A program made the translations under genes and the position numbers. A stretch of DNA of 64,000 nt, taken from assembly GCA_027923505.1 (NCBI GenBank), contig BROI01000002.1, forward strand, positions 620,001-684,000, written 5' to 3'. Position 1 is the first letter of the stretch. Each line of letters begins with the position of its first letter. The notes beneath the pieces are model-generated. The model saw only the letters and a list, made by a program, of their open reading frames with translations, was not told the DNA's origin and did no database searches. Positions 1 through 64,000 of the stretch are shown here, piece by piece. The stretch comes from Mayamaea pseudoterrestris. Taxonomy: Eukaryota > Bacillariophyta > Bacillariophyceae > Sellaphorales > Sellaphoraceae.

Positions 1-3000
1 GCTAGCGGTGCACCTTAAGTGGCAATTGAACCTTCCAAAATGGCCTGCAGACCTCATAATACAACCAATATGGATTTGAACAATGATTGGGACTCAAAGA
101 CTTGTCCATTTGGGCGTAGAGCCATCACCATGCCCTGAGACTCCGCACATTCAACCAATGGTTGAATGTGCCAGCCCTGCTCCCTTTTTGGCTGCAAAGA
201 TCATCAGCATTGCCCGCTGAGCCCTCCAATTTCTTTCAAATCATGTTTGTTGTCAATGCTGGGCCATAAGTTGGTGAGTTGCACCTCAGCATCCATCACC
301 ATGTCTGTCACAGTGAGACTGAGCAGATCCAACAACTTGTTGGATCTGCTAGCGTTGGATCTGCTAGCGGTGCACCTCAAGTGCCAATTGAGACTTCCAA
401 AATGATCTACAGACCCCATAATACATTCAGTAAGGACTTGAACAATGATTGGGACTCATAGACTTGTCCATTCGGGCGTAGATCCATCACCATGCCCTGA
501 GACTCCACACATTCAACCAATGGTTGAATGTGCCAGCCCTGCTCCCTTTTTGGCTGCAAAGATCATCAGCATTGCCTGCTGAGCCCTCCAATTTCTTTCA
601 AATCATGTTTGTTGTCAATGCCCCATAAGTTGGTGAGTTGCACCTCAGCATCCATCACCATGTGTGTCACAGTGAGACTGAGCAGATCCAACAACTTGTT
701 GGATCTGCTAGCGGTGCACCTCAAGTGGCAATTGAGACTTCCAAAATGGTCTGAAGACCCCATAATACAACCAGTAAGGACTTGAACAATGATTGAGACT
801 CATAGACTTGTCCATTTGGGCATAGAGCCATCACCATGCCCTGAGACTCCACACATTCAACCAATGGTTGAATGTGCCAGCCCTGCTCCCTTTTTGGCTG
901 CAGGGATTATCCGAATTGCCCGCTGAGCCCTCCAATTTCTTTCAAATCATGTTTGTTGTCAATGCTGGGCCATAAGTTGGTGAGTTGCACCTCAGCATCC
1001 ATCACCATGTAGCGACGTCACCCGTGGCAATTGAACCTTCAGCAAAAAAAGTCATTGGCAGGCATCACCTGCCCCGCAACTGAGCCCAACAACATGTTGG
1101 ACAAGTGTACTCAAGTGGCATTGAGATTCCAAGATGCGCCGCTAGACCCCAACAGCCAAACATGGACTTACCAGTTGAAGTGACTCAAGACTTGTCCATT
1201 TGGCGTAGGCCATCACTATGCCCTGAGACTCGCACATTCAACAACTGGTTGAATGTGCCAGCCTGCTCCTTTTTGGCTGCAGGGATAATCAGCATTGCCC
1301 GCTGAGCCCTCCAATTTCTTTCAAATCATGTTTGTTGTCAATGACTAGGCAATAAGTTGGTCCATTGCACCTCAGCATCCGTCACCATGAGACTGAACAG
1401 ATCCTACAACTTGTTGGATCTGCTAGCGGCGCACCTCAAGTGGCAATTGAACCTTCCAAAATGGCCTGCAGACCCCATAATACAACCAATATTTGGATTT
1501 GAATGTTGATTGGGACTCATAGACTTGTCCATTTGGGCGTAGAGCCATCACCATGCCCTGAGACTCCGCACACTCAACCAATGGTTGAATGTGCCAGCCC
1601 TGCTCCCTTTTTGGCTGCAAAGATCATCAGCATTGCCCGCTGAGCCCTCCAATTTCTTTCAAATCATGTTTGTTGTCAATGCTGGGCCATAAGTTGGTGA
1701 GTTGCACCTCAGCATCCATCAACATGTCTGTCACAGTGAGACTGAGCAGATCCAACAACTTGTTGGATCTGCTAGCGGTGCACCTCAAGTGGCAATTGAG
1801 ACTTCTAAAATGGTCTGCAGACCCCATAATACATCCAATATGGACTTGAACAATTATTGAGACTCATAGGCTTGTCCATTTGGGCGTAGAGCCATCACCA
1901 TGCCCTGAGACTCCACACATTCAACCAATGGTTGAATGTGCCAGCCCTGCTCCCATTTTGGCTGCAAAGATCATCAGCATTGCCCGCTGAGCCCTCCAAT
2001 TTCTTTCAAATCATGTTTGTTGTCAATGCTGGTCCATAAGTTGGTGAGTTGCACCTCAGCATCCATCACCATGTCTGTCACAGTGAGACTGAGCAGATCC
2101 AACAACTTGTTGGATCTGCTAGCGTTGGATCTGCTAGCGGTGCACCTCAAGTGGCAATTAAGACTTCCAAAATGTTCTGCAGAACCCATAATACATTCCG
2201 TAAGGACTTGAATAATGATTGGGACTCATAGACTTGTCCATTTGGGCATAGAGCCATCACCATGCCCTGAGACTCCGCACATTCAACTAATGGTTGAATG
2301 TGCCAGCCCTGCTCCCTTTTTGGCTGCAGGGATCATCAGCATTGCCCACTGAGCCCTCCAATTTCTTTCAAATCATGTTTGTTGTCAATGATGGGCCATA
2401 AGCTGGTGAGTTGCACCTCAGCATCCATCACCATGTATGCCACAGTGAGACTGAGCAGATCCAACAACTTGTTGGATCTGCTAGCGTTGGATCTGCTAGT
2501 GGCGCATCTCAAGTGGCAATTGAACCTTCCAAAATGGCCTGCAGACCCCATAATACAACCAATATTTGGATTTGAATGTTGATTGGGACTCAAAGACTTG
2601 TCCATTTGGGTGTAGAGCCATCACCAAGCCCTGAGACTACGCACATTCAACCAATGGTTGAATGTGCCAGCCCTGCTACCTTTTTGGCTGCAAAGATCAT
2701 CAGCATTGCCCGCTGAGCCCTCCAATTTCTTTCAAATCATGCTTTTTGTCAATGCTGGGCCATAAGTTGGTGAGTTGCACCTCAGCACCCATCACCATGT
2801 CTATCACAGTGAGACTGAGCAGATCCAACAACTTGTTGGATCTGCTAGCGCTGCACCTCAAGTGGCAATTGAGACTTCCAAAATGGGCTGCAGACCACAT
2901 AATACATTCAATATGGACTTGAACAATGATTGGGACTCATAGACTTGTCCATTTGGGCGTAGAGCCATCACCATGCCCTGAGACTCCGCACATTCAACCA

Positions 3001-5875
3001 ATGGTTGAATGTGCCAGCCTTGCTCCCTTTTTGGCTGCAGGGATCATCCGAATTGCCCGCTGAGCCCTCCAATTTCTTTCAAATCATGTTTGTTGTCAAT
3101 GCTGGGCCATAAGTTGGTGAGTTGCACCTCAGCATCCATCACCATGTCTGTCACAGTGAGACTGAGCAGATCCAACAACTTGTTGGATCTGCTAGCGGTG
3201 CACCTCAAGTGGCAATTGAGACTTCCAAAAGGGTCTGCAGACCCCATAATACATCCAATATGGACTTGAACAATTATTGAGACTCATAGGCTTGTCCATT
3301 TGGGCGTAGAGCCATCACCATGCCCTGAGACTCCGCACATTCAACCAATGGTTGAATGTGCCAGCCCTGCTCCCTTTTTGGCTGCAGGGATCATCCGGAT
3401 TGCCCGCTGAGCCCTCCAATCTCTTTCAAATCATGTTTGTTGTCAATGATGGGCCATAAGTTGGTCAGTTGCACCTCAGCATCCATCACCATGTATGTCA
3501 CAGTGAGACTGAGCACCTCCAACAACTTGTTGGATATGCCAGCGGTGCACCTCAGGTGGCAAGGGAAACTTCCAAAATGGCCTGCAGACCCCATAATACA
3601 ACCGATATGGACTTGAACATTGATTGGGACTCATAGACTTGTTCATTTGGGTGTGTAAGCCATCACCATGCCCTGAGACTCCGCACATTCAACCAATGGT
3701 TGAATGTGCCAGCCCTGCTCCCTTTTCGGCTGCAGGGATCATCAGCATTGCCTGCTGAGCCCTCCAATTTCTTTTGAATCATGTTTCTTGTCAATGATGA
3801 TCCATAAGTTGGTCAGTTGCATCTCAGCATCCATCAATGTATGCCACAGAGTGAAAGAGCACATCCAACAACTTGTTGGATCTGCTAGCGGTGCACCTCA
3901 AGTGGCAAGGGAAACTTCCAAAATGGCCTGCAGACCCCATAATACAACCAATATGGACTTGAACAATGATTGGGACTCATAGACTTGTCCATTTGGGCGT
4001 AGAGCCATCACCATACCCTGAGACTCCGCACATTCAACCAATGGTTAAATGTGCCAGCCCTGCTCCATTTTTGGCTGCAGGGATCATCAGCATTGCCCGC
4101 TGAGCCCTCCAATTTCTATCAAATCATGTTTGTTGTCAATGATGGGCCATAAGTTGGTGAGTTGCACCTCAGCATCCATCACCATGTCTGTCACAGTGAG
4201 ACTGAGCAGATCCAACAACTTGTTGGATCTGCTAGCGGTGCACCTCAAGTGGCAATTGAGACTTCCAAAATGGCCTGCAGACCCCATAATACAACCAATA
4301 TGGATTTGAATGTTGATTGGGACTCATAGACTTGTCCATTTGGGCGTAGAGCCATCACCATACCCTGAGACTCCGCACATTCAACCAATGGTTAAATGTG
4401 CCAGCCCTGCTCCATTTTTGGCTGCAGGGATCATCAGCATCGCCCGCTGAGCCCTCCAATTTCTATCAAATCATGTTTGTTGTCAATGATGGGCCATAAG
4501 TTGGTGAGTTGCACCTCAGCATTCATCACCATGTCTGTCACAGTGAGACTGAGCAGATCCAACAACTTGTTGGATCTGCTAGCGGTGCACCTCAAGTGGC
4601 AATTGAACCTTCCAAAATGGCCTGCAGACCCCATAATACAGCCAATATGGATTTGAATGTTGATTGGGACTCATAGACTTGTCCATTTGGGCGTAGAGCC
4701 ATCACCATGCCCTGAGACTCCGCACATTCAACCAATGGTTAAATGTGCCAGCCCTGCTCAATTTTTGGCTGCAGGGATCATCAGCATTGCCCGCTGAGCC
4801 CTCCAATTTCTTTCAAATCATGTTTGTTGTCAATGATGGGCCATAAGTTGGTGAGTTGCACCTCAGCATCCATCACCATGTCTGTCACAGTGAGACTGAG
4901 CAGATCCAACAACTTGTTGGATCTGCTAGCGGTGCACCTCAAGTGGCAATTGAGACTTCCAAAATGGCCTGCAGACCCCATAATACAACCAATATGGATT
5001 TGAATGTTGATTGGGACTCATAGACTTGTCCATTTGGGCGTAGAGCCATCACCATGCCCTGAGACTCTGCACATTCAACCAATGGTTGAATGTGCCAGCC
5101 CTGCTCCCTTTTTGGCTGCAGGGATCATCCGGATTGCCCGCTGAGCCCTCCAATTTCTTTTAAATCATGTTTGTTGTCAATGCTGGGCCATAAGTTGGTG
5201 AGTTGCACCTCAGCATCCATCACCATGTCTGTCACAGTGAGACTGAGCAGATCCAACAACTTGTTGGATCTGCTAGCGGTGCACCTCAAGTGGCAATTGA
5301 ACCTTCCAAAATGGCCTGCAGACCCCATAATACAACCAATATGGATTTGAATGTTGATTGGGACTCATAGACTTGTCCATTTGGGCGTAGAGCCATCACC
5401 ATGCCCTGAGACTCTGCACATTCAACCAATGGTTGAATGTGCCAGCCCTGCTCCCATTTTGGCTGCAAAGATCATCAGCATTGCCCGCTGAGCCCTCCAA
5501 TTTCTTTCAAATCATGTTTGTTGTCAATGATGGGCCATAAGTTGGTCAGTTGCACCTCAGCATCCATCACCATGTACGCCATTGTGAGACTGAGCGGATC
5601 CAACAACTTGTTGGATCTGCTAGCGGTGCACCTCAAGTGGCAAGTGAGACTTCCAAAATGGCCTGCAGACCCCATAATACAACCAATATGGATTTGAATG
5701 TTGATTGGGACTCATAGACTTGTCCATTTGGGCGTGGAGCCATCACCATGCCCTGAGACTCCGCACATTCAACCAATGGTTGAATGTGCCAGCCCTGCTC
5801 CCTTTTTGGCTGCAGGGATCATCCGGATTGCCCGCTGAGCCCTCCAATTTCTTTCAAATCATGTTTGTTGTCAAT

Positions 5876-8800
5876 GCTGGGCCATAAGTTGGTGAGTTGC
5901 ACCTCAGCATCCATCACCATGTCTGTCACAGTGAGACTGAGCAGATCCAACAACTTGTTGGATCTGCTAGCGGTGCACCTCAAGTGGCAATTGAGATTTC
6001 CTAAAGGGTCTGCAGACCCCATAATACAACCAATATGGACTTGAACATTGATTGGGACTCATAGACTTGTCCATTTGGGCGTAGAGCCATCACCATGCCC
6101 TGAGACTCCGCACATTCAACCAATGGTTGAATGTGCCAGCCCTGCTCCCTTTTTGGCTGCAGGGATCATCAGCATTGCCCGCTGAGCCCTCCAATTTCTT
6201 TCAAATCATGTTTGTTGTCAATGATGGGCCATAAGTTGGTGAGTTGCACCTCAGCATCCATCACCATGTATGCCACAGTGAGACTGAGCAGATCCAACAA
6301 CTTGTTGGATCTGCTAGCGGTGCACCTCAAGTGGCAATTGAGACTTCCAAAATGGCCTGCAGACCCCATAATACAACCAATATGGATTTGAATGTTGATT
6401 GGGACTCATAGACTTGTCCATTTGGGCGTAGAGCCATCACCATGCCCTGAGACTCCGCACATTCAACCAATGGTTGAATGTGCCAGCCCTGCTCCCTTTT
6501 TGGCTGCAGGGATCATCAGCATTGCCCGCTGAGCCCTCCAATTTCTTTCAAATCATGTTTGTTGTCAATGATGGGCCATAAGTTGGTCAGTTGCACCTCA
6601 GCATCCATCACCATGTATGCCACAGTGAGACTGAGCAGATTCAACAACTTGTTGGATCTGCTAGCGGTGCACCTCAAGTGGCAAGTGAGACTTCCAAAAT
6701 GGCCTGCAGACCCCATAATACAACCAATATGGACTTGAACATTGATTGGGACTCATAGACTTGTCCATTTGGGCGTGGAAGCCATCACCATGCCCTGAGA
6801 CTCCGCACATTCAACCAATGGTTGAATGTGCCAGCCCTGCTCCCTTTTTGGCTGCAGGGATCATCAGCATTGCCCGCTGAGCCCTCCAATTTCTTTCAAA
6901 TCATGTTTGTTGTCAATGCTGGGCCATAAGTTGGTGAGTTGCACCTCAGCATCCATCACCATGTATGCCACAGTGAGACTGAGCAGATCCAACAACTTGT
7001 TGGATCTGCTAACGGTGCACCTCAAGTGGCAATTGAACCTTCCAAAATGGTCTGAAGACCCCATAATACAACCCGTATGGACTTGAACAATGATTGGGAC
7101 TCAAAGACTTGTCCATTTGGGCAGCCATCACTTTGCCCTGAGACTCCGCACATTCAACCACTGGTTGAATGTGCCAGCCCTGCTCCCTTTTTTGCTGCAG
7201 GGATCATTAGCATTGCCCGCTGAGCCCTCCAATTTCTTTCAAATCATGTTTGTTGTCAATGCTGGGCCATAAGTTGGTGAGTTGCACCTCAGCATCCATC
7301 ACCATGTATGTCACAGTGAGACTGAGCAGATCCAACAACTTGTTGGATCTGCTAGCGGTGCACCTCAAGTGGCAATTGAGACTTCCAAAATGGTCCGCAG
7401 ACCCCAAAATTCATTCAATATGGACTTGAACAATAAATGGGACTTCAAGACATGTCCATTTGGGCTGGGCCATAAGTTGGTGAGTTGCACCTCAGCATCC
7501 ATCACCATGTCTGTCACAGTGAGACTGAGCAGATCCAACAACTTGTTGGATCTGCTAGCGGTGCACCTCAAGTGGCAATTGAGATTTCCTAAAGGGTCTG
7601 CAGACCCCATAATACAACCAATATGGACTTGAACATTGATTGGGACTCATAGACTTGTCCATTTGGGCGTAGAGCCATCACCATGCCCTGAGACTCCGCA
7701 CATTCAACCAATGGTTGAATGTGCCAGCCCTGCTCCCTTTTTGGCTGCAGGGATCATCAGCATTGCCCGCTGAGCCCTCCAATTTCTTTCAAATCATGTT
7801 TGTTGTCAATGATGGGCCATAAGTTGGTGAGTTGCACCTCAGCATCCATCACCATGTATGCCACAGTGAGACTGAGCAGATCCAACAACTTGTTGGATCT
7901 GCTAGCGGTGCACCTCAAGTGGCAATTGAGACTTCCAAAATGGCCTGCAGACCCCATAATACAACCAATATGGATTTGAATGTTGATTGGGACTCATAGA
8001 CTTGTCCATTTGGGCGTAGAGCCATCACCATGCCCTGAGACTCCGCACATTCAACCAATGGTTGAATGTGCCAGCCCTGCTCCCTTTTTGGCTGCAGGGA
8101 TCATCAGCATTGCCCGCTGAGCCCTCCAATTTCTTTCAAATCATGTTTGTTGTCAATGATGGGCCATAAGTTGGTCAGTTGCACCTCAGCATCCATCACC
8201 ATGTATGCCACAGTGAGACTGAGCAGATTCAACAACTTGTTGGATCTGCTAGCGGTGCACCTCAAGTGGCAAGTGAGACTTCCAAAATGGCCTGCAGACC
8301 CCATAATACAACCAATATGGACTTGAACATTGATTGGGACTCATAGACTTGTCCATTTGGGCGTAGAGCCATCACCATGCCCTGAGACTCCGCACATTCA
8401 ACCAATGGTTGAATGTGCCAGCCCTGCTCCCTTTTTGGCTGCAGGGATCATCAGCATTGCCCGCTGAGCCCTCCAATTTCTTTCAAATCATGTTTGTTGT
8501 CAATGCTGGGCCATAAGTTGGTGAGTTGCACCTCAGCATCCATCACCATGTATGCCACAGTGAGACTGAGCAGATCCAACAACTTGTTGGATCTGCTAAC
8601 GGTGCACCTCAAGTGGCAATTGAACCTTCCAAAATGGTCTGAAGACCCCATAATACAACCCGTATGGACTTGAACAATGATTGGGACTCAAAGACTTGTC
8701 CATTTGGGCAGCCATCACTTTGCCCTGAGACTCCGCACATTCAACCACTGGTTGAATGTGCCAGCCCTGCTCCCTTTTTTGCTGCAGGGATCATTAGCAT

Positions 8801-9051
8801 TGCCCGCTGAGCCCTCCAATTTCTTTCAAATCATGTTTGTTGTCAATGCTGGGCCATAAGTTGGTGAGTTGCACCTCAGCATCCATCACCATGTATGTCA
8901 CAGTGAGACTGAGCAGATCCAACAACTTGTTGGATCTGCTAGCGGTGCACCTCAAGTGGCAATTGAGACTTCCAAAATTGCCAGCAGACCCCAAAATTCA
9001 TTCAATATGGACTTGAACAATAAATGGGACTTCAAGACATGTCCATTTGGG
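5876..9051. repeat. 1,588-bp higher-order tandem duplication in satellite A
   Basis: Positions 5876-7463 and 7464-9051 are near-identical copies of a block of about 4.6 monomers. Rare variants recur in the same order at an offset of 1587-1588 bp: the changed hairpin base near 6640 and 8228, the CTAACGG variant near 7010 and 8598, and the shortened GGGCAGCCATCACTTTG stretch near 7117 and 8705. The junction near 7464 joins two different points of the monomer that share TGGGC, which points to a microhomology-mediated or unequal exchange. Confidence 0.9.
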
Positions 9052-9058
9052 TGTGGGC

Positions 9059-9314
9059 GCCATCACCATGCCCTGAGACTCTGCACGTTCAACCAATGGT
9101 TGAATGTGCCAGCCCTGCTCCCTTTTGTCTGCAGGGATCATCAGCATTGACCGCTGAGCCCTCCAATTTCTAGAAAATCATGTTTGGCCATCACCATGCC
9201 CTGAGACTCTGCACGTTCAACCAATGGTTGAATGTGCCAGCCCTGCTCCCTTTTGTCTGCAGGGATCATCAGCATTGACCGCTGAGCCCTCCAATTTCTA
9301 TAAAATCATGTTTG
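9059..9314. repeat. 128-bp tandem duplication inside a satellite A unit
   Basis: The stretch starting GCCATCACCATGCCCTGAG at 9059 restarts at 9187 after a truncated CATGTTTG. Both copies share private variants (CTGCACG, TTTTGTCTGCAGG, ATTGACCGCTG), so the duplication is recent compared with divergence among units. Confidence 0.88.
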
Positions 9315-12300
9315 TTGTCAATGCTGGGCCATAAGTTGGTCCGTTGCACCTCAGCATCCATCACCATGTCTGTCACAGTGAGACTGAGCAGATCCAACAA
9401 CTTGTTGGATCTGCTAGCGGTGCACCTCAAGTGGCAATTGAGACTTCCAAAATGGTCTGCAGACCCCATAATACAAACAATATGGACTTGAACAATGATT
9501 GGGACTCATAGACTTGTCCATTTGGGCGTAGAGCCATCACCATGCCCTGAGACTCCGCACATTCAACCAATGGTTGAATGTGCCAGCCCTGCTCCCTTTT
9601 TGCCTGCAAAGATCATCAGCATTGCCCGCTGAGCCCTCCAATCTCTTTCAAATCATGTTTGTTGTCAATGATGGGCCATGAGTTGGTCCCTTGCACCTCA
9701 GCATCCATCACCATGTCTGTCACAGTGAGACTAAGCAGATCCAACAACTTGTTGGATCTGCTAGCGGTGCACCTCAAGTGGCAATTGAGACTTCCAAAAT
9801 GGTCCGCAGACCCCATAATACATTCAATATGGACTTGAACAATGATTGGGACTCATAGACTTGTCCATTTGGGCGTGGAGCCATCACCATGCCCTGAGAC
9901 TCCGCACATTCAACCAATGGTTGAATGTGCCAGCCCTGCTCCCTTTTTGGCTGCAGGGATCATCCGGATTGCCCGCTGAGCCCTCCAATCTCTTTCAAAT
10001 CATGTTTGTTGTCAATGATGGGCCATAAGTTGGTCCGTTGCACCTCAGCATCCATCACCATGTCTGTCACAGTGAGACTGAGCAGATCCAACAACTTGTT
10101 GGATCTGCTAGCGGTGCACCTCAAGTGGCAATTGAACCTTCCAAAATGGTCTGTAGACCACATAATACAACCAGTACGGACTTGAACAATGATTGGGACT
10201 CAAAGACTTGTCCATTTGGGCGTAGAGCCATCACCTTGCCCTGAGACTGCGCACATTCAATTTATTAGTTGAATGTGCCAGCCCTGCTCCCTTTTTGGCT
10301 GCAGGGATCATCAGCATTGCCCGCTGAGCCCTCCAATTTCTTTCAAATCATGTTTGTTGTCAATGATGGGCCATAAGTTGGTGAGTTGCACCTCAGCATC
10401 CATCACCATGTCTGTCACAGTGAGACTGAGCAGATCCAACAACTTGTTGGATCTGCTAGCGGCGCACCTCAAGTGGCAATTGAACCTACAAAATGGCCTG
10501 CAGACCCCATAATACAACCAATATGGATTTGAATGTTGATTGGGACTCATAGACTTGTCCATTTGGGCGTAGAGCCATCACCATGCCCTGAGACTCCGCA
10601 CATTCAACCAATGGTTGAATGTGCCAGCCCTGCTCCCTTTTTGGCTGCAAAGATCATCAGCATTGCCCGCTGAGCCCTCCAATTTCTTTCAAATCATGTT
10701 TGTTGTCAATGCTGGGCCATAAGTTGGTGAGTTGCACCTCAGCATCCATCACCATGTCTGTCACAGTGAGACTGAACAGATCCAACAAATTGTTGGATCT
10801 GTTAGCGATGCACCTCAAGTGGCAAGTGAGACTTCCAAAATTGCCAGCAGACCCCAAAATACATTCAATATGGACTTGAACAATAAATGGGACTTAACGA
10901 CATGTCCATTTGGGTGTGGGCGCCATCACCATGCCCTGAGACTCCGCACATTCAACCAATGGTTGAATGTGCCAGCCCTGCTCCCTTTTTGGCTGCAAAG
11001 ATCATCAGCATTGCCCACTGAGCCCTCCAATTTCTTTCAAATCATGTTTGTTGTCAATGCTGGGCCATAAGTTGGTGAGTTGCACCTCAGCATCCATCAC
11101 CATGTCTGTCACAGTGAGACTGAGCAGATCCAACAACTTGTTGGATCTGCTAGCGGTGCACCTCAAGTGGCAATTGAGACTTCCAAAATGGTCTGCAGAC
11201 CCCATAATACATTCAATAAGGACTTGAACAATGATTGGGACTCATAGACTTGTCCATTTGGGCGTAGAGCCATCACCATGCCCTGAGACTCCGCACATTC
11301 AACCAATGGTTGAATGTGCCAGCCCTGCTCCCTTTTTGGCTGCAGGGATCATCAGCATTGCCCACTGAGCCCTCCAATTTCTTTCAAATCATGTTTGTTG
11401 TCAATGATGGGCCATAAGTTGGTAAGTTGCACCTCAGCATCATCACCATGTATGCCACAGTGAGACTGAGCAGATCCAACAACTTGTTGGATCTGCTAGC
11501 GTTGGATCTGCTAGTGGCGCATCTCAAGTGGCAATTGAACCTTCCAAAATGACCTGCAGACCCCAAAATACAACCAAAATGGACTTGAACACTGATTGGA
11601 ACACATAGATTTGTCCGTTTGGGGTGGAAGCCATCATCATGCCCTGAGACTCCGCACATTCAACCAATGGTTGAATGTGCCAGCCCTGCTACCTTTTTGG
11701 CTGCAAAGATCATCAGCATTGCCCGCTGAGCCCTCCAATTTCTTTCAAATCATGCTTTTTGTCAATGCTGGGCCATAAGTTGGTGAGTTGCACCTCAGCA
11801 TCCATCACCATGTCTGTCACAGTGAGACTGAGCAGATCCAACAACTTGTTGGATCTGCTAGCGGTGCACCTCAAGTGGCAAGGGAAACTTCCAAAATGGC
11901 CTGCAGACCCCATAATACAACCGATATGGACTTGAACATTGATTGGGACTCATAGACTTGTCCATTTGGGCGTAGAGCCATCACCATGCCCTGAGACTCC
12001 GCACATTCAACCAATGGTTGAATGTGCCAGCCCTGCTCCCTTTTTGGCTGCAGGGATCATCCGGATTGCCCGCTGAGCCCTCCAATTTCTTTCAAATCAT
12101 GTTTGTTGTCAATGCTGGGCCATAAGTTGGTGAGTTGCACCTCAGCATCCATCACCATGTCTGTCACAGTGAGACTGAGCAGATCCAACAACTTGTTGGA
12201 TCTGCTAGCGGTGCACCTCAAGTGGCAATTGAGACTTCCAAAATGGTCTGCAGACCCCATAATACATCCAATATGGACTTGAACAATTTTTGAGACTCAT

Positions 12301-13011
12301 AGGCTTGTCCATTTGGGCGTAGAGCCATCACCATGCCCTGGACTCCGCCACCACGGTCTCCCTTTTTGGCTGCAGGGATCATCCGCATTGCCCGCTGGGC
12401 CCTAAATTTCTTTCAAATCATGTTTGTTGTCAATGCTGGGCCATAAGTTGGTGAGTTGCACCTCAGCATCCATCACCATGTCTGTCACAGTGGACAGCAG
12501 ACTCAACAACTTGTTGGGCCCTCATGACATAAGCTGAAACACGCGAACCAAGGGGCTCATAGACTTGTCCATTGGGCGTGGGCCATCACCATGCCCTGAG
12601 ACTCCACACATTCAACCGTTGGTTGAATGTGCCAGCCCTGCTCCCTTTTTGGCTGCAGGGATCATCAGCATTGCCTGCTGAGCCCTCTAATTTCTTTTAA
12701 ACCATGTTTGTTGTCAATGATGGGCCATAAGTTGGTGAGTTGCACCTCAGCATCCATCACCATGTCTGTCACAGTGAGACGAGAATTGAACTGGATCTGC
12801 TAGCGGTTGCACACCGAAAACTTCCAAAATGGTCCGAGACCCCATAATACATTCAATATGGACTTGGACAATGGTTGGGACTCATAGACTTGTCCATTTG
12901 GGCGTGGAGCCATCACCATACCCTGAGACTCCGCACATTCAGCCAATGGTTGAATGTCCCAGCCCTCCCTTTTTGGCTGCAAGATAAATTGCAGACTCAT
13001 CAGCAGTTGCC

Positions 13012-13852
13012 CCGTGTAGCCCTCCCATAGTCGCAGGAATCAACTATGGATGATTTTATGCACCAATCTCACTGCAAGCATGTCCACAAGCATTGTCAAA
13101 CAGGATTGATGGAGCAAGACTACAATGGGTGGTAGGTTAAAGGCCATGCACGGTAGCTCCATGAACTGCCCTCCCATACCATAGCTGCTTGGAATCAGCT
13201 ATGGATTTTTTTTGCACCAGAAACACTGCAAGCATATTTCCAAGAATAGCCAAATAGGATTGATGGAGCAAGACTACAATTGGGGGTTGGTTTGGAAGGC
13301 CATGCACTGTACCGTAACACCATGGAGATGGCTACTGTGTGGGTGTTTGAATTGCCCTCCCGTAACGTAGCTGCTTGGAATCAGCTATGGATGATTTTTA
13401 AGCACCAATCTCACCGCAACCATGTCCCTAAGCATAGCCAAACAGGATTGATTGAGCAAGACTACACGTGGGGGTAGATTTGGAAGGCAATGCACTGTAG
13501 CACCATGGAGCTGGTACCTGTGTAAATGTCTGAATGGCCCTCCCATACCGTAGCTGCTTGGAATCAGCTATGAAGGATTTTTATGCACCAATCTCACTGC
13601 AAGGTTGTCCACAAGCATTGTCAAACAGGATTGATGGAACAAGACTACAATTGGGGGTTGGTTTGAAGGCCGCCTGTAGCACCATGGAGCTGGTTCCTGT
13701 GTAGATGTCTGAATTGCCCTCACATACCGTAGCTGCTTGGAATTGGCTACAGAGGATTTTTATGCACCAATCTCACCGCAAGTATGTCCCCAAGCAGGCC
13801 TACACCATGGCTTGGTCCACACGATGGTCATAGCCACACCCCAAGTTGTGGA
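13012..13852. repeat. Satellite family B block 1 (about 180-bp repeat) with a start of family C
   Basis: Four to five copies of a second repeat, marked by GGATTGATGGAGCAAGAC at 13,104, 13,258, 13,446 and 13,629 (spacing 154-188 bp). Each unit has a short hairpin, TAGCTG and CAGCTA around eight bases. From 13,036 on the block is a diverged copy of 18,345-19,188 and ends with the same first bases of family C. It then breaks abruptly into family A at 13,852/13,853. One unit has lost about 24 bp relative to its counterpart. Confidence 0.9.
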
Positions 13853-16800
13853 CCATAAGTTGGTGAGTTGCACCTCAGCATCCATCACCATGTCTGTCAC
13901 AGTGAGACTGAGCAGATCCAACAACTTGTTGGATCTGCTAGCGGTGCACCTCAAGTGGCAATTGAGACTTCCAAAATGGTCTGCAGACCCCATAATACAA
14001 CCAGTATGGACTTGAACAATGATTGGGACTCATAGACTTGTCCATTTGGGTGTAGAGCCATCACCATGCCCTGAGACTCCGCTCATTCAACGAATGGTTG
14101 GATGTGCCAGCCCTGCTCCCATTTTGGCTGCAGGGATCATCAGCATTGCCCACTGAGCCCTCCAATTTCTTTCAAATCATGTTTGTTGTCAATGATGTAC
14201 CAAAAGTTGGTGAGTTGCACCTCAGCATCATCACCATGTCTGTCACAGTGAGTCTGAGCAGATCCAACAACTTGTTGGATCTGCTAGCGGTGCACCTCAA
14301 GTGGCAATTGAGACTTCCAAAATGGTCTGCAGACCCCATAATACAAACAATATGGACCGACCCCATAATAACCCCAGTGGACTATGAACAACTTGGATTT
14401 GGGCACTTCAGTAGAACCTTAAAGCTGCAATCCATTTGGGCGTGGAGCCATCACCATGCCCTGAGACTCCGCACATTCAACCAATGGTTGAATGTGCCAG
14501 CCCTGCTCCCCTTTTGGCTGCAGGGATCATCCGGATTGCCCGCTGAGCCCTCCAATTTCTTTTAAATCATGTTTGTTGTCAATGCTGGGCCATAAGTTGG
14601 TCCGTTGCACCTCAGCATCCATCACCATGTCTGTCACAGTGAGACTGAGCAGATCCAACAACTTGTTGGATCTGCTAGCGGTGCACCTCAAGTGGCAATT
14701 GAGACTTCCAAAATGGTCTGCAAACCCCATAATACATTCAGTATGGAGTTGAACAATGATTGGGACTCATAGACTTGTCCATTTGGGCGTAGAGCCATCA
14801 CCATGCCCTGAGACTCCGCACATTCAACCAATGGTTGAATGTGCCAGCCCTGCTCCCTTTTTGGCTGCAAAGATCATCCGGATTGCCCGCTGAGCCCTCC
14901 AATTTCTTTCAAATCATGTTTGTTGTCAATGCTGGACCATAAGTTGGTGAGTTGCACCTAAGCATCCATCACCATGTCTGTCACAGTGAGACTGAGCAGA
15001 TCCAACAACTTGTTGGATCTGCTAGCGGTGCACCTCAAGTGGCAATTGAGATTTCCTAAAGGGTCTGCAGACCCCATAATACATTCAATATGGACTTGAA
15101 CAATGATTGGGACTCATAGACTTGCCCATTTGGGCGTGGAGCCATCACCATGCCCTGAGACTCCGCACATTCAACCAATGGTTGAATGTGCCAGCCCTGC
15201 TCCCTTTTTGGCTGCAAAGATCATCAGCATTGCCCGCTGAGCCCTCCAATTTCTTTCAAATCATGTTTGTTGTCAATGATGGGCCATAAGTTGGTCCCTT
15301 GCACCTCAGCATCCATCACCATGTCTGTCACAGTGAACTGAGCAGATCCAACAACTTGTTGGATCTGCTACCGGTGCACCTCAAGTGGCAATTGAGACTT
15401 CCAAAATGGTCTGAAGACCACATAATACATTCAATATGGACTTGAACAATGATTGGGACTCATAGACTTGTCCATTTGGGTGTAGAGCCATCACCATGCC
15501 CTGAGACTCCGCTCATTCAACCAATGGTTGGATGTACCAGCCCTGCTCCCATTTTGGTTGCAGGGATCATCAGCATTGCCCGCTGAGCCCTCCAATTTCT
15601 TTCAAACCATGTTTGTTGTCAATGATGGGCAATAAGTTGGTCCGTTGCACCTCAGCATCTGTCACCATGTCTGTCACTGTGAGACTGAGCAGATCCAACA
15701 ACTTGTTGGATCTGCTAGCGGTGCACCTCAAGTGGCAATTGAACCTTCCAAAATGGCCTGCAGACCCCATAATACATCCCGTATGGACTTGAACAATGAT
15801 TGGGACTCATAGACTTGTCCATTTGGGCGTAGATCCATCACCATGCCCTGAGACTCCGCACATTCAACCAATGGTTGAATGTGCCAGCCCTGCTCCCTTT
15901 TTGGCTGCAACGATCGTCAGCATTGCCCGCTGAGCCCTCCAATTTCTTTCAAATCATGTTTGTTGTCAATGCTGGGCCATAAGTTGGTGAGTTGCACCTC
16001 AGCACCCATCACCATGTCTGTCACAGTGAGACTGAGCAGATCCAACAACTTGTTGGATCTGCTAGCGGTGCACCTCAAGTGGCAATTGAACCTTCCAAAA
16101 TGGTCTGAAGACCCCATAATACATCCAATATGGACTTGAACAATGATTGGGACTCATAGACTTGTCCATTTGGGTGTAGAGCCATCACCATGCCCTGAGA
16201 CTCCGCACATTCAACCAATGGTTGAATGTGCCAGCCCTGCTCCCATTTTGGCTGCAAAGATAATCAGCATTGCCCACTGAGCCCTCCAATTTCTTTCAAA
16301 TCATGTTTGTTGTCAATGCTGGGCCATAAGTTGATGAGTTGCACCTCAGCATCCATCACCATGTCTGTCACAGTGAGACTGAGCAGATCCAACAACTTGT
16401 TGGATTTGCTAGCGGTGCACCTCAAGTGGCAATTGAGACTTCCAAAATGGTCTGCAGACCCCATAATACATTCAATATGGACTTGAACAATGATTGGGAC
16501 TCATAGACTTGTCCATTTGGGCGTAGATCCATCACCATGCCCTGAGACTCCACACATTCAACCCAGCCCTGCTCCCTTTTTGGCTGCAAAGATCATTAGC
16601 ATTGCCCACTGAGCCCTCCAGTTTCTTTCAAATCATGTTTGTTGTCAATGATGGGCCATAAATTGGTGAGTTGCACCTCAGCATCCATCACCATGTATGC
16701 CACAGTGAGACTGAGCAGATCCAACAACTTCCAACAACTTGTTGGATCTGCTAGCGTTGGATCTGCTAGCGGTGCACCTCAAGTGGCAATTGAGACCTCC

Positions 16801-18063
16801 AAAATGGTCTGCAAACCCCATAATACATTCAGTTAGGACTTGAACAATGATTGGGACTCATAGACTTGTCCATTTGGGCGTAGAGCCATCACCATGCCCT
16901 GAGACTCCGCACATTCAACCAATGGTTGAATGTGCCTGTCCTGCTCCCTTTTTGGCTGCAAAGATCATCAGCATTGCCCGCTGAGCCCTCCAATTTCTTT
17001 CAAATCATGTTTGTTGTCAATGCTGGGCCATAAGTTGGTGAGTTGCACCTCAGCACCCATCACCATGTCTGTCACAGTGAGACTGAGCAGATCCAACAAC
17101 TTGTTGGATCTGCTAGCGGTGCACCTCAAGTGGCAATTGAACCTTCCAAAATGGCCTGCAGACCCCATAATACAACCAACATTTGGATTTGAATGTTGAT
17201 TGGGACTCATAGACTTGTCCATTTGGGCGTAGAGCCATCACCATGCCCTGAGACTCCGCACATTCAACCAATGGTTGAATGTGCCAGTCCTGCTCCCTTT
17301 TTGGCTGCAAAGATCATCATCATTGCCCGCTGAGCCCTCCAATTTCTTTCAAATCATGTTTGTTGTCAATGATGGGCCATAAGTTGGTGAGTTGCACCTC
17401 AGCATCCATCACCATGTCTGTCACAGTGAGACTGAGCAGATCCAACAACTTGTTTGATCTACTAGCGGTGCACCTCAAGTGGCAATTGAGACTTCCAAAA
17501 TGGTCTGCAGACCCCATAATACAACCAGTATGGACTTGAACAATGATTGAGTTTCATAGACTTGTCCATTTGGGCATAGAGCCATCACCATGCCCTGAGA
17601 CTCCGCACATTCAACCAATCTGCAAAGATCATCAGCATTGCCCGCTGAGCCCTCCAATTTGTTTCAAATCATGTATGTTGTCAATGATGGGCCATAAGTT
17701 GGTGAGTTGCACCTCAGCATCCATCACCATGTATGCCACAGTGCAAAAATGGCCTGCAGACCCCATAATACATTCAATATGGACTTGAACAATGATTGGG
17801 ACTCATAGACTTGTCCAATTGGGCGTAGAGCCATCTCCATAGCCTGAGACTCCACACATTCAACCAATGGTTGAATGTGCCAGCCCTGCTCCCATTTTGG
17901 CTGCAGGTATCTTGGCTGCAGGGATCATCAGCATTGCCTGCTGAGCCCTCCAATTTCTTTCAAATCATGTATGTTGTCAATGATGGGCCATAAGCTGGTC
18001 AGTTGCACCTCAGCATCCATCACCATGTCTGCCACAGTGAGATTGAACAGATCTAACAACTTG
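13853..18063. repeat. Satellite family A, block 2
   Basis: About 12 further 347-bp units in the same orientation as block 1, with the same hairpins and the same variant classes. The unit near 16,730 carries both the 15-bp duplication and a partial duplication of the hairpin arm. The units near 17,620 and 17,740 have internal deletions. The block breaks off inside a hairpin arm at about 18,063, where family B begins. Confidence 0.95.
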
Positions 18064-19132
18064 GTATTGATGGAGCAAGAAAACAATTGGGGTAGGCTGA
18101 ATGCCATGCACTGTAGCACCATGGAGCTGGTTCCTGTGTGGATGTCTGCACTGCCCTCCCATACCGTAGCTGCTAGGAATCAGCTTTGGATCATTTTTAT
18201 GCACGATTGTCCCCAAGCGTAGCCAAGCAGGATTGATGGAGCAAGACTACAATTAGGGGTAGATTTGGAAGGCCATGCACTGTAGCACCATGGAGCTGGC
18301 TCCTGTGTGGGTGTCTGAATTGCCCTCCCATACCGTAGCTGCTTGGAATCAACTATGGATGATTTTATGCACCAATCTCACTGCAAGCATGTCCACAAGC
18401 ATTGTCAAACAGGATTGATGGAGCAAGACTACAATGGGTGGTAGGTTTAAAAGGCCATGCACGGTAGCACCATAGTTCCAGTGGGGATGTCTGAACTGCC
18501 CTCCCATACCGTAGCTGCTTGGAATCAGCTATGGATTTTTTTTTAGCACCAGAAACACTGCAAGCATATTTCCAAGCATAGCCAAATAGGATTGATGGAG
18601 CAAGACTACAATTGGGGGTTGGTTTGGAAGGCCATGCACTGTACCGTACCACCATGGAGCTGGCTCCTGTGTGGGTGTCTGAATTGCCCTCCCGTAACGT
18701 AGCTGCTTGGAATCAGCTATGGATGATTTTTAAGCACCAATCTCACCGCAACCATGTCCCTAAGCATAGCCAAACAGGATTGATTGAGCAAGACTACACG
18801 TGGGGGTAGATTTGGAAGGCAATGCACTGTAGCACCATGGAGCTGGTACCTGTGTAAATGTCTGAATGGCCCTCCCATACCGTAGCTGCTTGGAATCAGC
18901 TATGAAGGATTTTTATGCACCAATCTCACTGCAAGGTTGTCCACAAGCATTGTCAAACAGGATTGATGGAACAAGACTACAATTGGGGGTTGGTTTGGAA
19001 GGCCATGCACTGTAGCACCATGGAGCTGGTTCCTGTGTAGATGTCTGAATTGCCCTCACATACCGTAGCTGCTTGGAATTGGCTACAGAGGATTTTTATG
19101 CACCAATCTCACCGCAAGTATGTCCCCAAGCA
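18064..19132. repeat. Satellite family B block 2 (about 180-bp repeat)
   Basis: Six units marked by GATTGATGGAGCAAGAC or a variant at 18,064, 18,231, 18,413, 18,590, 18,778 and 18,961 (spacings 167-188 bp). Each has the TAGCTG-N8-CAGCTA hairpin context and a GCACCATGGAGCTGG segment. The block passes directly into family C at about 19,133. Short open frames exist but are not conserved as coding units between copies. Confidence 0.93.
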
Positions 19133-20072
19133 GGCCTACACCATGGCTTGGTCCACACGATGGTCATAGCCACACCCCAAGTTGTGGATTAATACCCCCA
19201 GGGTGCCTCATGCCTGGCCACTCAACAACCCAATGATTCAGGAAAAACATGTCCAGGGTATGTCATTATCATGTGCATAGTCTCAAACGGTGAAAAAACA
19301 ACTGCCTTGATGCCTACACCATGGAATGGTCTACACGGTGGGTCATGGTCAAGACCTTAAGTTATGGATTCATACCACCAGGATGCCCCATGCCCTGGCC
19401 ACTCAACGACCCAAAGAGTCAGGCAAAACATATACAGAATGTGCCATTGACATGTGCATAGTTTCAAATGGTGCAAAAAGGACTGCCTGGAGGCCTACAC
19501 CATAGATTTGGTCTGCACAACAGGTCATGGTCACAGACTAGGTAGTTATGGATTCATACCACTAGGATGCCCCATGTTCTGGCCACTCAACGAACCAATG
19601 AATCAGGCAAAAACTATCCAGGTGTGCCATTGACATGCACATAGTCTCAAATGGTGCAAAAAGGACTGCCTGGAGGCCTACACCATGGATTGGTCTACAC
19701 AATGGGTCACGGCCAACACCCCAAGTTATGGATTCATACCACTAGGATGCCCCATGCCCTGGCCACTCAACAACCCAATGAGACAGGCAAAACATGTTCC
19801 GGGTGTGCCATTGTCATGAGCACAGTTTCAAATGGTGCAAAACCAACTGCCTGGAGGCCTACACCATACATCGGTCAACACCTCAAGTTATGGATTCATA
19901 CCACTAGGATGCCCCATGCCCTGACCACTCAACGACCCAAAGAGTCAGGCAAAACATATCCAGAATGTGCCATTGACATGTGAATAATCTCCAATGGAGC
20001 AAAAAGGACTGACTTTGCATGTAAGCCGACACCATGGAATGGTCTACATGATAGGTATGTCCAACACCCCAC
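19133..20072. repeat. Satellite family C (about 180-bp repeat)
   Basis: About five units marked by AGGATGCCCCATGCCCTGG or variants at 19,201, 19,381, 19,565, 19,745 and 19,907 (spacings 162-184 bp). Each contains GGCCTACACCATGGA, GTTATGGATTCATACC and CAAATGGTGCAAAAAGGAC. The last copy decays after about 20,030. This is the gene-proximal edge of the satellite domain. Confidence 0.9.
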
Positions 20073-20580
20073 ATCCAACTGCAGCAAAGAGTGCTTGACA
20101 GCTGCTTGGAACAAGGCCACAAAACTGCTTGTGTTCAGCCACTCCAGCACAAGCCAGGAGAAAGTGATCAACAAGGCGCTATCATGCCTTCAGATGAAAA
20201 TGTGATGCTCATGGAGGACTTGTAATAACTCATTCACATTTGGCCCAAGAAAGAGTGACAAGATCTCAATTTTAAAAGCAATCATTTCACACCAATATAT
20301 TATGTCTGTCACTTCACCAATATAACTGTCTGTCATTACACCAAAGTGTTTTAATACCTTTTTTCTTTCGCTAGGGACTACCGGTAGTTCGGTGAACACA
20401 TGATAGCCTGAGTCTCGTAGCGGTACTCATTTTTGACCGCGCCGGCGCACTTCTTTCGAGACGATTGATAAGTACACTTGATGTGACCATAATTGCTCAC
20501 CTTGTCCTTTACTCGCTCTCCCTCTCACTCTTGCAAGTCTGATAATATTGTAACAAGTTGCCACATTTTAGCGCTGCACT
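20073..20580. other. Transition from satellite to gene; no supported gene
   Basis: Unique sequence between the satellite edge and the kinase gene. A plus-strand frame of about 50 codons (20,073-20,225) ends in a stop but has no recognisable start or family. A 69-codon minus-strand frame (20,190-20,399) starts with ATG but is also unrecognised. A perfect 12-bp palindrome ACTACCGGTAGT lies at 20,377-20,388, about 200 bp before the proposed kinase start. Confidence 0.5.
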
Positions 20581-22787
20581 ATGCGAGTAAGTTGCTAGGT
20601 GAATGCGGTAATATGTATATCTCGTTTGGGAGTGGCAGATTAGAATTATCTCGTCGAAATAACAGCAGCGTTAAAGGCAAAACCACGACCACTTTTGCTT
20701 CTTCCTGGCTGATGGCAAGCTGAATGACTCCTGGCAGCTCTGCCAAAGTGTACTTTGTTGCTTTCGCTGGGTGGCATGATTAGATTGCTGATACTATCTG
20801 TTCTCCAATGTAAACTTGTCCAAGAAAAACTCACACGTTTCACTCCCTACAGAACGTAAATTCTTCATCGTCGACAGCAGCATCCAACTCCAACAATGGA
20901 ACGGACAAGTCAAGCGAGTTTCTCATTCAGCGAATCATTGGTGAAGGTTCGTTCGGCGCAGTCTATCAGACGAAACACGAAGCAACTGGTGCCATTGTCG
21001 CGGTCAAGGTAATTTCGAAACCATTTAGTGGAAACAATGGAGGCAATTTGAGTGATGAGGACCAAAAGATTCAGTCAGAGATTGATATTTTGAGTCGATG
21101 CGATTCGCCATATATTGTTGGCTACGTGGAGTGCTTTATACGACAATCACCCATGCAGTTGGCTCTTTCGCCAGCGAGAGGAAATGGCAGTCAAAAGGTG
21201 CCAGCGGGGTCGTCGGGGACGGCTGGAAGCGAAATGTGGATTGTCATGGAATACTGCGAAGGTGGAAGCATGACGAGCTTGTTGGAAGCAAGCGCCAGCA
21301 ACATGCTGCTGCCGGAGGACTGTATTCGTGCGGTGTGCGCGTCGATTGTGCTCGCCTTGGAGTATCTACATGGAGTTGCAAATGTTTGTCATCGCGATAT
21401 TAAAGGAGGCAACGTACTATTGACAAGCGAAGGACACGTCAAGTTGGCAGATTTTGGGGTCTCGGCTGAACTCAGCAATACACTAAATAAGCGCAAGACT
21501 TTGACTGGCTCACCGTATTGGATGAGTCCAGAGGTGATTCGAGAATCGCATTACGATGGACGTGCCGATGTATGGTCGTTGGGTATAACTGTTATTGAAC
21601 TTGCCGAAGGAGCACCTCCGCATGCCAACTTGCATCCGCTTAGAGCCATTTTTGTCATTCCTACCAAGCCTGCTCCAACTCTGGCGGACCCTGATATCTG
21701 GTCACCAGAAATGCTTGACTTTGTACGCTGCTGTTGCCAAAAGGATCCATCTCAGCGGCATGATTCGGCGCTCTTGTCTTCCCATCCATTTATCAAGCAA
21801 GAAGTAATTGCGCTCCGGGCTATGCACGCGGATGACCCTTTCACAACGACGTTGGCTGATCCACGGTCAAAATATAAGAGAATTGCGGCTGCAACTCACA
21901 CCAAGCCTGGCTTACCTGCCATTCGACGGGTCATGAGCAAGCTGAAAGCGCGGGTAGATCATGCCAACGAAAAGAAAGGTATCGTCAAGGTGAATGATAG
22001 CGAAGCAGCCAGCGATCGCGATCGCCGGAATAGTAAGGTTGAACTTGATACAAGCAATATATCCAGTCCAGAGATCGGTTCGTTTTCAAATTCGACTGAT
22101 GTTCGTGTCGTGGACGACTCGACGCTTCCAGCAAGGCCAAACGTTGCCAGGGTATCACAGGAGTTTGATGCGTTTGAAACTCCAGGCTCAAATATTTACT
22201 TGACACCAAACTCGCAACGATATCATTCTGCGATTACAGAAATTGAACTGGAACCTGCTTTAAAGAGTGACAAACGTTTGCATGATGAACTTAGTGTCTT
22301 GTCGTGTGCATTTCAGTGGCGGTTAGAGTCTTTGCGAAAGGCATACGAAGTAGCCCAGCAGAAAGTAATTGCGGAAGCGCGGATACGAAATGAAATTCCT
22401 ATTGACGTCGACGCGCTCATGACAAATGCTGCCATTCAGTTTGACGTGAATGAAAAGGCACGCTCTGCCTTAGCCGAGGCCAGTCGCATACCAGCAGTCG
22501 CTGACATTGTTGAGTCAGTCCAGCAAGGGGCCTATGGGTCACCAACACCAAAGAAACCGTCGCCCGGTCGCAACCGAAGTGCATCTATTGACAAAGACAG
22601 TCTGGCATCGTATGATCAGCTTCTCGACGAGTTGGACAATCCGCGGCACGCTAGGTCTCCGTCAAAAACGAGCGATACAAGCGAAGTTCAGGAATCTGCT
22701 GCACGTAACTACGGTAGTGGCAATGGTTCTCGGAGTTCAACGCAGCAATACGACAAGACTTCCCAATCGTCGATATCAATCGCTTGA
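20581..22787 (+). CDS. Hippo/MST-type STE20 serine/threonine kinase with SARAH-like tail
   Basis: Protein kinase of the STE20/MST (Hippo) group. Seen: glycine loop GEGSFG (about residue 32), VAVK lysine (54), catalytic HRDIKGGN (about 182), DFG (202), activation segment GSPYWMSPEV, and the stretch HPLRAIFVIPTKPAP typical of MST1/2 and plant or protist MST-like kinases. A low-complexity insert of about 30 residues lies between the N-lobe strands, before EMWIVMEYCEGGS. Near residues 475-520 the pattern LHDELSVLS..LESLRKAYE resembles a SARAH dimerisation helix. The catalytic exon is open from 20,853 (acceptor CTACAG) but has no suitable ATG. I propose join(20581..20586, 20853..22787): ATG CGA followed by a strong GTAAGT donor and a 266-bp intron, giving 646 aa. 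The kinase call is firm; this tiny first exon is tentative. The tail is Ser-rich and probably disordered. The nearest gene is convergent. Confidence 0.85.
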
Positions 22788-23255
22788 AGTGTTATTGTAA
22801 CTGCATTTAAAAAAGGGTCGAAGTGGAGACTTCAGTCAACGTTATAAATTTAATGATTTACGAACTGTAACTTCATCTCAATAGATCTAAGTGCGCCTTT
22901 GTGTCAGAGGAAAGTCTTGGTTCCGTTCAGACAACAACATGGACTCCCGCAAATTCCGGGCTGTCGAGATACATGTCGGATAGACTATTGCTAATCATTG
23001 TCACTACCACAGTTGTCGGGCCATTATTGTCGCGTGATAGTTTTGTGAAAAAGATGGAATGGAGTGCAGATCACAAGCTCGTCGCTTCCTGTAAACATCG
23101 CAAAGGGCACGATGTCCGCCACATACAGGATGATACTTAGTCCCTGAATCCTTCTTATTTGAGAATGTCTCGACGCTATAGTTTCAGTACAACATGGCCT
23201 CACTACACGCCCAAATTTTGTATTCATTATACACTGTCTTGTTATGCGACCTTAT
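22788..23255. other. Intergenic region between convergent genes
   Basis: 3' ends of the kinase and of the large membrane protein face each other here. The open frame 22,901-23,140 has no recognisable family and no ATG-led conserved start. I see nothing else I can support. Confidence 0.5.
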
Positions 23256-26200
23256 CTAAACTATTTGTATGTCGCTGCCCATCATTTCTTTTGGCAATGC
23301 GTACTCATCTTCCTTCAGGTCAAGTGATCCGATATTGTCAAGGTTGTCGGAAGCATCGTCCGATTCCGAGTCGTCGTCGCCCGATGCGTCAGACTGAGAT
23401 GATGAATGCCGGGCAAACTCTGACGCGTGGTTGAACTCGCCGTCCTTTGGTATGAAGATAGGATTGTTTTCTTCCTTTTCGGCATTTCTTGACCTGTAGT
23501 AGCGCCACAGGAAATACGCTGATATTATCATGGCCAGCGCGCTCAGGACAAGCCCGGCAACGAGTCCACCCTTTTTGACGGTACCAGTACAAGTGTCAAC
23601 CATGTCATTGCTACCAATCGCAGAACAATCAATTCCCATACCCGATAAGACGCTGCTGTAGGCAGCAATGACGACTGCCGCACCCTGCGGTAGAGCTTTG
23701 CCAGAAATCAGGTCGAAACTGTCGGCAATTGTATTAGCTGCTTCTTCGTCAACATCGTGAATAAGCGGAAGTACCGCTTGACTATACACGTAAGCCTGAG
23801 CAAGTAGTTGTTGTTGCCTGGCACCTGAGGTTTTTTGCAGGAGCAATGCTGTGCTGATGGCGCCTTGAATCAAGGGAACGGGCAGGAGGAAGGCGACTCG
23901 ACTCGCCGACTCCTGCAAATCATTGCAGCTTTCTGTCAGGGCAGCTCCGCGACCAGTGAATAGCTGGAGCACAATCATATCATTAAACTCAGAACTGCCG
24001 CGGACTTGGTGAGAGCAAGTGTCAAATTCCTCGCATTGCTGCTTTGAAAGCGCCCATAGTAACCTTCCCTCCGTTGACCCAGCTTCGGACGTACCCTCCA
24101 TGGATCCAATAATCCAAGACGCGGCCTTGTCCCATGCGGCGCCTGCCTTTTCGCTATTGCCGTCAATGCAAGCTTCAACCGCTTCTTGTACTCCCATTAA
24201 TGCTCCCATGTAAAGAACCATGAATGAAGCGATGCCAGTCAGGAGTGTCCGACGCTCCTCGGCCTCTAGGCCATTGTTGGCCATAAAGGCGAATCGAACA
24301 ACAGTATCGGCGTACGAACTGTCGCCTTGGTTATACCGTTTAAACGACTCGAACTGGGGGACTCTGGAACGATCCATGGATGTTGCCAAACTCTGGAGAC
24401 TGAGCGCCGTCCTATCGCTCGAAGTTTCCAGTTCCACGTGCTTGCCGTACTCGTAAAGTTGCTCGGCTGCCTCGTATGCTTCCATTCGCATGAGAATGTC
24501 AAGTTCTTGAATGTCCAAGTCAATCTTTGCAAAGTTTGTAATGTCTGTCGCGGCCTTGTAGCCAGCGATGGCAAAAGTCTCTTCCGACTTGGCGCATGAG
24601 ACGCTCGTCTCCGTCTTGTGAAGTCCAACCTCGTTACAAGCAATATTGAAACAAGGGAAAGTTTTCCTAATGGCGTCTACCAGCAAGTCGACCTCAACCT
24701 CGCTGTGAGAATAATCAAGCAACTTTGAACGCAGAAATTCAAACTGCGTTGGGCTGCAAGCAGCAACAAGTGGAACATAGGCATGGGCATAAACTCGTAT
24801 ACGGGCACGGTCTCCAACTCGCAAGTTGTGAATGAGGCCTTGAGCGTTAACAACAAGCATCTGAGCTATAATCTTGTTGACGATATGGAGTAGTCGCTTG
24901 ATTGTTGCATCTTCGGCGCATGCACTTGGTAACGACAGCTCAAACTTCGCCTGATGAAATAAGCGGAGGATGTTTGTATTAACAGTCGACTGCTTGCCTT
25001 GCATAGTGTTGAAGTACCCCCCGAGTTCTTCGGCAAGGGCATAGAAAAGATGACCTTTCTTTGTGTTGTCTGGATCAGCGAGCTCGCCATCGCCTATCCA
25101 ATAGGCGACCGCGCCATCGACTGAGTGCACGGCTTCGTCGTCAGTAAACATTCTATTCTTGCAGCTCGCGACGGTTAGATACAAATCATTTGCTAGCTCC
25201 ATCCATAAATTGAGAACAACAGCAGCCTCAGCGGCCACTGGCGATTTCAGAGGTGCGCCATCTGTCAATGCTTCTTGTACAATTGTGTTGGCGTACTGTC
25301 CGGCCTGCTCTCCCATGTAAAGACCTTGACTATCACGAAGTGCATAAACAGTAACCTGGTAGAGTGGATTATTCCTCATCGTTGTACTCGCATTTGTCGA
25401 AAACGAAGCAAAACTCCTCAGGTCGACAGCGACACCTTGGGCGTCGAAAATTGGTGAATTCTCGCCTTCGTCGTAAATGATTTTTGCCAGGGCCTCACGA
25501 CCAACTACCAACGCATCTTGCATCGCCTGAATGTCTAGAGCGATGTTGGCCTTGTCTTTGACATACGTAGACGTTGTGTATAAATCTTCTCCCAAATCTG
25601 TCGGAGTGTCGCGCTTAGGTTCAGTGGCTGACGTGCCACACGCTGAAAGACCAGTTGACGCCGGAACGCCGATAACGTTGCAGCTGATATTCATGGCATC
25701 ATATGCTCCCAGAAAAGCATTGAGCACATATTCGACCCCGTCAATAACCGGTTTACCATCGAGATGAAACTCCATGTTGCTTTGAACGATTGCAGCTGAA
25801 GTCTGATTAGCACTGTTCACGAAAGGTAGAATCGAGTCCGCTAGGATTGAACCAGAGGAAAGAGTCATATTCATAGATTGAGCAGGCAGCTTTTCGTTGA
25901 GCGCAGCAAATAACAGCGTTCCTTGGATAAGTGGAACCTGCATCGTCGCCAAGAGGTCCTGCAGGATTTCCTCAGCTGCGTCGCAATTGTTGGATACCAT
26001 AGCTCGCTTCATGTCTCGAAGTGACACAAGGACGAAATCATTCACAGCAGAATCAGTTCCTTCCTCGCACTTTCCGAACGTCCGGCACATGTCTTTGCTC
26101 AGAGCAAACATCAGTTTTCCACTTCCATCAGGGTCGCCTCCAGGATCAGGTCCTTCAATTGAACCGGCGAACAATGCTGCAGCTTGGTCAACGAGAGTGA

Positions 26201-29200
26201 TGTCGTTTTGGCTTGACTTGCATAGCGTTATGGAGGATCGAAGCTTCGTAGCAATTTGCATGGACGTGACTGATGTCTGGAAAGACCTCGTCACTGCTTC
26301 GGAGAGTTGCCGACGGGAAGCGCTCGCGAATATACCATTATCGCTCTGCCAAGTCGTCATGGCAGAGAGTATTAAAGAATTGGTGTAGTTGGCGGTTTGG
26401 AAGTAATTTACATAAGAATTGAACCAGTCGCCCGCGTCGCTTCTGTCGCCTGCCGACAACGACTGTAATGTGATTGGTGTGCCATCCGCATTAAGGCTGT
26501 TCCTTCCGTTCACGTAGTAATCATAGGCAAGCTTGTAGGATTTGGTGCGCATGAAAACATCAATCTGAGTAACGTCTAGATCGATTCTCGACAATTCAGA
26601 GACATCAGTATCGGTTGCATATCCGGCTATCATAGATGCGCCCTGGAAACGTTCAATTTGCGAGCAGATTGCAGCAACCATATTCTGAAGCTCTGGGCGC
26701 GAGTTTGATGTGTCGCCAAGGTCCGCGCATGTGATTCGTAGGCAGCTAAGAACCTTGCCAAATCTCAGAATTACGTCATTGTTAATGAGCATCGAACGAT
26801 CAAAATCGAGAAATAGTGCATCTCGTAGATTTTCATATGTTCCCATGTCACATCCAGTAGCTTGCGGGATGAATGACAACGCATACAACTCGACATGGTT
26901 GCGATTGTTGTCGCTGATTGACGCAAGAAGCAACTGAAGAAGTATTTTTGATATTGACCGAACAATTTCATCCACTTTTTTCGTGAGCAAAACGGAAGTA
27001 CTGTTTATAGATCCACAGTCAACTGCGAGCTCTTGCGCATCGTTAAAGAGTTGCATGAGCTCAGAATTTATTGGGGCTTCCTTCTCGTTGTTTCCATAGC
27101 TTCGAAATGCGTGTTGCGCTTGCGCATACAGCATCCAGCCACTATTAAAACTTCCCTCCCCTTGTTCTTGGCCGATCCACAAGGCCACTGCCGAGTCAAT
27201 CATGTCAGTAGCATTTAGTTGCTTTGTGCAGCTTCTGACGGATTCATATAAACGATGCGCAATCATCATATAGCTATTCATGACAATGCTTGTATCTGCA
27301 GCAAGCTGTGGGCTGTTTCCTTTATCGGGATTCAGGGCAAGCTCAACCACCGTGTCCGCAAATGCAAAGTCTTGCTCCTGGGCCGGTTTATCGAAATCTT
27401 CATCGTCGTAGAACGCCACGAGATAGAAATTGTAAAGAGGATCATCTGCCATGAGTTCGGCTGCTTTTCTGCTAAAATCAGCCAGACTCTCCACGCCGAT
27501 GCCGCCGTATAGCCCGTTTGTTGCATACTTGGATGCACTTGAATATATTGCGGCTGCGGCTTCCACGCTGTCAGCAGTTGCAATGTCCCGAATATCCATT
27601 GAGAATTGAGAATCTCCTTCAGCAATTCGTTGATTCAAGAAGTTGTAACGTCCCCAAGCGATGCCTTTTGGGTCTGTTGGAGGAACGACAACGGGCGGTT
27701 CGGTCGCTTCAGATGAAGGTGTCGGAGCAGAAGTATCTACAGTGTCTGGTTGACCGACTGTCGGATCATCTTCACAAACACCGTACGATCCTCCAGCCAT
27801 GTTAAGTTTGCCAATGCGTCGACAATCCGTATCCATAGTTGTCAGCGCAGCACGTACCGCATCAAAGACCGCCGACACGTTCGGAGTGACTAGTACATCG
27901 GAGTTACTTTCTATCGTTGCCGCCGCCGTTGTGCTCGCTCTGTTAATAGTCGGAAGGATTGCTCTCGAATAGGCATAGAGCGCACCAGTACTTCCTTCCA
28001 TTGCGCCGTCTGTCGCAGCTGCAGTGTGATAGAGTGTCGCTTGGATAAGTGGGATCATCAAGTATGGCTTAATATTCTGCTGTATGATACTGAGCGCATC
28101 TTGGCAAGCGCCGACGGCGAGTGTATTTCGTCCAAATTCAAAGTAGTTCAGCAGCGCTTCATTAACAGCCGAGTCCATTGGAACGCATACATTAAAATTG
28201 TCGCAAAGGGAAATAGCGAGACCGAAGAGCAAACTACCCGTGTCCGCCAGCGACTCAGTTTCTCCTTCCATCGATCCAATGTAGAATGCAGCCCCGCCGT
28301 CCCAATAGGAGAGCGCAGACTCTTCGGAGCTGCTTGGATTCTCGCAAACAGAAATGGCGGACTCAAACTCGGAGGCCACTGAAAAGTACATGACGATCCC
28401 TTCCAACACCCCTGCCACGACATTGACTCGGTCTTCGACTGACATTGCATCAAAAGGCGACTGAAGATCCAACACATTCATTATCAAATTCTCCGCAAAG
28501 TTCTCATCGGGAAAATACAGCTTGAATCGCTCATACTCAACACTCGTCACGAGGCTAAAGTTGTTGGTCGCTAGCTCCTTAATGCTGAAATCGGTGTTCC
28601 ATCCGTAGTTGTAGTAGTCTCGCACCGCGTTGTACGCTTCGAGTCGCATAAACATGCGGATATGGCGAAGATCGCGATCAATATATGCCTTGCGATCAAC
28701 GTCTGTGGATGGAGCGTAGCTAGCAAGCGCCGTAATTTTATGGTCGGTGCACTCTGGGATTCGTCCACTTTGATACTCGCCAATGTCCGAGCACAAGACA
28801 TGCAAGCAGCTGTAAGCCTTTTGCAGCGTAGTCTTAATCTCGGCGCGACTGTCTGCAGTCACGGAATTCTGCACTGTCAGCTTCATTAGTGTTTCATACG
28901 CGTACGTGTCGCAAGCGGCAATCTGGGGCAGTATGGCCAGCGAGTAAAGCTCGGTAAAGTCGGAATCCGCTGTCACTTCAAGGTGGTGAAGAAACATTTG
29001 GACCAAGACAATGTTTGTTGACTTGATCAAAGACTTGACTTTGGCTCGAACCTCCTTGTAGCCATCTACTCCGGTCTTGCAAATGCCATTGTCAATGTCT
29101 TGCTTAATGCCGACAAATGTTTCCAGTACCAGCTTGTTAATTAACGCTTCGCCAGAGCTCCCATCTTGATCAAAATTCGTGCCAGATCGCTCGCCAAGAT

Positions 29201-29903
29201 TGTAAAGCATAAATCCTTGTACATTGTTTCCTCGAGGCTGGCCTTCGCCAATGTACAGTGCTGCTGCTTGGTCAAGAAATGCAATCATTTGAGAAGCGTC
29301 CCCATTCGCTTCGCAAACTTGCAGCATCTTATAAAAGGTTCCCCAGTAGCTCATGACAACATTCATAACTAGCGCTGCATCGCCTTGAATGCGCGTTCGG
29401 TTCAAGGAAAACAAGTCGTTGACCAATGTATTGCCGTATTCTTCAATGGGCGATCCATCAAAGTAACCAGTCTCGTCGCCTTCCTCTTTCATACCCAGCT
29501 CGTGAAAGGCATATCGGTAAACATTATACAGTGGAAATTCCGAGTACTGCGACGAGTTGCTGCTCAGACCAGCCAATGTCAAGGGCAGGGCATTTCTTCC
29601 ATTATCGAAAATGTTTCGCTTCTGCGAAAGATCCGTGCTCACGCGCATGTCGCGAATGTCGTAGGAAAGGTTCAGTCTGATGCAACCAACACAAATGAAA
29701 CAGCATCATGTTAGTAAATCGTAGCATTCTTATCAATGCACCTACACCGAGATGTAGAACTTTAGAACGTACAATCTGGAAACATCAGTCGTCGTCACAT
29801 ATCCAAAGGATCCGTCGGTGAGTGACGCTCTCGCCGTGGAGGCGAGCAGCAGCGCCAGTTGCAGCAAACGCCAATGGCTTCCAAAGATTGCCATGGTAGA
29901 CAT
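23256..29903 (-). CDS. Giant secreted type I membrane protein, three tandem two-domain repeats; possible FEA1/phytotransferrin-like
   Basis: Complement(join(23256..29676, 29773..29903)); 2,183 aa. The intron of 96 bp has donor GTACGT and acceptor CAG. An N-terminal signal peptide (core LLQLALLLASTARA) is followed by six related domains of about 330 residues arranged as three pairs. The first member of each pair has YIGEG, WIGQE or WIGDG (near 29,250, 27,170, 25,095). The second has GSMEG, GSIEG or GSMEG (near 28,270, 26,160, 24,100) followed by a Leu/Phe-Ala-rich stretch and conserved Cys. Pairs are joined by a Pro/Thr-rich linker (about residues 680-713) and similar spacers. A single membrane helix at about 2080-2102 precedes a Ser/Asp-rich acidic tail of about 77 residues. 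The architecture (signal peptide, repeats, one C-terminal helix) and the GS-EG motif recall FEA1 (low-iron-inducible periplasmic protein) and the diatom ISIP2A phytotransferrin. That match is from memory and moderate. The start could also be the second Met at 29,894. Confidence 0.75.
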
Positions 29904-30214
29904 TGACTGCTGCGTGTGTATTTGATAGCTTTGGTACGCACACCAAGGTCCTCCAAAAGGCGCGTCGCTGCGTTCGGTTGAGTCGAAAATTGGTTTGCGA
30001 GGCTTGGAATGCGTTGAGCTCGGCTGGCTTGTTTGAGAGCGCCAGCCGTGCCACGTGAAGAAGCACAGAAGCCCACTGTTGATTACTTGATACCGCTTAC
30101 TAACTCGCGCGTTCACCCAATTTCCAAGGGCAAGGTTTCAGACAGCGCAACTACCTTGACGTATACATCGTCATTGTCTCTCTCAAATATAGCTTCCAGT
30201 AGTGTAAACAAAAT
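29904..30214. promoter_or_regulatory. Divergent intergenic region (giant membrane protein / eL37)
   Basis: About 310 bp separate the ATG of the giant protein (minus) from the ATG of eL37 (plus), so both promoters must lie here or in the transcribed leaders. I see no clear TATA box. Confidence 0.5.
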
Positions 30215-30693
30215 ATGGTATGTTGACGATTGGAAATTTAGACTTACCTTGCTGACGAGGAAAGCCAAATGGACGTTGGATCTTCTTTATAAAGGAAATG
30301 GCGGCCGTCGTGTCGGTTTCTTGTTTAAAGTATCCTGCAATGTTTTCGCTCTAGCAATGATAAAGTCGCATTTTACGGCTGTTCAATGCTAATCTATTTT
30401 CTATTTTCTCGTGATTCCAGACTAAAGGTACAACATCCTTCGGAGAGCGCAAGAACAAGTCACACACAACGTGCCGTCGTTGTGGCAAGGTTTCGTTCCA
30501 CATTCAAAAGTCAACCTGCGCATCATGTGGCTACCCATCCCCTAAAATGAGACAGTACAATTGGGGTGCCAAGGCCAAGGGTCGACGCACTGAAGGTACA
30601 GGACGAATGCGTTACATGAAGCACATGACGAGAAAGTTCAAGAATGGTTTCCGGGAGGGAACACAAGCCAAGAAAATGATCAAGTCGGCGTAA
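30215..30693 (+). CDS. RPL37: 60S ribosomal protein eL37
   Basis: Join(30215..30217, 30421..30693); 91 aa, the normal length. Component of the large cytosolic ribosomal subunit. The sequence begins [16 protein letters not shown] and has the zinc-binding CRRCG and CASCG pairs (Cys19, 22, 34, 37), then the [11 protein letters not shown] and basic tail typical of eL37. The first coding exon is just the ATG: GTATGT follows immediately, and after 203 bp the acceptor TTCCAG joins to ACT AAA GGT. No frame with an ATG reaches the second exon without this splice. Convergent with the threonyl-tRNA synthetase gene, 187 bp apart. Confidence 0.95.
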
Positions 30694-30880
30694 ATACTTG
30701 ATATACAATCTTAACTTGACATAGAATGATGTTACACAACTCCAAAGCTGGTCCATGGCTCATTCATGTTGCGTATTGCCGGCCTAGACTTAGCTACGTC
30801 CTCCATTAATAGTAGCAGACATTAGAGTGGGATAGATCTTATAGTTTCAGATAGCAGCAAATCACGCCAAGTTATTACTT

Positions 30881-33134
30881 CTAAGAAGACTCTTCCACTG
30901 TTCCCTTCATAGTCAATTCATCGGCATCCTGTGCGCACCGATGCATTTCGTTCAGCAAATCGTCCACGGCAAAGGTTCCGAGATCGCCAAGCTTTCGACT
31001 TCGAACGGCAAGAGTTCTTGTCTCTAACTCCTTCATGCCAACAATCGCCATGATGGGAACGCGGGCTTGTTCGGCGTTGCGAATCTGCTTTGGTAGACGC
31101 TCATTGCCTCGGTCGACTTCGACCTGTAGACCCATCTTGCGGGCCTGTTGAGCGACCTCCTGGCAGTAATCGTTGACAGCATCCGTCACTGGAAGTAGCT
31201 TTAACTGTGTCGGCGCCAACCATAGTGGAAAGTCACCGGCACAATTCTCGATCAAAATGCCAAAGAAGCGCTCCAGTGACCCAAAAATGGCACGGTGCAC
31301 CATGATGGGACGCTCCCGCGTACCTTCAGCACTGACATACTCGAGACCAAATCGCTCGGGCAGGTTAAAGTCGCATTGAACAGTTGAGCACTGCCACTGG
31401 CGACCAATGGCGTCACGAATCTTCAAGTCAATCTTGGGACCGTAAAAGGCACCGCCACCTTCATCGACGCCATACTCCCAACCCTTTTGCTCGAGTGCAC
31501 CCTTGAGTGCCGCTGTTGCTGCTACCCAGATTTCGTCACTGCCAACAGCCTTTTCCGGACGCGTCGAAAGCATAATCTCGTACTTGTCAAAGCCAAAGCG
31601 AGAGAGAATGGTTTCCGTTAAGTCCAAAACGGCTACAATCTCGTCCTGCAGCTGCTCGGGCAAGCAGAAAATGTGCGCATCATCCTGCGTGAAACCGCGG
31701 ACTCGCATTAATCCGTGCAGTGTGCCGGATCGTTCATATCTGCAAAAGGAACAATGAAATTATAAATGTGTGAGAAACTGCACCAGCAAAAAAAGCTCTC
31801 AATGCCTTTGTGAATTCTTGCATAGAACATCAAGCGTACCTATAGACAGTTCCAAGCTCGGCCCATCGATATGGAAGGTCACGATATGATCGCAGCTCAT
31901 CCTTATACATTAGGCAATGAAATGGACAGTTCATGGGCTTTATTTGATACTGCTCGTCCTCGACATCCATTTGATCAAACATGTCTTGCCGATAAAAGTC
32001 AAAATGTCCACTAGTCTTCCACAAATTGATATTGGCAATATGCGGACTGTAAACAATATCGTAACCTGCCGCCACATGCGAGTCCTTCCAAAAGTCTTCA
32101 ATCAATCGTCGCACCTTACTTCCCTTGGGGTGCCAAAAGACCAAACCACCACCCGCATCCTCCTGAATACTAAACAAATCAAGCTTGTTTCCAAGTACGC
32201 GATGATCCCGCTTCTTGGCTTCCTCTACCATTTTCTTGTATTGCTTGAGTTGACTCGGCTCCTTCCAGGCTGTCGCGTAAATGCGCTGCAGCATTTCGCG
32301 GTTCTCGTCACCCCTCCAGTAGGCGCCGGCAACGTTCAACAACTGAATCGCCTTTTTCGGAATCTTGCCAGTCGATTCGACATGCGGACCCGCGCACAAG
32401 TCCCACCATTGGTCGCCAATGCTGTAAATGGTAATGGGTTCCGTCTTGATGCTGTCTAGAATTTCAAGTTTGAATGGTTCATTCAGCGTTTCAATGCGCC
32501 GGCGAGCCTCCTCGCGACTAACTTCCTCGCGCTCGATTGGTAAATTTTGTGAAATAATCTTGTCCATGGCCGACTTGATTTGCTTCAAGTCGGCGTCGGT
32601 CAGTTTGCGTCCCGTCGTTGGGGCGGCGGTGTCGTCAGTAGCAGCTGCTTCATCGTTACCATCCGCTCCTGCCACTGCTGGAAAGTAAAAGTCATAGTAG
32701 AATCCGTTATCAATCCACGGTCCAATCGTCACTTGAGCTTCTGGATATAGCTGCTGCACGGCCATGGCCATGACGTGCGCCGACGAGTGTCGAATCTTGA
32801 GCAAGTCCTCGTCGTTTTCGTTAGTGGGGAGTTCCAGCATGGGCGCTTCATTGGCAGCGTCTTGCTGTGACTGCGTTTGCTGGTCAGCGGCAGGCGCGAC
32901 GGATGCAAACAAGCGAGTGTTGCTGTTACGCGCAAAAGATAATTTGGATTGTCTGTTAATGCTGCTGCTGTCTATGAGCCATGAAGTAGTTGCTCTTGCG
33001 CATCCAGTCGTCGATTTGACGCCTCGACGCGCAATTGACGACTTTGGAATCAAGGCAGCAGCTCGCCGTGCCGTCGATGATACTGCTAACACTGCCAAAA
33101 TGGTCATGCTTCTTGCTGACAAGCCAAACTTCAT
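30881..33134 (-). CDS. thrS: Threonyl-tRNA synthetase, organelle-type presequence, no TGS domain
   Basis: Complement(join(30881..31739, 31840..33134)); 717 aa. Charges tRNA-Thr. The intron of 100 bp has donor GTACGC and acceptor TTGCAG; it joins AG to A and restores [13 protein letters not shown]. Seen: editing (SAD) domain with HSSAH and CAGPH, class II catalytic domain with [25 protein letters not shown] and [12 protein letters not shown], then an anticodon-binding domain. An N-terminal TGS domain, usual in cytosolic and bacterial enzymes, is missing. I chose the ATG at 33,134 because it starts a signal-peptide-like segment ([18 protein letters not shown]) followed by AALIP, possibly a plastid or dual-targeting presequence. 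The frame is open to 33,419, but that stretch looks like leader and has no targeting features. Confidence 0.93.
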
Positions 33135-33410
33135 GCTATGTCTATCTTCTTGGTTGCTTTTGTTGACTGCGTGATTGATGTTCGTCGGGACTGATGGGTG
33201 ATGGGTACGTCGAAAGCGATTCAAAGGTCGGATAACCTCGTCTAAAAACAGCTCACACCGTACAGTTCCGAAGCCAATTCTACGTAGATGCTCAGTGCGC
33301 ACACAAGTTGCAACAGGCGCAAAGCAAACCAGACGAAGATGGGAGCGATGTGATGGCAGACAACATGGTGATGGATGGATCTCGCGGGCGCGCGACGGCG
33401 CGGCACCGAG

Positions 33411-33418
33411 TGACGTCA
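33411..33418. promoter_or_regulatory. TGACGTCA (CRE-type bZIP site)
   Basis: Perfect 8-bp palindrome identical to the cAMP-response element core. In Phaeodactylum, TGACGT/ACGTCA elements mediate CO2/cAMP-responsive transcription by bZIP proteins. Binding here is inferred. Confidence 0.5.
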
Positions 33419-33457
33419 ACGCGAGAAGGATTTAGGGTTAAGGCTAACGGTACTAGA

Positions 33458-33465
33458 TGACGTCA
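33458..33465. promoter_or_regulatory. TGACGTCA (CRE-type bZIP site), second copy
   Basis: Second perfect TGACGTCA, 47 bp from the first and about 140 bp before the DNAJC11-like ATG. Pairing of two perfect copies in one short promoter makes chance less likely. Confidence 0.5.
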
Positions 33466-33606
33466 TCGTAACGCTCCGTCCGTTTCCATGGAACGAGCGG
33501 ATCGCACCATGGCAAAAGATATCCAGCACCGACTTTGATAAGCACCTCTGTAGCTGCCACTGTTACCTGTTTAAGCTTCCAATAGCTACAGCATCATCTT
33601 TCAAAG

Positions 33607-35376
33607 ATGGGTCCTACCGTCCATTGGAAGGATGACGACAGAATGCACAACGGTGGGCATCCCACTACTGTTGTTCTCTCGTCGCCGACGAATTACTCAC
33701 CCAGCAAGCGCAGCAAGAGATACACTCGTTCCCATGAAACTTCTACCATTCCTTCCTCTCCCTTTAGCGTCACGCGAAGGGCCATTTTGGAGCTTCCGGT
33801 CGATCTTGATGTCACTTCCAACAACTACGGACTCTCCCTTCGACCTGCATCCAAGCTCACTCTAAGTACAGCCTTTCCACTATTGGATTCGCTTTCAGCC
33901 TCCATTGACGCCAAGGCTGGAATTAGAGGTCAACATGGATACTACGTTACGAGAACGGGACTTACGTATCAGCACGGCTTGCATCGAAAAGTGTCGTTGC
34001 ATTCACTGTGGGATCACGGAGGAAAATTCCAAAATGTCACACTGTCGGCGCAAACCACTCGACCAGAAGCGGCGAATCTGCAAGTTTCGCTGCAGTCGCA
34101 GCATCAAGGATTGAGCAAAAGAAGTAGTGGATCCTTTCTGTCAAACGTGCTTTGGAAGCCAACCATTATCATCACAAAACCCTTGAGTGAAACGATTGTG
34201 TTTCGCACCCACGCTAGTCTAACTCCATTCAATGGCAGCCTCCTACATGCCACTGGCGACTACACGCAGCAAGTTGCCAAACAGATTGCCGGCTCATCTA
34301 GCATTGATAATGACAATGCAACTAGCAGTCTTACGCTAGCCGACTGTCCCATGCAGCCGATTCATTACGGCGTTTCAGTCGAGTCCCCATCAAGCCGGCA
34401 TGCTTGGAGCTTTGGATTCTCGCACAGCAAGCGGCGCCCGTATCAGCTGCAGTGGAGCTTGGCGCCACGACTATACGAAGGACGAAGTCTGAGTCTTTCG
34501 GGTTCGTACAGGTTGCTTCGCATGGCTGCGACAAGCGGCAGACTGTCAAACTTGCAGTTTGCATGGTCGGCCGACCAGGATCACACCAAGACTGCTTCGC
34601 CAATGGCACTTTCGCGCATTCAACTGAGCGTCTCCGATAGTATTTACTACAATAACATTACATCCGGTGGTCCAGCATGGGCCTGGATTGTTTCAGTGAC
34701 GACGCGGGGTGATTTCACCCTGCGCGTGCCCATTGTGATTGCAACGTCCGCCATGGCGGATCCGTTGCTGTATCCGGCGCAGGCACTCTACGTTGGTGCC
34801 GTGAGCTGGCTTGTTCAGGAAGCGGCGGTGCGGCTCGTGAAACGTTACGCGACGAGTGGTGCGCGACAGAACGGTCTTTCAAGGACGGCAGAAACCGATA
34901 AGGAACGACGCAAGCGCGAGCGACAAGAGGCGGAGAACCAGCAGGCACTCATGAAGTTTCAAGCTAATCGCCGCAAGACGGCCGAGAAGCAGTCCAATGG
35001 ACTTGTTATTAATGTTGCCGTTTACTACACTGTCAAGGAGAAGCTTGATGTGACAGTGCCACTGCGTTTCTGGGTGACTGATTCAAGTCTGGTATTGGCG
35101 GAAACAACAAAGTCCAATTTGTTAGGTTTCTACGACATGTCTTCGGAGAGAAAACATCCCAACCACCATCAACACCTTAAACGATCATCATGGATATCTG
35201 GTTTTTGGAGCAAGGATGATCCAACATTAAATAGCTCAATCTCGTCGTCGCGTGTCACGCCAAAACTGTCCGTCGAGTACACCTATCGCGGTGCATCATA
35301 TCAGTTGACGGTTGAGGATGATGAGGCTTTGGTATTGCCGTCCGATCAAGCGAGGCTTGTTCGACCGGCAATGTAG
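33607..35376 (+). CDS. DNAJC11-like protein (beta-barrel plus DUF3395) lacking a J domain
   Basis: 589 aa, single exon from the ATG at 33,607. The central part (about residues 50-420) is a series of alternating strands, for example DVTSNNYGLSLRPASKLTLS, like the barrel-forming part of DNAJC11. Then come a charged helix (KERRKRERQEAENQQALMKF) and, from about residue 465, the DUF3395 features: GLVINVAVYY, VTVPLRFWVTDSSL, KSNLLGFYD and a final DDEALVLPS. DNAJC11 is a mitochondrial outer-membrane J protein linked to cristae organisation (MICOS/MIB). Here no HPD motif or J domain exists in the frame and too little room remains upstream to encode one. The function is inferred as mitochondrial membrane organisation without direct Hsp70 recruitment. 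Convergent with the EFG1-like gene, 70 bp apart. Confidence 0.72.
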   Translation: MGPTVHWKDDDRMHNGGHPTTVVLSSPTNYSPSKRSKRYTRSHETSTIPSSPFSVTRRAILELPVDLDVTSNNYGLSLRPASKLTLSTAFPLLDSLSASIDAKAGIRGQHGYYVTRTGLTYQHGLHRKVSLHSLWDHGGKFQNVTLSAQTTRPEAANLQVSLQSQHQGLSKRSSGSFLSNVLWKPTIIITKPLSETIVFRTHASLTPFNGSLLHATGDYTQQVAKQIAGSSSIDNDNATSSLTLADCPMQPIHYGVSVESPSSRHAWSFGFSHSKRRPYQLQWSLAPRLYEGRSLSLSGSYRLLRMAATSGRLSNLQFAWSADQDHTKTASPMALSRIQLSVSDSIYYNNITSGGPAWAWIVSVTTRGDFTLRVPIVIATSAMADPLLYPAQALYVGAVSWLVQEAAVRLVKRYATSGARQNGLSRTAETDKERRKRERQEAENQQALMKFQANRRKTAEKQSNGLVINVAVYYTVKEKLDVTVPLRFWVTDSSLVLAETTKSNLLGFYDMSSERKHPNHHQHLKRSSWISGFWSKDDPTLNSSISSSRVTPKLSVEYTYRGASYQLTVEDDEALVLPSDQARLVRPAM

Positions 35377-35386
35377 CAAATATATG

Positions 35387-35392
35387 AATAAA
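35387..35392 (+). terminator. AATAAA polyadenylation signal candidate
   Basis: AATAAA begins 11 bp after the stop codon of the DNAJC11-like gene, in the 70-bp gap before the convergent EFG1-like gene. Cleavage would then fall in or beyond the neighbour's 3' end. Confidence 0.35.
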
Positions 35393-35446
35393 ACTTATAT
35401 ATGTCATTGTTCATTTTACTTCGAGCGATGATTAATGTTCATTTAT

Positions 35447-36868
35447 CTATCGCCTCGTCCGTTTCTTTTTGAACTGTCCCGGTCGTTGCCTTTGCGTTTC
35501 CCAGCCTCTGCTCTTATCACCTTGTATTCGTTCCATACCTGGAACAAACATTTTTGGCTTTTCAAACGCCTTGTACGAGTCTTCGGCATCAGTTGCTGGA
35601 ACTAGAAAGTCATCGTCGTCGTCATTTTTGGCACGAGTTTCGTTTGCAACGACCTTTTCGGCAAGGTTTGCTTTCGTCTGTCCTGACCTCGTCTTCTTGA
35701 CTGCTTCTTTTTCTTCCTCTTCGTCACCGGCGCTCCTCGATGAAGAACTGCTGCTGCTACTGCTGCTGCTGCTGCTCTGACTCAAATCGTCATCATCTTG
35801 TACTGATGCATTCTTGAGTTTATCACGAGATGCCGCATCATCTAAACTATCATCAACACTCGTAGAAAGTGCATCGTCCTCCTCGAGCGTCTTGTTACCA
35901 GTCTGCTTAATTTCCGTTACATGATGCTCCAAACGATCCAGCTTGTCGTACACCCGCTGCTGCGCCAGGGGATCAGCATCATCGTTGCTGCTTGCATCGC
36001 TGCCAGACTGCGACCGTAATTCATGACTCGCAGCATCATTGTCGGCGGCAACGTCATCATCATTCAATTCATTTTCAGCTTGCAAGGCCGCCTCCAGAAG
36101 AGCTTGCTGGTCCGATTTGACGGTAAATCGGTCATCCTGCAAATCGGAGGCAGCACTCTTTCGTTTGCCACGAGCAGCATCCTCCTCGTCCAAGCATCCA
36201 AACGTCGCATGTTCGTCACTGACGGACCAATCGCTGGGAAGCAAGTCGTACAAGTCTTGCGCAATCCAATTCACGCGCTCGATATTACTTTCGTTGGATG
36301 CCAGTGCCTGCAATATTGCGTGACGTAAGTTGGCTCGCTTGGCCAAGATTTTGGGAGCGTCAATCATGCGCTCGCCGTGCTTCAACAGAGCCAAGTACTT
36401 TTTGTCGCCAGCCACTGGATAGTAGTGCGCCACGTAGACTTGATCCAGGGCAATCTTGAGCAACTCCTCTCGATTATTACCTCTACTGTTGGTCGATTCT
36501 TCGTGCCGCAGTTTACTTTCCATCCGCGTCAGTTTTTGTCGCTCCAAGAAGCGCGTTCCGTGCGAGTCCTTGGCGTATTGTCGGGTTCGCTCCGTCGCCT
36601 GACGGTCATTGGTTTGCTGCCTTAGTTCAAGAATGCGCTGCTGGATTTGCAGAATGCGTGATTTGATAGTTTCATCATTGTTATTGTCTCGTTGTTGTTG
36701 TTGCTGCAGTTTGGCCAGCAGTCGCTCCTGTCCCCGAAGCTGCTGCTTGACGGATCCAGTCTTGGAAGCATGCTTGCTCTGCTTGCGGCGCCACGACTTG
36801 AACTTGCGGTCGAGGCCATGGGCAGGGCGTGGTTTACTTGACGAGGAAAGAAGCGGAGCCTTGACCAT
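35447..36868 (-). CDS. EFG1-like rRNA-processing protein
   Basis: 473 aa, single exon. EFG1 is a nucleolar factor needed for early 18S rRNA processing. Seen: a basic N terminus (FKSWRRKQSKHASK), a coiled-coil-forming segment of leucines and glutamines (about residues 45-85), FLERQKLTRMESKLR matching the family's (F/V)RFFERKK..R block, and VYVAHYYPVAGDKKYLALL matching its Tyr-Phe-Pro block. The C-terminal half is acidic and low in complexity, with a serine run encoded by a trinucleotide repeat, and ends in a basic FKKKRTRR. The N-terminal match supports the call; the acidic tail is not diagnostic. Shares a divergent promoter of 314 bp with glycerol kinase. Confidence 0.78.
   Translation of the reverse strand: MVKAPLLSSSSKPRPAHGLDRKFKSWRRKQSKHASKTGSVKQQLRGQERLLAKLQQQQQRDNNNDETIKSRILQIQQRILELRQQTNDRQATERTRQYAKDSHGTRFLERQKLTRMESKLRHEESTNSRGNNREELLKIALDQVYVAHYYPVAGDKKYLALLKHGERMIDAPKILAKRANLRHAILQALASNESNIERVNWIAQDLYDLLPSDWSVSDEHATFGCLDEEDAARGKRKSAASDLQDDRFTVKSDQQALLEAALQAENELNDDDVAADNDAASHELRSQSGSDASSNDDADPLAQQRVYDKLDRLEHHVTEIKQTGNKTLEEDDALSTSVDDSLDDAASRDKLKNASVQDDDDLSQSSSSSSSSSSSSSRSAGDEEEEKEAVKKTRSGQTKANLAEKVVANETRAKNDDDDDFLVPATDAEDSYKAFEKPKMFVPGMERIQGDKSRGWETQRQRPGQFKKKRTRR
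35748..35777. repeat. (CTG/CTA)n trinucleotide run in the EFG1-like gene
   Basis: About ten near-perfect triplets encoding the poly-Ser stretch of the EFG1-like protein on the minus strand. Confidence 0.85.
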
Positions 36869-37182
36869 GTTGCTATAAGCTTTTGCTGGATGATGTCTTC
36901 GTCAAAGTTGCTTTGCTTTTCGACGGAACGAGTGGTGAGATTCGGTACCGGTCAGACTCATTTTTTGTCATACCGGTACTCATAGTGACGTCGCGTCATT
37001 CGAAACGGATGCGCTACGAAAAGGAGAGGGCAAAGGAGAGAAGGCTTTTCGTGACTTGTAAGAACGACCATTGCATCTCACAAGGGAGCAGCTTTCTCTA
37101 TAGTAACCTTCTGCTGCATAGAAACTTGGCTTTTTTAAATTCAAGTGTTTGTTGAATTGTCACTTTATCTTTCAGTGCCCTC
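36869..37182. promoter_or_regulatory. Divergent promoter region (EFG1-like / glycerol kinase)
   Basis: 314 bp between divergent ATGs. Contains TACCGGT at 36,946, TACCGGTA at 36,971 and an inverted pair TGACG-TCG-CGTCA at 36,986-36,998 resembling CO2/cAMP-responsive half sites. CTTTATCTTTCAG ending just before the glycerol kinase ATG could be the acceptor of a leader intron. Confidence 0.45.
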
Positions 37183-39494
37183 ATGAAAGCCTTCAACGTC
37201 ATTCGCAAGAACAAGCACAAGGCCGAACGAGGTGCCTCCAGCTCGCCCAAGGCGGCCGAGGCGGCTGCCATCTTGACGCCAGTCGTAACGGCTGCCGTGG
37301 ATGAAGGTGCTCCTCAGTCTCCATTGAAAGAAGACGCATCTCCTCCATCGCTCGTCTCGTCGGTGCCCGCGTCTGTTGCCAGCAGCAACATTAAAGTATT
37401 CATTGACTCCAAGGAGCTCCAGGAAACACTTTCCTCCAAATCGTTGCCACAAATCATTGGCGCCATTGACCAAGGCACTTCGTCGACGCGATTCGTCTTG
37501 GTGTCGCAGCATGGACGCATTCTCGCATCGGCGCAGCTTGAAACGCGTCAATACTACCCGCAACCCGGTTGGCACGAGCAAGATCCAAGTGAAATTATTG
37601 ATTCGGTCATGCAGTGCGTCAAAACACTCGAGTCGAATCCGGAACTGCAGCCACTACTAGCGAAACATGGTGTCAAGGCCATTGGCATTACCAATCAGCG
37701 CGAAACGACGCTGGTGTGGAACCGCGTGACAGGCTTGCCCTACTACAAGGCCATTGTGTGGGACGACTTGCGAACAACAGAGATTGCGCAAACGATTCGA
37801 CGCCACGTGGCTTCCAAGGACTACAGTCAAAACAAGCAGCAGCAAAATGGTAACTCGCATTCGAGCAGCTGCAGTATGACGCGCAAGACTGGCTTGCTCA
37901 TCGCGTCGTACTTTTCGGGCACCAAGGTGCGATGGCTGGTTGAAAATGTCCCCGAGCTAGCCAAGGATTTGCAGGAACATCCCGAGCAAGTTTGCTTTGG
38001 AACTGTGGATGTTTGGCTGGCATACCAATTGACTGGAAAGGAGGTTGTTGTTGCCGCTGCTGCTGCTGCTGCTGCTACCACCAATGGCAATGGAAATGGA
38101 GATGCAACGTCGCACCAATTGCACAAGGGAGGATTGTTTGTCACGGACGCAACCAACGCCAGTCGATGGCTCTTTATGGACCTCATTACGCAAACCTGGG
38201 ACGATCAGTTGATCGACACAGTCGTTGGTAGCAGCAACGTTAAGGTTCCAATTTCGGCCTTGCCGGAAATTCATTCGAGCAGTCACACGTATGGAACTTG
38301 TTCGTCGGTGGAAGGTATACCAAAGATGCTGCACAATGTTCCGCTGTCAGCCATTCTGGGGGATCAACAGGCGGCACTCTTTGGACAAACTTGCTTCCTG
38401 CCGGGTGAAGCAAAGGTACGCTCAAGACGAACGCGGGGGCTAGCTTTATCGTCACTCTATCGGAAATGACACTCACTCTTGTTCTCCTTCCATTTGCGCA
38501 GAACACGTATGGTACAGGTTTGTTTCTCATGATGGTCACGGGCGACCAGCCAGTGACTAGTACGCACGGCTTGCTCACGACGATTGGGTACAAGATAGGA
38601 AAAAAGACAACGTATGCGCTCGAAGGTAGCGTCGCTCACTCGGGATCCACCATTCAGTGGCTGCGTGATCAACTACAAATCATTGACAAGGCATCCGATA
38701 CTGAAAGTTTGGCCAAGCCGCAGAATGATGGCATGTATTTTGTCCCAGCATTTGCGGGATTGTTTGCTCCGTACTGGCGACCCGACGCGCGGGCCTGCAT
38801 CGTTGGCATGACGTCGTCGCATGACAAGGGACACTTGTGTCGTGCCACGCTGGAAGCGATTGCCTATCAAACCAAGGATGTGTTCGACGCCATTGAGAAG
38901 GACTCCAACGTGTCTCTCAAGTCGCTTCGAGTTGATGGGGGAGGAACGGCCAATAATCTGCTCATGCAGTTTCAATCGGACATTATCAACGTACCAGTGG
39001 AGTGTCCCGTTGTGTTGGAGACAACTGCCATGGGTACAGCGTTTGCAGCTGGTCTGGCAGTGGGTGTGTGGAAGGATCTCGATCAGATCAAAGCACTTTG
39101 GTCAGTGGCCAAGACATTTGAGCCACAAATGTCGGAACAAGTGCGCTTAAAAAACTTGCGAGGTTGGGACAGAGCAGTCTCAAAGAGTCTTGGCTGGGTC
39201 GGAGATAACAATCAACGCAAAAGATTGAGCCGAATGGAGAGCGAGCTTGTGGAAGCCGATTATGAGGACGCCTTTTCGGATGAGGACGATCTTCAGAGAT
39301 CCATTGAAAGTCTCGACACAAAACGTGTCGAAGTTGTCGCGAGACCGACTGAAACCCGCATGGCGTGGCACATTTTCTCTCATATCTTGTTGACCGCGGC
39401 GGCGGTTGGAGCGGGCTACTTGCTGGGTGAAAGACGACCTGGATTGTTAGCGCCAGGTCGCTTCAAGCTACCGGCGTTTCAACTACGCAAGTAG
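37183..39494 (+). CDS. glpK: Glycerol kinase with C-terminal membrane anchor
   Basis: Join(37183..38415, 38502..39494); 741 aa. Phosphorylates glycerol to glycerol-3-phosphate (FGGY family). The 86-bp intron has donor GTACGC and acceptor GCGCAG and splits no codon (GEAK/NTYGTG). Seen: nucleotide-binding start GAIDQGTSSTRF, ITNQRETTLVWNR, WLAYQLTG, GDQQAALFGQ, FAGLFAPYWRP and VDGGGTANNLLMQ. It is longer than the usual ~500 residues: about 90 extra N-terminal residues rich in Ala/Ser, two low-complexity insertions (NKQQQNGNSHSSSCS and a poly-Ala run), and an acidic spacer leading to a C-terminal hydrophobic helix (IFSHILLTAAAVGAGYLLG) with a basic end. Animal glycerol kinases have a similar C-terminal helix for mitochondrial outer-membrane attachment; the same role is inferred here. 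Confidence 0.93.
38053..38077. repeat. (GCT)n microsatellite in glycerol kinase
   Basis: Run of GCT/GCC triplets coding for poly-Ala in a surface insertion of glycerol kinase, preceding an Asn-Gly run. Confidence 0.85.
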
Positions 39495-40101
39495 ATGAAC
39501 GGTGATGTCATGGTTTGTGTAGAGTGCCTTAGAGTAATTGCTGCAATTAGACTTCCTGCGGTTGCATACAAAACTTGGGGAGTCACACCTTTACTTTACA
39601 TTTTTAAAGCATGTACTGCACAATCCCATAATAGAGCAGCAAAATCAAAGTTCGGCAGCTCCTCCATGCAACTTTAGCATACCGTGGATGGATACACAGT
39701 AGCAGCCAACTGGTATTTGAAAGCACATCGAAACTGGTTTAGAACTGGTAGCTAATGTGAGGTCCGTGACTCATTATCTCACGTCGCATTATCACCGACT
39801 GTCTTTCCGGTATTCGCGGTCTCCGCGACCTCCTGCATGCGTTCGCTGGCAGCGATATGATGGGTGACAACCAAGTTGGATCCACACCTCTGGCCTTCTC
39901 TCATGGCCTTTCTGAGAGGTTGAATAAGCAAGCAGAAAGGTATAGCCAATCCCTTTAGGTATTCTAGCAGCAAGACAATTTTTAGAGAACTAACGACGTC
40001 GTTCGGAAGAATAGCAAATATCACTGCTACCAAAGAAGATAGAGATCTCTCAATCTCGCCAGTCCCAGTACAGTCGCAGCTCCTATCATATACAAACAAT
40101 C
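39495..40101. other. Intergenic region upstream of the DOCK gene
   Basis: 607 bp without a supportable gene; frames on both strands are short and unrecognised. A perfect 12-bp palindrome AACGACGTCGTT lies at 39,992-40,003, about 100 bp before the DOCK start. Confidence 0.5.
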
Positions 40102-43100
40102 ATGTCCGAAGACAGTTCCAACCAAGACGACAGCCGGGAGGATGCGCAGGCTAGAGAAATTTCCATGTTTGCAGCACTCGCTCGAGGCGACCTGACTCTG
40201 CCGACGACCGGTAGCTTTGACAGCTACTCTCAAACGACGTCAACCAACGACGACAATCCGCTGCCGCAACATGACGAAGCATCCACCATGCGCACGGCTG
40301 AATCAGTAGCACCACCACAACTATCCGCGGAGGATCGCAGGGAGCGGCGACAACGGAGCCGCAACCGCAACAGCAACATGCTTCCAAGTGACCTCGCCTC
40401 GCTGGATGAAGCAAGGGCAACGACTGACTTTGGCGCCAGCAACTTTGGCGGAGGCGGGTCCACTGACTTTGGTACCTTTCGGTACACGCAGTCGGCGAAT
40501 GCAACTAGCAGCAGCAGCGCAAGTACTGCTCCCGCGGCGGAGCAAGCCAATTTGGAGGCGGCGGCGCAGGCGCTGCGCAACATGGATGAGCAGCAGTTAA
40601 AGAGCGAATCTACCTCAGCAACAAAAGAGAATGAGAATCAATCACAACAGCCATCAATAGAGACTACGCCGGACGCGCCAATGTGCATTGAGCAGGTTGT
40701 GTTGGAGCGGCCGCTGTTCTTTGGGCCAATTTTGTCGCCTCGCCTCATTGATGAAGGTCGAAGGTTAATTGCTCCGCATGCTCATCGACCTGTCTCGGAA
40801 ATGCCTCCTGGAGTGAGAAACTTTATTGGCGCCGTTCGAACCTTTGGATTCGGCTTGGATAAGTTATTGTTTCTTGACGAGGACGAGTTCGAGCAGTACT
40901 GTTTGGAGAATCCCGAATATTGGAGAGGCGACGCCACAATTTCACTCTACAGTCCGCTGACGGATGAAGCGACGCGAGCGCAACGTATGGAGGAGGTTCG
41001 AAAGCGCAGCCATCGACCAAAACATGTGCAGCGATCGTCCATTGTGCGATCATTGACGGCGCCATCCAGGCTGGGACAACGAGGCAGAGAAAATGACTCG
41101 CAGACGATGTCACTGGCCGACGATATTGATAGCTTTTGGCAGCAGCCATCTGACGAAGGGCGGCAGCAACCGCTTGACGCTCGATCTATATCAGCTCCAG
41201 CATCCATTGATGCAACTGTTGATAGTACAGCTGCAGCAAATGATGCGTTTGGATCATGGCTGCGCGCCGAGAGTGACCGGGACGATGGGGGCGGTGCTTC
41301 GCCCACGCGATCAACAGTGGAGGAAGCGTTGTCGCAGCAGAGCGTCGAGCCTGAACAAGTCACTGAAGAGCCTCCAAAGGTCTTGACGGAGACGGAGCTC
41401 TTTGCCAAGTGGGCGAATGCTAGTGGAATGGGTACAATCTCCTTGGGCACCACACCGCGCGGCAATGATGTCACGACGGACGGCTACAATACTTTTCAGA
41501 AGGTGAGCGGCGGTCGAGATCGTACGGTCGACGATGACGACGATAATGACTCGGTTGTTGACGATGAGCTAAAGAAGCAAGTTGGGCTGAACGAGCATTT
41601 AAGCAAGGCGATTGCGTCGCTCACGGACGATGCGGGACTTGCGCCCGTTGATGATTTCACAGAAGAGGAATCGAAAGGGCTATTTAGTCGAGACAGAAAG
41701 ATGGCACCAAACAAAAGGCCCTTGAGCAATTATGAGCTCACCAAGGGCTGCGTTCCAATGTTTGGTGTTGACGATGATCCGCTACCCGTCGAGAGTGATT
41801 TGGGAGTTCATGAAACTAGAGAGGAGCAGCAGCGATCGAATGACTTGAAAAGGTCACAAGATTACATTGAGAAGTTTGTTGAACCGAATATTTTTGGCTG
41901 TGTGGCTTGTCCAAGCCCCGCGCTTGGTCCGGACGATTTTCATTCATGGAAGTCGCGGACAGCCCCATCGCAATTTCATGTTTCAGGTCCATCATCGAAC
42001 CAGCAAACCATTTCAGCGCGATCGCAGTTAAGTGAACAGTCATCTACAGAGTCGCAGTCCGCGACGCATGACAACCAACTCAAGCAGAAAGCGCCACATA
42101 AGTCTGAGTGGAAAGACCGAATGGGATGGTGGAATGTCGAACATCCTGACAAAACAGCTGGGAATGCAGAAGTTACTACCGGCATCAAGGCCATAACAGA
42201 TGAGTTTCCTTCGCTTCACCTGCCTCCTCTCTGTCATGCTTCCACCTCCATGCGAGTGTCGACGTTGTTAGAACCTACTGCACAATCTTTGCGAGAGAGA
42301 AATTCGCCGCTTGCTAACCTGCATGCCGCGACACCAATGGCCGAATGTTTACCGTACATATCCGATCGGCCACCTAGCTATAGGTATTTACAAGTTGACA
42401 CACAGGCAGTTGGATTTCCTCTCATTGGGGCTGAGATTGAGCCTCTATTCTGCTCCGTTGCGATTTATAATGTAGAGGCCGTATCTGATCACGGGACGAC
42501 TGACAAATCACCGACACCTATGCCAGATTTACAAAGATGCGGTCGTGTGACAGAAGCCTTGCACTTTGATATGGTCAGCGATGATGACGTCTTAAAGCGC
42601 TGTCGCGCTGCTTTGTGGCCAGACTCTCCACCTGAAGCCATGACTGACAACGCGCTGGAATGCTGTCGATGTGGAGTATTTCCCATACCGTCAAACTTGA
42701 GCGTTTCTCATTTATATGTTGTGCTGGTTGTGAAGAAAGTGTTTTCAGGCGATGATGGTTTGGACCCTTATCTTAAACAGTTGCACTCGACTCAAGACGT
42801 GGAACGAGATCGCAGAAAGGCCGAAACGGCGGCAAATTTATATGGCCGCTTTCTGACTCCATTTGCTTTTGGCGTAGCTCCATTGCATCAAGTTTTTGGT
42901 GCAGAAGATCCAGCTGTCGCAACCAGTAGAGCTGTCCAAATACCCTTGTTTGCGTTCCGTGGAGGTGAAAAGACAATTATTGATCATGTGATGGCCATGC
43001 TTTATTCTCGGTGCGTCCGCAAAATAAAACTACCTGCCAATCGACATCTCCGGCTAAATCTAACGTAATTTCTTCACAAAACACAGTGCCGACCCTGTTT

Positions 43101-46100
43101 TAAACCGGGCGCAGGGATCTGCATCCGTAACCAACGGGGGATCCGCAATGCTTATTATGCGAAACTTTGGTTATCTAGGTTTGCACTTGGTTGTTGACAA
43201 GAAAAGTTCTCTAGCTCGGGATCGCCTTATAGATGTTACCGGTGAAGTTCAGATGCGCATGAAATCAGTTGCAGAGACTGATGCCGACTCATTTCGGTCA
43301 GGAAACAAGAGGGAAGACTTGGGCTCGCAGGGAATATGGAAGTCGGTAGCTCCGAGCTGGCGTAGTACGTTTGTCGCCGAACCTGCGGATCACGGACGGC
43401 GAAGTGTATCAAGAGAAATGAATGCCGATCACTTGTCCCATCGTGGTGTTTATGCAAAAGAGCTCGCGGTCGTTCCCTTGCAGCTAACACCTCCCTCGCG
43501 GTTATCACTTCCACCAGCCCGTCCAGGTGTACTCCGATCACAATTACTCCGCCATGACCTTGAAGCTGTGTGCTTCACAACTTTTTGCAATGAGCTCCTG
43601 TTTCATCCACGTCTTGTTCATAACTCTTTTTCCAAGAACGTCATTGTTAAGGCAGAGCTACGTGAAATGCAATACGGCAATAAATCCCATTTCGCGCACC
43701 TGCCAGCGTGCGGTCCTAGGATATTCAACAATCGGCGCGGCCAATTCCTTGTTCAAGAGATTTTCACTTCGTGTTCAACAGAAGACTCTGATCACCAGTT
43801 CTTGGATGAGTTTAAGTTGAAGCTGCCGTTGGATTTGCACCCAGTGGCTGATGATGGGTCGTCAAGACATTTTGCTTTACTGTTCACGGTCTTTAACATC
43901 CTTATGAATAATGAAGATTCGGGTACTGTCGATGAGCGGGTAGAGGGTTGTACGACGAGTTCACTAATAGGCTTTGAAAATGCCAATGTTCTTGAACAAA
44001 TAGCTTGTGGATATCTTCCACTCTCAAGCGGTTCGACTCTGCTCGACGATGGTCTTCATGACGTCCGCATGTCATTCATGGCCCGAGGTCATCCATCTCG
44101 GAGCCATGATGATATGCATGGCCTTATACTGATGGAGCGAGATGCTGTTGATGCTAGCGATTTTGACGGTGAACCTATATCACTGTCAGTAAGAACAGTG
44201 GCTCACTCAACTTTGCACTCTCAGAACAAAACTATTTCCTCGCTGCTCCAATTGGAATCTAGAAACTCCGAGAGTCCTCCTGCATCTACTAAGACAATAG
44301 CTCTAGAGGAGCAGCCTGCAGAGGCTAAGGACGAAGGTTTGCTGTGTGAGCTTTGCATGGAACTTACCAAGCCAAGTGTCTGTGCAATACCCCAATCATC
44401 AAAACATTTTGGGCGTCTTAATCGAGTGCTTTGGCGTATCTTCATTTCCGGTTCAGGGAAAGAAGATCTGGCATGGTCAAACCCTGTCACTTCTATGGAG
44501 CTCCGTGTACAGGCCTTTGCATCCTTAATGCGTTTGCTTGGTTCAACAACGATGTATTTATCGAAAAGCGGCCGCAGCAGGATTGATGGTGCCTCGGGAT
44601 GGAGCATAGTCACACTCAGCCGCTTGGCTGCACTCGAATTTGACGAAGAGCTACTTTTTGGTCGAGGCGCAGTTGAAGCGGTAGTGCCAGACATGTGGTT
44701 GACTAAACTTCGCAGTCAAACGTTGAGTGAGTCCTCGAGCCCTGCATCGGAAAAAAGGAGGCGAAGAGGGCACGTTCGACAAACTTACGACATTTCTAAT
44801 GAAGTACGCCCTCGTCGACGAGATGTAAGTGCGTCAGTTGACTTTTCGTCGCTCAGTGGATCCATTTTTTCGTCCGATGTACCTGGCTTTGAGTCTGGAC
44901 AAAGAAGTGCAGCTAGAAATCAGGATGATCAAAGCTTAAACGTCGGAATGGCGGCAGAAAAACCAAATTTAATTCAGCGATCGAAGACTAGCGAAGGAAA
45001 TAGTAGCGATAATGCCAAACCTCTGGCACCGCTGCACGTCGACTCAAAATCCGATTTCCAGAGTCACCTCCGAGCCGCGATGTTAATGGATCAAGATGTA
45101 GATGGGTTTGACGATGTTGCAGCTCGATCGCTTGTGCACGTATTTGGAGGTGCTTCTGTAAGCGGAAACAGACGCTGGATGACTATGCCGACGCGCTCGT
45201 TGGCGACGATTCGTGAGGTTGATGCGGCCGCCGATGAAGGAACAGCATCTGACGAGTTGTTGGAAGCCACGGATGTTCTGTTGGGCACAAAGGGTCGCTC
45301 TGCAACACAGTTGCTTAAGCCTTCCGCCGTGCAAATGCGTGTACCTTCGCTCAGTAAAAAAGATAAAGTTCTTGCGTCTCCAAATAGCCCTGACTTAAGA
45401 AATGAGACTGCCATGAAATCATCATCCTTATCAGCCTTGTCTGTCCCACTGACGGACCAGGATATTGAGAGTGCAGGCTCTGCTTTTTTGGATACGATAA
45501 GTCAAAGTTTAAAAGACAATTCCGGGGACCGAACGAGTATTTTCGCGGGAGAAGAACGTCGTGTTGGGTTTACTAATCATCGCAGCGGGCGAAGCCACGG
45601 GACAAGTATTGACTGGTCCATAGCCTCAGCGTCCCGGTCAGAAAGTGATCGAGGGTCACAAAACTTTGATGCCAAAGATACAGCAGGACTGTTAATGTTG
45701 AGAGAGGAGGAGACTGGTATTCTTCGACTTCCTAATTTCAAGGAGCGGATATCGATTGATGAGGCGAATACTAGAACTTCTCGTTGGTGGCCCTATGCTT
45801 ACGAAGTTATCATCTGCCAGTGGTGTGCCATCCTGATTACGCAGCGCGTCTCAGCCGAGAAACCCGCCAAGGGAAAGGACACGAAACTGGATGGAACCGA
45901 GCGAGCTCCGTCAAGAGGCAATGATCCTCTAGCTAGAGCAGCAGAGCGATGCAGCGGTGTTTCAATTGCAAGCGCACCGATGCTTTTTGAAGTGATCAAA
46001 CAAAGTCTTGGATTTAGAATAATGAGTCTTTACCGCGGAGCGTATTCAAGCGTCGCTAGTGATCGTTATCACCCTCCTCTCATCATGCTTGACGATTCAA

Positions 46101-49100
46101 TTCTACTCAATCTGGAACACACAATCTCCATGGTGGCTGACGCATGCCTAGACGCTAGAAATTTCGATTCTTGGGAACTGCGGCAGATGAGTATCGATGT
46201 CAACGACTCTATCATACGCTTTTTATGCGATCTATTCAGTTATATAGCTCCGAATGCAGTGCATCGTCTGATTCTCCTGTACTTTTCCAGGTTTGTGACC
46301 CGCGATGGAAAACAATGGCACGAATCGGATTCCTTGATAGGTCTCCGGCCATCATGGGAAATAACAAAACTGCGTCTCAATGCGATTACAGCCCTTGTGC
46401 GCTTTCCTGACTCGATTCGCGTGAGCGGGCCCCAGACTGAAAATTGGCGCAGTAAATGGATTCCTTGTGCGACCAATGTTAAGCTTTTCGATGCGATATT
46501 AAATCAATACGATGACTATCGATTGCTTGATCTAGTTGGTGGAGACGAGATCAGCCGCAAATCCCTTATCGTGGTGCCATCAACGAGGAAGCCGCATTGG
46601 CTTTCCGAGCTGACGGTTGATGTTTGCCTCGTAGGCATCGGTCATGCCGAGCAGCAAATACAACAGCGATCATCTTCTCTCCTTTACGAATTTTTCTGGA
46701 AAGCCAGTCAACATGCTTTTCAATCGGGAGAATGCGCCGCTGTGGGCGCAATGTTTCTTACTCTCATCGAGAAGCTTTTGCCTTGTCTCCAGTATCTATC
46801 CAGTTTCAATGCTTTAAACCAGTTACGGGCGGACGTGGTTCCTTGTGCCATATTCGTCCTACAATCGGCCCCAGCTGGTCTCTTGCGAGCACTGTGGCGG
46901 CGACTTTGCGGGCATTTACCAGGAAAAGGGCGCACCGAGGTGTACGGGTTTTCGTGCGACGTGCCCACGGATCCTCAGAGGCATCAGACTGGTGAGAATG
47001 AGTGCAGCATATTGGACCTCTTTAAGCTTTTAAATCTGTCGCTAAAGACTGTTGAATATTCTGGCTGTGAAGAGAATTTGGAAACGGATCTACTCGAGAA
47101 CTGTGAAATCACCGAATGCTGGAAGCGGGATTTTTTGCTTTCCTATTCCTACGAAAACCACAATGAGAGCCAAAAGAAGCGTAAGATGCCTCCAGATTCC
47201 AGCTCCTGCAATACTACAATATCGCGGCGTTGGATGTCTCATGACGCTGCAATCGTCATAATAGACACTGCCCATGCAGTAGTGTTGGAAATGTACAACA
47301 TATTGTGCTCATCGCACGAAGGGCGATCATTTTTGAATCCTGCCGTTCGAAACCAGCATCCCTTTAGTGAGGAGATGGACACGTACGCTGCCGTTCTTGG
47401 CGTTAATCCCAAGTTAAGCCATCTCGATATTTTAACGTTTGTCAGGGGCGTAACTTCAGTGTATCTTCAGGCCCTTGTCCTTAACGAGAGTGACATTGCG
47501 ATTGTCAAAACGTTCAGAGCAGCTGCCGAAACCATAAAAATCTTTGGGATTCGTGTTTTTCTAGAAGCGCTGTAAGTATGCCTTTTCGGAATGGATGCGA
47601 CGAATCGTAATATTGATGTACACTTTTCTAAAATGTTGTATCCTCATTCCCGCTCAGGGGCGAGACACTTCAGCACTGGATGCGAGTCCTTTACTTCTTG
47701 TGTGGGGCGCGGCGAGCGCAAGTAAGAGTGGAAGCTACCGATGTCCTCGAATTGATCCTTCGAAGTTCTTGGGAATGTTACGGCAGCTTCTTTCGCATTC
47801 GAGTCCCGCTCCTTGCTGTCCAAACTGAGGTCATGGAAAGAATTGTGGCCATCGCTGCCGCACGTTTCTACAAAGAAGAAAGAAGACGTCAGGCTACGTT
47901 TTATGGAACTTTTTCAAACCTTCACGCTGAAGCTAGCTTGGTTCCTTTGTGGCGCACTCTTGATCGAATTGAAAAGCAGCCGGCAAGTCAAAACATTGCA
48001 TTTCGAGGAGCTTTGGTTCGCATAGCCGGCAAGTTGAAGAGACTCTACAGAGCGTACATCGCTGCTCGTGTCTTGTCGTTTATGCAAAGTGCACGGCAGG
48101 ACGCTCAAGGCGTTGAGCCTCCAAGAGACCGCCTGGCCGAATCATCTATGCGAGCTCAACGTATCAGCGTTTTGAGGGTTATCAATGCTTCCGAGAATTA
48201 CAGCAAGCAATTTTTGGGTCTGCAAGGTACCTACCAAAGCATACACAATCTTGCACATTATGAGGCGGTCGAAGATGCCATGGTCAATGCCGCTGACGTC
48301 TTTTCTCCGACGGAGCTACCAGAGCACCGCGTGGCGTGGCTTCGGATGCTTGCGGACTTCCATGCTACACGAAGAAAGTTTGCTGAAGAAGCTACGTGCC
48401 ACTTTCAAATCCATACGACGTTGCGACACGCAGCTCGGTTGCATGGGTCGCTGTGGTCGAATTCACCGTTTTTGCCATGGACGGATAACATGCCCGACCC
48501 GGTGTATATAGATGGAGATCGAGAATTAGCGAATACAGATGCTGAGTCAGAGTTGGATTATGACAGTAACGAAACTAGTTTTGTTCGACAAACAGAGAAT
48601 GCTAGCTCATTTCGAAGGATATTTTATCGCGTGGCGAATTCGATTGCCACCGGAATTGGTGAATGGGAAACGGGTGCGGGCAGGAACTTATTTTACGGGA
48701 CATCTTGTGCATCAGAATATAACACAGTTCTGCCCTGGTTAACATTACGTGAGATGGAAGAAAACATGGTCGAAGAGGCCGAGGCTGCAGGTGAATTATA
48801 CCTCCAGGCCGGTATCATACCTAGCTCTCGATATTCATGGAACATTGCTACCCAATACTATGCGGAAAGGTACAATTACACAAAATTGGCTCTAACATAC
48901 AGTAACTTGGCAGCTACCGTTGTCACTAGCGTGCCCCCAATTGACAAAAACATCCCACAAGAGATATCGGCAGCACTTGGTCGTTTCTACCGGGTCTGGT
49001 TTCATGGGGGCGCTCCGGATGAGCTCAGCGGCGTCGAATTTATCTACCGCACAGAAGCGAACATCCGCTTAGATAATTTTGGAGACCACTTGAAGAGCAT

Positions 49101-50877
49101 GATCAAATCAATCATTCCGGACAAGACTCCTATCCACCTTTTGCTCGACGATCGTATCGAAGAAAAAGTTGACGAGTCTAACAGCACACCCTTCGGATAT
49201 GGCCGAATCGGAGCTGCTCCTCTTGAGCCTGTCCGCATTAAAGTTACGCCGCTTCGACCGCTGACTGAGGCTTTTGGTACTGGTATGCGAGGAAGGCCGG
49301 AGTGGTTCAGGCGTTATTGCGAAGATTTCGTATCTGGTCGATCGCATCGAATGAAAAGTGATGTCCTGTCGACTACCGTCAGGCCGAATCTACGACGAAA
49401 CGCTTCTAATACGGACAATAGCGACCCACAGCACAGAGACCACGCTCGATCTTTTAGTGCGACAGGGTTTTCATCGGGCAACCATGCTCAAGGAATGTCT
49501 CAAACGCGACACCGCCTTTTAGACGTTGGAGATAGTAGCGACAGTGTCGCCCGACCTTCTGGAGGTAAATTTTTAGGAAATACTGACTGTACGGGCTTCA
49601 TCGATAAGGCGACTTGTCTAACACACTGCTTGCGCGTCATTTTAGAACTGGCTGGGGTTGACAAGTTTTGTTTTATTCAACCGAAAGAAAGAAAGTCTTC
49701 CAAAGACTGGTGGAGAACATCTTCAGGTGATGCGGCTGAGAAATCACTGAAAGTCACCCAACTACAAGTTGCTCAAGCTTTCCCAGCTTGCGTCACGCGC
49801 CAGGTTGTTGTCCATCGCTTGGTGTACTCACAAAGCCCACTTGAGGCAGGCATAGATGCAATTTGTCAATGGTGTGCTGTTCTATTCCGCACAGCAATAG
49901 CGACATCTGGACAAGCCATTCTGCAACAGAATGGCGAACCTGGAATTGGAGCAGATGCTGCCAAAGTAGTTGCCGACTGTATTCACGCAAGCAACGTCAA
50001 AGCTATTGGCATTGCATTGCTAAATGGGAATTATGAAATCTCAGACGGGGAAGGCTCCAATGAATTTTCCCACGAGTATGATCGGCTAAGTGACGAGGAA
50101 ATTTCAAAGCTTAGACAGACAGTGTCCCGCTTAATTGTTGTGTTTATCGAGTTACTGCATTTGCTCATTGTGCGAAACCGTGATCAGCTACTTGACGTTA
50201 TTCAGACGCGCAAACGAGGCGATGCAGACTCCCAGTATCCAGCCGCCAGTCTAAACGGTAAGTCAAGTGGGCGCAGCGTCAGCAATGGGCGCATGTCACA
50301 AGACCAGCGCAAAGAGACGCGTGAGCAATCGCCTGCCAGCGAGCATAGTCGCCACCTGTCTCGCGTCACCACGGGGAGCTTCGAAGGACGAAGTGCGCAA
50401 TATTCCTTCCCCTCAACAACGCCAGACCCAAAGGCTCGTATTCGTGGCACTTCGGATATGAGCTCGGTGACTCGGGGAGATCTGCACAAGAGAGGTCGAT
50501 CTGGCGGAGACACTTCTACAGTCTATAAAACAGATTCCGCAATTGCTCTACAAAGCGAACTTCAACGTGCTTTCATAGCCTTTTGCAAAATTCTACATCC
50601 CCGTATCAGCGGCGTGCTTGAGGATGAGACGCCCCGATGGCTTCGAAACTGCATTCAGGACAATTACTTTTCACTCGGCACATACCGCCACACCAAGGTC
50701 CCTATAGCCGATGAATTGTGCTTCAATTCGAACGATCGCACGGACGCTGGGTTCGTTCTCGGTCCGCCGGAAAATGTTGAAACGGTGTCATCGCATGGAA
50801 GCATGGCTGGAAGCTCCAACTCTGTGCTGTCACGAGGATCCTTTACGCGCGAAGCGAACCCATTTGGCGCCTTTTAG
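40102..50877 (+). CDS. DOCK-family Rho guanine-nucleotide exchange factor (Zizimin-like, DOCK-C/D)
   Basis: Join(40102..43010, 43087..47571, 47658..50877); 3,537 aa. DOCK proteins activate Rac/Cdc42-type GTPases through the DHR-2 domain. The two introns (76 bp, GTGCGT..CAG; 86 bp, GTAAGT..CAG) fuse three frames that are each open to the splice sites: CG+T gives ...LYSR-ADPVLNRAQG and CT+G gives ...FLEAL-GETLQHW. Near residue 776 IEPLFCSVAIYNV, then LYVVLVVKKVFSGDDG, match the N-terminal region of DOCK6-11. A DHR-1/C2 segment lies at about 1128-1243 (NVIVKAELREMQYG, DEFKLKLPLDL). A helical repeat region follows. DHR-2 is at about 2680-3490, with EEMEE-like EMEENMVEEAEAAGELYLQ, SRYSWNIATQYYAERYNY, LQVAQAFPACVTRQVVVHRL and GADAAKVVADCI near the nucleotide-sensor position. 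Disordered Ser-rich insertions make it much longer than the ~2,000 residues usual in animals. Confidence 0.85.
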
Positions 50878-51339
50878 TCAAATGAAAAGCTGGTAGTTAT
50901 TGCGTGATCGCTCTGTTGTCTCGACTCCTTGCCGTGTAAGACGTTGTCACATATTTTCATAAATCTTAAAAATTTGTTCGCATTATTTCGCCATGGGTGG
51001 GATCCATGCATGTTAACTTTCGTTTTACAAGTGTCAGCTGCTTCTTCGCCGCGGCCTCAGCTAAGCAAGCAGCTGAAATTAAATCTTTAGCATTTTTCTT
51101 TGAGACATTCTGTCCTGCTTGAATTGTGCGTAGACGACGAGACGGACGCTTTGAACTTGTATTTCATGAAAGTCAGCGTTCACTATCGGGACAAAACAAC
51201 GAGCGTCAGATGAAGATTTCGCCATGTCTCATCGGTACACAAAATCTGCAGACATTGTTCTTTACCACAACGCCACAACCTTATCGCTTACATATATATA
51301 TAATAGTTGTTTCACTTTGCCTTATCCATCTCATACACC
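50878..51339. other. Intergenic region before TDP1
   Basis: 462 bp between the DOCK stop and the TDP1 ATG. No gene seen. An AT run TATATATATAATA at 51,293-51,305 lies about 35-47 bp before the TDP1 ATG and could be a core promoter element. Confidence 0.5.
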
Positions 51340-52905
51340 ATGGGCGACGACCAAAAGTCAATTGACGCTGACGCTGACAAGAAACTGACATCAATTGGCC
51401 CGGCGAAGCGAGACGATCATGACGGCGACATGGCTTCACCAAACAAAAAGGCTCGAACGTCAGCGGAAACCTCCATGCCCGTCGACGTTCCAATGAAATT
51501 ATTTGCGACGCTTTCCGATGTTTCTGAGCGCGCTAATCATGCAGCTGATGCGAATCATTGGAGCCAAAGTCACTGCTGGACGCTTCGGGAAATGCTTGGA
51601 TTCGATGGGAATCGTCCTTGTCATCGCATCGATTGGCTCGTCATCTGCAACTACATGATTGATTTCGAGTACTTGCTGGATGAAGTGCCAGAATTAATAT
51701 CCATTCCTCAAGTTTTATCGTTCTATGGAGTTGCCGACACGCCGTGGACCGCCTGGAAGGCTGCTTCTCCGCGCAGCGCCTTTGTGAGACTTGATCCATC
51801 GGCACCACCGGGGCAGGAGAATCCGCTCACGACTAGAATCCCCTATGGCGTTCATCACTCCAAGATTTTTCTCGTTGGGTTCGCGGATGGAACTTTGCGC
51901 GTGATTATTCACACGGCAAACTTGCGCTACAATGACATTCATCTCAAGACGCAGGCTGCATACATTCAGGACTTTGCGCTCAAGAAATCGAATGCTGCTG
52001 CTCCTTCACGACCAAATGACTTTGAAAATGGCCTGGCAATGTACTTGCAGAGCTACAAGTACCAAACTGCCTTAATGGCGACAGAATCACTTGCTGCCGA
52101 GACGCTGGTGCAACGGATCCGCCGCTACGACTACTCATCCGCACAAGTAATTCTCATTCCATCAACGCCAGGCTATCATAGTTTAGACTCGAGACTAGGA
52201 CATTTGGAATTGAGGCGTAACGTGAAGGCTCACGGGGCTCCTGTGGACCGCAATGCTCGCGTAGTTTGTCAATTATCCTCCATTGGGTCGCTGACGGAAA
52301 AGTACTTGGTTGAGTTGCAAGAGTCCATGAACCAGTCGTCATCCTCATCAGGCCAAGGAAGCAATGTGCAAATGAACATTGTCTACCCGACAGTGGAAGA
52401 GATTCGAACGTCTGTCCAAGGCTACCATGGCGGTGGATCCGTCCCAGGGTCGATCAAGAATGTGTCAAAACCGTTTCTGCAACGACTCTATCGCCGATGG
52501 TCCTCGCAAGCATGTAACCCAATCTACAAGCCACGCAACGTTCCGCACATTAAAAGCTACTATCAAACTTGTCCGGATGGCGCGTCACTGAGTTGGTTGG
52601 TTTTGTCGTCACACAATTTGAGCAAGGCCGCCTGGGGCGACGTGATCAATACGAGGTTTGGTAGAAGACTATTCATAAGACACTGGGAGCTGGGAGTGTT
52701 TCTTTCACCAAAACTGTTAAAGGCAACGCGATTGATTCCCTGGACAGCGGCGGCAGTAAGTGCAATGAGGTCTAGAGACGCGATTATTCCACTACCCTAC
52801 AATATGCATCCGGAACCGTATCAGGCAGCCGACCAACCTTGGGCTGTGGACATGCGTTACAGTCGGCCTGATAGTTTTGGTCGACTCAGCGCCCATGACC
52901 CGTAA
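51340..52905 (+). CDS. TDP1: Tyrosyl-DNA phosphodiesterase 1
   Basis: 521 aa, single exon. TDP1 removes topoisomerase I peptides and other 3' adducts from DNA ends. Both catalytic HKD-type motifs are visible: HHSKIF with His173/Lys175 and, in the second half, VPHIKSYYQ with His403/Lys405, followed by LVLSSHNLSKAAWG, a hallmark of the family. WLVICNYMIDFEYLL matches the N-terminal core. A charged N terminus containing PNKKAR may be a nuclear signal. The start is the ATG at 51,340; the frame is open a little further upstream without an ATG. Catalytic residues are intact, so it should be active. Convergent with the IQ-motif gene, 109 bp apart. Confidence 0.93.
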   Translation: MGDDQKSIDADADKKLTSIGPAKRDDHDGDMASPNKKARTSAETSMPVDVPMKLFATLSDVSERANHAADANHWSQSHCWTLREMLGFDGNRPCHRIDWLVICNYMIDFEYLLDEVPELISIPQVLSFYGVADTPWTAWKAASPRSAFVRLDPSAPPGQENPLTTRIPYGVHHSKIFLVGFADGTLRVIIHTANLRYNDIHLKTQAAYIQDFALKKSNAAAPSRPNDFENGLAMYLQSYKYQTALMATESLAAETLVQRIRRYDYSSAQVILIPSTPGYHSLDSRLGHLELRRNVKAHGAPVDRNARVVCQLSSIGSLTEKYLVELQESMNQSSSSSGQGSNVQMNIVYPTVEEIRTSVQGYHGGGSVPGSIKNVSKPFLQRLYRRWSSQACNPIYKPRNVPHIKSYYQTCPDGASLSWLVLSSHNLSKAAWGDVINTRFGRRLFIRHWELGVFLSPKLLKATRLIPWTAAAVSAMRSRDAIIPLPYNMHPEPYQAADQPWAVDMRYSRPDSFGRLSAHDP

Positions 52906-53014
52906 GGCATGTATGCAAAGGTCCACGGTCGCACATTGATACCTAATGCTTTCTAAATAACATCAGATACGTTTAAACCCCCCTTAAAATACAAATACAA
53001 TCAACACAATGTCA

Positions 53015-53919
53015 TTATACCGACTCCGCCTGACTTTTTTCTGCTTCGTCAACCACTTCAATAATTTCTTCAATAGATGTTTGCTTTTCGCGTTGCGTCT
53101 TGATATAATTCTGACGCAGCTGCGCCTCACGCTGTTCCCGCGCCTTCTTGCGCTCCTCATATTGCTCCTTTTCATGTTGACGGCTCGTTTCGTAGTCCTC
53201 CTCCGTGGCATCTCCAAAGGCTAGGCCGACGCCGCAGCACTGAAATATGGATGGAATGTCAGCAGTTCCAGCGTGCAACCCCTTTTGCTGGGCCTTGCGT
53301 CGTCGCTGAGCATTTCGAATGGCAGCCGTCGATACACCATCCTTCTCCAAATCACGCAATGTCTTGTTGCGGCGAAATGCTGACTGTACCTTGATGGCTG
53401 CCGCCGTCTCCTACAAAAGCAGCAAGTATTGTTGACAGAAAATGTGAGCGACAATTTCGAAGCATCGGCTGGCGCGTTAAAGACACTAAGTAACCGTGAT
53501 GCCACCATCCAACGGTTGGAAGTCGACTACCATGGCACCATGGCGGTTTCCACGGATGATATGGATCCATCAGTAGCTTTCACGTCGATAGTGGAGGCGA
53601 TTTTATGTTATATACGTACAATATCAATCCAATCATATCGTGGAGGCCCACCGAATGCAGCTTCGCGAGCCGTTGGAGCCTGATCTAGCTTGACTTCACG
53701 AACATCTGGAACGCGCGATTTGCGCTGCTTTGGTCGATTGCTCATAGGAGAACCGACAAATGGCTCTCTTCCAGCATCCGCCTCGGGCTGCGGAGATGGA
53801 GTCCCCTCGCGCTTGTCCGCCCTGCTCTTGCGTCGCGGCAAGCGCAGTCGACTCATGAAGCCACGCTTTTGCTTGACTGGCTGTTGTTGTTGCTCGACGC
53901 TGTCGACTGCTTGCATCAT
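53015..53919 (-). CDS. IQ-motif protein with coiled coil
   Basis: Complement(join(53015..53410, 53620..53919)); 231 aa. The 209-bp intron has donor GTACGT and acceptor TTGTAG and joins RYDWIDI to ETAAAIKVQSAFRRN. That junction yields an IQ motif (IKVQSAFRRN, about residue 106), the usual calmodulin-binding sequence. The N-terminal exon is basic (RGFMSRLRLPRRKSRADKR); a Cys pair (IFQCCGVGLAFG) and a long Glu/Arg-rich helix follow. The function is unknown beyond likely calmodulin binding. The start is the first of two consecutive ATG codons at 53,919; the frame extends to 53,976 without an ATG. Confidence 0.75.
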
Positions 53920-54339
53920 TGTTTGTGCTTTACTTTGGACTCTAATTTGTATAACTGATACCTTTAAGGGTGGCAAAGTGTGGAGATGATGCGCGAAACT
54001 ATGCGTTGGAATTATTCCAAGTTGTTGAGCTCTCCGATGAATGAATCGGAACGGGTTGCCAAAAATCCGAGAACGAGCTGGCGCGCGTTGGGTGCCATTG
54101 CGTCGCCTACTTTGCCAGAGGTTAGCTAACTACCAGCAGCTTGGACTGTCCCTCATGCACATATCATACGTTCGTGTATTGTATTATGTCTTGCTGTTAG
54201 CATACGTTCGTGTATTGTATTATGTCTTGCTGTTAGCTATTTTACAATCCTTGATATTCTATCCTACATCATCATTACTATCCTCATGTGAACCTCCCTA
54301 AACGTACCGGTAGGCAATACAAACGATGCCTCAACCCCA
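53920..54339. other. Intergenic region, IQ gene / K+ channel
   Basis: Between the 5' end of the IQ gene and the 3' end of the channel gene, both on the minus strand. It holds the 36-bp tandem duplication listed next and TACCGGTA at 54,305. No gene seen. Confidence 0.5.
54165..54236. repeat. Perfect 36-bp tandem duplication
   Basis: 54,165-54,200 and 54,201-54,236 are identical, beginning CATACGTTCGTG and ending CTTGCTGTTAG. Two copies only. Confidence 0.95.
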
Positions 54340-56262
54340 CTAAACAACATCGTTATCCTTCATCTTTTCCTCCTCGCCGTCATGAAAGCTAAAGACGGAG
54401 CAATCATGTTGCAGCCCCATTCGCAACTGCTTGGATTCCTCCTTGGCTGTGGCAGCGAATTTGAGCAGCTGAGCCTTGTACCGCGTCAACTCCAATTTGC
54501 GCTTGGGCTTTCGAAGCTTGCGCCGGGCATTTTCAATCAACTCACTCTTGCAGAGACATCCGTTATTGTCCGTATCAATCCGCGCAAAGTGTTTGCGCAA
54601 CTCTTCAATGAGCTTCTTGTCAACCTTGCCCATGGCTAGCAACATGAACTCTAGAAACTCGGCTCTCGTGACATTGCCATCTCCATCATCATCCATCAGC
54701 TGCAAATCTTCGTAGGAGAGTTCGCGACTGGCCATGGCTCGTCGGAACTTTTTCGATCGCTTGTCGATAATGTGCTTGGCAATAAACTTCATCCATTGCG
54801 CCGTCGTGGCCACAATGAGGGGAATGAAAATGGAAGTAGCGAATCGGCCCCACTGCGAAACAGGCACAAGATCGCCGTATCCACACGTTGCGGCTGAAAG
54901 AGCTATAAAGTCTGTATGCCATGGATCAGGAAGGAAGTGTTGTTAGATATCAGTGTCACGCATCATGCGTTCGTCGCGAGGCATCAGGTATAACAACGTA
55001 CATGGAACATCGACATGCGGCATGGAACGGAGCGCCGGATCAAAGGACATGATAATGCCAAAGACTGTAAGCACCGACATGATCAAGAATGCACCAGTAG
55101 TAATGTTCGCAGCCGAGGTGGTTGGCTTGATATTCATTGACTTGAGCAAACTGTTCGTCGTCAAGGTCCAGTCCTCCGCTTCTTGCGTCCCCGTCGTTGC
55201 TGCCGTGGCAGTCGTCCTTCCGCCATAAGAATCAACACTCTTGCCTCCCAACGAGTCAAACGATTTGGCGGATTGAAGCTGCATGCTGGCAGACTTTGGA
55301 AACAAGTCTAGCGCCTTTCTCTTCCACTGCCTGTTGGTGCGGTCAATGGCCAGTTCCTGCGCCTCGACAATGTTTGATCCAAGCACACCAATCACAACGG
55401 ACAACCACGCGACACCCGACGCGGCGTAAAACATGGTAAAGATCTTTGCCGCCGGAGTCTCTGGGACAAGGTCGCCGTATCCCACGGTCGTGAACGTTAC
55501 TACGGAAAAGTATATGCAGTCAATGACGCTCCAGTTGTGTCCGCCAAAGACGAAGCGAAAGGCAATGACGGCAATCACGATCCAAACGAACATGCCAATC
55601 AAACATTCCTTCATGGAAAACATGTTGGCATAGGCGAGCCAGTTGCTGTACTGCGCCGACAAACTTTGCGAGTCATCTTCGTCATGGTTGCGTCGGGACA
55701 CCAAGTGTTCGCCGCTGCGCACATGGTGCGACAGCTTCCTCCATCGTTCCGAGCTGGCCTGCTTGCGGAGTCGCTGCTGTCGATGGTGGTAGGCGGCCAA
55801 ATCTTCCGGTGGCAGTGAGCATTCGCCAGCGTCGGGCAGCTGATCGCTCGAGGTACGTGTGATGGAAATGTAGGCTGGAAGAATGGGATTACTGCTGTCA
55901 ATATCAGCATGATGATGATGCGAATCTGTATGATTCTCTAGCAATGGGCGTTGTCGTTCCTTAAAGTTTTCTGCGTCTGTTGAATGTATCCTTCGTTTCA
56001 ATGGAGGTACAAACATGGCCCGTCGGTCCTTTCGCTTCGCCATAAAAGTTCGTCGGTCGGGCAGTTCAATGCATCCAATCATCGGCTGATGATGAACAAC
56101 CTCAGCATCATCATCATGAAGGGCCTTGTACGATAATTCTTCGTCATCCAGCAGCGAAGACTGTTCACATGATTGCTGTTGCTGCTCGCGCATTCGCACT
56201 GTTTGTTGATTATTATTTCGTCGTTGAAACTTGTCATTGTCGACAATGTCATTCAACGACAT
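54340..56262 (-). CDS. Two-pore-domain K+ channel with C-terminal EF-hands (TPK-like)
   Basis: Complement(join(54340..54911, 55002..56262)); 610 aa. Potassium leak-type channel of plant/protist TPK form. Seen: a cytosolic N terminus of about 215 residues rich in Gln and His; helix CLIGMFVWIVIAVIAFRFVF; pore 1 with filter TTVGYGD (about 258-264); paired helix; second hydrophobic segment GAFLIMSVLTVFGIIM; pore 2 with TCGYGD (429-434); last helix; two EF-hand loops starting DDDGDGNVTRAE (494) and DTDNNGCLCKSE (533). A TAA lies in frame between the two halves, but a 90-bp intron (GTACGT..ACAG, with TCTAAC as branch-like site) removes it and rebuilds PYFIALSAATCGYGD. The second filter has Cys where Val or Ile is usual. 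The subcellular membrane is unknown. Confidence 0.9.
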
Positions 56263-56663
56263 GTTGCTGCTGCTGCTACGGTTGATCCAAGTTGAGAAAC
56301 TGATTTATGGCAGTGGGCGTTGGATATGCATCCACATGGCCATCGGCGCACTTTCCACGAGGTACGAATAATGAAGTAACCGCTTCCGTTATCCGTTGGA
56401 AGCGTGTCGGCCGAAACCTCGTACATTCGAACGCATAGTTCCGTGACCATATGAGTCATGACGGAGTAAGTCGTCAAAAATGTTCGGAATTTGTGATCGT
56501 GCATAGTTTGGTGACTGTGCTACAAACGGTGAACCAGTGCGAGACATGATCGCTGCCAACCGATTCCTTGCCACTGTGTTGGCATCGCACCGCAGCTGTC
56601 ATGACCATGGACCTTGTCCACATTCGAATGCTTCCAATCAAGCTAACGATGAGCCATGCAAAC
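56263..56663. promoter_or_regulatory. Divergent intergenic region (K+ channel / SAP-hydrolase)
   Basis: About 400 bp between divergent start codons. Several in-frame ATGs upstream of 56,664 (from 56,604) could lengthen the hydrolase by up to 20 residues. No other gene supported. Confidence 0.45.
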
Positions 56664-58733
56664 ATGAATTGGAACAGAAAGCTTTGCTTACTGCTACTAC
56701 TTGTTGCGAGTTTCATATCAGGCTGTCATGCCTTTGTCCTCCAGCCGATCCCGTCACCAATAGCACTCGTTACGCAATCGCCACGACCATGTCATGCAGT
56801 CGTCAATTCGAATCAACGCAGCGTTTCTGTAATCAAAATGTCATGGAATCCAGAAAACGATGTCGTTTTAGATAGTGACGACGAAAATCTGCAAGAATTT
56901 GAACCCGTCGAGCTCCCGGATGACCGCGAAACGGCACTGTCGCTCGACGACGTGGAGTCACTCACCGTCGTGCAACTCAAGCAGCAGCTGCGACTACGCA
57001 ACCTAAAAGTGTCCGGCAACAAGGCGGAACTAATGACGCGACTATTGCAACACTCGGGAACGTATATAGATTCTACTAATAGTAGTGACGACGAGCGTTT
57101 TGTTGACGTTTCCGACTACTTGGATCCGGAGGATGCTGGGGCGTCAACCAAGTCGCAAGCCATTGGCGACCAAGCGAGTGCAGTCGATCTTGATGACGAC
57201 GATGACGAACCTTTGGAATCTATTCGCTTCAATGAAGTCTGGGGCGCCAGTGCTCGCATTGTGGAGGACTACGAGGGACGAGGATTGGTCGTGGACGGCA
57301 TGAGTCGAACCGTTGTAGAATTCACGGGATCCAATCAAACCACGGTGCAAGCCTACGTTGCAGCAACGCGCGACGCGCTGAGACCCTTTCTGCAGTCGAC
57401 CAATGTCACCATGGCCACGTCGGCGGAGGATCGACTGTTTGCGATTCAAAAGCAGCGCGAGCAGGCGGCGACGCGGCCCATTCGGTTTGACGACGAAACT
57501 GGATTGGACGAAGGCGATGAATCTGGTATATACAAGGACATACTGAACCGAGACTTTACCGATTGGGGCAAATATACGCCGACGGGCGCTCAACTATCGG
57601 CCGAGGAAGTGCAAGGCGTCTTACTGCTGAGTGATATATACGGCATGGACAATGAAGATACTCGCGCACTCGCGGAAAAAATTGCGTTCGAATGCCAACC
57701 GGTTGTTGTCATGGTACCCGACTTGTTTTGTGGCAAACCTTGGACTGGTGCAACAGATGAGCGCAATGAGCATGGCGAAACTTACGAGGAATGGCGAAAG
57801 CAGCATGACGATTTGCGAGTAAGCGTTGACATTCGAGCTGCAGCAGCTTGTTTGCGCGAACGATACGCAGTCTCGTCCATTGTCGTTTGGGGAACTTGCT
57901 TTGGGGGTGGACGCGCGCTGGAAGCTGCCTCTGGTTGGTTGCCGAATGGTAGCATTCATGACGTTGATGGTTCCATTGGTCCGCCGCTAGTGAATCCTGC
58001 CGTTGCGGTTGCATGGTATCCGACGCGTTATAATGTCGCTGAATTGTTTGGCAATGACAGAGTGGCTGCACAAGAAAGCGATGATATTGAACAACAAAAA
58101 ATGGCAGTCATGGCAGTGTTCGGAGGCAAAGATACCATACCAGGTGCCACAGCGGCAGACGCTGCAACGCTAAAGTCGCTGCTGGAGGAAGACAATCGTG
58201 TTTGTGACCTGATGGTTAAGGTTTTCCCCGAACAGGATCATGGATTTGCTCATCGCGGTCTGAGTACTCCGGAAGAGACAGACTATTTTGAACGTTTTGT
58301 TGATGAAGAGTTTGGCGGCGCTGGCAGAATTAATGTGGGCGGTGGAGATGCGGAAGTGGCATGTCTTTTATCCACAGCGTTTATGGAGACATACAGCAGA
58401 GTCTTTTTGCCCACGACTGGTCCGCCTGTAAATTTAGACGATTCTGAACTGGAATGGTCTCGCAAACTGGAGACGAAGGACCTTGTAGAAGCGAACCAGC
58501 GCGATGTTCGCAAGGAAATGGAGAATGCAATGAACAATTTTGTTGACGATCCTTTGGATGGCTATATGGTAGATCCTACGGAAGAAGCTGATCGAGAGGA
58601 GCTCGCTAAAATATTACGCTCTATGCAAGATCCTGAACTAGCAAAAGGACCGAATGCGATTGAGGATCAAGACGATTTGAATTTAGTTTATGCAAAGCTA
58701 TTATCGGGACCCGACAAATTTGAAATATTTTAA
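56664..58733 (+). CDS. SAP-domain dienelactone hydrolase-like protein, plastid-type presequence
   Basis: 689 aa, single exon. The N terminus is a signal peptide (CLLLLLVASFISG) ending C-H-A-F-V, the aromatic-at-+1 context used by stramenopile plastid preproteins. A SAP motif (LTVVQLKQQLRLRNLKVSGN, about residues 103-130), normally DNA/RNA-binding, follows. The C-terminal half is an alpha/beta hydrolase of dienelactone hydrolase type: LLSDIYGM, VVVMVPDLF, nucleophile elbow GTCFGGG with Cys412, Asp490 in GGKDTIPG and His526 in QDHGFAHRG, a complete Cys-Asp-His triad. The tail of about 140 residues is acidic. Substrate unknown. I chose the ATG at 56,664 because it starts the signal peptide directly. 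Only 12 bp separate its stop from the convergent neighbour. Confidence 0.85.
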   Translation: MNWNRKLCLLLLLVASFISGCHAFVLQPIPSPIALVTQSPRPCHAVVNSNQRSVSVIKMSWNPENDVVLDSDDENLQEFEPVELPDDRETALSLDDVESLTVVQLKQQLRLRNLKVSGNKAELMTRLLQHSGTYIDSTNSSDDERFVDVSDYLDPEDAGASTKSQAIGDQASAVDLDDDDDEPLESIRFNEVWGASARIVEDYEGRGLVVDGMSRTVVEFTGSNQTTVQAYVAATRDALRPFLQSTNVTMATSAEDRLFAIQKQREQAATRPIRFDDETGLDEGDESGIYKDILNRDFTDWGKYTPTGAQLSAEEVQGVLLLSDIYGMDNEDTRALAEKIAFECQPVVVMVPDLFCGKPWTGATDERNEHGETYEEWRKQHDDLRVSVDIRAAAACLRERYAVSSIVVWGTCFGGGRALEAASGWLPNGSIHDVDGSIGPPLVNPAVAVAWYPTRYNVAELFGNDRVAAQESDDIEQQKMAVMAVFGGKDTIPGATAADAATLKSLLEEDNRVCDLMVKVFPEQDHGFAHRGLSTPEETDYFERFVDEEFGGAGRINVGGGDAEVACLLSTAFMETYSRVFLPTTGPPVNLDDSELEWSRKLETKDLVEANQRDVRKEMENAMNNFVDDPLDGYMVDPTEEADREELAKILRSMQDPELAKGPNAIEDQDDLNLVYAKLLSGPDKFEIF

Positions 58734-58745
58734 AGCGATGAAGAG

Positions 58746-61700
58746 CTAGACTGTCTTATGGGGTAAACGGAGACGAGTCAGTTGAACCAACTGCCGCAGT
58801 GCTGTCGGATTGATTTCCGTGGCGTGACAATTGGTGCTCATTTCGCTCGATCGTTTCATGAGTTCGTGTTGAATGGAAGAACTTTCGAAGACATAAGGGA
58901 ACATGCTTACACCAGGCGCCAACTTGTTAACAAGATCTACGCACTGAATTGCGCCACTGGCAGAGAACATTGGAGCTGCGATGAGAAGCATTTTGGCGTA
59001 TGCAATGATTTTGGCATCACCAGCGAGACTTGCTGGAGGAGACATTCCTTGGCTTGCTGAGTCACTCGCGGCAGCGCTAACAGTTGCTGCAATTGTAGCG
59101 GATATCGACTCGGGTGAGGCCATCACCACACGCGTTGTAAATGGCGAAATCTTTTCAACATTTAATCCTTCGCCCGCGACAACGAGATTGGCAAGGCGTC
59201 GACTCAGCGCAGCTGTCATTATCGTATCGCAGCACACGATAATGTGGAAAAGCGTGTACCTCTCTTCCAAGACAAGTCGAGCGAATTCAAGCACTAATTG
59301 TTTAGCATCTGTTTCATCATCCAAAGCCGAAAGTGAGTGCACAATGATGGCCTGCCGATTGGGCAGTTCAATGTCTACACCACATTTGTCAACAAGGGGC
59401 GAGTCGATCAATTCAATTGGTCGGCCCATTACTGGTAACCCTGGTAACGGGGTATTATTTTCCTGATCTTGATCGGTGGTCAACGCTTTCCAGCGTCCCG
59501 AGCCGAGTTCAGCTACTAAATCTGACCAAGTTTGAAGAAAGCTTTCTGAACAAAGAATTCGCATAGGCAAGGTACTTGCATCGCTCTGTTCGGTGGAAAC
59601 GGCGAGAAGGTCATCGGTGGCACTCACTGCCGCCCAGCTCGGCGCGAATGCTGCCGCCGGAAATTGTGACGCGGTTGCTGAAGGCGTTGTTCCACGCCAT
59701 CCTCTCGTGTCTATGAAAGTTGGAGTTTGTTTTGGAGCTTTTAATTGGTGTGGAGGTGGAGTGATATCTGGATTTGTTGGCTGATGCTGAAGTTGAGTCT
59801 GAGAATGATACATTCTTGCAGCCCTATTGTCGCCATTTTGCCCTTGCGCTAAAGGAGTTGGGCGTGGCCCTGGATTGGATCCAGATCCATGTTTGGACAC
59901 AGACACAACGCCCTTGTTGTGACATGCGGTTGCTGTAATGCTGCTCGAGTACATTTTTGGGCGATAGCCAACCGATGATTGGCCTACTACCTGTTTTTTC
60001 TGGGATTTGCGGTTCATTCTACCGAGAATCCGCTTTTTCAAAATCTCGGTCTCAGTATCGCGTGCGTCTTTCGTGGATGCTGGCTGCGGCGCAAAAGTGA
60101 CTGTCTCCTTCACGGGACACAGTTTTGGAGGATCGGCAGTGACGCCTAGCTGTACCTGAGATGTAATCGGTTTGTTTTCAGTTTTATCAAAGCAGGGTGG
60201 ATGCGACTCATCAACGCTGAGTTTGCTCTCCCGCTTTCGTTGCTCCTTGCGCTCCTTCTTTCGTGCCTTTTTGGCCTTCTTTGCTGCTCGCTTTTCAAGT
60301 TCACTTTGCGATTCTATCTCGAGAGTTGTATTCTGTTTACGAATCGTCCCACCCCCACTGGCGATTACAACCTCTGTGGAAAAGGTTACGTTTTTGTCCG
60401 ATTTGGTACTTGGTAATTTATACTGCTCTTCGGACTCTGACTGAACCACCATGTTTGAATTAAGTGCGAAGAGTCCTCCTTCGGCCTTTCGTTTGTTTGA
60501 CTCCCGAGGAGTCGAGGTTGACTCATTGAACGGATTTTCGTCTATGAAGCTATGCGTCGCGTCCATAAACTGATCCTGCGGCTGCGTCGACAACCAATCA
60601 CTGGGGTGCTGCTCATTGTTGAAACCTGTCGGCATTTGGTTCAAGTTGCCGAGATCAAAGAGTGGACGTGACGCTGTAGTTGCTTCACTCTGCTGCTGCT
60701 GCTGCTGCTGCTGTGCAATTATGGCGAGTGCGAGTTGAGCCGCGTACAGCATCATTTCTTGAGAAGGTAGCGGCTGTTTAGCAATTGTCGGTCGACTGAC
60801 TTGCTGCTCTTCTTGTGGCGGTGATGGCTGATATGGAACAATAGCCGTTTCCGAAAGTTGCCCGTGCTTCGTTGTCTTGGCGGTCCAATCATGACTGAAC
60901 ATTCGGCAGCCAAAGGTTCCACCGCAAGTAGTCCATGGCGTGTATATATCAAATTTTAGTTTCTTGGATGGCTGCTGGTAAGACATGATCTCCAACTCTG
61001 CTAAAGTGGCAAGTGATGGTGTCGTGGAAGCAAGCATTGGCAAGGCAAGGCGTGATTTGACTGGAGTGCTCCAAGGTAGTTTGGGTATGGTCGATTGTCG
61101 ACTCTGACGGCGCAGGCCCTCGTTCCACGGAACATTGGTGAGGCGACGGTGTTTGGTTGCGTGATAAAGCGAAAATAGAAGGCGTTGCAACGTTTCTTGC
61201 GAACAATAACGCGTATCAGTATCGGCAAACTCCGTTCCGGTGGAGGAATGCTTGCGTTTCATGGTGCCCTTCGGTATCATTGCCGCGACAGCTTGGTCCT
61301 TGACGAGCGGTTCTTGAGCAGTAGTTGCATTATTTGTACTAACCAGGGTAGTTTTCTCGCACATCATGCTTGTAGCGATGCTAGGCTTTTTTTCAAGTTC
61401 CCGTTCGGCGCTGGTCATTGTGTCATTGGGGCTGTCGTCGCTGGCTAACATTGTCACGTCAAAAGCCACACCCAAAGTCTGTCGACTCGACTCGTCGATG
61501 GCGCCTTGATCAAGCGTCTCGGCATTCTGGTACAGGAAAGGCTGCGAAATTAAACATGATGAGTTAACGACGTACAGATAATATCTGAGTCTCTTCACAA
61601 TTACATACCTCGGTCGTCGTCATGGTGCTCTCACGCGCATGCTTGTAACGATGCTCATCTACCTCGTCCTCGTCGTCACCAAATATATTTTCGTAACGAT

Positions 61701-61977
61701 CGTCATCATCATAATCATCCATTGCAAGATTGTCCTCCATATCATTATGTGCATCTGCATCATGCTGTTTCTGCTCCTCCGCCGCTTGCATTGCCGCTTG
61801 ACTGCTTGTCATTGGCGGAAGCACGAGAATTTCAAAGTCATCGTCGTCGTCGTCGTCATCATCGTCCACGCGAGGCAGAAGCACAATCAATGACTCGCCG
61901 CTAAGTTCGCGCTCCTCCCTCCATGTGAGAATCGCCTCGGCATGATAGTCAATGTCGAGAGCCTTGGGGCAAATCAT
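58746..61977 (-). CDS. Large low-complexity protein of unknown function
   Basis: Complement(join(58746..61541, 61609..61977)); 1,054 aa. The 67-bp intron (GTATGT..TTCGCAG) joins MTTTE to PFLYQNAE. The first exon encodes a run of ten Asp and a second acidic stretch. The middle contains poly-Gln, a Lys/Arg-rich helix (KRAAKKAKKARKKERKEQRK) and Pro-rich linkers. Only the last ~260 residues look folded: FLQTWSDLVAELGSGRW, then VDIELPNRQAIIVHSL, LFHIIVCCD and a helical end. The last part (MLLIAAPMFSASGAIQCVDLV...INPTALRQLV) faintly resembles the helix-hairpin end of XPF-like meiotic proteins such as SHOC1/Zip2. That is a weak guess and I give no function. Start at 61,977 is the first ATG; the frame is open to 62,034. 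Confidence 0.7.
60690..60713. repeat. (CTG)n microsatellite, poly-Gln
   Basis: Eight CTG triplets on the plus strand, read as CAG on the coding strand, giving the poly-Gln of the unknown 1,054-aa protein. Confidence 0.9.
61838..61867. repeat. (TCG/TCA)n microsatellite, poly-Asp
   Basis: Ten triplets encoding the ten-Asp run in exon 1 of the unknown protein. Confidence 0.9.
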
Positions 61978-62125
61978 GGCGGCTGCTGCTGCAAAGAATG
62001 CTTCTTGCTTTCTTTTCCGCCAGGGTGATACCAAATGCGATCTTGAAATCTGACATCGTACCGGTTCTCAAGTTCGGTCCATCGGTTCCCGCAACTTTTT
62101 TTCACCATGGTGCAAATTTGCGACA
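61978..62125. promoter_or_regulatory. Short divergent promoter (unknown protein / HCAR-family)
   Basis: Only 148 bp between divergent ATGs, so the promoters are shared or overlap. TACCGGT occurs at 62,059-62,065, one of five intergenic copies in the window. Confidence 0.5.
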
Positions 62126-63631
62126 ATGCAAAGCACCAGATCGCTATTACATCTGCTTTTCCTTGCATTACTTATATCCTGTGATTGTTATGGTGTACTT
62201 GGATTCATTGTTTGTTCAAAATGGCTGGAATTTGGCATCAAATCATTGAATAATCACCGTCTTGCAGCTTCCTTTCAACCACTGGAGTCATCCACCGACT
62301 GGCCGCTAAAGTTTCCGGCCAAGGAGCATTGCTCCAAGTGCGGACTCTGCGAAACGAGCTTTATAAAACATGTAAAGGACGCTTGCGCGTTTCTCGAGCC
62401 ATCGCCAGCAACGAGTGGCAGTCGAATGGATGAGCTGGAATTCCAAGTTCATGGACGAGGCCGAAAGCTAAATGACATGGTTTGGAAGGATAGTAAAGAT
62501 GATAACAACAATCAGCTAGCTGAAGAGGCGAGGTTTGGTGTCATGCATGAACCCATGAAGCTCGCAAAAGGCCGAATCGAGGATGCGCAATGGACCGGGC
62601 TAGTGACTGGTATTGCTCTCGCAATGCTTGAAGCCAATCAAGTCGATGCCGTCGTTTGCATTGCAGCGTCAGACTCTAACTGGAACGAACCCGAACCAAT
62701 CATTGCCAAGACTAAAGAGGAAGTTCTCCGTGGGCGCGGTGTCAAGCCCGCACTGGCGCCGTCGTTGAAAGTATTGGACGAGGTGCAGGCTGATCCGACG
62801 ATTCGTCGCTTGCTCTTTTGCGGCGTTGGCTGCGCGGTGCAAGCCTTTCGCGCCGTACAGCATCGCGTAAAATTGGATCAAGTCTATGTGCTTGGAACAA
62901 ACTGCGCCGATAATAGTCCGACACCGGAAGCGGCGGATCGTTTTGTCAAGACGGCACTTGACATTGACCAAGGCGCACGCAAATACGAGTTTATGCAGGA
63001 CTTTCGCGTTCATGTCAAGACGGATAATACTTATCTTAAAAAGCCATATTTTTGCTTGCCAGGCACAGTGGCGGAAGCATCCATTGCCAAGTCTTGTCGA
63101 GCCTGCTTTGACTATACCAATGGGCTTGCCGACGTCGTGGTTGGCTACATGGGAGCGCCACTCGAAGCAGACCGGCGCATGGATCAGTCGCTGCAGACTC
63201 TAACAATTCGCAATGAGCGAGGCGCAACCATAGTGGAGACTGCCATTCAAGCAGGTTATGTAACAATAGACGGCTTGGCTATGGCAAGCGGATCGCACGA
63301 ATTATTGGCCATGGCGACAACGGAATCGGATGTCTTGGTGCAGGCCATGCTTGGCGGCAACGTTCCCGCATTTGGCATGCCACTTTGGCTTGGCGAGTTG
63401 CTTGCTTTAGTGGTGCAAAAGCTAGGTCCCAAGGGCGTCAGCTTTGCGCGATACAGCATTGATTATCATATACTGCGAAACTACTTGCATGTTGTCAACG
63501 AATGGGGCGAGGAACGTACTCGTCGGCTCATGCCCGACTTTAGCCGAGTCATTGTGGATCACTATATGGCCATGCCGAATCGGAAACTACAGAATTTGCG
63601 AAATCAAATTGTAAACAGAAAGATTATGTAA
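62126..63631 (+). CDS. 7-hydroxymethyl chlorophyll a reductase / BciB family (F420-hydrogenase beta-type), plastid-type presequence
   Basis: 501 aa, single exon. Ferredoxin-dependent Fe-S flavoprotein family containing plant HCAR and the cyanobacterial-type divinyl reductase BciB. Seen: an N-terminal hydrophobic signal (LLHLLFLALLISCDCYGVLG), a cluster motif CSKCGLC (Cys69, 72, 75), ARFGVMHEPMKLAKGR, TGIALAMLEANQVDAVVC, RLLFCGVGCAVQAFRAV, YVLGTNCADNSPTPEAADRF and, in the C-terminal domain, KSCRACFDYTNGLADVVVGYMGAP. These are family-wide and do not separate HCAR (chlorophyll b to a conversion) from BciB (divinyl to monovinyl chlorophyllide). In an organism without chlorophyll b the second role is more likely; this is inference. 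Convergent with the last gene, 33 bp apart. Confidence 0.88.
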   Translation: MQSTRSLLHLLFLALLISCDCYGVLGFIVCSKWLEFGIKSLNNHRLAASFQPLESSTDWPLKFPAKEHCSKCGLCETSFIKHVKDACAFLEPSPATSGSRMDELEFQVHGRGRKLNDMVWKDSKDDNNNQLAEEARFGVMHEPMKLAKGRIEDAQWTGLVTGIALAMLEANQVDAVVCIAASDSNWNEPEPIIAKTKEEVLRGRGVKPALAPSLKVLDEVQADPTIRRLLFCGVGCAVQAFRAVQHRVKLDQVYVLGTNCADNSPTPEAADRFVKTALDIDQGARKYEFMQDFRVHVKTDNTYLKKPYFCLPGTVAEASIAKSCRACFDYTNGLADVVVGYMGAPLEADRRMDQSLQTLTIRNERGATIVETAIQAGYVTIDGLAMASGSHELLAMATTESDVLVQAMLGGNVPAFGMPLWLGELLALVVQKLGPKGVSFARYSIDYHILRNYLHVVNEWGEERTRRLMPDFSRVIVDHYMAMPNRKLQNLRNQIVNRKIM

Positions 63632-63664
63632 CTTAGCACAGACTACGGCACTTTACGTAATCGT

Positions 63665-64000
63665 TTAGTTAGCGGCCACCTCCAAGTTTTGGTACATGTT
63701 CGCTGCAGCGCGAATGGGTATTGTATGAAGCATCAAATCGTCACTATCTAGCCAGCCTGTTAATTCCAGGGCGCGATATACCTCTTGGAAGACGTCAACA
63801 GGCGTTGCTGCAAAGCGAGGCTGCGGAAAACCATGAAGCGACGCCAGGAGAACTAGAAACTTACCCGAGACGAAGCTCAACACTGATTTGATAAAATCGG
63901 TGTCCTTTCCCAGAATTGAAGTCCAATAGAAAAGAATATTCAATAAAACTTTCTTGACTCGATGCATTTGACCCACCGTCGCGTCAGTAAACGCACTTAG
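63665..64000 (-). CDS. Unrecognised protein, 5' part beyond the window
   Basis: C-terminal 111 residues of a frame that remains open to the window's right edge (reading in from LSAFTDATVGQMHRV), so the start lies outside. The segment is helical with hydrophobic stretches (LLNILFYWTSILG, FLVLLASLHGF) but no clear transmembrane helix, and ends NMYQNLEVAAN. I recognise no family. An exon starting within the visible part cannot be excluded. Confidence 0.5.
   Translation of the reverse strand, partial: LSAFTDATVGQMHRVKKVLLNILFYWTSILGKDTDFIKSVLSFVSGKFLVLLASLHGFPQPRFAATPVDVFQEVYRALELTGWLDSDDLMLHTIPIRAAANMYQNLEVAAN

Follow-up and report, generated by a model that had tools for sequence, protein, structure and literature searches.

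A six-domain, phytotransferrin-like protein of the FEA1/ISIP2A family with two alternating domain types in Mayamaea pseudoterrestris

We have found in the genome of Mayamaea pseudoterrestris a giant gene whose product is made of six consecutive domains of two alternating types, in the order A1 B1 A2 B2 A3 B3 (328–355 residues each, approximately 330, when cut at the repeat boundaries). The proposal of a preliminary description that this protein belongs to the FEA1/ISIP2A (phytotransferrin-like) family seems mostly right, since it matches the Fea1 profile, aligns with a characterized FEA1 protein better than shuffled sequences do and has short phytotransferrin-like paralogs that match its last domain. 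It appears to be a multi-domain member of the family for which an iron function is plausible. The gene lies on the minus strand of the window (the whole 64-kb stretch of DNA that was analyzed), from 29903 (ATG) to 23256 (end of the stop codon), exactly within the limits given in the preliminary description. It consists of two exons that encode 2183 residues, and the joined frame is free of internal stops (Table 1).

Table 1. Features of the giant gene and its product in the 64-kb window. Residue numbers refer to the encoded protein.
Feature	Positions	Strand	Remarks
Exon 1	29773..29903	-	ATG at 29903; signal-peptide-like segment (residues 1-27, by eye); start of domain A1
Intron	29677..29772	-	96 nt, GT-AG (GTACGT...CATCAG), phase 2; predicted from frame continuity and splice sites
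Exon 2	23256..29676	-	remaining coding sequence through the stop codon, one long exon
Domain A1	28737..29816	-	residues 30-357; the span takes in the intron
Domain B1	27738..28736	-	residues 358-690; GSMEG motif at 28263-28277
B1/A2 linker	27663..27737	-	residues 691-715; rich in Pro, Thr, Ser and Val
Domain A2	26658..27662	-	residues 716-1050
Domain B2	25593..26657	-	residues 1051-1405; GSIEG motif at 26151-26165
Domain A3	24582..25592	-	residues 1406-1742
Domain B3	23583..24581	-	residues 1743-2075; GSMEG motif at 24093-24107; sole domain over the Fea1 cut-off alone; model all-helical
Membrane helix	23508..23570	-	residues 2080-2100
Acidic tail	23259..23507	-	residues 2101-2183 (83 residues), presumed cytoplasmic; NPIF tetrapeptide at 2115-2118
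CACGTG palindrome	30052..30057		149-154 bases upstream of the start codon; core only of the low-iron motif ACACGTGC; weak lead, found post hoc

The six domains can all be aligned with each other. Scores of phmmer were 60–89 bits between A domains, 85–114 bits between B domains and from -0.2 to 31 bits between an A and a B domain, while the maximum between different domains in the shuffle control (20 shuffles, all six domains) was 6.4 bits. The comparison of the A with the B profile gave a probability of 98.8%, and the identity of the other domains to B3 was 19–29%. These results agree with the three tandem copies of a two-domain unit described before. Actually, one of the two series of landmarks given there (28,270, 26,160 and 24,100) corresponds to the GS-[MI]-EG motifs of B1, B2 and B3, and the other (29,250, 27,170 and 25,095) to the equivalent, degenerate sites of A1, A2 and A3. 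The GS-EG motif followed by a cysteine that had been named as a mark of the family is found in half of the domains, namely the three B domains, and is missing from the three A domains. In the tree, A1–A3 formed a clade with support 100/99 when the paralog of contig C14 (see below) was left out and 100/100 when it was included. The corresponding values for B1–B3 were 99/98 and 92/91, the latter being below the mark of firm support of the program, which also warns of long branches such as those found here. A single A-B unit amplified to three copies would be the simplest history of the protein.

The evidence for family membership comes mainly from profile searches. Against the Pfam family Fea1 (PF07692, low iron-inducible periplasmic protein), the profile by which the preliminary description had proposed to check its assignment, the whole protein scored 52.5 bits (E 5.3e-14, four stretches), well over the curated cut-off of 25 bits. 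The Pfam scan of the protein found no other domain at its cut-off. When the domains were scanned singly, only B3 passed the threshold (33.9 bits); A3 and B2 matched below it, and A1, B1 and A2 gave no PF07692 match at E values up to 10, so that these last three would be Fea1 domains by virtue of their homology to the other domains of the protein. We have also aligned by hhalign the profile of the six domains with FEA1 of Chlamydomonas reinhardtii, using the sequence given in PMC8098128. The alignment, over 186 columns in the N-terminal two thirds, had a score of 48 and a probability of 86.5%, with scores up to 18.8 in 10 shuffles. The same sequence matched weakly to the profiles built from A domains (probability 20.4%), B domains (1.9%) or short paralogs (2.9%) only.

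The general layout is the one of FEA1/ISIP2A-type phytotransferrins, i.e., a secretion signal, a single C-terminal membrane helix and a short tail, as judged from hydropathy and from reading the sequence. Read by eye, the N terminus has one Arg, a Leu-rich core and then Ala-Arg-Ala|Ser, fitting a signal peptidase site. The most hydrophobic stretch of 19 residues is located at 2082-2100 (mean 2.37), and the runners-up fall inside domain B3 (1.91). The tail contains 21 acidic and 8 basic residues, and its NPIF tetrapeptide resembles an NPxY/F endocytosis signal. A signal-peptide-like start, a single membrane helix and an acidic tail are all present, as in the preliminary description, and the protein is probably located at the cell surface.

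Using B3 as query against its own genome (30.6 Mb, 41 contigs), we found four further loci, one on contig C3, two adjoining on C8 (C8a and C8b) and one on C14, with E values between 5.5e-9 and 1.3e-11. The longer C8 protein recovered the same set of four loci and the giant gene; counts from such genome searches are lower bounds. The two C8 genes lie on the same strand at positions 1831-5657 of the locus L010 (G000:C8:641000-650000), apparently a tandem duplication. In the same genome the PF07692 search recovered the giant gene and none of the short paralogs, and of five paralog pieces submitted to Pfam a single one matched Fea1, its 24.9 bits falling marginally short of the cut-off. All four paralogs share a YTGSLE motif (GSLE in every case). 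By eye, a signal-like start is present in C8b, and an end that resembles a membrane helix in C8b, C3 and C8a. Besides, C8b and C3, the two paralog rows that cover the N-terminal half of the domain, contain inside it approximately 110 residues that are absent from the giant protein. Based on their homology to B3 and on this layout, which is in general that of ISIP2A, we infer that the four short paralogs are phytotransferrin-like.

The comparison with the short paralogs brings out a clear difference between the A and B domains. Each of the six domains contains six cysteines, and four of the positions are generally common to all of them (with two small alignment offsets, in A3 and B3). The remaining two differ by type: all three A domains have a pair at alignment columns 505/543 and lack the one at 396/402, while all three B domains have the pair at 396/402 and lack the one at 505/543. 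Both pairs are found in three of the four short paralogs; in C14, the exception, the B-type pair is missing, and A-type residues seem to be present in its downstream piece. This loss of cysteines in pairs suggests that each of the two pairs forms a disulfide, which would join Cys299 to Cys334 in A1 and Cys535 to Cys541 in B1, and the equivalent residues in the other domains. Residues Tyr1785, Tyr1825, Ser1902, Glu1904 and Pro1978 (B3 numbering) are among the positions where all B domains and all filled paralog rows have the same residue, the columns of Tyr1785 and Tyr1825 being filled in only two and three of the four rows, respectively. At 1825 the three A domains have Ala, and at 1902 they have Glu, Gln or Asp, with Ser missing from all of them. 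The contrast at 1785 (Phe, Ala and Tyr in the A domains) and at 1904 (Gln, Gln and Glu) is only partial, because A3 retains both the Tyr and the Glu. Since the B domains keep these residues in common with the short paralogs, they are better candidates than the A domains for a putative metal site.

We have also predicted the fold of B3. The model, built from an alignment of six rows, is all-helical, with no strand of three or more residues (pLDDT 80.2, pTM 0.84). Compared with the structures in the PDB it gave no significant match, only low Z values. Sequence searches of solved structures found no match for the giant protein or for the C8 short paralog; with the FEA1 sequence a single match appeared (E 0.061), which we took as chance. 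Transferrins and periplasmic binding proteins are built of alpha/beta lobes. The predicted all-helical fold of B3, with no significant counterpart in the PDB, therefore suggests that "transferrin-like" probably refers to function rather than fold.

Putting these data together, we consider it probable, although far from certain, that the giant protein is a phytotransferrin-like protein that captures iron outside the cell. It would be secreted via the endoplasmic reticulum and anchored in the plasma membrane by its single helix, displaying outside the cell six helical domains of the Fea1 type as three A-B units. Each of the three B domains would most likely bind ferric iron, so that one molecule could hold several ions. 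The A domains, which would have kept the fold and have lost part of the residue set, are more likely to be spacers or lobes with a lower affinity or a regulatory role. Once loaded, the protein would be endocytosed through its tail. That the protein would be a multivalent binder of ferric iron at the cell surface is the most likely function by analogy, because its relatives bind iron. Ot-Fea1 of Ostreococcus tauri, with two Fea1 domains, is described as iron-loaded (PMC4855317), and ISIP2a of Phaeodactylum tricornutum is reported to bind ferric iron, concentrate it at the surface and be endocytosed (PMC7676907, PMC7966952, PMC7972479).

The same domains could also belong to a surface protein that has kept the Fea1 fold and no longer serves iron, its domains having been put to another use in a scaffold, adhesin-like or of the cell wall, in which length and number of repeats are what matters. 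The strong divergence of the domains (19–29% identity to B3) and the loss of part of the common residue set from the A domains would be in line with this, and the handling of iron could be left to the short Fea1-like relatives encoded in the same genome. In Thalassiosira oceanica the transcripts of ISIP2 and of the eight-copy ISIP2x8 were unchanged after iron addition in one 2023 study; for ISIP2 this contrasts with earlier reports, and for ISIP2x8 it would fit a scaffold. However, the GS-EG motif and the residues common with the short paralogs are kept in all three B domains, suggesting a retained function, and no other Pfam domain was found at its cut-off. We regard this scaffold role as rather unlikely. 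A multivalent binder of another metal or anion (e.g., zinc, or something carbonate-linked) on the Fea1 fold seems to us improbable. No particular metal is specified by the residues that the B domains have in common with the paralogs, and levels of Ot-Fea1 are reported to increase under zinc as well as iron deficiency (PMC4855317), but the characterized relatives bind iron and nothing found here speaks positively for another ligand. Finally, a chance repeat, an assembly error or a pseudogene, for which we found no evidence, is hardly credible, given the intact frame of 2183 codons, the six cysteines per domain, similarities far above those of shuffles and copies so diverged (again 19–29% identity to B3) that an assembly duplication could not have produced them.

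We looked for signs of an iron response around the genes. The complete published low-iron promoter motif ACACGTGC does not occur in the window (0 found, 2.14 expected). Its CACGTG core is rarer there than expected from dinucleotide shuffles (5 found, 16.75 expected), and one of these copies is the one upstream of the giant gene (Table 1). The core is absent from L010 (2.5 expected) and L012 (2.7 expected), two stretches in which three of the four paralog loci lie. In L011, with the C3 locus, there are 3 copies where 2.57 were expected; the nearest lies at a distance of approximately 1.3 kb from the C3 match, which has no copy closer than 250 bases.

Proteins with several Fea1 domains were known before. 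According to Lelandais et al. (2016; PMC4855317), Fea1 domains occur in algae in even numbers that go from 2 to 10, a range that includes the six found here. An eight-copy ISIP2-like protein of a diatom, ISIP2x8 of T. oceanica, appears in a list of domain duplications among genes that respond to low iron (Lommer et al., 2012; PMC3491386). The same authors proposed that duplicated domains would lead to a higher density of exposed iron-binding domains (PMC3491386). The giant protein is thus not as unusually large for its family as the preliminary description had it. Compared by their descriptions, ISIP2x8 has eight copies and the giant protein six, and ISIP2A of P. tricornutum, which contains PF07692, is located at the cell surface and has an endocytosis motif in its C-terminus (PMC7676907, PMC7966952, PMC7972479), is given a single, C-terminal Fea1 domain (PMC4855317). 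FEA1 of C. reinhardtii is also a single domain, of approximately 340 residues, i.e., the length of one domain of the giant protein; it is described as periplasmic, and its sequence as given there lacks the GS-EG motif (Juniar et al., 2021; PMC8098128). Ot-Fea1 shares with the giant protein the signal peptide, the tandem Fea1 domains and the C-terminal membrane helix, and differs by having two Fea1 domains and an N-terminus that, by its description, bears no relation to Fea1 (PMC4855317). It also has three Ftr1-like motifs (PMC4855317), whereas motifs of this kind (R/K-E/D-x-x-E) are not enriched in the giant protein (1 found, 1.67 expected). What is new is the six-domain case with the A/B detail; in the literature on multi-domain Fea1 proteins that we examined we have not met a division into two types with complementary cysteine pairs. 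Outside eukaryotes, viral contigs were scanned twice and contigs of prokaryote genomes once, and no relative was confirmed by tblastn. The queries were the short paralogs (a single protein in one of the viral scans, the alignment of the four in the other two scans) rather than the domains of the giant protein, whose alignment contains no sufficiently conserved stretch. Three weak matches of Enterococcus phages to B3 (E 0.6–0.7, 14–15% of B3) were taken as chance.

Some other features of the window and the genome can be mentioned. The GC content along the window is 47–51%. A long satellite array with a unit of 347 bases extends from 1110 to 17619, reported by the repeat finder as three adjoining rows, and arrays with units of 181–183 bases are located at 13162-13796 and 18208-19881. 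The 347-base repeat had 486 matches in the genome, on at least 14 contigs among the matches listed, and as it is found at so many places outside the window it could be a satellite of centromeres or a dispersed one. The N- and C-terminal halves of an FGGY carbohydrate kinase are found at 37183-39494 in two frames with a four-base overlap, which are probably parts of a single gene that contains an intron or changes frame. At G000:C1:2970661-2974680, three tandem matches to silicon transporters fall in one open frame of 1445 amino acids, apparently another multi-copy transport-protein fusion of this genome. The silicon transporters and the light-harvesting genes of the genome are those of an ochrophyte alga that uses silica, most likely a diatom. 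One of its FCP proteins has strong matches among PDB chains, the best being 7vd6 (247 bits), which is clearly not identical to it; another one gave weaker matches.

Iron limits growth across much of the ocean. Phytotransferrins are reviewed as an important route of iron into marine algae (among PMC7676907, PMC7966952 and PMC7972479). The alternation of A and B domains in a single protein offers natural material to find out, by comparing the two types, which residues of Fea1 hold iron. It bears also on why the numbers of Fea1 domains are even, something that a division into two types with complementary cysteine pairs could explain. In the same way, the all-helical prediction for B3 touches the question of whether phytotransferrins and transferrins have a common ancestry or only do the same job. 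As a tentative idea, possible but doubtful at present, the A-B pair might work as a true functional unit, with an iron-binding fold that is helical and has no relation to transferrin, in which the B lobes would carry the metal site and the short-range cysteine pair, and the A lobes, devoid of both and keeping the other pair, would serve for gating or spacing. If this were true, it would account for the even numbers of Fea1 domains, and animal and algal "transferrins" would be convergent at the level of the fold.
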